Positions 1 through 40,757 of a stretch of 40,757 nt of DNA are shown here, piece after piece. This DNA is from Clostridia bacterium (GTDB lineage Bacteria; Bacillota; Clostridia; Oscillospirales; CAG-272). The notes under the pieces are model-generated. The model saw nothing but the letters and a program-made list of their open reading frames with translations. It searched no databases and had not been told where the DNA came from. Each line of letters begins with the position of its first letter. Within the stretch, counting starts at the first letter, position 1. Both the position numbers and the translations under genes were made by a program. Where the stretch lies: the NCBI GenBank assembly GCA_017503105.1, contig JAFVTS010000020.1, positions 1 to 40,757 of the forward strand, read 5' to 3'.

Positions 1-20
1 CGGCGGCACTGCGTGCGTGT

Positions 21-132
21 GTTGCGATAATATCGCAACGCTCGCGTGAGCAACCTTCGCCGCCTCGCTGACAAGCGAGCTTGCCGACTCGGCTTTGCTC
101 GGTTATCTGCGCCGCCGCACGCTTTCGCGTGC
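21..132. repeat. Cluster of five short perfect hairpins
   Basis: Five inverted repeats follow each other within about 110 bases of GC-rich sequence: 21-39 (arms of 8 bp), 40-51 (4 bp), 64-79 (6 bp, loop GACA), 83-93 (4 bp) and 117-132 (6 bp, loop TTTC). No convincing protein is encoded here; the open frame that crosses it also runs through the terminator and tRNA-Ser. The cluster lies just beyond the tRNA-Ser terminator on that gene's downstream side. It resembles a REP/BIME-type intergenic palindrome element, but whether it recurs in the genome cannot be seen from this window. Confidence 0.55.
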
Positions 133-167
133 TGCGACGCGGGAGTAGGAAAATCTCTCCTTCTTTC

Positions 168-212
168 GCCAAAAAAGAAAGCTACGGAAGACTCGAAAGA
201 GTCTTCCGTAGC
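168..212 (-). terminator. Rho-independent terminator of tRNA-Ser
   Basis: A perfect 14-bp stem (181-194 with 199-212) closes on a GAAA tetraloop. On the minus strand it is followed by a T-rich run (complement of the A-rich 171-180). It begins 3 bases after the encoded CCA end of tRNA-Ser. Confidence 0.9.
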
Positions 213-214
213 TT

Positions 215-305
215 TGGCGGAGAAGGAGAGATTTGAACTCTCGCGCCGGTATAACCGACCTACACCCTTAGCAGGGGCGCCTCTTCACCACTTGAGTACT
301 TCTCC
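215..305 (-). tRNA. tRNA-Ser (anticodon GCU)
   Basis: Read on minus, the gene starts GGAGAAG at 305 and closes with CTTCTCC, discriminator G and an encoded CCA ending at 215. The 7-bp acceptor stem is perfect. The anticodon loop CTGCTAA gives anticodon GCU, which reads AGC/AGU. It has the long variable arm expected of class II tRNA-Ser, giving 91 nt in total, and a TTCAAAT T-loop. A consensus promoter lies upstream and a strong hairpin terminator downstream, so it is a single-gene transcription unit. Confidence 0.95.
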
Positions 306-340
306 ATAAAGTATCGGTGAATTTCCTGACTTGCCATAAT

Positions 341-369
341 ATTATAGCAAGTTTTTCTCTCTTTGTCAA
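341..369 (-). promoter_or_regulatory. Consensus promoter of tRNA-Ser
   Basis: On minus, TTGACA (364-369) and TATAAT (341-346) are separated by exactly 17 bp. Both boxes match the housekeeping sigma consensus perfectly. The expected start is near 334, about 30 bases before the mature tRNA. Confidence 0.9.
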
Positions 370-420
370 TACTTTTTCCGAAGATTTTTTGAAAAGTAAA
401 ATGATTTTGGGAAAAAGTCA

Positions 421-449
421 TTGACAGACTCACAAAAATGTGTTATAAT
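421..449 (+). promoter_or_regulatory. Consensus extended -10 promoter of tRNA-Gln
   Basis: TTGACA (421-426) and TATAAT (444-449) are separated by 17 bp, with a TGt extension (441-443). This is a perfect consensus housekeeping promoter. The expected start is about 456, leaving a short leader before the tRNA at 480. Confidence 0.92.
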
Positions 450-479
450 AATGGCTGTGCTGAGCGGTCAGCATAACTT

Positions 480-554
480 AGGGGTATCGCCAAGCGGTAA
501 GGCAAAGGACTTTGACTCCTTTATTCGTAAGTTCGAATCTTGCTACCCCTGCCA
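480..554 (+). tRNA. tRNA-Gln (anticodon UUG)
   Basis: The acceptor stem pairs AGGGGTA (480-486) with TACCCCT (544-550), followed by discriminator G551 and encoded CCA (552-554). The anticodon loop CTTTGAC gives UUG for glutamine. The D-arm (CCAAGCGGTAAGGC) and T-loop (TTCGAAT) are typical. It has its own consensus promoter and terminator. Confidence 0.95.
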
Positions 555-556
555 AA

Positions 557-590
557 AAACGACGAGCTTCAGCGGGAGCTTGTCGTTTTT
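557..590 (+). terminator. Terminator of tRNA-Gln
   Basis: A 13-bp stem with two G-T pairs (557-569 with 576-588) is followed by TTTTT and a further TTTT at 595-598. It begins 2 bases after the CCA end. A second small inverted repeat (595-602 with 610-617) lies just before the ribosome binding site of the next gene. Confidence 0.85.
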
Positions 591-637
591 GATCTTTTGC
601 ATCACTTATATGCAAAAAAGGAGATTGTAACGCTGAT

Positions 638-1348
638 ATGAAGAAAGCTGTAATAGGACTTTTTGTCAAAAAACGCCGAAATGAAGCAGATAAAGAAGAT
701 GAACGCGTATACTGCGGGGCGATAGAGGAAAACGGTGGGGTAGCTTTGGTATTACCGCCCGATCTCGGAAACGAAAATATCGAGCACATCGTAGACGAAT
801 GCGACGGATTTTTCTTCAGCGGCGGCGTGGATATAGAGCCTTCGCGTTACGGTGCGCAAAGACGTGCCGAATGCGGAGCCGCTGACCTTGAGCGCGACAA
901 GTTTGAATTTACGTGGATAGAGAAAATATTAAAGACCGACAAGCCTATTCTCGGTGTTTGCAGAGGTATGCAGCTCATAAACGTCGCCCTCGGCGGCACG
1001 CTTTATCAGGATATTCCAAGCGAGCTTGAAACCTCAGTCCTGCATAGACAGACCGAACCGAAATTCTCTACCTCACACGAGGTGAAGATCGCCATCGGCA
1101 CGCCACTTCATTCGCTCGTGAGCGAAGACCGTATGAGCGCAAACAGCTTCCATCATCAATGCGTAAAAGAGCTCGCAAAGGATCTTCAGCCTATGGCTTT
1201 TGCGGATGACGGAATAATCGAGGCTGTATATTTTAAAGGTGAGCGCTATATCAGGGCGTACCAATGGCACCCCGAACGACTTTATGACAAAGACCCTCAA
1301 AACCGAAAGATCTTTGAGGATTTTATAGAAGCTTGCACGCTTAAATAA
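638..1348 (+). CDS. Class I glutamine amidotransferase-like hydrolase (peptidase C26, gamma-glutamyl hydrolase type)
   Basis: The 236-residue protein matches the peptidase C26 / PuuD-like family, cytoplasmic enzymes that hydrolyse gamma-glutamyl amide bonds, for example of gamma-glutamyl-GABA. The nucleophile elbow GVCRGMQ places the catalytic Cys at 108. The motif WHPER places His211 and Glu213, completing the Cys-His-Glu triad. A downstream LGGTLYQDI segment is typical of the family. The length is close to the usual 230-250 residues. An AAGGAG site at 618-623 precedes the ATG by a rather long gap of about 14 bases. No separate promoter is obvious, so expression may depend on read-through past the tRNA-Gln terminator. 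The true substrate cannot be read from the sequence; relatives also act on other gamma-glutamyl compounds. Confidence 0.88.
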   Translation: MKKAVIGLFVKKRRNEADKEDERVYCGAIEENGGVALVLPPDLGNENIEHIVDECDGFFFSGGVDIEPSRYGAQRRAECGAADLERDKFEFTWIEKILKTDKPILGVCRGMQLINVALGGTLYQDIPSELETSVLHRQTEPKFSTSHEVKIAIGTPLHSLVSEDRMSANSFHHQCVKELAKDLQPMAFADDGIIEAVYFKGERYIRAYQWHPERLYDKDPQNRKIFEDFIEACTLK

Positions 1349-1352
1349 TGCA

Positions 1353-1425
1353 AAAGCGGTCGCATATTGAGATTACCGTAAAGCATTTTTTATCGGCAGC
1401 AAAGGGGCTGAGCCGCTTTCTTTTT
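1353..1425 (+). terminator. Possible terminator after the C26 hydrolase
   Basis: AAAGCGG (1353-1359) can pair with CCGCTTT (1413-1419), followed by CTTTTTC. The intervening loop is over 50 bases, so this is a weak candidate. Confidence 0.35.
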
Positions 1426-1462
1426 CGATTTTTGAATTTCGTTTTTTAAGAATAAACAACGT

Positions 1463-1515
1463 AAACGGCTTGCCGAGCTTCTGTTGCTAAAGACGGTAAG
1501 CCGTTTTTGCTTTTT
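1463..1515 (+). terminator. Rho-independent terminator, upstream member of a duplicated pair
   Basis: A 13-bp stem with one G-T pair (1463-1475 with 1494-1506) is followed by TTTTGCTTTTT. It is similar in sequence and position to the terminator at 6301-6347, and both are followed by the same promoter region. Confidence 0.75.
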
Positions 1516-1648
1516 GCGTTATTCACAAATCTTTTTTGTCGGCTTTCTTGCTTGGTTTTTCGACGTTATCGTGTTATATTATAATAAGTATATTTTTATT
1601 TAAAAAGGGATGTAAATGAAAAAACACGTAATTACGCTGACTGCGTTT
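1516..1648 (+). repeat. Upstream copy of a duplicated promoter-leader (matches 6354-6493)
   Basis: This stretch is nearly identical to 6354-6493, the promoter, ribosome binding site and first 11 codons of the first giant surface gene. From 1560 to 1648 I see one base difference; the earlier part differs mainly in the length of a T-rich run. It contains a TTGGTT/TATATT promoter with a 17-bp spacer (1552-1580). The similarity stops abruptly at 1648, after codon 11. Confidence 0.9.
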
Positions 1649-1654
1649 TTATAG
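1616..1654 (+). pseudogene. Dead 12-codon leader stub of a giant surface protein gene
   Basis: An ATG with the same ribosome binding site as the 6461 gene opens a frame reading MKKHVITLTAFL and then a TAG stop at 1652-1654. The first 11 residues equal the start of the 2018-residue protein encoded from 6461; after that the match is lost and the frame ends inside what should be the signal peptide. The stub lies 17 bases from the 3' end of the convergent AraC gene. It looks like a recombination scar rather than a functional peptide, although a leader function cannot be excluded. Confidence 0.75.
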
Positions 1655-1671
1655 ATAGAAGCGTTGCGGTG

Positions 1672-2481
1672 TTAGCTTTTGCTCACAAGCTTTCTATGCT
1701 CGCTCGGAGTCACGGAAAAATGCTTTTTGTACTCGGCGATGAAGAAGGACTGAACACGGTATCCGCACAGCTCGGAAATGTCACTTATCTTCATATCCGT
1801 ACTCAAAACAAGGTCGCAAGCCTTGTCCATTCTGAAGCTTATCAGCATCTCTATGGGCGTTTTTCCCGTTTTGGATTTGAACGTGCGCACAAGATAGCTT
1901 TTTTCGAGGTGCACAAGAGAACAGAGTGTGTCAAGCGTTATTCTTGAATCGAGATTCTTCAGCATATACGAGATTATGACGTCGCTTTTATCATCATCGA
2001 TAACGGATGCCTCGTAGTTGCCGTGCGCTATTTCCGCCCCGAGAGTGTATAAAAGTTCTTTCACGAGCTCCTTTGCGGGCGGAGAATTACGGTCGGGCAG
2101 AGCTATAAGTCTTTTGTATATATAAGAAATCGCAGCCGTGTCGCGCGGATGTATGATGGGCGCAAGGGAGAGGATCAGATCATCGGTGCAGGGCGGCTGA
2201 AAATCTCCAAGGACGTTGCGTGAGTATATTTCCGGTATAGCCCTATTTGAAAAATCGAGCGTAAGTATGAACGAATCCTGTGCTCCGACGGAAAACACGG
2301 TATCGTGCGGTGCTCTTACGAGAACGTCACCTCGGTAAAGTGTTCGGCTCTTTAAGGCTGAGCAGTTATATGTCCGCTCGTTTCCGTATTCAAGGTCGAT
2401 CTCGTAATCCTTGACCTCGCGCTTTGAAGATTTATAATATGGTGAGGTAAAACGCCTTGCTTCGAGAATGCTGAAATCCAT
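1672..2481 (-). CDS. AraC-family transcriptional regulator
   Basis: This 269-residue protein has the AraC layout: an N-terminal sensor domain of about 150 residues, probably cupin-like, and a C-terminal double helix-turn-helix domain from about residue 165. The C-terminal part shows the usual elements: ITLDTLCSLVHLEKSYLVR in the first HTH, then KISDISELCGY and an F..YKKHFSVTPSEHR segment in the second. An AAAGGAG site (complement of 2491-2497) sits 9 bases before the ATG. It is transcribed divergently from the GDSL/glycosidase/isomerase operon, which points to local control by a sugar or glycan fragment. Its 3' end abuts the duplicated leader stub, and no dedicated terminator is visible. Confidence 0.92.
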   Translation of the reverse strand: MDFSILEARRFTSPYYKSSKREVKDYEIDLEYGNERTYNCSALKSRTLYRGDVLVRAPHDTVFSVGAQDSFILTLDFSNRAIPEIYSRNVLGDFQPPCTDDLILSLAPIIHPRDTAAISYIYKRLIALPDRNSPPAKELVKELLYTLGAEIAHGNYEASVIDDDKSDVIISYMLKNLDSRITLDTLCSLVHLEKSYLVRTFKSKTGKTPIEMLISFRMDKACDLVLSTDMKISDISELCGYRVQSFFIAEYKKHFSVTPSEHRKLVSKS

Positions 2482-2503
2482 ACCTTTTTACTCCTTTTGT
2501 ATG

Positions 2504-2532
2504 ATTATATCACGTATCCCCAAAAAAGTCAA
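2504..2532 (-). promoter_or_regulatory. Promoter of the AraC gene
   Basis: On minus, TTGACT (2527-2532) and TATAAT (2504-2509) are 17 bp apart. The -35 box overlaps the left arm of the inverted repeat at 2531-2557 by two bases, so a regulator bound there could repress its own gene. Confidence 0.8.
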
Positions 2533-2557
2533 TATACTTGTATTGAATGCGTATATT
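2531..2557. promoter_or_regulatory. Inverted repeat, candidate AraC-family operator
   Basis: AATATAC (2531-2537) and GTATATT (2551-2557) form a perfect 7-bp inverted repeat with a 13-base spacer. It lies between the AraC -35 box and the -35 box of the divergent operon. AraC proteins often bind direct repeats as well as inverted ones, so the assignment is by position and symmetry only. Confidence 0.5.
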
Positions 2558-2562
2558 ATTGC

Positions 2563-2592
2563 TTGACTTGCTTGCTGATTTGAATATATAAT
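2563..2592 (+). promoter_or_regulatory. Promoter of the GDSL-glycosidase-isomerase operon
   Basis: TTGACT (2563-2568) and TATAAT (2587-2592) are separated by 18 bp, slightly longer than ideal and compatible with activator dependence. The expected start is about 2599, giving a very short leader before the AGGAGG (2605-2610) and ATG at 2616. Confidence 0.75.
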
Positions 2593-2615
2593 TATATTAA
2601 AGGAAGGAGGTATTT

Positions 2616-3251
2616 ATGAGAGTTCTTTTGCTTGGAGATTCTGTCAGAATGTTTTATGAGGGAGAAGTGAAACGTCTGCTCGGTGATGAGTATGAGGTCG
2701 TTTCTCCAAAAGAAAATTGCAGATTCGCGGCTTATTTTTTGAATAGTCTTAGATTTTGGCTTGAGGAGTTCCCGTCGCCCGACGTTATTCATTTTAATGC
2801 GGGACTTTGGGACACGGCTATTCTCTATAAAGAGGACGGTTGCTTTACGGATATTAACGTCTATTCAGATACGATGCGTAAGATCGTGAGAGTTCTGAGG
2901 AACACGGGAGCGAGGTTGATATTTGCCACCACGACCCCTGTTCACGATGATAAATATAAACTTGAAGGACCTATGCCGCCCGCACACAAAAATGAAGAAA
3001 TCGCGAGATATAACGAGGCAGTTTTAAATATTATGAAGAAAAACGGTGTGCTCATTAACGATCTTTTTTCGCTTATGTACCCCGAGCGCAAAAAATACTT
3101 GAAGGACGATATGATCCATCCAAACGATGAGGGCGTTAAGCTCTTGGGTGCGGCGGTTGCCGACGTTATAAAAAACTGTGGCTCGGTATCTCGGCAAGCT
3201 CGTCCGTGCGTGCCGCAGCAAATTATAAGAGAAGAAAAAATAATACAGTAG
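2616..3251 (+). CDS. SGNH/GDSL-family hydrolase (probable carbohydrate esterase)
   Basis: The 211-residue protein has the SGNH fold signatures: GDS with the nucleophile Ser9 in block I, an HFNAGLWD stretch with Asn61 in block III, and DMIHPNDEG with Asp165 and His168 in block V. SGNH enzymes hydrolyse esters, very often acetyl groups on sugars or polysaccharides. It has no signal peptide, so it should act in the cytoplasm on imported oligosaccharides. An AGGAGG lies 5 bases before the ATG. It is the first gene of an operon under a promoter facing AraC, and the glycosidase starts 14 bases after its stop. The exact substrate is not determined by the sequence. Confidence 0.88.
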   Translation: MRVLLLGDSVRMFYEGEVKRLLGDEYEVVSPKENCRFAAYFLNSLRFWLEEFPSPDVIHFNAGLWDTAILYKEDGCFTDINVYSDTMRKIVRVLRNTGARLIFATTTPVHDDKYKLEGPMPPAHKNEEIARYNEAVLNIMKKNGVLINDLFSLMYPERKKYLKDDMIHPNDEGVKLLGAAVADVIKNCGSVSRQARPCVPQQIIREEKIIQ

Positions 3252-3265
3252 AGAAGGTGAATTAT

Positions 3266-4858
3266 ATGAGTACTTTAAAAATAACAAAGCCCTTCAGACG
3301 CTGGCTCTTCGGAGGTATAGGCTTCCATAACAGCGAGGCATCGATGACGCCCATAATGACGGAAAAATTCAAGAACGAGCGCGTGCTTAAATGTTTCCGC
3401 GAGATTTCGCCCACCTTTACGCGCGTTTACGCAGGCTTTGCCGATTGGACGCGCGAGGCTATGGACCACTTTGCGGATTATTACGACCAGACGTTCAGAA
3501 AAGCGGGCACACTCATCTACATGGTGCCGGGCAGAATGCCCATGCCGACGGCGGATTTCGACGTCGAGGAACACTGTGAGAAGATAGCCGCAAATCTCGA
3601 ATACTTAATTAAGGTAAGAAAATGTACGAAGATACGCTATTTTCACATCTCGAATGAGCTGAGCGTAGGAAACACTTTCGAATACCTTGCAAAGCACACA
3701 GACCTCTTCATAAAGCTGCACGACGCGCTTTTCAGAGCATTTGAACGGCACGGACTTGACGTGGGGCTTCTTGCGACGGATTGCTCGGAGCCGCGTAATT
3801 TCTACCAGATAAAGTGGGCTATGGAAAATATGGACGAGATAACCGCGGACTATTGCGCTCATCTTTATTTAAGAAAATATCAGCCGGGCGAGCTTGAGGC
3901 CTATCAGTACTGCTACAACCTTTTCGATGAGCAGGTAGAGCTTGTGAAAGGCAATCAGAAGCGTTTTATTCTCGGTGAATACGGCATCATATCCAGGGGC
4001 AAAACGTGGGCGGGTAATATGATCAACGATATGTCCTACGGCGCGGAAAAGCCCGAGGACGGTGGAAGATATGCGGTGGCACTCGCGGAGATGTCGCTTT
4101 CAATCGTCAACTCCGGCACGTTTGCAGGCGCATTCTGGACGCTATTCGACTATCCCGATCCGTTTATAAGAGAGGATGGTGACACCGCTGAGGAAAAGGC
4201 GAGATATGAGGTAGCGCGCTTCTCCGGACACGGTATTCAGATAAGGTACAACAAGAACGGACTCGTCAAGTGGTGTGACGATGAGAACGATTATTCAGCA
4301 CGCCCCGCTCTTTACACTATGGGCTATATGGCAAAGCTGTTCAGGAAAGGCTCGCGTGTGCTTGAAACGAAGTGGGATGACGAGGTCATCCGCGCAGGTG
4401 CAGTTACTAACGCGGACGGATCGGTCTCGATCTGTATCGTAAGCTGGGGAAACGAGGAAAAGGAAATAAAGATTGAGCTTGAGCATAAGTGTGACAAGCT
4501 CCTCAGAAGATACGATTTTCTCGCGGATGAACCTTACGAGAACGAGTTCTGCGACCTTCAGGACTTTTCGGAGCTTGTAGAATGCGACGGCGCGGCAAAG
4601 ATCAAGGTCGCTCCAAGATCGGTAACGTTCCTTACGACCGACTATGTTGACAGAACACCGAGCAAGATCAAGGGGGTAAAGCTTGATGGCAATACTCTTG
4701 TATGGACAGCGTCTGCCGATCCTGAGCACTGTTATTACAGAGTTTTCAAGAACGGAGAGCAGATAGCATCTACGGTGGCTGAGAGATATGATATAGATGA
4801 CGTAAATGCGAAATACAAGGTCATATCGGTCGATAAATACGGAAATGCGGGGAAGTGA
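3266..4858 (+). CDS. Clan GH-A glycoside hydrolase (GH39-like) with C-terminal beta domains
   Basis: The frame is open from 3206, but the ATG at 3266, behind a GAGAAGGTGA site and 14 bases after the previous stop, is the likely start (530 residues). The N-terminal two thirds look like a TIM-barrel of clan GH-A: FHISNELSVG contains the Asn-Glu pair of the acid/base (Glu131), and FILGEYGII holds a candidate nucleophile (Glu238), a spacing normal for retaining glycosidases. A WTLFDYPDPF segment resembles the last barrel strands. The C-terminal part forms a beta-sandwich and then a fibronectin III-like segment of about 65 residues. No signal peptide is visible, suggesting intracellular action. 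The family within clan GH-A is a judgement; GH39 is nearest, but GH5- or GH79-type activity is possible. Confidence 0.75.
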   Translation: MSTLKITKPFRRWLFGGIGFHNSEASMTPIMTEKFKNERVLKCFREISPTFTRVYAGFADWTREAMDHFADYYDQTFRKAGTLIYMVPGRMPMPTADFDVEEHCEKIAANLEYLIKVRKCTKIRYFHISNELSVGNTFEYLAKHTDLFIKLHDALFRAFERHGLDVGLLATDCSEPRNFYQIKWAMENMDEITADYCAHLYLRKYQPGELEAYQYCYNLFDEQVELVKGNQKRFILGEYGIISRGKTWAGNMINDMSYGAEKPEDGGRYAVALAEMSLSIVNSGTFAGAFWTLFDYPDPFIREDGDTAEEKARYEVARFSGHGIQIRYNKNGLVKWCDDENDYSARPALYTMGYMAKLFRKGSRVLETKWDDEVIRAGAVTNADGSVSICIVSWGNEEKEIKIELEHKCDKLLRRYDFLADEPYENEFCDLQDFSELVECDGAAKIKVAPRSVTFLTTDYVDRTPSKIKGVKLDGNTLVWTASADPEHCYYRVFKNGEQIASTVAERYDIDDVNAKYKVISVDKYGNAGK

Positions 4859-4861
4859 CAG

Positions 4862-6292
4862 ATGAACATAAAAAGAAAACCTAAGATTGGTATGCTCTTT
4901 CTCGGAGCAGAGCGATTTTGCCCACTCGGTGAGGGAACCAAGGATGGTACCTACCTTGAAAGAAAAGTGATAGAATGCGAAAGATATAAGGCGGCTGTTG
5001 CTCCTTTTCTGGATTTGGTAGCCTCAGGCGTCGTTTGCACGAGAGATGAAGCCGAGCTGTGGGCGAAAAAATTCTACTCGGAGGAGGTCGACTGCGTCGT
5101 TGCAATATTTCTCTCCTGGGCAGAAGACGCTCCTTGGATAAGCTTTTTGCGTGAGCTTTATCCTATTCCGCTTATGCTCGCATCCGTGGTAAGGGACAGT
5201 CTTTCCATAACTGACACGAACGATGAAAACCAATTCGTAGATTTTTTGAGCGCAGGTGCTCTCGTCGGTTTTCTTGAGGCGTCAGGCTCTGTAAAGCGCT
5301 TCGGAAGACCTATGATGCGTACCGAGATAGGAACGCTTGGCGATCTTGTGCCAAAGATCCTCGCCTTCGCTAAAGCGGCAAAGGCTCGCGCAATGTTAAA
5401 AAAGAGCAAGGTGAGTCTTCTTTCGTGCTACAACCGCGCGATGTGGTCTACGTACGTTGACCCTTATAACGTGTTCCAAAAGATTGGACCCGAGCTTGAG
5501 TTCTTGTCGGTCGCCGAGCTTTGCTGTGAGATAGAGAAAATTCCCGACGGTTATGTTCAAGGTGTTGTGGACGGCTTCAGAAAAAAATACCGCGTTGCGG
5601 ATAACGTGGACGGTGAAAAGTTCTTTGCCTCGGTAAGGGCGACTCTGGCAATGGAAAAGCTGGCGCTTGATTCGGGAACGGATCTTCTCGTTTTGAACGA
5701 CATAGACAAAGTGCTCTTTGAGTTTGTCGGGCTCAGACCGGGCTTCACCCCGACGAGCCCCGAAACGGAGCTCATCAGCGTTCCCGAGGGGGACATCGGC
5801 GGAGGACTTTCTGTCTATATTCTGAGTTTAATTTCGGGCAGAATATCAAATTTCATAGAACCGTTCTATATAGATAAGCAGAGAAACGCATTCGTTGCAG
5901 GTCACGCAGGCCCCAATAATTATACCGAAAAACCGGAAAATATGATAATCGCGCGTGACGAAAGATTTGCTAAAAGCAAATGGAAATACGCGGGTGCGCC
6001 CTTTGCGTGGTACGTATTTCCCGAGGGGGAGAAGACTATGCTCCACGTATCAGAGGAGAATGGAAGGTTAAAGCTCGTCGCGTCCTTGGTTGAATGCTTG
6101 CCGACCGAGCATTATCTGGCAAGCTACTCTCACGCAGACTTTAAGCATAAGACTCTTGATGTCTGCGAATTTTTCGGAAGGATAGCGGAGTGCGGTGTCA
6201 ATCAGCATTTCGGTATCGTTTCGGGAGACGTAACCGAAGAGCTTCGCGCTTTTGCGGAAATTATGGATTTTGATCTTTATATGATAGAATAA
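4862..6292 (+). CDS. L-fucose/L-arabinose isomerase-fold protein
   Basis: The 476-residue protein resembles the L-fucose isomerase-related family (COG2407 type), cytoplasmic enzymes that interconvert aldoses and ketoses with a metal ion. Supporting features are the N-terminal segment with an ERK...E pattern, a mid-region DCVVAIFLSWAEDAP like the substrate-binding domain of these isomerases, a central ETELISVPEGDIGGGLSVY segment, and an HAGPNN motif near residue 350 followed by a beta-rich C-terminal domain. The start is 3 bases after the glycosidase stop, so translation is probably coupled. As last gene of the AraC-linked operon it could convert the sugar released by the two enzymes before it. 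The catalytic metal ligands could not be assigned securely, so a non-isomerase role remains possible. Confidence 0.7.
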   Translation: MNIKRKPKIGMLFLGAERFCPLGEGTKDGTYLERKVIECERYKAAVAPFLDLVASGVVCTRDEAELWAKKFYSEEVDCVVAIFLSWAEDAPWISFLRELYPIPLMLASVVRDSLSITDTNDENQFVDFLSAGALVGFLEASGSVKRFGRPMMRTEIGTLGDLVPKILAFAKAAKARAMLKKSKVSLLSCYNRAMWSTYVDPYNVFQKIGPELEFLSVAELCCEIEKIPDGYVQGVVDGFRKKYRVADNVDGEKFFASVRATLAMEKLALDSGTDLLVLNDIDKVLFEFVGLRPGFTPTSPETELISVPEGDIGGGLSVYILSLISGRISNFIEPFYIDKQRNAFVAGHAGPNNYTEKPENMIIARDERFAKSKWKYAGAPFAWYVFPEGEKTMLHVSEENGRLKLVASLVECLPTEHYLASYSHADFKHKTLDVCEFFGRIAECGVNQHFGIVSGDVTEELRAFAEIMDFDLYMIE

Positions 6293-6300
6293 TAATACGG

Positions 6301-6347
6301 GCGGCTTATCGGGCTTCGGTGTCGGAGTAAGGTAAGCCGCTTTTTTT
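6301..6347 (+). terminator. Terminator of the AraC-linked operon
   Basis: A 10-bp stem with one G-T pair (6301-6310 with 6331-6340) is followed by seven T. It starts 8 bases after the isomerase-like gene. Its sequence is similar to the terminator at 1463-1515. Confidence 0.85.
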
Positions 6348-6353
6348 ACTTTG

Positions 6354-6493
6354 GCGTTATTTACAAATCTTTTTCTTTTTTTGGCGGCTTTCTTGCTTGA
6401 TTTTTCGACGTTATCGTGTTATACTATAATAAGTATATTTTTATTTAAAAAGGGATGTAAATGAAAAAACACGTAATTACGCTGACTGCGTTT
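6354..6493 (+). repeat. Downstream copy of the duplicated promoter-leader (matches 1516-1648)
   Basis: This is the functional copy: promoter, ribosome binding site and first 11 codons of the first giant surface gene. It lies in the same orientation about 4.84 kb from the upstream copy. The pair flanks the whole AraC cassette as a direct repeat. Confidence 0.9.
6397..6425 (+). promoter_or_regulatory. Promoter of the first giant surface gene
   Basis: TTGATT (6397-6402) and TATACT (6420-6425) are separated by 17 bp, with a TGt extension at 6417-6419. The expected start is near 6432, about 29 bases before the ATG. A weak AAGGGAT ribosome binding site precedes the ATG at 6461. Confidence 0.75.
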
Positions 6494-9400
6494 ATATTCG
6501 CGATTGCTTGCGCGCTCAATATTTTCACAGAGCCTGTGCTCGCTTTGGCTTCCGTGAGCACGGGCGTTTATGCCGACGGCTCCGAGGATCCGTATAAAAG
6601 CCCCGAAGGCTCGTCGGACACCGTGACCTTGAGCTCCTCCGAGCTGCTTCGCCTTTTCGTCGGAGATCCTTTGTCGGATGCGGAGCTTGCTTGCGCTGAG
6701 AGGATGAGCACTCTTACGTTTTCGTACAGCAAGAATATTTCCTTGGACGGCGTCAGAGTCGTCGCTCCGAGAGGCTCCTCCGAGCTCTTCGTTTACGCGA
6801 ACGATACGTACGCGGATGAAACGCAAAGCGGGGTCTTTGTCGAATGGAAGCCGATTTCCGTAAGCTCGGGCACGAGCTCTGCCGAGTTTTCCGATGCGGA
6901 CGGGGAAGAGGGCTATTCTTACTTAGCTCGCCTTTCGTATGACGGCGAGTGTGAGGAGATATATATTACGTACGAGGCAAGCTTTGCCTTTTCTGCCGAG
7001 GTCGTAAACGAACTGTCAAACCTTGCGTACAAGGCGGCACTCGCTGCGAGTGACAGGATAGCTGAGGGAAATCGCGCGTATGAGCTTCTTCTTGCAGATT
7101 ACCGCGAAAGGCTTTCCGCGCACGAGCAATATCTTCTTGATCTGGCTGAGTACGAATCGGCTCTCGTCCTTTACGAGCAGTACGTAGAGGAATGCGACAG
7201 GATAAACGCATCTTACGAAGCCGCGATGCAGGATTATTACGAGCTTCTTTCACAGTACGAGGAGCTGAAGGCAGAGTATGAGCCCAAGAAAGCCGAGCAC
7301 GAGGCAGCCTTAGCGGAATACGAAAAGAAGCTTGCGGAGTATGAAACTTACATAAACGTAACGAAACCCGAGTACGATAAAGCTTACAACGAATATCTTG
7401 CGTACCTCGTTGCGCTTGAGGAGTATGAAGAGCTTTGCGAGAAGCGAGCCGTATACGAGGCCGATTCTCCTAAATTCCTTAAGCATCTTGAGATTATAAA
7501 CGTAGCGAAAACGGAGATGACCGATCACCGTACCCTCTACGGAGCGCTTATGGGTAATATGGTCGAGCAGGTGCTTGACAGGCAGGACGAGATAGTTGCG
7601 GGCGGTGCGCCCCGTGAGCTTGTCAGAATAGCGAGTCTTGCTACAAAAAAGCTGAAGATACTCTACGAGGAATATTTCAAGCTTACCTCCGACGCAGAGA
7701 GGTATGAGTATTATAAGAAGTATTATAAAGATTTTAAGACGAATATAATAAACCTTTTGCAGGCGCTTGACCGCTTTTACACTATGAACGGCGGTAACGG
7801 CATCGTATATACGAAGCTTGCTGACGAGGAAAAGGCTAAGAAGTACGTGATACTTCTCTCGCAGCTTTACGTCGTGGCAACCGCGCTTTCGGACGAGAAG
7901 GTCTATACTTACGGCGGCACGGCCGAGTTTACCGATGATTACACCTGGACTTACGCTCTTAATCTTAGCGATCTGCAGGCAGGAAAGATAGAAACGGTAA
8001 CTCCGATATCTATGCTTGAAGGCAAACGCTATCTTGGAGATGTAACCTCCGCCGCGCCTTATACGGAAGAATTTCCCGAATACGTCGACGTTCCCGTTAA
8101 GCCCACCGAGGTATTAAAGCCCGAGCCCGTAACGAAGGTTTCGAAGCCCGTGGAGCCGACGCCGCTTCCCGAGCTCGATCCGCCTCCCACAGTCCCCGAA
8201 GAGCCCGTTATGCCGACTCCCGTGGAAAAGCCCGAGCAGCCGACTCTTGTCGAGCACCCGGGAGAGGAGCCGAGCCCGTACGTTCCGACGCCCGAGGACT
8301 CGGAGCTTGCCGAGGCTCTTAAGACGGGAGATATCGTATGTCGCGAGGAGCGTGATACGGAGCTTTCCGTCACGCTTGACCAAACGGTTTCGAGAGATTT
8401 TTCTTCAAACGACGGAGCCGTCGTATATTTCTATTCTTCGAAAGAGGGCGGGGAGCTTCTTGATTACGATATAGTAGGTATCGGTGAGAGCGCGACGTTT
8501 GATGCTCAGACTCCCAAGAAGCCGTCGGATGACGAGTATCATTATGCGTTTTCTCATTGGATAGACGAGGACGGTAATGCCGCCTCTCTTGACGCTCTTG
8601 AGGCAGGTCACGTTCATCTTTACCCCGCGTATAAAAGCTTTGGCAAAAACGAGACCTTTACCGTGACTTGGAACGTAAACGGAGAGTTTACGGAAACCTT
8701 CTGTAAATACGGCGAGATCCCAAGCTACGGTTCGGTGCCTGCGAAGCCGAAGGACGGTACGTATTCTTACGTTTTCTCTTCTTGGGATAAAGAAATAACG
8801 CCCGTCGTCGGCGAGGTGACTTACACCGCCGTTTTCTCCGCCGTGAAGTATTATAAGATCACTTGGCTTGCAAACGGTGAGGTGTTTGCCGTTACTGACT
8901 GCAACGAAGGCGAGGTGCCTTCCGCGCCCGATGTCTTGCCCGAACGTCCCGAGGACGATTTCGGCGTATACTCTTTTGCGGGCTGGGACAGAGCGCTTGA
9001 GAGCGCGCACGGCGACAGCTCGTATGAAGCGCGCTTTGACGTTACGCGATACTATAAAATAACTTGGGTCGTTGACGGTCAGACCGTCGCGCAGACCAAA
9101 TGTCTTGAAACACAGACTCCCGTTTGTCCGATAGCCTCTCCCGTGCGTCCTGAGGACGAGGTCGGAGTGTATACTTTTTCGGGTTGGGATAAACCGCTGA
9201 CGCCTCCTACGTCCGATACGGTATACGAGGCTCTCTTTGACGTGACGAGATACCGCGAGATAAGCTGGACGGTTGACGGCAAAGTCATTGCCGTTACGAG
9301 ATGCCTTGACGGGCAGATACCGATCCCGCCCGCTCAAGCTCCGACGAAGCCCGATGACGATTACGGAAGATATACCTTCTCGGGCTGGGGTGAGCTTTTG

Positions 9401-12400
9401 CCGTGCTCCGCTGACACCTCGTACGAGGCGCGCTTTGACGTTCGACGTTATTACCAAATATCCTGGAGCGCCGACGGCTCGGTGCTTCTTAGCACGAAAT
9501 GCCTTGAAGGAGAAATTCCCGCGCCGCCCTCCGTCATCCCCGTGAAGCCCGATGACGATTACGGAAGATATACCTTCTCGGGCTGGGGTGAGCTTTTGCC
9601 GTGCTCCGCTGACACCTCGTACGAGGCGTGCTTTGACGTCGAGCGTTATTATAAAATAACCTGGACTGTTGACGGGCAGGTGCTTGCAAGCGTAAAATGC
9701 CTTGAAGGGGAAATTCCCGTTCCTCCGACTGACGCTCCGTCAAAGCCCGACGACGCCTACGGCAGATATACGTTTTCGGGCTGGGGCGAGGTTTTACCCG
9801 TAACGTGCGACACCTCTTACGAGGCACGCTTTGACGTCGTTCGCTATATGAAGATCGAATGGCGCCTTGAGGGGCAGAGCGTTGCCGTTACCTATTGTCT
9901 TGAAAACGAGGTGCCCGCATCTCCTTTTGAGATTGGTGATTCTCTTTACGACGACGGTGAATTCCGCTATCTTCTCCTCGGTTGGGATAGGGAGCTGACG
10001 GCACCGAGCTCCGATGAATTCTACGAAGCCCGATTTGAAAAGACGAAATACTTTAAAATTGATTGGGTGGTAAACGGCAAGCTCGCCGCGACCACGTACT
10101 GCGTAAGAGGGCAGATTCCGCAAGCTCCGATAACCGAGCTCGTAAGCGCGGAGGACGGCCGATATAAATACGTCATTACGGGCTGGGATCGCGAGCTCGA
10201 GATCCCAACGGACGATACCTCGTATCACGCGGAGTACGTGCTCAAAAGATTTTATACCGTTGAATGGTATAAGAGAGGAGAGCTTGTTCTCGCCTCGGAA
10301 TGCTTTGAGGGCGAAATACCCACAGCTCCCACGCTTCCCGCAGAAGAGAACGTCGGTGACGTTAAATATATCTTCCTCGGCTGGAATAAGCCGATAGGCG
10401 CGCTCAGCTCCGATACGGAGTACGAGGCACTCTTTGAGCAGATAAGGTACTATACCGTCACCTGGTTGGTAAACGGAACTGTATTTGCTACAACGCGGTG
10501 CGCGGAAAATGAAATTCCGACGCCGCCGAGCGGTATTCCCACTCGCGCAGAGGACGATTTCGGCGTGTATACCTTCAAGGATTGGGGTGGGGCACTTGAG
10601 TGCCCTGATTCCGATACGTCTTACGAGGCGCGATTTGACGTTTTGAGATACTATAAAATCGAATGGTGCGTCGGCGGCGTGGTTATGGCGACTATGAAAT
10701 GCCTTGAGACCGACGTTCCCGTATGCCCGATAACGTCGCCCGTAAAGCCGGAGGACGATTTTGGCGTATATACTTTCGTCGGTTGGGATAAGGAGATAGT
10801 CCCGCCCGTTTCCGACACGCGTTATACCGCGATCTTTGACGTCACCCGTTATTATAAGATCGAGTGGGTGGCGGACGGCGAGGTCATAGCAGTTTCCGAA
10901 TGCCTTGAAACGCAAGTGCCCACGTGTCCGATAAAAGACCCCGTTTTTAAAGACGACGGGGCGTACAGATATATAATAATATCTTGGGACAGAGCTTTCG
11001 AAAAGCCTACGTCCGATACGTCTTATACCGCCGTTGTCAAAAAGACCGATCTTTATAAAATAGATTGGATAGTTGACGGCGAGGTGTACGTGAGCGCCGA
11101 GTGCAAAAGAGGAGAGATCCCGAAGTGTCCCGTACCCGAATATTTCAGACCCGAGGGAGAAAATTACAAGTACGTTATAATCGGATGGGACAGGGCGTTT
11201 GAGCCTGCGGAGTTTGATACCTCCTATGAAGCAGAGTTCGTTAAAAAGTATTTTTATAAGATCGAATGGCGGGTGAACGGGGAAGTGTACGCCGTCACCG
11301 AGTGCTGTGAGGATTCGCGTCCCGAACCTCCCACAAAGTCGCCTTCGATGAAAAACGACGAGTTTTACAAGTACACGTTCGTCGGATGGGGAAAAATCGA
11401 CGAATGTCCCGCAAACGACACTTATTACGAGGCAGAATTTGAAAAAGACTTCGTTTACCCTTGCGGAAACGGCGGTGCTTCGGTAACTCTCAGCTACGGA
11501 AGGCTGACCTTGGATATAAGCGCTTGCGGCACGGATACTATCGAAGATCTTCCGCTCCTTTCGGAGCTTGCTCAAGGTAGGCGTGTTACTGTAAAAAATC
11601 AAAATTGGACGCTTTATTTTGAGGCAGAAAACTTAATCGCTTTGATAGAAAACGGCGTCTTTTCGGCTACGGTGCTCGCCGAGGTGACTGAGGGCGTCGG
11701 AACGTACAGCTTCGTTTTCGCTGATGAAATCGGAAACGGGCTTGAAGCATCCGAAGGATACGTTTCCAGAGCCGAATTTTCTCTTGACGGGCTTGCCGAA
11801 GCCGTAAACGGAGGAGAGATAAGCCTCGTCGCAGTCTTGCCTGACGGCACAAGTGAACGCAGAGGCTTTTCCTACGGAGTGGATAATTTTTCAATTGCGT
11901 CACCTCTCTGCAACGTTATCTATAAATATATTGAAGTTTTCGAGGTGAATTCTCCCTCCGCGCAAGCAGGTGTCAGCTTCAAAAATGAGGCAATAGCGGG
12001 GGAGCGTGTTGAATTTTCCGTTGAAATACCCGAAGGCAAAACCGTGTCCTCTCTCTACTACGTGGTTGAAGGGGCAGAGAACGTCAAGGTCCCGATAAAC
12101 GGGAGCAGCTTCGTTATGCCCGAGGGTAACGTGTGGCTCTTCGCCACCCTGAAGCCTCTTGAATTTTCCGTGACGTTCGTCTTTTACGACGGAACGTCAA
12201 AGACCGTTAACTGCGCTTGGGGAGAGATCCCGTCCGCACCGAGCGTTCCGCGCGGAATGAAGGCTGACAAGGTATACACCTTTATCGGCTGGGATAAGGA
12301 GCTTGACGCTGCTTATTCCGACAGCGTTTATACCGCGCTTTACGAGATCGAGGTCATCGACGGTGAGAGCGATCAGAAGGGCGATTTCTGGCTCCTTCTT

Positions 12401-12517
12401 CTGATTCTTTTATTCAGGTTCAGAGTCCTTTTGATAATCTCGCTTGCGGTGTCGGTCTTGTCGGCTGTCGCTTTCGTAATATACAGGATCTACAGAAAGA
12501 AACACCCTATTTCTTAA
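6461..12517 (+). CDS. Giant InlB/Flg_new B-repeat surface protein with C-terminal membrane anchor
   Basis: This 2018-residue protein starts with a signal peptide (about residues 1-28, ending VLA). Residues about 180-330 are rich in Glu, Tyr and Ala and look like a coiled coil, and about 545-605 are a Pro/Glu linker. Residues 734-1665 hold 14 tandem repeats of about 66 residues of the Listeria-Bacteroides (Flg_new, InlB B-repeat) type: K-I-x-W-x-V-x-G, then a Cys followed by x-E-G-E-I-P, then Y-x-F-x-G-W-D, then D-T-x-Y-x-A-x-F. A degenerate copy precedes the array and an isolated copy lies at about 1901-1965. Residues about 1976-2009 form a hydrophobic anchor followed by a short basic tail ending KKHPIS; there is no LPxTG motif. 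B-repeats are known as extracellular stalks and ligand-binding modules. The protein is therefore probably a cell-surface adhesin or stalk; its ligand is unknown. Confidence 0.88.
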   Translation: MKKHVITLTAFIFAIACALNIFTEPVLALASVSTGVYADGSEDPYKSPEGSSDTVTLSSSELLRLFVGDPLSDAELACAERMSTLTFSYSKNISLDGVRVVAPRGSSELFVYANDTYADETQSGVFVEWKPISVSSGTSSAEFSDADGEEGYSYLARLSYDGECEEIYITYEASFAFSAEVVNELSNLAYKAALAASDRIAEGNRAYELLLADYRERLSAHEQYLLDLAEYESALVLYEQYVEECDRINASYEAAMQDYYELLSQYEELKAEYEPKKAEHEAALAEYEKKLAEYETYINVTKPEYDKAYNEYLAYLVALEEYEELCEKRAVYEADSPKFLKHLEIINVAKTEMTDHRTLYGALMGNMVEQVLDRQDEIVAGGAPRELVRIASLATKKLKILYEEYFKLTSDAERYEYYKKYYKDFKTNIINLLQALDRFYTMNGGNGIVYTKLADEEKAKKYVILLSQLYVVATALSDEKVYTYGGTAEFTDDYTWTYALNLSDLQAGKIETVTPISMLEGKRYLGDVTSAAPYTEEFPEYVDVPVKPTEVLKPEPVTKVSKPVEPTPLPELDPPPTVPEEPVMPTPVEKPEQPTLVEHPGEEPSPYVPTPEDSELAEALKTGDIVCREERDTELSVTLDQTVSRDFSSNDGAVVYFYSSKEGGELLDYDIVGIGESATFDAQTPKKPSDDEYHYAFSHWIDEDGNAASLDALEAGHVHLYPAYKSFGKNETFTVTWNVNGEFTETFCKYGEIPSYGSVPAKPKDGTYSYVFSSWDKEITPVVGEVTYTAVFSAVKYYKITWLANGEVFAVTDCNEGEVPSAPDVLPERPEDDFGVYSFAGWDRALESAHGDSSYEARFDVTRYYKITWVVDGQTVAQTKCLETQTPVCPIASPVRPEDEVGVYTFSGWDKPLTPPTSDTVYEALFDVTRYREISWTVDGKVIAVTRCLDGQIPIPPAQAPTKPDDDYGRYTFSGWGELLPCSADTSYEARFDVRRYYQISWSADGSVLLSTKCLEGEIPAPPSVIPVKPDDDYGRYTFSGWGELLPCSADTSYEACFDVERYYKITWTVDGQVLASVKCLEGEIPVPPTDAPSKPDDAYGRYTFSGWGEVLPVTCDTSYEARFDVVRYMKIEWRLEGQSVAVTYCLENEVPASPFEIGDSLYDDGEFRYLLLGWDRELTAPSSDEFYEARFEKTKYFKIDWVVNGKLAATTYCVRGQIPQAPITELVSAEDGRYKYVITGWDRELEIPTDDTSYHAEYVLKRFYTVEWYKRGELVLASECFEGEIPTAPTLPAEENVGDVKYIFLGWNKPIGALSSDTEYEALFEQIRYYTVTWLVNGTVFATTRCAENEIPTPPSGIPTRAEDDFGVYTFKDWGGALECPDSDTSYEARFDVLRYYKIEWCVGGVVMATMKCLETDVPVCPITSPVKPEDDFGVYTFVGWDKEIVPPVSDTRYTAIFDVTRYYKIEWVADGEVIAVSECLETQVPTCPIKDPVFKDDGAYRYIIISWDRAFEKPTSDTSYTAVVKKTDLYKIDWIVDGEVYVSAECKRGEIPKCPVPEYFRPEGENYKYVIIGWDRAFEPAEFDTSYEAEFVKKYFYKIEWRVNGEVYAVTECCEDSRPEPPTKSPSMKNDEFYKYTFVGWGKIDECPANDTYYEAEFEKDFVYPCGNGGASVTLSYGRLTLDISACGTDTIEDLPLLSELAQGRRVTVKNQNWTLYFEAENLIALIENGVFSATVLAEVTEGVGTYSFVFADEIGNGLEASEGYVSRAEFSLDGLAEAVNGGEISLVAVLPDGTSERRGFSYGVDNFSIASPLCNVIYKYIEVFEVNSPSAQAGVSFKNEAIAGERVEFSVEIPEGKTVSSLYYVVEGAENVKVPINGSSFVMPEGNVWLFATLKPLEFSVTFVFYDGTSKTVNCAWGEIPSAPSVPRGMKADKVYTFIGWDKELDAAYSDSVYTALYEIEVIDGESDQKGDFWLLLLILLFRFRVLLIISLAVSVLSAVAFVIYRIYRKKHPIS
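8660..11455 (+). repeat. Array of 14 B-repeats (about 200 bp each)
   Basis: Fourteen in-frame repeats of about 66 codons lie head to tail in the 6461-12517 gene. Two adjacent units share an exact 85-bp block (9346-9430 and 9544-9628, offset 198 bp), which indicates recent duplication or gene conversion. Most units keep one Cys just before the E-G-E-I-P turn. Confidence 0.9.
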
Positions 12518-12581
12518 CACGCATCGGGCTTAACGTGGCAAAACGCGGCAAAAGACGCGGAATTTATCACGGTGTTTTTTC

Positions 12582-12617
12582 TTCGATCCCGCTGCGGGCA
12601 GCCGCGGCGGGATCGAA
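12582..12617. other. Strong hairpin in the spacer between giant genes
   Basis: A 16-bp stem with one G-T pair (12582-12597 with 12602-12617) closes on a 4-base loop. No T-run follows it on either strand, so it is not a standard terminator. The rest of 12518-12708 shows no gene and no other clear signal. Confidence 0.6.
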
Positions 12618-12708
12618 CACACGCGGGTGAGAGGTAAATTTATCCTTTATTTCTTCGGATTTTTCTTGAATATCCGCACCTTACCCGTACTTTTGGGTCA
12701 AATTGCAT

Positions 12709-12770
12709 AAAAAAAGTGGCAATTCTCTGTGCTATTTGCGAAAAATAGGGAGTTTTGCCACTTTTTTATT
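12709..12770 (+). terminator. Terminator between the first and second giant genes
   Basis: A run of A plus GTGGCAA (to 12722) pairs with TTGCCAC plus a run of T (12755-12767) in a stem of about 13 bp. The T-run serves transcription from the left. It ends about 10 bases before the promoter of the next giant gene. Confidence 0.8.
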
Positions 12771-12778
12771 TTTACCTA

Positions 12779-12807
12779 TTGATTTTACAAAACAAAAGTG
12801 ATATAAT
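12779..12807 (+). promoter_or_regulatory. Promoter of the second giant surface gene
   Basis: TTGATT (12779-12784) and TATAAT (12802-12807) are 17 bp apart. The expected start near 12814 leaves a leader of about 78 bases, in which GTGCGC and GCGCGC can form a 6-bp hairpin ahead of the TGAGGT ribosome binding site. Confidence 0.8.
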
Positions 12808-12891
12808 TATTCCATAAAGCTACGAGTGTGCGCTTCCTCGCGCGCGTTTCTTTAATGCTTAAAATAAAAAATATAAAATGTGAGGTATGGT

Positions 12892-15800
12892 ATGAAAACA
12901 ATCAGTAAGCATTTAAAAGCTGTCGTTGTTCTTTTGCTTGCTCTTGTGATGCTGTGCTCTGTTAGCTTTACCGCTATCGCTGCGGTAACAGACGGAGAGT
13001 CGCAGCAGACGCAGCAAACGAAGAGCACCGTTCTTCCCGATAACACGGGGGAGGGCGAGAATATCACGGGATGGCTTGACATCACTTACGGCAAGGACGG
13101 TGTCACCTTGACACTTACTCCCGACATTGCCGAAATCAAGGGAATTACGAAGAATGAATTGACTTCTCTTGTTTCGACGCTCGTTGAGGCGTTCAAGACC
13201 GTTGTGATAAGCGATATCAAGGATGATTTCATCGCAGGCGGCGAGAGCATTACGTCCGCCGATTTCGTTGACAAGGCGATGGATCTCTATCTTGACGAGG
13301 TCGGATACGCATCTGCGATGGACTTCTTCAAGGACCTTGTGGATCCGCTCTTCGCGGACGTTGTGCGTGAGGATTTCATTGATTATGCGTGCGATCTTCT
13401 CGGAACGTCAATTAAGCTTGGCGTGGTCGATCCCGCCGATCTTCCCACAGGCGAAAAGCTTGGCGAAAAGATCACTCAGTACGTAGAGGACACCGTCAAC
13501 GATTACATTGATGAATATATCGACGGTAACATCACCGATCTCATAGATATCGTTTTTGATGAGCACGGTGACGTGTTTATCGACAAGTACTTTGATGAAT
13601 ACCTCGACGTTTTCGTTGATAAGTACTTCGATGAATACCTCGGCAAATTCATTGATACTTACTTCGAAACATACCTCGGTGATTTCATCGACACGTACTT
13701 CGACAAGTATCTCGGCGATTTCATCGATACCTATTTCGATAAGTATTTCGCTGATTTCATCGACTCGAATCTTTCTGCTTTCGTAGACAAGTATCTTGAC
13801 GAAAAGCTTGTTTCGTTCGTTGATACTTACTTCGATAAGTACCTTGCTGATTTCATTGATACCTACTTCGACAAGTATCTCGGCGATTTCATCGACACGT
13901 ACTTTGAGGACAATCTTGATAGCTTCATTGATACTTATTTCGATGAAAACCTCGACACCATAACGGGGAAGTATCTTGACGAGCTCTTCGGCGCGTCCGC
14001 AACCTACAACGGTGAGGTTGAAGAGATGCTCCGCGACAAGATGCAGCTTTCCGTTGCCGAGTACATCAAGGATCACGTTTTCAATTATCTTGATAACAAC
14101 GTCGGAACCGACGAGGTCGATAAGATAATCGAAAAATACATAAAGAAGAAGGTTCACGAGGAGCTTGTCGGAAGCCCGGCAGACCCCGGTCTTGTCGACG
14201 AATATATCGACGGTACGATGACCTCCTCCGATCCGCTCTACAACTTCATAACCGACAGACTTCAGAGCTATATCGAGGACCACTTCCTTAACGACGGCGG
14301 TTACGAGGATTACGTTGATGATTACATTGCTTACGTTAAGAACGGAGGCACGGGCGACGCTATCTACGACGAGGTAACGAACGACATCGATAACTCGATC
14401 GGAATTTGGGTCGCAGAGGTAATCGAATTTAAGAAAAACGGAACTCCCGTTTCTTCGACCAACAGGATCGTTGACGTTCTGAGCGCTTATACCGCCACCT
14501 CGCTTGAAACGGCGTGGAGCACCGATGAGGCTGCTATCAGGGCAGAGATATGGACTGAGCTTCTTGCCGACGACACGCTTCTTGAAGGCGTCGTTACCGA
14601 CGACCTTGAGAGCTTCTGGGATAAGCACGAGGATGACCACGATTTCATTAAGGAATACGCAGGCAACCTTTGGACGGGCGCAAACCACGACGAGCTTCTT
14701 GCTGAGATCGAGGAAATGATCCTTGACAGCAATACCTGTAAGCACACTATTATCGACTCGCTCTTCGTTGACGACCTTGGAAATCTTAAGGTCGATTTCA
14801 CCATCGATCACCTGAAGGAAATGCTCGTAGGTCTTGACTCGGGTGAGCAGGCTCTTCTCAGAGCAGAAATTGAAGCAGCGTTTGAAACCGCTGTTGACGG
14901 TGCCGTAACCGAGCTTAAGGCGGTTATTGCAGACTCCACTCTCGCAGACCCCAACGGTTACAGAGCAATGGTTGACGCCGTCGTTGCCGAGGCAAAGGCT
15001 ATCGTGCTTGACGAAACTCTCGCAGACCCGAACGGTTACAGAGCGATGATCGAGGACGTTAAGGCAGACGTCAAGGCAGTAATGACCGACGAAACTCTCG
15101 CAGACCCGAACGGTTACAGAGATATTATAAATGACGTTATCGATGAGGTAAAGGCTGTTATCGCCGACGACACTCTTGCAGACCCGAACGGTTACAGAGA
15201 TATAGTAGGCGACGTTGTCGATGAGATCAAGGCTGTAATAGCAGACGATACTCTCCCCGACCCGAACGGTTACAGAGACGTCGTAGACGACGTTATCGAT
15301 GAAGTAAAGGCTGTAATGGCAGACGCGACCCTCGCAGACCCGAACGGTTACAGAGCGATGATCAATGACGTTAAGGCGGAGATCAAGGCTGTAATGGCAG
15401 ACGCGACTCTCGCAGACCCGAACGGTTACAGAGACGTTATAAACGACGTTATCGATGAAGTCAAGGCTGTTATCGCTGATGACACGCTTGCAGACCCGAA
15501 CGGTTACAGAGATATAGTAAACGACGTAGTTGACGAGGTCAAGGCTGTTATCGCTGATGACACTCTCGCAGATCCAAACGGTTACAGAGATATAGTAAAC
15601 GACGTAGTTGACGAGGTCAAGGCTGTTATCGCTGATGACACTCTCGCAGATCCGAACGGTTACAGAGATATAGTAAACGACGTAGTTGATGAGATCAAAG
15701 CCGTAATGGCAGACGACACTCTCCCCGACCCGAACGGTTACAGAGATATAATCACCGACTTCGTTGATGAGCTCAAGGCTCTTATGTCCGACGACACTCT

Positions 15801-18800
15801 CCCCGACCCGAACGGTTACAGAGATATAATCACCGATCTCATTGATGAGATCAAGGCTCTTATCGTTGATAAAAACGCACCCGATCCCAACGGATACAGA
15901 CCCGTGATCAGCGACTTCATTGATGATTACTGTGTAGACAAGTTCGGACTTACTTACGAAGCGCTTCTTGATGAGATCGATATCTTCAAGAGTCAGTTCA
16001 TCGTAAGCTACGACGATACCCTTAAAAACACCGGTGAATTCTCGCCTAAGGATATTCTTCTTATGATCAAGTCCGTGAAGATGGGCGAGCACGGAGGAAC
16101 TCTTTACGAGATCTACGGTGATGAAACCACCGGAACCACTCAGTTCTTCGTTGCTAATCTCGTAGAACTGTTCAATACCCTTCCTACGATAGACGAGCTT
16201 GCTCTTATGAGTGCTGAGGAGATGAACCTCGTTTACGACTTCTACGTAAATACGCAGTACGGCGATTGCGATTTCAACATCGCGCTCGTTGCATCCGAGG
16301 AAGCATACGATTACATTCACCGCGCGGCAGGAGTTGTTGCCGATCACGTTGATTATTCCTTCGACTTGACCAACGGACTCTTTGCTGACGTTGAAATGCC
16401 CGCCATCTTCACCGCAGCCGTTCTTAAGGCTTGCGAGTCGGGCAGAATTCCCGAGGATCTTAAGGATAAGGTCTTCACCGTAATTTCCAAGAACCCCGAC
16501 GAGGCATATACGTTCTTTACCGAGCTTGAATATGCCGATATCATCACCTTACTTGAAAAGATAGATTTCGAGGACATCCTTAATAAGGATCAGATAGCTA
16601 AGTTTGTAAATCTCGTAGATCCCTATATCACTCAGGTGGATCTCGATACTCTTACGAACGAGGAGCTTATCGCAAAGCTTGAGCAGTACGCAGGTCATTT
16701 CAACACTCTTAAGAACTACGTGGCAAGAATCTATTCGAAGGTTCCCGCCGCTCTTAAGACGAAAGATATATTTGACCTTTACGACGGCAACGGAGTATTC
16801 TCCATAGATGCTGATGCTAATAATATAAATGTAGCAGACAGCTTATATAAGCTTGTTTCCAGATTCAACGAGGATCTTGCTCTCGCACTTTCGACGGCTC
16901 TCGATATCAAGACTCTTGATATCGCGGCAGACGTCACCGTTTCCTTCACCGACATTTACAGCGTAGAGTTCTATCAGCCCGGTGAAACCGAGTCTTACAG
17001 AAGAGGATTCCTTCCCGCAGGCGCTGATCTCTCCGCATTCGCGGACGTAACGGAAATAAACGGCGAGCCCGTTCTTGCTTGGGTCGAATTTACGACCACG
17101 AGAGCTCTTGGCACGGTAGGCAAGGTTCTTACAGAGATGCCCGAGGGCGACGTTAAGATAATGGCACTCGTTAAGGAAAGCGTAACGAGCCCCGACGACG
17201 TAGCGGCAGAGGCAGACGGAACCGTTTACGACCTTACCGCGGGCGTTAGCGCAAATATTGATCTTGCGAGCATCGCAGGCGTACAGGTCGCTTATCAGTG
17301 GTATAAGGACGGTGCCGCTATCAGCGGAGCTTTGGCAGACACCTATCCCGTTTCTCTTCCTACCGACAGCGGCGAGTATTACTGCGTGATTACGATCACT
17401 GCCGATATAGACGGTGAGACGACCGTTCTCGCTGAATATACCACGGACACGGCAACGGTTCAAATCGACGAGCGTATCGTTATTGACGTAGACCTTGACG
17501 ACATCAAGCTTCTCCCTGCGGAAATTATCTATAACGGCTCACTTCAGACGGTAACTCTTTCCGCATATGACGGAACGTACATTCTTATGACTATCATTGA
17601 CGGTGCGAGCGGTACGAATGCAGGTACTTACACCGCACAGGTCAAGATCGAAGTCCTTGATGAATATAAGCATCATACCTATATCCGTATTAACGGGGTA
17701 GAGTACCAGGTTTACGATCAGCACTTTATCGATTGGGAAATTAAGCGCGCGAAGGTAGAGGTTACCGATAACGGACTTATCGGCGACGTTGCGGAGACCT
17801 ACGACGGAACCGAAAAGGAAGTAAGCTTCGACGTTACTCACGCGGCTCCCGACGGAGTTCTCGTCATCACTACCACGGGCAACAAGGCAACGAACGCAGG
17901 CAGCTACACCGCAGAGCTTGAGATCGCACTCGATCCCACGGTAGCGGCAAACTACGAGCTTTGGGTAAACGGCGTGCTTTACGACACTACGCCTTATACC
18001 GCAAGCGCGACTTGGGAAATTAAGCGCGCGAAGGTAGAGGTTACCGATAACGGACTTATCGGCGACGTTGCGGAGACCTACGACGGAACCGAAAAGGAAG
18101 TAAGCTTCGACGTTACTCACGCAGCTCCCGACGGAGTTCTCGTCATCACTACCACGGGCAACAAGGCAACGAACGCAGGCAGCTACACCGCAGAGATTGA
18201 GATCGCACTTGATCCCACGGTAGCGGCAAACTACGAGCTTTGGGTAAACGGCGTGCTTTACGACACCACGCCTTACACCGCAAGCGCGGCTTGGGAGATC
18301 GGGCGTCAGAGAACGGACGTTACTATCTCGGGCCTTGTAAATGCTGACGACCTCGTTTATAACGCAAACGATCAGACCGTAACGTTTGACTCGGTTTACG
18401 GTACTGCGGTAGAGTATACCGTAACGGGTAACGTTCAGAAGAATGCAGGAACTTATGAAGCAAAAGCAAGCTTCAAGCTTACCGATAACAACTACGTTCT
18501 TTACGTGAACGGAGCAGAGGATGCCGACGGTATCTTCGAGTTTACGGCAACCTGGTCTATCGCAAGATTTACCATAGTTAACGAAGGCTTTATAACCAAA
18601 GAAACCGAGTACAACGAAGAAGAGCAGGTATTCCTTCTTGATTTCGTTCTTCCCGACGCTGATGCTCTTGAAGTAGTTTATAAGAACAACAAGGCTACCA
18701 ACGCGGGCACGTACACGATGGAGGCGATCTACAATATCGCAGCCGCACACGCAAATAATTACGTTATCGTAGATGAGCTCGGTAACGAGCTTGCACAGCC

Positions 18801-21800
18801 CGTAACGCTTGTTTGCGTATGGACTATCACCAAGAGAGTTATTGAAACAGGCGACTTCCTTGACGCTCTCGTACAAAACGAATTCGTATACGACGGCACC
18901 GAGAAGAGCGCGACTCTTAAGAACCTTGGAATTCTTAATGACTTCGCTATCGATCTGTTCACTTCCGATAAGGGAACTAACGTCGGTACGTACAGAGCTA
19001 TTCTTATCATAACGCTTGAGGACACCGATAACAACGTCTTCGTTGATGACGACGGAAATCATATCACCTCCAAGCACTACGAGCTTCCTTGGTCGATCAC
19101 TCCCAAGGCTGTAAACGTAGGCGATCTTGACGTTTCTCTTGAAGTGTCAGACTTCGTCTTCGACGGTCAGTCGCACTCCGTTGAGCTTAAGGATCTTCCT
19201 TATTACATCATAGCAGAGCTTAGCGGTGACGTAGTAATGACCGAAAAGGGCACTTACACCGTAACCGCAACCATTCGCGCTGACGGCAACCATATGCTCA
19301 TTGACGCGACGGGCGCCGTTGTTTCCGAGTTTACCGTTCCTCTTACTTGGACCATCTCTTCCGAGAAGGTTTACGTAGAGATCGGAAATCTTGTAAATTC
19401 CACGGGTCTTATCTATAACGGTACTGTTCAGTCAGTATCCTTTGATAAGCTTGTATACGATCCCGCACTCGTTAACGTAACAATAACAGGTCTTTCCGCT
19501 ACAGGCGCCGGTGACCATACCGTAACCGTTAACGTTTCTCTCAAGAATCCCGACAATTACGAGCTCGTTATTCTCGGCGAAACCACTCATACTTGGTCTA
19601 TCGCAAAGAAAACGGTCGTAGTAGAGATCGGCACTCTTACCAACGCGACAGGACTTGTTTATAACGGTGCTGTTCAGTCCGTAAGCTTTGATAAGCTTTC
19701 GTATGACGCAGATCTCGTTAAGGTAACGGTCAGCGGACTTTCCGCTATAAATGCGGGAAGCAACTATACGGCATTCGTAAACGTTGAGCTGCTTGATACG
19801 GCAAACTACGAACTCAAGGTTATAGGTGCGCAGAGCCAGAGCTGGTCCATCGCTCCCGCAAGAATTGACGCGACCATAGGTCAGCTTCTTAATGCTACGG
19901 GCCTTGTTTACAACGGTTCGTCTTACCTCGTTTCCTTCGATAACGTGAAGTATGATCCCAAGCTCGTGAACTTCGAGCTCGTCGGCAACAAGCAAACGGG
20001 CGCGGGAAGCTACGAGGCAAAGGCTGTATTCACTCTCAAGGATACGCTTAACTACGACCTCTACGTAAATGGCGTTTACGCAGGTGATTCTTATGAGCAG
20101 ACCGCTAAGTGGTCCATCGCAAGAAAGTCTGTTACCGTTGAGATCGGTAATCTTGTAAACGCAGACGGTCTCGTTTACAACGGCAAGCTTCAGTCTGTTA
20201 CCTTTGACAAGATCGTATACGATCCCGCTCTCGTAACTATGACCGTTGAGGGCAACTCCGCTACGGCGGCAGGTGAGTACGAGGCAAAGGTAGTATTCGA
20301 GCTCCTTGACTCCGCAAACTATCAGCTCAACGTTATAGGAAATACTACGGGTCACACCTGGTCTATCGCAAAGGCAAGAGCAGACGTAGCGTTTGACGCT
20401 CTTGCAAACGCAAGCGGCCTTGTTTACAATGCTGCTACGCAGACTGTCAACTTCGCAAACGTAAATTATCCCCGCGATCTCGTTACCTACACCGTAACCG
20501 GCAATTCGGCAATAGATGCAGGTGACTATACCGCAGCTATCAAGTTCGTCGTTAACGATTCCGATAATTACGACCTCTTTGTAAACGGCGTTCTCGCTGA
20601 GGGCGGTGAATATGAATTCACCGAGGATTGGTCTATCGCAAAGGCTGATATTTATGCCGAGTTCGACGTTACCTTCGATAACGATTACGACTTTACTTAC
20701 GACGGAGAAGAGAAGAACGTAAGCTTCACCGTAAACAAGCTTTGGTTCGACAGTGCTCTTTCCAATATCGTAAGTGTTGAGTACGTCGGAACAAGCGCTA
20801 CCAACGCGGATGAGTACACCGCTTACGCAAGATTCGTCCTCGCTGAGGAATACCGTAACAATTACGCGCTTTACATCAACGGCGATCTTTGCGCCGAGGG
20901 CGTATATACCGTTTCCGCAGATTGGGAGATCAAGCCCGTAAAGGTTTCTTACAAGGATCTTATTAACGGAGATCTCGTGCTTGAATATAACGGCAAGAGA
21001 CAGTCCGTGAAGTTCGATCTCGGTGAGTATGTTGATTTTATCAATGTGACTTACTCCGGAAATGCCGCTAAGGATATCGGCGTTTACACTCTTACTGCTA
21101 CCTTCAGTGTTAAAGACGAGTATATAGGCAATTACGTTCTCGTTGACGAGGACGGCAACATCTCCGATACGATGGTTTATACTGCCGATTGGGAGATCGC
21201 AAAGACTAACGTCACTCTTGATTCTGTAAGCTTCGAGGATCTCACGGTAGATTGCAACGGAACTAAGCAGTCCATCACCCTTACCGGCACGCTTCCCGCA
21301 GGTGTTAGCGTTAAGTACTTCAACAATGAACACGTAAAGGTTGGCGTTTATAAGGCTACTGCCGTTATCACGGTTGATGACCCCGAGCTTTACACCATCG
21401 ACGGACAGACTTCCGTAACTCTTGAGGCTGTACTTACCATAGTCGCAGCACCTCGGACGTTTAACGTCACCGATTCGACAGGAAAGGTGATAGCAGAGGT
21501 TACCGCTCACGACGGAATGGTTGCTCCCGACGTTGATCTTTCTACGGTTGACATCTCGTTCGCATACGATACTTGCGAGTTCGCTGAGCACTTCGACGTC
21601 AAGTACGGTGGAAAGGTTGCAAAGATATACCTCGCTTACGATCTCAACTTCGTTGATAAGAACGGTGACAGATGCACGGTCGACGACACCTTTACCGTAA
21701 GAATAGCACTTCCCGACAGCATTAAGAACAATCCTAACCTTATTCTTCTTTACATCAATGATGAGGGTGTAGCTGAGCAGGAGCTCGCTTACACTATCGA

Positions 21801-23427
21801 TAACGGTTATATTACCTTCAACACAGATCACTTCTCGGCATACGCTGTTGCTGAAGCTGTTGACGCTCCTGTCACGGATGAGAGCTCGTTCCCCTGGTGG
21901 ATCATTCTCATTATCGTAGGCGGCATTATCATAATCGTAGTCGTAATAATCATTATAAAGAAAAAGCGTTCGGGTCCCTCTGATCCCACCGAACCCACGG
22001 AAGAACTTCCCGAGGACGGAGCAGAGACCGAAGAGCCTGAAGAAGAATCCCTTCCCGAAGAGGAAGCTCCCATAGCGGAGCTTCCCCCTCTGGATGAAGC
22101 TTTCGCAGAAGAGGCGCCCGCCGAGGAGCCTGCAGTCGAAGAGGCTGTCGCAGAAGAGGCGCCCGTCGAGGAGCCCGCAGTTGAAGAGGCTGTCGCAGAA
22201 GAGGCACCCGTCGAGGAGCCCGCAGTTGAAGAGACTGTCGCAGAAGAGGCACCCGTCGAGGAGCCCGTAGTCGAAGAGGCTGTCGCAGAAGAGGAGCCCG
22301 TCGAGGAGCCCGCAGTTGAAGAGGCTGTCGCAGAAGAGGCACCCGTCGAGGAGCTCGTAGTCGAAGAGGCTGTCGCAGAAGAGGCACCCGTCGAAGAGCC
22401 CGCAGTCGAAGAGACTGCCGCAGAGGAGGCACCCGTTGCTGAAAAGTCAGCGGAGGAATCCGGCGAGGTCATCATCGCTATCGCACCCGAAACAAAGGGC
22501 GACGAGGACGAAAGCATAGGGCAGAGGATCATCAACGGTGAAGTCGTTCTCGTAAGCTACAGAAGCTCCTATATGTCAAGACTCATTCAGGCAGACTCCG
22601 AAATACAGGATTATTACACCGTTATCAAGAACACGCTCCTTTCTTACGAGGGCGTAAAGGCGAGAACGAGCTGGAACTTTGAATCCTTCAACAAGGGCAG
22701 AGTTCAGTGCGCGAAGATCAACCTTAAGGGCAGATCGCTTCTCGTTTATATAGGTCTTGATCCCAACGAGTATAACATCAATAAGTATCACTTCGTTGAC
22801 GTTTCCGACAAGCCTAAGTTCGAAAAGGTTCCTATGCTTATGAAGGTAAAGAGCGACAGAGGACTTAAGTACGTTCTTGAGCTTATCGAGGAAATGATGA
22901 ACAAGAATCAGATACCTCAGGGACCTATGCCCACTGACGATTATCATATGCCTTACGAAACTACCGAAGAGCTCGTTAAGAGAGACCTCGTGAAGGTTAT
23001 TCTTCCTCCCGGTGTAACTCTTGATGAAAATGCAAATATCGGCAGACTTGACGTAGGTGAAATGCTTGATAACGCAAACGGCGAAAAGACCGAGCTCCAC
23101 GTTGACGCGGAGCACGCTGATGAACTTCTCACCGATGAAGAGGCAGAAGCAAGCATCGAAATGATCGAAAGGACCGAGTCCGAACCGAGAGACGGTAAGC
23201 TTGCCGAGGTCAATCTTGATACCATTTGTGATAACTTTGACGACGGCGAAACCGTTGATCTCAACGCTTTGCAGGAAAAACGCATCGTAAGCAAGAGCGC
23301 AGGAAGAATCAAGGTTATAGCTCGCGGAATTATGACCAAGCGTCTTATCATCATCGCAGATAAGTTCTCGCTCCAGGCTGTAAAGATGATCACTCTTGCA
23401 GGCGGCGTTGCCGAGCAGTACAAGTAA
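12892..23427 (+). CDS. Giant surface protein: short repeats, Ig-like and MBG modules, TM helix, uL15-like cytoplasmic tail
   Basis: The frame is open from a GTG at 12880, but that triplet lies in the TGAGGT ribosome binding site; the ATG at 12892 is the likely start (3511 residues). Order: signal peptide (1-31); 12-residue acidic aromatic repeats (about 222-366); helical region; 13 repeats of 26 residues containing PNGYR (681-1018); an Ig-like domain (about 1442-1527, YQWYKDG and DSGEYYC); 15 MBG/YDG-type modules (about 1530-2853, each with Y-[DN]-G, a NAGTYTA-like strand and a final W-x-I); a beta domain ending DHFSAYAVAE; a TM helix (about 3002-3026); a stop-transfer KKKR; a Glu/Pro-rich repeat; and a cytoplasmic tail of about 300 residues. 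Residues 3438-3511 resemble the C-terminal half of ribosomal protein uL15. It should span the membrane once with its N-terminus outside. Adhesion is inferred; the role of the tail is unknown. Confidence 0.88.
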   Translation: MKTISKHLKAVVVLLLALVMLCSVSFTAIAAVTDGESQQTQQTKSTVLPDNTGEGENITGWLDITYGKDGVTLTLTPDIAEIKGITKNELTSLVSTLVEAFKTVVISDIKDDFIAGGESITSADFVDKAMDLYLDEVGYASAMDFFKDLVDPLFADVVREDFIDYACDLLGTSIKLGVVDPADLPTGEKLGEKITQYVEDTVNDYIDEYIDGNITDLIDIVFDEHGDVFIDKYFDEYLDVFVDKYFDEYLGKFIDTYFETYLGDFIDTYFDKYLGDFIDTYFDKYFADFIDSNLSAFVDKYLDEKLVSFVDTYFDKYLADFIDTYFDKYLGDFIDTYFEDNLDSFIDTYFDENLDTITGKYLDELFGASATYNGEVEEMLRDKMQLSVAEYIKDHVFNYLDNNVGTDEVDKIIEKYIKKKVHEELVGSPADPGLVDEYIDGTMTSSDPLYNFITDRLQSYIEDHFLNDGGYEDYVDDYIAYVKNGGTGDAIYDEVTNDIDNSIGIWVAEVIEFKKNGTPVSSTNRIVDVLSAYTATSLETAWSTDEAAIRAEIWTELLADDTLLEGVVTDDLESFWDKHEDDHDFIKEYAGNLWTGANHDELLAEIEEMILDSNTCKHTIIDSLFVDDLGNLKVDFTIDHLKEMLVGLDSGEQALLRAEIEAAFETAVDGAVTELKAVIADSTLADPNGYRAMVDAVVAEAKAIVLDETLADPNGYRAMIEDVKADVKAVMTDETLADPNGYRDIINDVIDEVKAVIADDTLADPNGYRDIVGDVVDEIKAVIADDTLPDPNGYRDVVDDVIDEVKAVMADATLADPNGYRAMINDVKAEIKAVMADATLADPNGYRDVINDVIDEVKAVIADDTLADPNGYRDIVNDVVDEVKAVIADDTLADPNGYRDIVNDVVDEVKAVIADDTLADPNGYRDIVNDVVDEIKAVMADDTLPDPNGYRDIITDFVDELKALMSDDTLPDPNGYRDIITDLIDEIKALIVDKNAPDPNGYRPVISDFIDDYCVDKFGLTYEALLDEIDIFKSQFIVSYDDTLKNTGEFSPKDILLMIKSVKMGEHGGTLYEIYGDETTGTTQFFVANLVELFNTLPTIDELALMSAEEMNLVYDFYVNTQYGDCDFNIALVASEEAYDYIHRAAGVVADHVDYSFDLTNGLFADVEMPAIFTAAVLKACESGRIPEDLKDKVFTVISKNPDEAYTFFTELEYADIITLLEKIDFEDILNKDQIAKFVNLVDPYITQVDLDTLTNEELIAKLEQYAGHFNTLKNYVARIYSKVPAALKTKDIFDLYDGNGVFSIDADANNINVADSLYKLVSRFNEDLALALSTALDIKTLDIAADVTVSFTDIYSVEFYQPGETESYRRGFLPAGADLSAFADVTEINGEPVLAWVEFTTTRALGTVGKVLTEMPEGDVKIMALVKESVTSPDDVAAEADGTVYDLTAGVSANIDLASIAGVQVAYQWYKDGAAISGALADTYPVSLPTDSGEYYCVITITADIDGETTVLAEYTTDTATVQIDERIVIDVDLDDIKLLPAEIIYNGSLQTVTLSAYDGTYILMTIIDGASGTNAGTYTAQVKIEVLDEYKHHTYIRINGVEYQVYDQHFIDWEIKRAKVEVTDNGLIGDVAETYDGTEKEVSFDVTHAAPDGVLVITTTGNKATNAGSYTAELEIALDPTVAANYELWVNGVLYDTTPYTASATWEIKRAKVEVTDNGLIGDVAETYDGTEKEVSFDVTHAAPDGVLVITTTGNKATNAGSYTAEIEIALDPTVAANYELWVNGVLYDTTPYTASAAWEIGRQRTDVTISGLVNADDLVYNANDQTVTFDSVYGTAVEYTVTGNVQKNAGTYEAKASFKLTDNNYVLYVNGAEDADGIFEFTATWSIARFTIVNEGFITKETEYNEEEQVFLLDFVLPDADALEVVYKNNKATNAGTYTMEAIYNIAAAHANNYVIVDELGNELAQPVTLVCVWTITKRVIETGDFLDALVQNEFVYDGTEKSATLKNLGILNDFAIDLFTSDKGTNVGTYRAILIITLEDTDNNVFVDDDGNHITSKHYELPWSITPKAVNVGDLDVSLEVSDFVFDGQSHSVELKDLPYYIIAELSGDVVMTEKGTYTVTATIRADGNHMLIDATGAVVSEFTVPLTWTISSEKVYVEIGNLVNSTGLIYNGTVQSVSFDKLVYDPALVNVTITGLSATGAGDHTVTVNVSLKNPDNYELVILGETTHTWSIAKKTVVVEIGTLTNATGLVYNGAVQSVSFDKLSYDADLVKVTVSGLSAINAGSNYTAFVNVELLDTANYELKVIGAQSQSWSIAPARIDATIGQLLNATGLVYNGSSYLVSFDNVKYDPKLVNFELVGNKQTGAGSYEAKAVFTLKDTLNYDLYVNGVYAGDSYEQTAKWSIARKSVTVEIGNLVNADGLVYNGKLQSVTFDKIVYDPALVTMTVEGNSATAAGEYEAKVVFELLDSANYQLNVIGNTTGHTWSIAKARADVAFDALANASGLVYNAATQTVNFANVNYPRDLVTYTVTGNSAIDAGDYTAAIKFVVNDSDNYDLFVNGVLAEGGEYEFTEDWSIAKADIYAEFDVTFDNDYDFTYDGEEKNVSFTVNKLWFDSALSNIVSVEYVGTSATNADEYTAYARFVLAEEYRNNYALYINGDLCAEGVYTVSADWEIKPVKVSYKDLINGDLVLEYNGKRQSVKFDLGEYVDFINVTYSGNAAKDIGVYTLTATFSVKDEYIGNYVLVDEDGNISDTMVYTADWEIAKTNVTLDSVSFEDLTVDCNGTKQSITLTGTLPAGVSVKYFNNEHVKVGVYKATAVITVDDPELYTIDGQTSVTLEAVLTIVAAPRTFNVTDSTGKVIAEVTAHDGMVAPDVDLSTVDISFAYDTCEFAEHFDVKYGGKVAKIYLAYDLNFVDKNGDRCTVDDTFTVRIALPDSIKNNPNLILLYINDEGVAEQELAYTIDNGYITFNTDHFSAYAVAEAVDAPVTDESSFPWWIILIIVGGIIIIVVVIIIIKKKRSGPSDPTEPTEELPEDGAETEEPEEESLPEEEAPIAELPPLDEAFAEEAPAEEPAVEEAVAEEAPVEEPAVEEAVAEEAPVEEPAVEETVAEEAPVEEPVVEEAVAEEEPVEEPAVEEAVAEEAPVEELVVEEAVAEEAPVEEPAVEETAAEEAPVAEKSAEESGEVIIAIAPETKGDEDESIGQRIINGEVVLVSYRSSYMSRLIQADSEIQDYYTVIKNTLLSYEGVKARTSWNFESFNKGRVQCAKINLKGRSLLVYIGLDPNEYNINKYHFVDVSDKPKFEKVPMLMKVKSDRGLKYVLELIEEMMNKNQIPQGPMPTDDYHMPYETTEELVKRDLVKVILPPGVTLDENANIGRLDVGEMLDNANGEKTELHVDAEHADELLTDEEAEASIEMIERTESEPRDGKLAEVNLDTICDNFDDGETVDLNALQEKRIVSKSAGRIKVIARGIMTKRLIIIADKFSLQAVKMITLAGGVAEQYK
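13555..13990 (+). repeat. Tandem 36-bp repeats encoding a 12-residue acidic aromatic motif
   Basis: About a dozen units encode variants of GDFIDTYFDKYL in frame in the second giant gene. The pattern is very rich in Asp, Phe, Tyr and Ile, and one unit is shortened to 8 residues. I do not recognise a named family; the spacing suggests an amphipathic helical or solenoid structure. Confidence 0.85.
14932..15945 (+). repeat. Thirteen 78-bp repeats encoding a 26-residue PNGYR motif
   Basis: The unit encodes roughly D-D-T-L-A-D-P-N-G-Y-R followed by an acidic helix ending DEVKAVIA. Units starting at 15511 and 15589 differ at one base over 78, so this part of the array is young or being homogenised. 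The last unit is divergent and merges into unique sequence. Confidence 0.92.
17735..18292 (+). repeat. Two nearly identical 279-bp MBG modules in tandem
   Basis: The segments 17735-18013 and 18014-18292 differ at only about 6-8 positions by eye, while the other MBG modules of this gene are much more diverged. They encode 93 residues each, containing YDGTEKEV and ATNAGSYTAE. Confidence 0.9.
22096..22440 (+). repeat. 45-bp tandem repeat encoding a Glu/Pro-rich 15-mer
   Basis: Units start at 22096, 22141, 22186, 22231, 22276, 22321, 22366 and 22411 (the last is partial and diverged). Each encodes a variant of EEAVAEEAPVEEPAV. The array lies just inside the predicted TM helix, so it should be a flexible acidic cytoplasmic linker. 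Its near-identity makes length variation between strains likely. Confidence 0.92.
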
Positions 23428-23452
23428 TGCTTTATAGCTTAAAGCTTATATA

Positions 23453-23488
23453 AAAAATGACGAAGAGCGCAAGCTCTTCGTCATTTTT
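23453..23488. terminator. Bidirectional terminator between convergent genes
   Basis: A perfect 16-bp stem (23453-23468 with 23473-23488) with a GCAA loop has A-run and T-run flanks, so it can stop transcription from both sides. It separates the second giant gene from the minus-strand gene ending at 23520. Confidence 0.9.
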
Positions 23489-23519
23489 CTTTTCGTTATT
23501 TCTTGGAACAAATCAAATA

Positions 23520-24095
23520 TCAGAAGGTGTCGATGAATTTGATATTGACTTGCTTATATCCGTTTTCCGTCGTAGCTGAGGTTATTATAACGAGGTCGTC
23601 CTCGTATTTCTTTTCGTCGCTCTTTATAAGCTCGTCGGCTGTCTGTGCGTCAAGACAGTAAAATTTCAATACCTTCTTTAATGCGCGCTTTCCGCCGACC
23701 GCCTTTGCTCTGAAAAGATTGATGTCGGGGATGCTTCCGTCCTCGCTCGGTGAAAGCCAATCAAGCTGCGCGAGCACTCCGTCGTTGCCGAAAAGCTCGA
23801 CCAGTATTTTTCTTTTGGGCAGAAGTGTGAGCGTCAGAGTTTTTCCTTCGTTGATCATAACCCGCTCTCTTGAAGAGAATAGTCCGATGGTTCTGACCTC
23901 GTCAAATCCAAGCCCGACAGCCCTGAACAGATACACGAAAGTAAATATTATGCATCCTGCGAGGAATATGATCAGCGGATAAAACTTAAACAGGTCCTCT
24001 GAATAATCGTTAAGCCGGATTGCTACCGTCATTACGGCGAGCATAGGTATCACTACCCAAAAGTATCGCATTTTAGTTCCGAATAAAAACTTCAT
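23520..24095 (-). CDS. Hypothetical membrane protein with two TM helices
   Basis: I do not recognise this 191-residue protein. Residues about 10-27 and 38-60 are hydrophobic and form a TM hairpin. The rest is a soluble domain of about 125 residues, beta-rich at first (KTLTLTLLPKRKILVELFG), with a helical stretch (KRALKKVLKFYCL) and another beta stretch at the end. The arrangement resembles small bacterial PH-like or YcxB-like membrane proteins, but this is only a resemblance in layout. A GGAG site stands 8 bases before the ATG. It has its own promoter and a stop close to the bidirectional terminator, so it is probably monocistronic. Confidence 0.75.
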   Translation of the reverse strand: MKFLFGTKMRYFWVVIPMLAVMTVAIRLNDYSEDLFKFYPLIIFLAGCIIFTFVYLFRAVGLGFDEVRTIGLFSSRERVMINEGKTLTLTLLPKRKILVELFGNDGVLAQLDWLSPSEDGSIPDINLFRAKAVGGKRALKKVLKFYCLDAQTADELIKSDEKKYEDDLVIITSATTENGYKQVNIKFIDTF

Positions 24096-24142
24096 TATGT
24101 ACTCCGATATTTATATTTCCGCCGGAGCGGTATCCGTTATGT

Positions 24143-24181
24143 CATATCAGAAACGGAACGTTCAATGCCGTGTTTGATATG
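24143..24181. promoter_or_regulatory. Long inverted repeat in the leader of the two-TM protein gene
   Basis: Two 14-base arms (24143-24156 and 24168-24181) pair except at two positions, around an 11-base loop. The element lies between the -10 box (24197-24202) and the start codon of the minus-strand gene. It could be an operator or an attenuator-like hairpin; there is no T-run after it. Confidence 0.5.
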
Positions 24182-24196
24182 ATGCTCTTAAATATT

Positions 24197-24225
24197 AGTA
24201 TATCACGTTTTCCGAGTCATTTCAA
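24197..24225 (-). promoter_or_regulatory. Promoter of the two-TM protein gene, overlapping the rhamnosidase stop
   Basis: On minus, TTGAAA (24220-24225) and TATACT (24197-24202) are 17 bp apart. The -35 box overlaps the stop codon of the rhamnosidase gene (24222-24224). No rhamnosidase terminator is visible, so both genes may also be read on one transcript. Confidence 0.7.
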
Positions 24226-26492
24226 GTATATTTTGTGACATTATTTTCGCACGCGTGAAATTCGTATTCGCCCGCGCTTAAAGTGACTTTCTTCCCGTCA
24301 CCTAATTCGACCTCGGCTAAGCACCCGTGGGGAACGGTGATAGTGTATTCGACACCGCCGTCCGCGTATTTCCAAGCCGATTCAAGCTTGCCCATTCGCG
24401 TTTGTATTGATGCGCGAAGATTTCCGAGTCTTATATCGGTGTGCGGCTTTATAGAAATATGAGTATATCCCGCGCCGTCGTCAAGCACCTTTATACCCGC
24501 CGCCGTACCGAATATCCAATCGTAAACCGCCCCGTATGCGTAATGATTGAATGAATTCATATCCGCCGACCAGAAGCCGCCGTCCGCTTTTATGCTGTCC
24601 CAATGCTCCCATACCGTCGTAGCACCGTGATTTACGGAGAAGAGCCACGACGGATTTTCCGTTTGCAAAAGAAGATCGTACGCAACGTCGGCACGTCCGT
24701 TTTCAGAAAGCGCGTGCAGAACGTGCGGCGTTCCAATGAATCCCGTCGTCATTTTGTTGCCGTTTTCTCTTATCATTTTAACCAAGAGCTCTGTGAGCCT
24801 CTCGCGCTCGTTCCCTTCGGTGAGCCCGAATCTCAGTATCAGGGCGAGGGCGGTTTGAGTCAAACCTTTGACGGGTCTGTCCTTGGAAAAGGCATCCTTT
24901 CCGCCTTCGTAAACGCACGGCAATCCGTCTTTCATAAACGTCTGCCTGAATTTATCTCTTACGTTTGAAAGTAATTCTTCGTATTCTGTCACGTCCTCGC
25001 CAAGCGCGTGCCCCGCTTTTACGAGAAGCTCGGTCGAGTGCGCAAAATAGGCGCTCGCAATGAGGTCCGTCTGCGTCGCGCCCATATAGACGCCGTCGCC
25101 CGCGTCCATAGCGAGCCAATCCCCGTAATGGTCGCCGTCGAGCCAAAGATATTCCTCTTTGCCAAAAGAGCGCACATAATCTACCCAGCACCGCATCATA
25201 GGAAAATTCGCACGCAAAAGCTCCTTGCTGCCGAAGGCAAGGTAGATCTCCCACGGAATGATAGTCGCGGCATCGCCCCAGCCCGCACTGATCTTTCCCG
25301 TTCCGTCCACGAGATTGCCGATCTTCGGCACGATTCCTCTTAAAGCGCCGTTATCCTCTTGCTCAAGAGCCATATCTCCGAGCCACTTCCCGAAGAATTT
25401 TTCCGTGTCGTAGTTTATTGACGCCGTTTTGCAGAACACCTGCGCGTCACCCGTCCAACCGTATCGCTCATCTCTTTGCGGACAGTCGGTGGGAATGTCA
25501 ACGAAGTTGCTCCGTTGTCCCCAAATAATATTCTCGTAAAGCTTGTTTATCCTCTCGTCGCCGCACTCAAAATGCCCCGTCCTTTTCATATCGGAATATA
25601 CCGCAACGGACGTAAAGCGCGAAAGCTCGATATCGCCCATCGGAAATTCGTCGAGCCTTATATATCTGAAGCCCTGATAAGAGAAGTGCGGCTTCAAAAT
25701 GTCCTCTCTTCCGCTCAGGACGTAGACGACCTTGTTTTTCGCCGTTCTGTAATTCTCCGTGTAGAAGTTTCCGTTCTTATCAAGAACCTCCGCGTGCGAG
25801 ATGGCGATCCTTTGACCGCGCTCGCCCTTGATCTTTATTTCAACGTAACCCGCAAGCTCCTGACCGAAATCTATCACTTTTTCGCCCCGAGGGGTGATGA
25901 TAAGCTCTTTCGCGCTTATCCTTTCGTGCTCTTTAACGTATTCTCCGATCTGCTCCGTGAGCTTTGATCTTACGCTGCGGTCCGCTTCTGCCTTGCCGAG
26001 AAAAACACTCTCTTTAGTTTTGTCAACGGTCTCGCCGTCGTAAAAGGAGGAGAAGAGTATCTCGCTCGTATAAACGTCCCAACTCTCATCCGTGATAAGC
26101 CTTTCGCGCTCCCCGTCGGTGTATTCCGTTTCGATCTCGGCAATAACACTCACGTGATCGGCATACACCTTATTTATATTCCATTCCGAAAGCCCTGAGC
26201 GCCCGAGCGCCCACCCCTCGCCGACGAGAAGAGATATCTGCGCATTATCGGACAAAAGAGCCGTTATATCATACGTTTGATACTGTATTCTCTCATTCAA
26301 GGCGGTAAAACCGGGGCAGAACAGGGCGTCTCCGACTTTTTCGCCGTTTATATAAAGCTCGTAAATTCCCATAGCCGAAACGTGAGCCACGGCTCTTTTG
26401 ATCGGCTTTTTGAAATTCAGCGTACGGGAAAAACGAAGGGCGCCTCCGTCGGCGGCATTCGCGCATCTTATCCATTTTGCGTCGGTTATCAT
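24222..26492 (-). CDS. Alpha-L-rhamnosidase, GH78 family
   Basis: The 756-residue protein matches bacterial GH78 enzymes, which remove terminal alpha-L-rhamnose from glycans by inversion. The N-terminal beta domain has GIYELYINGEKVGD and LSLLVGEGWA-like segments typical of the family. The (alpha/alpha)6 barrel carries the hallmark DCPQRDERYGWTGDAQ (about residues 330-350) with its catalytic acidic residues. Further conserved parts are SAGWGDAATIIPWEIY, a TTVWEHWDS stretch, and SFNHYAYGAVYDWIF. The C-terminal beta domain ends the protein. No signal peptide is visible, so it probably works in the cytoplasm on imported rhamnosides. At 756 residues it is a compact form without extra N-terminal modules. 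A GGAG site and a consensus-like promoter precede it. It lies on the opposite strand from the AraC operon and about 18 kb away but may serve the same glycan. Confidence 0.93.
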   Translation of the reverse strand: MITDAKWIRCANAADGGALRFSRTLNFKKPIKRAVAHVSAMGIYELYINGEKVGDALFCPGFTALNERIQYQTYDITALLSDNAQISLLVGEGWALGRSGLSEWNINKVYADHVSVIAEIETEYTDGERERLITDESWDVYTSEILFSSFYDGETVDKTKESVFLGKAEADRSVRSKLTEQIGEYVKEHERISAKELIITPRGEKVIDFGQELAGYVEIKIKGERGQRIAISHAEVLDKNGNFYTENYRTAKNKVVYVLSGREDILKPHFSYQGFRYIRLDEFPMGDIELSRFTSVAVYSDMKRTGHFECGDERINKLYENIIWGQRSNFVDIPTDCPQRDERYGWTGDAQVFCKTASINYDTEKFFGKWLGDMALEQEDNGALRGIVPKIGNLVDGTGKISAGWGDAATIIPWEIYLAFGSKELLRANFPMMRCWVDYVRSFGKEEYLWLDGDHYGDWLAMDAGDGVYMGATQTDLIASAYFAHSTELLVKAGHALGEDVTEYEELLSNVRDKFRQTFMKDGLPCVYEGGKDAFSKDRPVKGLTQTALALILRFGLTEGNERERLTELLVKMIRENGNKMTTGFIGTPHVLHALSENGRADVAYDLLLQTENPSWLFSVNHGATTVWEHWDSIKADGGFWSADMNSFNHYAYGAVYDWIFGTAAGIKVLDDGAGYTHISIKPHTDIRLGNLRASIQTRMGKLESAWKYADGGVEYTITVPHGCLAEVELGDGKKVTLSAGEYEFHACENNVTKYT

Positions 26493-26528
26493 AAAAGCAC
26501 TCCTGTTGCGTTGTACGGTCTTTCCTCA

Positions 26529-26557
26529 ATTATATCACATAAATGCAGATAAATCAA
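26529..26557 (-). promoter_or_regulatory. Promoter of the rhamnosidase gene
   Basis: On minus, TTGATT (26552-26557) and TATAAT (26529-26534) are 17 bp apart, with a TG two bases before the -10 box. The expected start is near 26522, about 30 bases before the ATG. Confidence 0.82.
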
Positions 26558-26650
26558 TAAAATGCAATAAAAAGAGCCCATATAAATGATATCCGCCTCC
26601 AAAATGTCCTGAGCACGGGGGCATATCAAAATGAGCTCCTTTGATTTTAT

Positions 26651-27262
26651 TTAATCCTTTTTTATTACCTTTTTGCACCAAGTGCGCTTGTTGCACCTCG
26701 GACACTTTAAGTAACGCGTAGTTCCTCTGTGCATTGCATTAAGCGCCTGAGTATATGTAGGCACTATTTCGTAACCGCACCTTTTACACCTATAAGCACC
26801 TACGCTGACCTCAAGCTTCAATGCATAGAAGCACGGGATCAGGAACAGAACGCATAGCGTAAGTATGGCAACGAGCTGCCATACGCCCTCGGGCATAAAA
26901 AACGCAACAATCGCAAGACCTCCTAAAAGTCCTATGAAACTTACTGCCATAATCGTCCACATTGCGTTCCAAATCGTTTTGTTTTTTAGTTCTATTTCCT
27001 TTGCCATATCAAGCAAAAGCTGTTCGTTTTTTGGATCGCTTCTTTCCATATCTGTTTTCTCCCCTCTTAATAATTCGTTTACGCTGATACCGAAAATATC
27101 ACAGAGCATAAGCATTATTGAAGTGTCGGGCATAGCAATGCCGCGTTCCCATTTTGAAACAGCTCTGTCCGTGATATTCAGCATCTCTGCAAGCTGCATT
27201 TGAGTAAGACCGTTTTTCTTTCTGCATTCGGCGATGAATTTTCCGATCTTTATCTGGTCCAT
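26651..27262 (-). CDS. Membrane-bound XRE-family regulator with C-terminal zinc ribbon
   Basis: The frame opens at a GTG (27280) lying inside the AAAGGAGG ribosome binding site; the ATG at 27262, 7 bases after that site, is the likely start (203 residues). Residues 1-60 are an XRE/Cro helix-turn-helix (LTQMQLAEMLNITDRAVSKW). After a helical linker come two TM helices (about 100-125 and 130-148). The C-terminal part carries two Cys pairs, CKRCG and CPRC, about 36 residues apart, a zinc-ribbon arrangement, with a further WCKK near the end. This architecture recurs in Clostridia, but its signal is not known to me. A DNA-binding domain tethered to the membrane suggests that a membrane state is sensed directly. 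It has its own promoter. Confidence 0.88.
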   Translation of the reverse strand: MDQIKIGKFIAECRKKNGLTQMQLAEMLNITDRAVSKWERGIAMPDTSIMLMLCDIFGISVNELLRGEKTDMERSDPKNEQLLLDMAKEIELKNKTIWNAMWTIMAVSFIGLLGGLAIVAFFMPEGVWQLVAILTLCVLFLIPCFYALKLEVSVGAYRCKRCGYEIVPTYTQALNAMHRGTTRYLKCPRCNKRTWCKKVIKKD

Positions 27263-27285
27263 TTCAAGTCCTCCTTTCACTGAAG

Positions 27286-27314
27286 ATTATACGCTTTTTT
27301 TCAGGTGAAGTCCA
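27286..27314 (-). promoter_or_regulatory. Promoter of the membrane-bound XRE gene
   Basis: On minus, TGGACT (27309-27314) and TATAAT (27286-27291) are 17 bp apart. The leader is only about 20 bases. Positions 27315-27418 show no further gene or clear signal. Confidence 0.65.
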
Positions 27315-27418
27315 CATACCGACGGTTGATTAGGGGAAAAACGAGCGTCGATTTCACACTTTTTTCTGCGGTCCCGTCGCAATATGCTCAAAATGTAAAC
27401 TGAAATTGTCATTAAGAC

Positions 27419-27446
27419 AAAGTGCTCCGCAAGATCGGAGCACTTT
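27419..27446 (-). terminator. Hairpin terminator downstream of the small Sm-like membrane protein gene
   Basis: A perfect 11-bp stem (27419-27429 with 27436-27446) has a 6-base loop. The T-run on the minus strand is poor (TTTGTCTT), so efficiency is uncertain. Confidence 0.65.
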
Positions 27447-27469
27447 ATCTCTTCGTATATAAGTTCGCG

Positions 27470-27811
27470 TCAGTCGATTATAACCGATTTTTTCTTTCCG
27501 TTTTTCTTCTTCGGATATTCTCGTATCCTTATCACGTAATCTATGTTTATTGCCTCGACGTTGCCGTCCTTTTCAAGGAAAATCCCACCGTCTGTAACCT
27601 CTTTCACCGTTCCGATTATTTGTGCCCCGTTGAACGTGTAGATGATGCATTCCTTTTCCGTAAATTTCTTCGCAAGCTCTGTCATTTGTTTCCTCTCCTT
27701 CGTGCTCTTCTTGTATATCAGCTTTTTGATCAGTATTTGACGTTGCCGTTTCTCTTCGATAAAAACGATCAGAAGCAGCATAAATATCGGTATAAAATAT
27801 GCAAAATTCAA
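27470..27811 (-). CDS. Small membrane protein with possible Sm-like cytoplasmic domain, TTG start
   Basis: The 113-residue protein begins with a TTG codon at 27811, six bases after a GGAGG site; no ATG is as well placed. Residues about 4-18 form one TM helix, followed by a strongly basic stretch (EEKRQRQILIKKLIYKKS). The C-terminal part (CIIYTFNGAQIIGTVKEV, then GNVEAINIDYVIRIREYP) has the strand-turn-strand pattern of small Sm/Hfq-like barrels. I recall similar proteins in Firmicutes grouped as a DUF (possibly DUF6897), without confidence in the number. The C-terminus is again Lys-rich. A membrane-tethered RNA- or protein-binding role is only an inference. Confidence 0.75.
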   Translation of the reverse strand: MNFAYFIPIFMLLLIVFIEEKRQRQILIKKLIYKKSTKERKQMTELAKKFTEKECIIYTFNGAQIIGTVKEVTDGGIFLEKDGNVEAINIDYVIRIREYPKKKNGKKKSVIID

Positions 27812-27912
27812 AATTTACCTCCGTAATAAAGCGGGAGTGCGAGGGGGATAAACGGGTGGCGTTTTCCTATTGCACCGCTTTTAAATACCTTTCGCAGCGC
27901 TCTTACGGATAT

Positions 27913-27941
27913 ATTATACTACAAATACTTGATAAAGTAAA
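27913..27941 (-). promoter_or_regulatory. Promoter of the Sm-like membrane protein gene
   Basis: On minus, TTTACT (27936-27941) and TATAAT (27913-27918) are 17 bp apart. This leaves a leader of about 95 bases with no obvious structure. Nothing else is seen between 27942 and the promoter at 28006. Confidence 0.6.
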
Positions 27942-28005
27942 TAGTATCTTTAAAATTTCAATAAGCAAAAATCCTGCGTGCCGACATAAAAAAATAAAAT
28001 AAATC

Positions 28006-28033
28006 TTGTTTTTTTCATAATATATGTTATAAT
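28006..28033 (+). promoter_or_regulatory. Promoter of the third giant gene
   Basis: TTGTTT (28006-28011) and TATAAT (28028-28033) are 16 bp apart, with a TGt extension (28025-28027). An AAAGGAAAG site precedes the ATG at 28094 by about 6 bases. Confidence 0.72.
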
Positions 28034-28093
28034 AGAATTAGCTTAATTTATTTTATACGCGAAATAAAAAAAGAACCCGAAAGGAAAGAAAAA

Positions 28094-31000
28094 ATGAAAA
28101 CGACCTTGAAGAACTCTTTGAAAGCAAGAATCGTTTGCCTCTTTATGCTCGTGGCAATGCTCTTTAACGTATTGCCGATGAGTGCGTTTGCGGAGGAATT
28201 CGCAAACGGGGCAGAGGGTGAGGAAGCAGGCGGAGGTGCGGACACCGACGGCGGTGACGTTACCGAGCCCGATACCGACGGAGATACGACCGTTGATTAC
28301 AGCGGAGCTGTTGACGTTTCGTCATCGGACGAGCTTGAGGCTGCACTCGCTCTCGGCGTAAGTGCGATTCGCTTAACTGCGGATTTTGAGCTCGACCGCA
28401 CTTACTACGTAGCTTCGGATACCGTAATAGTTTCCGACGAACCCCGCCTCCTTACGAGAGCTGCCGATTTCGGCGGTGACGTTTTCGTAGTCGGCGAAAC
28501 CGAGGACGGAGTGCCAAGCTCAGCACCCGTGGTCTTTACGGTAGGTAAACCCGATGACCCGACGGGCTCTTTGATAGTAATAGACGGAAATGCCGACGCT
28601 ATGACTGTGGACGTCACGGGAACGGTGTTCTTCGTCCGTGAGGGGTCAAGAGCCGATCTTTATTATAATTTAACGGTATGCAACAGCGTTAAAGTCGGAA
28701 ACGCAAAAACCGCGAATGCCGACTATAAGCTTTCTTATCCCGTGCGTATAGGCGGAGCCGTCGCGATAGTATCTTACAAGGCTTCTATGCGCATCTTCGG
28801 AGGTCTTTACGCGAATAACCGCGTAAACGACATCACGGATTCTTCAACGGACGAGGGGAATGCCTCGAGCCAGGGCGGAGCTTTTTACAATTACGGCACT
28901 CTTGACATTTTCGGCGGCGTATTCTCCGAAAACCACGCAGGTCGAGGCGGTGTATTCTATAACTACCGCACGATGAATATTTACAGCGCCGAGATAAGAA
29001 ACAATACTGCGTCGACCCTCGGCGGAGCTATATACGTTCCTAACAGTACGGGTGCTTTCCTTTACGTAGGCGAAGATAACGATATGACGGAAAGCTCGGT
29101 AGTATTCTCCGACAATACGGCGGTGTCAAACGGCGGAGCCATTTACGCTCAACACGTCGCATCGATTGGTAATGCGAAATTCATTCGCAACGTGTCCGAG
29201 TCGGGAAACGGCGGTGCGATCTCCGCAGGAGCTATGGAGCTCTCGCTCACTAACAGCACGTTTGAAGCCAATGCCGCAGACGGCGGATACGGCGGCGCCG
29301 TATACATTACGGGTAACAACGGAGATGAGGATATTAAGGAGCTCATAGCCGAGAGTGCTAAGTTTATCTCCAACTCTTCAAAACGCGGCGGCGCGGTGTA
29401 TATGAGCGGCACGTCGAGAGCGTATTTCTCTACTGCTGTGTTCGAAGGAAACGTTTCTGAGTCTTACGGCGGCGCCGTATACGTTACTAATGCGTCGCTT
29501 GAAGTAAACGGAGCTGAGTTTAAGAACAACACCTCCGTCACAAACGGCGGAGCCGTGTCCCTCTATTCTTCGGCAAGCGCCGTAATGAATAATATCGTAG
29601 CGGACGGCAACTCTTCCGGCGCGGGCGGATTTGCTTATTCTACCGAGGCCGTACTCAGTATTTATAACAGCGTTTTTAGAAACAACTCTTCCGAGAAAAA
29701 CGGCGGTGCCATATACGCTTACACGGGCGCGGAGCTTTACGCATACGCGTGCGAGTTCACGAAGAATACGGGCAGCGTCGGAGGTGCCGTAACTATTTAT
29801 AACGGTGGTCTTGCCTCGGTGATACATACCTGCACGTTTAACGGTAACGAGGGAACGGAGAGCGGCGGCGCCATCTATATATCCAACAAATCTCAAGTTG
29901 ATATATATAACGTAAAAGCATTTGGCAACAGCTCGGCAAAGGGCGGATTTATGTATGAGACCACGGCGGGAACCGTCGTGCATCTTGTCGGAACGTACCT
30001 CTCGGGCAATACCGCGACAGCGGGCGGTCCTATAATCTGGGGTAACACGCTCAACGCCAAGCTTTACATCGATAAGATAAAATACGTTGACAACGATTAC
30101 AGCGGTGATTGGAATGACGAATATTGGGCGTCGGCTATATACAACAAGCTGACGGTCTACGATCAGATCGGAACCATTCCGTCTTACGTTGACTACTCGG
30201 GCTCTGAGGTCCTTCCGCCCGTTGCGGAATCCATTACCAACGTTTCGACCGCGGCTCAGCTTGAGCGAGCTTTAGAGGTTGGATACACTCTCATCCGTAT
30301 CACGGCTGACTTCGAGCTTGACAGAACCTTCTATATTACTTCAAATACAACTATCTTTTCCGATGAGGTGCGCGTGCTTAAAAGAGCGGCGGACTTCGGC
30401 GGCGATATTTTCGTCGTAGGTGAGGATGCCGACGGCAACCGTACCGATTCGGAGGTTGTTCTTACGCTTACGAAGCTCGACGGCACCGACTCTGCGCTTA
30501 CCGTCGACGGAAATTCAGATGCGATGAGTGTGGACGTAGTCGGAACGGTGATCTTCGTTTGCACGGGCAATAGAGCTGACCTTGGACCCAATTTTTCCGT
30601 TTCGGGACATACGAAGGTCGGAAACGACAGAGTAAAGAACGGTTATTCCGTTTCTTATCCCGCACGTGTCGGCGGCGCAGTTGCTATTATCGAATCAAAG
30701 GGCGTTATGAATATTTACGGCGGTAAGTATTCGGATAACAGAACCAACGATATTACAGATACCTCTACGGATGAGGGCAGCATATCCAGCTACGGCGGTG
30801 CGTTCTATAATTACGGAACGATGAATATTTACGGCGGTATATTTGAAAACAACCACGCAGGCCGTGGCGGTGCGTTCTATAACTACCGCACTATGAACAT
30901 TTATAACGCCACCATAATAGGAAATACCGCTTCTACCTACGGCGGAGCTATCTACACGCCCAACAGCGACAGCGCGTTCCTTTACGTAGGCGCGGAGAAC

Positions 31001-34000
31001 GAGGTAGTGAAGGACGGCAAGGTATACTTCACGTCCAACTCTTCCGTATCGGGCGGCGGCGCGATATACGCGAACAACCTGCTCGTTATCAAAAATACAG
31101 TCTTTGACTCCAACAGCGTCACGGGCGGCAACGGCGGTGCGTTATACGCTTCCGCGACACGAATGACTCTTGTCGGCGTTGAATTTACGAATAATACTTC
31201 ATCGAAGTACGGCGGAACTATTTATCTGACGGGCAACAATGAGCTCCAAGAGGTGCCTGAGCTTTCCGTAACGGACTCTTCCTTTACAAAGAATACGGCA
31301 GTCACAAGAGCGGGCGCGATCTATATGAGCGGTTCGTCAAGAGCTTATTTTGAGAACACCGATTTTACGGACAATACGTCTGCTACGGGCGCGGTCTTCT
31401 ATCTCAACGGAGCAAACGTGGAGATAAACGGGTCGGAAATAAGCGGTAACACCGCAACGGCAAACGGCGGTGTGTTCGCTATTCTCTCGTCCTCAAGCGT
31501 TCTTATCAACGGAGCGAGGATAAAGGAAAACAGCGGCTCTCTCGGTGGCGTTGCTTATATCAACGCGTCGGAAATGAATATTTACAACAGCGAGCTGTAT
31601 TCAAACGAAGCGGCAAAGAGCGGCGGCGCGATATACGCCTACACGTCCGCGATATTCGGTGCTTATAACACCGTATTCCGTGCCAACACCTCCGTCGAGA
31701 ACGGCGGTGCGGTAATGCTTTATACGGCGAGCACGCAGTCGGTGCTTCACTCCTGTACCTTTGATTCCAACGTAGCCACGGGTGTCGGCGGCGGTCTTTA
31801 TATTTCCAACAAGTCGCTCGTTGATCTTTATAATATCACCGCGATAGGCAACAGCTCGTCTAAGGGCGGATTTATGTATGAAACCACGAGCGGCACCGTG
31901 GTCGACCTCGTCGGTCTTACCGTATCGGGAAATACGGCAACGCTCGGCGGTAATATAATCTGGGGTAATACGGTCAACGCCAAGCTCAATATAGACAAAT
32001 CCAAATATACGGACAAGGACTGTGTCGGTGATCTTGACGCCGATTATTGGGCAAGCGCTATATACAATCTTCTTACGGTTAAAGAAATAAGCGAATCCGT
32101 CCCCAAATATCTTGATTACGGAAACGAAGCTTATGACAATATGCCCGACGCGGTAGACGTTTCAAACGCAAACGAGCTTGAAGCGGCTATACTCGCGGGT
32201 GTCAAGCACATTCGCATCGTGGCTGATTTTGAAATCGACAGAACGTTCTATATTACGGGCGACGTAACTATATTCACGACTATCGGACACACCCTGAAAA
32301 GAGCGCCGGGATTTGGAGGCGACTTCTTCGTCGTCGGTGAAGACAAGGATGGCAAGAGCGCACTTCTTTACGGAAACAACGCGAATCTTACCCTTGGAAA
32401 TCCTGCTTCGACAAAGAAGGACCTGCTCACCCTTGACGGAAACTCTGAAAATATGACGGTCGACGTCGTCGGAAGCGTTCTCTTTATCGCTTACAGCTCC
32501 ACGGTAGATCTTTATGAAAACGTAACGGTCAAGAACTTCGTCAAGGTCGGAAACGACAGGACGTTTAACGAGAAGTACCTTCTTGGAATCAGAAACCGTA
32601 TCGGCGGTACTCTTGCCGTTGTTGCAAGCGGCGTTCTGAATATTTACGGCGGTAATTATAAGAATAACGGTGTAAACGCAGAGGGAGACCTCAGCCTTGG
32701 AGAGGAGGCTCGCAACTCTACGGTCGGCGCTCTTATCTTCAATTACAGCAACCTTAATATTTACGGCGGAACCTTCGAAGGTAACAAAGGCGCACGCGGT
32801 GCTGTTATTTACAACTATCGCGTCGCGAGAATTTTCGGCGGTAGCTTTATAGGAAATGAAGCAAGCACCTCGGGCGGTGTATATTACTCGCCCAATTCCG
32901 CGCAGGTACATCTTTACGTAGGAACTGAGGACGGCGCTTACGGCACGGTTTTGTTCGAAGGAAATAAGGCGAGCTCCTCGGGCGGTGTCATTTACGCGTC
33001 CACGCTTACGGCAAACGTCATCTACGGCAACGCGTCGTTCGTTAATAACGCCGTTAAGTCGGGAAGCGGCGGCGCTATCTGTATGTACGGACAGCTCACC
33101 GTGCGCGATTCCGAGTTCGTAGGAAATACGGCTGTTAACCGCGGCGGCGCGATATACGCGTCTAATTCAAGCGCGGAATCCGTTACCAGATACGTCGAGC
33201 TCACAAGGGTCTCTTTCAAATATAACGAGGCAACTCTCGGCGGCGCACTCTCGTTCTACGCGTCTGCGGCAGATTATCCCGAGGGAGCTATTTCTACGGT
33301 TACGGATTGCGTATTCACGGGCAACAAGGCATCTCTTGAGGTCGGCGGTGCATCGAGCGCAAGCGGCGGTGCCGTATATGCTGACAGAAAGGTATCCCTT
33401 ACCGTTAAAAACAGCGATTTCGTGGATAACACGGCAGCCACGGAGGGCGGTGCTTTATATATTGCGGGCGAAAGCGTCGTTGAAATTACAGGCTCTTTGA
33501 TAAAAAATAACAGCTCCTTGAAGTACGGTGGAGCTATATCCGTCCGCAGCTCGTATCTCACTCTGAACGGCTCGGATATTATTGGCAACAAAGCAAGCGC
33601 AAACGGCGGCGCGATATACGTGTCGTATCAAAGCAACCGTGAGATAAATTCGAAGGTTGAGATTTCCGACTCCGCTTTCGAGTCGAATGAAACTGCGGCA
33701 AACGGCGGTGCGATATACGCGACAAGACGCTCGGCGATAGAAGATGCGTGGAATATCCTGACCGTAACGGACAGCGTATTTAAGTCTAACAAAGCGGGTG
33801 CAAACGGCGGTGCGCTTTATACTCTCGCGAACGTCGGTGTTTATATCCAAGGCTCCGAATTTACCGAGAACAGCGCGACTGCCACGGAGGACGGAGCGGG
33901 CGGTGCTCTTTACATCTACGGAAGCCGCGTTGAGATAAACGGGGCAGAGTTTAACTTGAACTCCGCGTCCGATCTTGGAGGCGCGCTCAGGATAGAGTCG

Positions 34001-37000
34001 TCTGCCGACGTCGTTATGAATAACGTTACAGCACGGAGGAACTCCGCGTCCATAGGTGGCTTTGCTCACGTTACGGAGTCAACTCTTAATATTTACAGCA
34101 GTAATATTTCGGAAAACTCCGCTGTTAAAAACGGCGGCGCGATATATGCGTACACGGGCACCGTTCTTAACGCATACGACACTGTATTCAGCGCTAACAC
34201 ATCGGGCGATAACGGTGCCGCGCTTATGCTCTACACGGGCGGTACCAAAACCGTTCTGCACACCTGTACCCTTGACGGAAATATCGCAGGCGGCGTCGGA
34301 GGCGGACTCTATATCTCCAACAAGTCCTTGGTGGATATTTACGATCTCACCGCAACGAACAACGGTGCGACAAAGGGCGGATTTATGTATGAGACCACCA
34401 CGGGCACTTCCGTAAACCTCGTCGGAATTACGGTTTCGGGTAACACTGCTGCGGAGGGCGGAGCTATCATCTGGGGCAACTCCGTCGGAGCGGTTCTTAA
34501 TATCGACAAATTGAAGTATACCGATAAAGACGCGGATACCGTTCTTGACGAGGAATATTGGGCAGGAGCTATATATAATCTTCTTACCGTGAACGAGGTA
34601 GAGGAATCCGTTCCTGCATACAACGGATACGTTCACGAAGAGATCGAGGAAGATATAGCACCCGAGGAAGCTCCCGTATCCGTCGACGAGATCTTTGACC
34701 TCGCCGAAAATTCAAGTGACGGTTATATAAACGATCTCTTGGAAGAGCTTCCGAGGCTTGATAACAGCTCTAACTTTATGAGCGACAGCGTTACCTATTT
34801 TGAAAATATAAACGGAGAGACGGTAACGGTAGACAGCTTTGTGTACGCGGCGTACGCGAAGGACGGTATTCCGACAGTTGGAGAGGGACTCCTTATCTAT
34901 CAGGCGATGCTTTATAAGCAGGCACATCCCGAAGAGGACGTTTCTATCTCCATATCGTCTTACAGATTTTCCGTTGAGTCGGCACTTAACATCAACCGTA
35001 ACAGCCGTTACTTCGGCTATATGCGTCAGCTGATCGGTCGCGAATATGACGAGTTCGGATTTGTACGAGTCGCGTACCTGCTCGTTTCGGCTGCTAAAAT
35101 GGGTATCAACGTCAACGTTATAGGACAGCTTGACGCATATCCCATAAGCTCGCTGGATCCCAACTTCTACGAGTACTTTACGGGTCATCTTGATACTCCG
35201 TGCGACCCCGATTATACCTCGGGCGTCGTTGGCGATTACCTGAACTTCTCGTTCTGCTATTGGACACTTACCGAAAAGGGCGGAACGGATATGATGCATA
35301 CCAAGCTCTGCGCCGTATCGCACTATCTTGATATGAACGGCAAAGAGCACAAGAACGCGGTGTGGACTTCAAGCGCCAACCTTGACGGTATAAGCTCGAA
35401 GGGCTATAACGCGAACTGGAAGCTTCAGACGGCAACCATAATCTCCGACCACGAGTATATCTATCGCGTTTCCACAAACTATTTAAGACTTATCTCGGAA
35501 TACTGCGCTCAGGAGGCGATATACGAATTCCAGGATATTATGAGCAGAGAAGGGGCAAGGCAGATAGACCTTATCCTTGAGGGCAGGGCGGATGAGATCC
35601 CCGCCGACGAGCAGCTCGTATATCTCGGAACGGAGAACGACGACGTCTTTGAACTTTACTTCACTCCTTTTGCAGGACCTACTACCGTTTGGGATGAAAA
35701 CTACAACCCTTACTGTAAATATATCCGCGAGATGTTTAATTCCGAGGATTCCATAATCTTCGTATGGAACGCAGCGGAATACAATTCAAGCTTTGCTCTC
35801 GGTCAGGAGATGGAGGACGTCATAGTCGCTTCGTTCTTTAACAATAAAAACGTCGAGAATAAGTTCTACGGAATGATGGAATTCTTCGACGGAACTAAGC
35901 TTGACGGACTCGTCGTAGGTGAGGATATCGGGTTGATATCTCTTAATAAGTTCCACCACGATTCCGTTCACAACAAGGATATACTTCTCTCTTACGTGAA
36001 GAACGGACAGAGATATTACGTATCCCTTCTCAATTCCTGCAATATGCACTCGGGCTCTATGTGCTATCAGTCTAACTTTATGCTCGTTATAAAGGAAACC
36101 GATTGCGAGGAGGACAGCGTCTTCTTCAATATGGCTGACCGCTCGACCGTAGGAATAGTTGAGCATACCTACGGCGAGGAACAGATACGTCTTCCCGAGG
36201 GCGGTGAGCACGGTTATCACTATATCCCTTGCTTATATTGCGACAAGGAAATAATTACGGGAATCATCCATTCTCCCGGCGAGTGGATAATAGACAGAGA
36301 AGCCGTGCTTGGCACGAACGGTATTCAGCATAAGGAATGTACCGCTTGCGGAAGTATTGTCGAGATGCGGGAGATCATAGTTGAAGAAAACGAAGAGGAA
36401 ACTACTGATTTTGCAAAGGAAGGTATGGTATTTACCCCCGAGCTTCTGATAAAAACGGGCGTTTCCAAAGCACCGCTCACGTTCGAGGCGCTTATCAGAG
36501 TGCCGAAGCACTTTGGCGAAAGAGCAGGCGTTATAGTAGGTAATTACGACAGGATGAGTTCTGACGTTATAAACCTTGAGGTATTCAATTACGGTCAGAT
36601 AAGACTTTATACAAAGAATAAAGGAATAGTAAGCGAGTGCGTCTTTGATGCGGATATTCGTTCGGACGCCCCCGTGTATATCGCCGTTACAGTCAACGGA
36701 AGAGAAGCTAAGCTTTACGTGAACGGCGCTCTTGCAGACACGAAGACGCTTGCTCTTGACCTTCCGAGCGTTACGAACGCCTTTACGGTAGGCGGTGATA
36801 ACAGACCGCTCAATAAACAGTATTTCAGAGGTGAGATATATTCAGTCGCGCTCTTTGACCGCGTAAGAACGGACAGGGAGATCGCAAAGGATATGCTTCT
36901 TATTTCCGAAAATGCAGAAGGGCTTATTTATTCAAGAAGCTTTGCGAGAGCTGTAAATTCCAAGGCTGTGCAAAACGTCGGAATGAGCTTTGACCCTGAA

Positions 37001-39376
37001 ACGCTCGTCTTTGTTGAAACTCTTGCAGCTGCCCCAAAAACCATCGAGGCTATAATAAGTCTTTCCAAAGATTATGTGGGCAGAGGCGGAGTCATCTTCG
37101 GCAATTACGACGGCACTAACAAGAATCAGATCAACCTTGAGATATACGAAAACGGTGCGCCGAGGCTCTACGTCAACAGAGCGGGCAGGACCGAAACCGT
37201 CTATTTTGAAGCTGACGTGCGCACGGGCGATCCCATACATCTTGCGATAGTGGCTGAAGGAAAAACGTTGACTTTGTATATCGACGGCAATATCGCAGAC
37301 GTTAAGACTATGACGGCGGAGCTTCCTTTGGCGACGGAAGGATTTATGATAGGAGCCGATCATCGTACAGGCAATTCTCAATACTTCAAGGGCAAGATCT
37401 ACGCTGTCGGCGCTTACGGCGATGCAAGAAGCTCGGACGAGGTCAAGCGCGACAGTATGCTGATGGACGGCACGGAAGATACGCTTCTTTATCTTAACTA
37501 TTTCACCGAGCAAAGGGAAGACGGTACTGCTGTCGAGTTCGGAAAGAACTTCAGCGAAAACACGTCCGTTCCCACGGACACGCTCAACAGCGTTCCCCAC
37601 ACCTTCGAAGCTGAGATAAGCCTTCTTCCCACGTGGAATGAACGCGGAGGTGTAATCATTGGTAACTACGACAACGGAACAGGGCCGCAGATCAACCTTG
37701 AGATATACTACGTTGGAAAAGTAAGGCTTTACTATAACGACGGTTCCCAAAAGGGATCTTGCGTATTCAACAGCACCGATATACGTTCCTACGATAAAAA
37801 ACACGTCGCGGTAACGGTGGAGGGACGTACTGCAAGTCTTTACGTCGACGGCGAGTTTAAGGAAGCTGCTACTATGAGCTTCGATCTTCCCGACGCAACG
37901 GAGAACTTCGTAATAGGCGGAGATCACCGTGTTGGCAATTCTCAATATTTCAAGGGTGAGATCTACTCGGTTTACCTGTTCTCTGACGTAAGAAGCGCAG
38001 AAGAGATAAAAAATGACACAAAATCTGTGGCAGAAGATGCGGATTCTATAATAGCGTCCATTGATTTTACCGAGAAGCCCGATGATGATAAGGAGCTCGG
38101 TTACCGCCCTGACGGTCATAAGTTCTACGAGGATCGCACGGAGCGCATCGACGGTATCACTTCTACTCCTTACACGATAGAAGCCCTCCTTCGCGTGCCG
38201 ACCAATATTGCAGATCGAGCAGGCGTTATAATCGGAAGCTACGTCGGCGACGACTCCGACCAGATGACTTTCGAGATATACAAGGGCGGACTCGTAAGAC
38301 TCTTCTTCGTTAAGGACGGCGAGAGAACGAATACCGTATTTAATACCGATATACGTTCGGATGCCCCCGTTCATATAGCGCTCACGATCGACGGATGCTT
38401 CGTTACGCTCTATGTAAACGGCGATATGACGGAAACCGTAACTCTTTCAAGAGAGTTGCCTGTCATAACCGATAATTACACTGTCGGAGGCGACCTCAGA
38501 GTAGGCAATACCCAGCACTTCAAGGGCGAGATATATTCATTGGCTCTCTTTGACAGCGTCAGAACCGCAGAGCAGATCAAAGCGGATATGCTCTTATGCC
38601 CCGAAGATGGCGACGGACTTATGTATTCCGTGATTTACGGCAAACCTGCTTGTGCTCCTAATGCTCCCGACAACGTTCATAAGGTCAGCGAATGGATAGT
38701 AGACCGTGAGCCCACTTCGGAGAAAAACGGCGTCAAGCACAAGGAATGCCTTGCTTGCGGAACTATCCTTGCCGTGAAAGAGATATCCAACACTTACCGT
38801 GATCTGACTTACGTAGATCTCACAGACGGCGCAGGCTTCACCCTCGGCTCCGAAAGCGACGCTCGCGCTACTGATGAGATAACGTCTACACCGTTGACGT
38901 TCGAGGCTTTGATCTCGCTTGACCCTGAGTTTAATAAGCGCGCGGGTGTTATCGCGGGCTCTTATGACGGCGGAACCGGCGATGCTATCAACTTCGAGAT
39001 ATATACTAACGGAAATCCTCGCCTTTATTACAAGGTTGGCGGTACGGGATATTCTTACGTATTCAAAGCTGATATCCGCTCCGATACGTTCGTTCATATC
39101 GCAATAGTGATCGACGGACTTACCGCAAAGCTTTACGTCGGCGGCGAGTTTGCCGAAGCCGTAGAGCTCACCGCGGCAGTTCCCGAAGTCACAGGCACGT
39201 TCAATATCGGAAACGATAAGCGCGCTGCAGGCGGACAGTATTTCCGCGGCACTATCATAAGCGTTACGTTCTTCGATGACGTAAGAAACGCCGAGGAGAT
39301 CAAAAACGACGCTATCCTTGTTTCAAGTGATGCGGACGGAGTGATCTATTCCGAATTTTATAAAAACGAGGATTAA
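28094..39376 (+). CDS. Giant secreted protein: three PMP-like beta-helix blocks, PLD-like domain, five LamG-like domains
   Basis: This 3760-residue protein has a signal peptide ending SAFA (about residue 33). Three related blocks begin near residues 73, 716 and 1354. Each opens with ELEAAL...IR-T-ADFE-DRT and continues with many GGAIYA/GGAVY and NNTA-type turns, the pattern of polymorphic-membrane-protein repeats that fold as a right-handed beta-helix. Residues about 2230-2680 resemble the phospholipase D superfamily: HTK (His2402, Lys2404) followed by SSAN, and HNK (His2626, Lys2628) followed by NSCN. The Asp usually found five residues after the Lys is Ser in both halves. CLYC/CTACG Cys pairs follow, then five LamG/concanavalin-type domains of about 170-200 residues (sharing EALI, GVI-G-Y, INLEI, LYV-G and YF-GEIY-V). 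No TM anchor or LPxTG is present, so it is probably released or bound through the LamG domains. Substrate unknown. Confidence 0.85.
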   Translation: MKTTLKNSLKARIVCLFMLVAMLFNVLPMSAFAEEFANGAEGEEAGGGADTDGGDVTEPDTDGDTTVDYSGAVDVSSSDELEAALALGVSAIRLTADFELDRTYYVASDTVIVSDEPRLLTRAADFGGDVFVVGETEDGVPSSAPVVFTVGKPDDPTGSLIVIDGNADAMTVDVTGTVFFVREGSRADLYYNLTVCNSVKVGNAKTANADYKLSYPVRIGGAVAIVSYKASMRIFGGLYANNRVNDITDSSTDEGNASSQGGAFYNYGTLDIFGGVFSENHAGRGGVFYNYRTMNIYSAEIRNNTASTLGGAIYVPNSTGAFLYVGEDNDMTESSVVFSDNTAVSNGGAIYAQHVASIGNAKFIRNVSESGNGGAISAGAMELSLTNSTFEANAADGGYGGAVYITGNNGDEDIKELIAESAKFISNSSKRGGAVYMSGTSRAYFSTAVFEGNVSESYGGAVYVTNASLEVNGAEFKNNTSVTNGGAVSLYSSASAVMNNIVADGNSSGAGGFAYSTEAVLSIYNSVFRNNSSEKNGGAIYAYTGAELYAYACEFTKNTGSVGGAVTIYNGGLASVIHTCTFNGNEGTESGGAIYISNKSQVDIYNVKAFGNSSAKGGFMYETTAGTVVHLVGTYLSGNTATAGGPIIWGNTLNAKLYIDKIKYVDNDYSGDWNDEYWASAIYNKLTVYDQIGTIPSYVDYSGSEVLPPVAESITNVSTAAQLERALEVGYTLIRITADFELDRTFYITSNTTIFSDEVRVLKRAADFGGDIFVVGEDADGNRTDSEVVLTLTKLDGTDSALTVDGNSDAMSVDVVGTVIFVCTGNRADLGPNFSVSGHTKVGNDRVKNGYSVSYPARVGGAVAIIESKGVMNIYGGKYSDNRTNDITDTSTDEGSISSYGGAFYNYGTMNIYGGIFENNHAGRGGAFYNYRTMNIYNATIIGNTASTYGGAIYTPNSDSAFLYVGAENEVVKDGKVYFTSNSSVSGGGAIYANNLLVIKNTVFDSNSVTGGNGGALYASATRMTLVGVEFTNNTSSKYGGTIYLTGNNELQEVPELSVTDSSFTKNTAVTRAGAIYMSGSSRAYFENTDFTDNTSATGAVFYLNGANVEINGSEISGNTATANGGVFAILSSSSVLINGARIKENSGSLGGVAYINASEMNIYNSELYSNEAAKSGGAIYAYTSAIFGAYNTVFRANTSVENGGAVMLYTASTQSVLHSCTFDSNVATGVGGGLYISNKSLVDLYNITAIGNSSSKGGFMYETTSGTVVDLVGLTVSGNTATLGGNIIWGNTVNAKLNIDKSKYTDKDCVGDLDADYWASAIYNLLTVKEISESVPKYLDYGNEAYDNMPDAVDVSNANELEAAILAGVKHIRIVADFEIDRTFYITGDVTIFTTIGHTLKRAPGFGGDFFVVGEDKDGKSALLYGNNANLTLGNPASTKKDLLTLDGNSENMTVDVVGSVLFIAYSSTVDLYENVTVKNFVKVGNDRTFNEKYLLGIRNRIGGTLAVVASGVLNIYGGNYKNNGVNAEGDLSLGEEARNSTVGALIFNYSNLNIYGGTFEGNKGARGAVIYNYRVARIFGGSFIGNEASTSGGVYYSPNSAQVHLYVGTEDGAYGTVLFEGNKASSSGGVIYASTLTANVIYGNASFVNNAVKSGSGGAICMYGQLTVRDSEFVGNTAVNRGGAIYASNSSAESVTRYVELTRVSFKYNEATLGGALSFYASAADYPEGAISTVTDCVFTGNKASLEVGGASSASGGAVYADRKVSLTVKNSDFVDNTAATEGGALYIAGESVVEITGSLIKNNSSLKYGGAISVRSSYLTLNGSDIIGNKASANGGAIYVSYQSNREINSKVEISDSAFESNETAANGGAIYATRRSAIEDAWNILTVTDSVFKSNKAGANGGALYTLANVGVYIQGSEFTENSATATEDGAGGALYIYGSRVEINGAEFNLNSASDLGGALRIESSADVVMNNVTARRNSASIGGFAHVTESTLNIYSSNISENSAVKNGGAIYAYTGTVLNAYDTVFSANTSGDNGAALMLYTGGTKTVLHTCTLDGNIAGGVGGGLYISNKSLVDIYDLTATNNGATKGGFMYETTTGTSVNLVGITVSGNTAAEGGAIIWGNSVGAVLNIDKLKYTDKDADTVLDEEYWAGAIYNLLTVNEVEESVPAYNGYVHEEIEEDIAPEEAPVSVDEIFDLAENSSDGYINDLLEELPRLDNSSNFMSDSVTYFENINGETVTVDSFVYAAYAKDGIPTVGEGLLIYQAMLYKQAHPEEDVSISISSYRFSVESALNINRNSRYFGYMRQLIGREYDEFGFVRVAYLLVSAAKMGINVNVIGQLDAYPISSLDPNFYEYFTGHLDTPCDPDYTSGVVGDYLNFSFCYWTLTEKGGTDMMHTKLCAVSHYLDMNGKEHKNAVWTSSANLDGISSKGYNANWKLQTATIISDHEYIYRVSTNYLRLISEYCAQEAIYEFQDIMSREGARQIDLILEGRADEIPADEQLVYLGTENDDVFELYFTPFAGPTTVWDENYNPYCKYIREMFNSEDSIIFVWNAAEYNSSFALGQEMEDVIVASFFNNKNVENKFYGMMEFFDGTKLDGLVVGEDIGLISLNKFHHDSVHNKDILLSYVKNGQRYYVSLLNSCNMHSGSMCYQSNFMLVIKETDCEEDSVFFNMADRSTVGIVEHTYGEEQIRLPEGGEHGYHYIPCLYCDKEIITGIIHSPGEWIIDREAVLGTNGIQHKECTACGSIVEMREIIVEENEEETTDFAKEGMVFTPELLIKTGVSKAPLTFEALIRVPKHFGERAGVIVGNYDRMSSDVINLEVFNYGQIRLYTKNKGIVSECVFDADIRSDAPVYIAVTVNGREAKLYVNGALADTKTLALDLPSVTNAFTVGGDNRPLNKQYFRGEIYSVALFDRVRTDREIAKDMLLISENAEGLIYSRSFARAVNSKAVQNVGMSFDPETLVFVETLAAAPKTIEAIISLSKDYVGRGGVIFGNYDGTNKNQINLEIYENGAPRLYVNRAGRTETVYFEADVRTGDPIHLAIVAEGKTLTLYIDGNIADVKTMTAELPLATEGFMIGADHRTGNSQYFKGKIYAVGAYGDARSSDEVKRDSMLMDGTEDTLLYLNYFTEQREDGTAVEFGKNFSENTSVPTDTLNSVPHTFEAEISLLPTWNERGGVIIGNYDNGTGPQINLEIYYVGKVRLYYNDGSQKGSCVFNSTDIRSYDKKHVAVTVEGRTASLYVDGEFKEAATMSFDLPDATENFVIGGDHRVGNSQYFKGEIYSVYLFSDVRSAEEIKNDTKSVAEDADSIIASIDFTEKPDDDKELGYRPDGHKFYEDRTERIDGITSTPYTIEALLRVPTNIADRAGVIIGSYVGDDSDQMTFEIYKGGLVRLFFVKDGERTNTVFNTDIRSDAPVHIALTIDGCFVTLYVNGDMTETVTLSRELPVITDNYTVGGDLRVGNTQHFKGEIYSLALFDSVRTAEQIKADMLLCPEDGDGLMYSVIYGKPACAPNAPDNVHKVSEWIVDREPTSEKNGVKHKECLACGTILAVKEISNTYRDLTYVDLTDGAGFTLGSESDARATDEITSTPLTFEALISLDPEFNKRAGVIAGSYDGGTGDAINFEIYTNGNPRLYYKVGGTGYSYVFKADIRSDTFVHIAIVIDGLTAKLYVGGEFAEAVELTAAVPEVTGTFNIGNDKRAAGGQYFRGTIISVTFFDDVRNAEEIKNDAILVSSDADGVIYSEFYKNED
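28310..34630 (+). repeat. Three large beta-helix blocks in tandem
   Basis: Blocks start at 28310, about 30242 and 32153. The first two are about 1.92 kb each, and the third is about 2.5 kb because of extra GGAIY-type coils. Each block ends with a similar segment containing FMYETT and AIYNLLTV-like sequence. They are clear protein-level duplications, strongly diverged at DNA level. Confidence 0.88.
36420..39370 (+). repeat. Five LamG-like domains with two Cys-pair linkers
   Basis: Domains begin near 36420, 36980, 37530, 38110 and 38850. A CLYC...CTACG segment precedes the first, and a related HKECLACG segment lies between the fourth and fifth. Such jelly-roll domains usually bind carbohydrate or other ligands. 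Confidence 0.8.
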
Positions 39377-39406
39377 GTCCAAAACGGTAAAATAACCGCA
39401 AAATTT

Positions 39407-39446
39407 GCGGCAGTCCAATGCCCTGATAGGGGCAAAGGACTGCCGC
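39407..39446. terminator. Hairpin terminator between the third giant gene and the convergent XRE gene
   Basis: GCGGCAGTCC (39407-39416) pairs with GGACTGCCGC (39437-39446), and an inner TGCCC/GGGCA stem extends the hairpin. A modest T-rich tail (GTTTAATTT) follows. It lies 30 bases after the giant gene and may serve both convergent genes. Confidence 0.65.
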
Positions 39447-39512
39447 GTTTAATTTATAAAATATTTATTTCTTATCCGAAAACCTTGTGTATTCGACTCT
39501 GCTATGGCTAAA

Positions 39513-40277
39513 TTATCTCTTTTTATAAATCACAAGCTCGGGATTTTCTCCGTTTTCTCCGTAGGTGCAGACGAGGAGGAAATCCATATTTGCCACAAGC
39601 CCGAAGCATCTGGTGCTGTCAAATTCACATTCGAGCTGATATCCGAGATAGGTCGCACCGTCGTCAAGGTATTTTACCTTCTGCCCATTCGGGAGCGTAT
39701 ACTCAAGATTTACGTAAGCACCTATGAGCGCGGAAATCTCTGTGACCTCGGGCATTCCCTCGATATGTAAACCGTTAAATTCCTTAATGAGCTGCTTTTT
39801 GAACTCGTCAAACTTTTCTTCGCCACCAAGCTCGGTGTATTTCTTCCAATAATTCAGCCTCGGAAGCATATCCCTCATATAAGCGCGTACTTGCTCGGGC
39901 GTGAAATGCTCGTTTGCCATATGGTCGGCACAGAAATCAATAAGATCGTCCATATCGTCGTAGGTGTACTCGCCGCCCGAATAGCACCACTTGCAGTATT
40001 CCTCGTTGAAAAAGCCGTCGACTTCTTTGCTTATATTACCGTCCTCAAGCGGCATACCGCAGCATTGACAGATAAGCTGACGGGGTGAGCCGAGAAGGGT
40101 ATTTATCGACACGTCAAACTCTTTTGACAGGAGTTTGAGCGTTTCCGTGTTCGGTACCGTTTCACCGTTCTCCCAACGGGAAACCGCTTGCCTCGTCACA
40201 AAAATCTTTTCCGCAAGCTCTTCTTGCGAAAGCCCTTTTTTCGTTCTCAATTCGTAGATTACGTCTTTCGTTTCCAT
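39513..40277 (-). CDS. XRE-family regulator with zinc-ribbon domain
   Basis: The frame opens at an ATG at 40307, but that codon directly follows the -10 box, so it cannot be on the transcript; the ATG at 40277 behind a GGCGGTGAT site is the likely start (254 residues). Residues 1-60 are an XRE helix-turn-helix (LSQEELAEKIFVTRQAVSRW). Residues about 68-130 match the putative zinc-ribbon family found after such HTHs (Zn_ribbon_2 type): CQCCGMPL, then EEYCKWCYSGG and DFCADHM. The C-terminal part of about 100 residues is a separate domain with no family I recognise. It is probably a small cytoplasmic transcription regulator; the targets are unknown. Confidence 0.9.
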   Translation of the reverse strand: METKDVIYELRTKKGLSQEELAEKIFVTRQAVSRWENGETVPNTETLKLLSKEFDVSINTLLGSPRQLICQCCGMPLEDGNISKEVDGFFNEEYCKWCYSGGEYTYDDMDDLIDFCADHMANEHFTPEQVRAYMRDMLPRLNYWKKYTELGGEEKFDEFKKQLIKEFNGLHIEGMPEVTEISALIGAYVNLEYTLPNGQKVKYLDDGATYLGYQLECEFDSTRCFGLVANMDFLLVCTYGENGENPELVIYKKR

Positions 40278-40307
40278 AAGATCACCGCCTTCGTTAATTG
40301 CGATCAT

Positions 40308-40336
40308 ATTATATCACAGACTGTCGGCATTGACAA
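40308..40336 (-). promoter_or_regulatory. Promoter of the XRE/zinc-ribbon gene
   Basis: On minus, TTGTCA (40331-40336) and TATAAT (40308-40313) are 17 bp apart. The position rules out the upstream ATG at 40307 as a translation start. Confidence 0.8.
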
Positions 40337-40373
40337 GCAACTCGCTGTTGCCGCCTGCGCAACAAATTGAAAT

Positions 40374-40496
40374 TTATCTGAACTTTTCATTTATATACTC
40401 GGAAGAATAGTCTTTACTGTTGCTTACCTTCAAGGTTTCGGCAATAAGTTCTGCCACTTCTCGGGCATCCTCTTGCTTGAATAATCTTATTTCCAT
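40374..40496 (-). pseudogene. Broken GNAT N-acetyltransferase remnant
   Basis: The 40-residue frame begins MEIRLFKQEDAREVAELIAE, the typical N-terminus of a clostridial GNAT acetyltransferase family that is normally about 150 residues. After SSEYI it ends at once with NEKFR and a stop. From memory, full-length relatives end in LEKFR, so the frame looks like the two ends joined after loss of about 110 internal codons. The acetyl-CoA binding motif is missing, so no enzyme activity is expected. A GGGTGA site precedes the ATG. It follows the kinase-like gene by 33 bases on the same strand. Confidence 0.6.
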
Positions 40497-40529
40497 ATTG
40501 TTTCACCCACAAATCGGAATTTGTCAGTA

Positions 40530-40757
40530 TTACAACTGCTTTATCTCATTTGCAATCATAGCCACAGCTTTTGCGTTTGTATCAATTTTAATGGTATCGA
40601 GTGCTTGATACATCGGTATTCTTGCTATGCTTCTCTCAATTACATCTTCAGAGCGAATACCTCTTTTTACATCCATTGATAATCTTTCACACAGAGTCTT
40701 TTCATCCGCTACAAGCGAGATGCATTTTGCCTCACAGTTCTGTGTATCCAGCTTTTC
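40530..40757 (-). CDS. C-terminal part of a P-loop kinase-like protein (cut by window edge)
   Basis: Only the last 75 residues are in the window; the gene continues past 40757. The visible part includes ISLVADEKTLCERLSMDVKR, then IERSIARIPMYQALDTIKID and a final helix. This fits the lid and C-terminal helices of small nucleotide or shikimate kinase-like ATPases (AAA_18/AAA_33 type), but the Walker A motif is outside the window. The assignment is therefore tentative. It lies directly upstream of the GNAT remnant. Confidence 0.55.
   Translation of the reverse strand, partial: EKLDTQNCEAKCISLVADEKTLCERLSMDVKRGIRSEDVIERSIARIPMYQALDTIKIDTNAKAVAMIANEIKQL

Follow-up and report, generated by a model that had tools for sequence, protein, structure and literature searches.

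Single-pass surface adhesins of Gram-positive bacteria have a signal peptide, a repeat ectodomain, a transmembrane (TM) helix, and a positively charged stop-transfer sequence followed by a short tail. The SipW-TasA biofilm matrix operon of Bacillus subtilis is organized as tapA-sipW-tasA. The fold of ribosomal protein L15 is, to our knowledge, known only from ribosomes. Here, a uL15-type fold was found that appears to form the cytoplasmic end of membrane proteins of Clostridia and Bacilli whose ectodomains have little in common, among them a giant protein encoded in a window of 40,757 nucleotides (the whole stretch of DNA analyzed) from an uncultured Clostridia bacterium. No paper title on such tails was found in the open-access literature searched.

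The ORF of the giant protein spans positions 12880 to 23427 of the window, and the gene (12892 to 23427; like all features given here, on the forward strand) encodes a repeat-rich product of 3,511 amino acids from ATG (3,515 from the GTG at 12880). An N-terminal signal peptide (12892 to 12984) was recognized by eye from its basic start, hydrophobic core, and A-x-A end. The ectodomain of ~2,970 residues has repeats that look MBG-like by eye, and no MBG model was among the Pfam matches. DUF4183 exceeded its Pfam cut-off in the ectodomain, where several more subthreshold matches were also seen. A C-terminal TM helix (21895 to 21957), assigned by hydropathy and position, is followed by a KKKR stop-transfer sequence providing a positive-inside flank (21958 to 21969) and by an acidic linker of E/P/A/V repeats (185 amino acids, net charge −70; 21970 to 22524). 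The tail then continues with a basic, DUF5655-like and probably double-wing domain, here designated SYM (22561 to 22908), at the end of which lies the conserved motif DYxxPYETTxxLxxRGLVK (22933 to 23013). An acidic two-helix motif (AD; 23095 to 23166) occupies the place of the rRNA-binding arm of uL15 and precedes a uL15 C-terminal globular domain with the tail-specific motifs AVKMIxL[TA]GG and LARG (23197 to 23424). The same genome carries three tail-type copies and a separate rplO gene. The two further tail proteins are a TM protein of 175 amino acids and a signal peptide- and TM-containing protein of 596 amino acids, and a TM protein of 699 amino acids has the SYM domain only.

The preliminary description of the window had matched the last 75 residues of the giant protein to the C-terminal half of uL15 and had proposed a search for other membrane proteins carrying the same tail. 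The first assignment holds in sequence, in the order of the elements, and in fold (L15/L18e). The search was productive: a pattern scan of named genome contigs matched 458 stretches, of which 414 were confirmed as relatives. Across the loci analyzed, the tail model was matched by 137 ORFs, comprising 112 of the tail type (93 distinct at the C terminus) and 25 rplO genes. The tail scored 39.3 bits against the uL15 equivalog model TIGR01071, below the cut-off of 77.95, and the N-terminal glycine-rich and basic rRNA-binding half of uL15 is absent from it. In the 25 rplO products, the match to the tail model starts at position 30 to 34; in the tails, this position is preceded by the AD motif, which has a mean charge of −5.5 and was folded by the model as two short helices (pLDDT, about 90). 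The AVKMIxL[TA]GG motif of the tails stands where rplO has AxEKIExAGG; it lies in the C-terminal helix and hardly varies among the tails. When the 93 tails were compared with 25 rplO sequences, 24 of which were the best scoring of the class sample and therefore, if anything, the most tail-like, two adjacent columns were K (100%) and M (98%) in the tails versus E (92%) and K (96%) in the rplO set. The column three positions further on has L in 98% of the tails, whereas most rplO sequences have A or K there, and LG[N/S]G of rplO is replaced by LARG. The uL15 half-domain is also more basic in the tails (mean, +3.5) than in rplO (+0.4). Charges of the AD motif and the uL15 domain showed no correlation (r = 0.06; 92 sequences). 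A tree of 118 rows and 79 columns separated the 93 tails from the 25 rplO sequences on a branch with 100/100 support, with many inner forks left open by the number of columns. The matches of a structural search with the whole-tail model were filled by ribosome entries. In the 112 tail ORFs the domain ends 3 to 32 residues, mostly 4 to 6, before the stop codon. The uL15 module is thus a paralogue domain distinct from rplO and located at the extreme C terminus of membrane proteins.

Among the best 80 of the 414 relatives, the titles indicated metagenome-assembled genomes or uncultured bacteria. Most named "Clostridia bacterium" from the guts of herbivores or Oscillospiraceae; Candidatus Borkfalkia, Bacilli, Erysipelotrichaceae, Acholeplasmatales, and Anaeroplasmataceae were also represented. 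One of them was titled Gammaproteobacteria. Within the genus, a tail-type match, i.e., one starting at model position 1 to 4, was present in 26 of the 34 genomes with at least 85% completeness (27 with one match that is cut off in a 90-amino-acid frame); six of the remaining genomes had rplO-type matches only, and one had no match at E ≤ 1e-10. In the class sample of 393 genomes, 6 had tail-type matches among the matches listed, which reached down to an E value of ~1.5e-11, so that weaker ones could be missed. These six were the genome of the window, four of one family, and one of another. At E ≤ 1e-18, the only tail-type match in the phylum sample of 398 genomes was in the genome of the window itself, indicating that the tail is rare at this breadth; six other genomes matched from model position 27 to 30 in frames of 148 to 213 amino acids, which were read as rplO. 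All 15 genomes or records reached through the loci had the tail, and 10 of them had an additional match at E ≤ 1e-8 in a frame of 147 to 156 amino acids, again read as rplO. The other five, one of which is a virus record, had no rplO-type match at this threshold. In a contig from a virus collection (L145), the tail gene is downstream of a leucine-rich-repeat surface gene, and the contig may for this reason be host DNA. A mobile or phage origin was rejected: tblastn searches of phages and plasmids gave 6 and 9 records, respectively; in none of them did a single place span 80% of the query, and no match began before query residue 23. The six annotated matches were rplO or 50S L15; seven records had no annotation, and two had no feature at the position.

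With the exception of L126, the complete tail ORFs (67 of 68) all encode a TM helix ahead of the tail. Thirty-one of these TM-bearing ORFs have fewer than 120 residues before the tail, 20 have an ectodomain and SYM, and 16 have an ectodomain without SYM. In 20 more tail ORFs, cut at the end of the contig or locus, the remaining part contained no TM helix. Of the 34 ectodomains longer than 300 residues, 33 were scanned with Pfam (L100 was left out as a copy of L097); Flg_new was found in 13 of the 33, MBG_3 in 2, and seven other families once each. The preliminary description had placed the tail on the cytoplasmic side, and the data indirectly support this location. By a simple hydropathy rule that misplaces some helices (e.g., in L125), 77 of the 91 TM-bearing ORFs, in which some species are represented twice, have more K and R residues on the side of the helix facing the tail. 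Furthermore, SYM occurs in proteins without a TM helix at the same loci as tail genes (L113, L115, and L131), which also points to the cytoplasm; the TM-less SYM protein of L124 shows one hydrophobic stretch when its ORF is extended upstream. Against this location, L131 and L144 encode short forms in which, by eye, a Flg_new-like repeat lies after the TM helix on the tail side, and Flg_new repeats are usually extracellular. The tail is not specific to adhesins: the single protein considered in the preliminary description belongs to a family in which short membrane proteins without an ectodomain share the tail.

Forty-seven of the 68 complete tail ORFs encode SYM: 33 have a single copy, 9 have two copies, and 5 have three. 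Its net charge is positive in 84 of 85 relatives (mean, +8.0). The SYM domain of the window had no Pfam match and is therefore below the cut-off of PF18899 (DUF5655), and 4 of the 85 relatives matched this family at E ≤ 1 (best, 1.9e-5). However, the layout of this domain had earlier been said to recall DUF5655, and profile comparison over the entire domain agrees (probability, 86.8; E = 4.2e-6; 106 columns). The SYM profile retrieved, at 4e-10 to 7e-9, three loci that were also found with PF18899. In a fold search with a second, separate model, seven of the matches at ranks 1 to 8 were entries named YdhG, DUF1801, YjbR family, or MotA-C. The SYM profile gave nothing at E ≤ 10 against the sequences of solved structures. 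Judging from these profiles and models, SYM is related to DUF5655 and probably has the YdhG/YjbR/MotA-C double-wing fold. In the class sample, strong SYM matches (E < 1e-20) were found in all six of the listed tail genomes versus 4 of the 387 others (Fisher test, 4e-11, with kinship ignored).

The same module ends unrelated surface proteins, occurs in several kinds of surface operons, and has its own conserved motif, and we therefore regard a cytoplasmic docking tail, found on many surface proteins in uncultured members of the Clostridia and Bacilli, as the best reading, if a tentative one. The AD-uL15 module would dock the surface proteins onto one conserved cytoplasmic partner, the double-wing SYM domains may contact nucleic acid or ribonucleoprotein (the nucleoid or polysomes), and the tail would anchor or position surface fibers and adhesins from inside. 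What favors a docking tail with possible nucleic acid contact is the strongly basic SYM with its probable double-wing fold. Such a contact is plausible from basic charge and predicted fold, and it is not general, as 21 of the 68 complete tails lack SYM.

A somewhat unlikely alternative is a pure protein sorting tag, in which AD-uL15 would act as a protein-protein label that brings surface proteins together at a site in the membrane or at a secretion machine and would have no role with nucleic acids. AD-uL15 is indeed the common part of the tails, those 21 ORFs without SYM included, and its operon links agree with this alternative. In all four loci with a complete tail ORF of 176 to 191 codons, the gene order is p163, SipW-like signal peptidase, TM-AD-uL15, and TasA-like genes, the SipW- and TasA-like families having been checked in three of the four. 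The SipW-like proteins matched NF046067 (E = 2.2e-19, 4.4e-15, and 7.2e-18), and Peptidase_M73 (camelysin) exceeded its cut-off in two TasA-like genes. Equivalog scores at these loci were far below the cut-offs, one TIGR04088 signal-peptide match was barely at its cut-off (19.1 versus 19), and Pfam gave no signal-peptidase family for the one SipW-like protein searched. At L112, a short tail form follows genes that by eye are of the pilus type. However, a sorting tag leaves the strongly basic SYM and the co-occurrence of tail and SYM without an account.

Giant genes of the window's kind, i.e., complete, SYM bearing, with an ectodomain of >1,000 residues, and from Clostridia, have a constant upstream partner. 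In the window this gene (6461 to 12517) encodes 2,018 amino acids with a coiled coil, a C-terminal TM helix, and a short basic tail; its repeats look like Flg_new by eye and were not listed by Pfam. Homologues of partner residues 31 to 560 were directly upstream of the giant gene at all 12 such loci, 5 of the partner ORFs being cut at the locus start. None was found at the other 24 complete ectodomain loci.

It is rather unlikely that the tails are transmembrane nucleic acid anchors in which a repurposed ribosomal fold and basic double-wing domains tie surface fibers and adhesins to the nucleoid or polysomes and connect the cell exterior to nucleic acid, possibly coupled to force through the adjacent MscS-type channel in some lineages. 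An MscS-type channel gene is directly downstream of the tail gene at eight loci (two cut), followed at five of them by a Big_2-type gene; these calls were made with Pfam on the pair at L097 and extended to its homologues at the other loci. The same arrangement favors a membrane-tethered regulator, in which contact or tension at the ectodomain leads to cleavage near the membrane and the freed SYM-uL15 part binds DNA or RNA and alters expression, as do the SYM fold matches to the DNA-binding domain of T4 MotA, one of them an entry with double-stranded DNA. We consider such a regulator improbable: the neighborhoods read, which is not a systematic search, showed no protease link, and a dedicated sensor would not be expected to have the same tail on such diverse ectodomains or to occur in short N-anchored forms.

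Recruitment of ribosomes, in which the tail would bind the large subunit or an assembly factor so that partners are translated at the membrane, is less probable again. The rRNA-binding arm is missing, the tails differ from rplO at positions that rplO conserves, and a separate rplO gene exists, in the genome of the window as in those 10 of the 15 records. The lost arm, the subthreshold equivalog score, and the separate rplO led to the rejection of a literal ribosomal protein; with the C-terminal helix remodelled as well, we lean away from incorporation into the ribosome. The preliminary description is supported in its domain identities and, indirectly, in the cytoplasmic side, and the link that it proposed from the outside to ribosomes, RNA, or a partner protein is a hypothesis. 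A mis-assembled join of adhesin and rplO, for which one could cite the 44 contigs of the window's genome, or a chance similarity is virtually excluded, being refuted by the 414 relatives in many independent genomes, the three tail-type copies besides rplO in the same genome, and the separation of the tail group from rplO.

The tail recurs on many membrane proteins in uncultured bacteria, mainly from the gut, and so looks like an undescribed tie from the surface to the inside. If it docks one partner, this would be an undescribed way to organize Gram-positive surface fibers from inside. Should the basic domain bind DNA or RNA, contact at the cell surface would be linked to the nucleoid or to translation. 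A PF00828 match in a large membrane protein is also not necessarily an annotation artifact.

Compared with the described systems, the giant protein shares the signal peptide, repeat ectodomain, TM helix, and positive stop-transfer sequence of single-pass Gram-positive adhesins, whereas its cytoplasmic tail is structured and has conserved domains. The loci with TasA-like genes resemble the SipW-TasA matrix operon in having a SipW-like peptidase and then TasA-like genes, and differ from it in the TM-AD-uL15 protein inserted between them. SYM resembles DUF5655 in profile over those 106 columns. However, SYM is strongly basic, whereas nine sampled DUF5655 domains had charges of −6 to +3, and it is mostly on membrane proteins, whereas two of five DUF5655 whole proteins scanned were GmrSD-type nucleases. 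Finally, the tail has the C-terminal globular half of bacterial uL15 (rplO; PF00828 and TIGR01071), with the same element order and fold, whereas it carries the AD motif instead of the N-terminal rRNA-binding half, has its own AVKMIxL and LARG motifs, and sits on membrane proteins in a genome that encodes rplO besides.

The partner gene, which is kept upstream of giant tail genes, occupies positions 6461 to 12517 of the window on the forward strand and encodes a long coiled-coil protein with a C-terminal transmembrane (TM) segment. Repeats in this protein were judged by eye to be Flg_new-like; no Flg_new was found among its Pfam matches. A second giant surface protein of 3760 amino acids is encoded at 28094 to 39376 on the forward strand, and domain matches identified 23 Chlam_PMP stretches and five Laminin_G_3 stretches in it. 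An HxK region, phospholipase-D-like by eye, lies between the two sets.

In four loci from uncultured Clostridia (L002, L095, L119, and L125), the gene for a TM protein with the AD-uL15 tail is located between SipW-like peptidase and TasA-like genes. An MscS-type channel gene directly follows the tail gene on its 3' side in L038, L091, L097, L098, L110, L121, L127, and L134. The tail gene of L126 comes from a metagenome-assembled genome titled Gammaproteobacteria and is likely mis-binned; no TM segment was found within this tail ORF, and a membrane-like gene lies immediately upstream. The virus-collection contig L145, in which a BspA-type LRR gene adjoins the tail gene, may be host DNA.

SYM, the basic DUF5655-like domain, also occurs without the uL15 tail, as in a 699-amino-acid protein of the window's own genome (L004:364-2463) that has a sub-threshold DUF5305 match. 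The gene downstream appears TasA-like by eye. SYM proteins sharing loci with tail genes (L113, L115, L124, and L131; ORFs of 285 to 370 codons) have a conserved Cys-rich segment, DLCG...C.YC, and no TM segment was found in them, the sole exception being L124, with a hydrophobic stretch upstream. In L147 and L153, DUF5655 is C-terminal to GmrSD nuclease domains.

Tail-type matches at G867:C3:18366-18713 and G869:C9:9724-10047 were also identified, within open frames of 5284 and 5220 codons respectively, both larger than the giant tail protein of the window.
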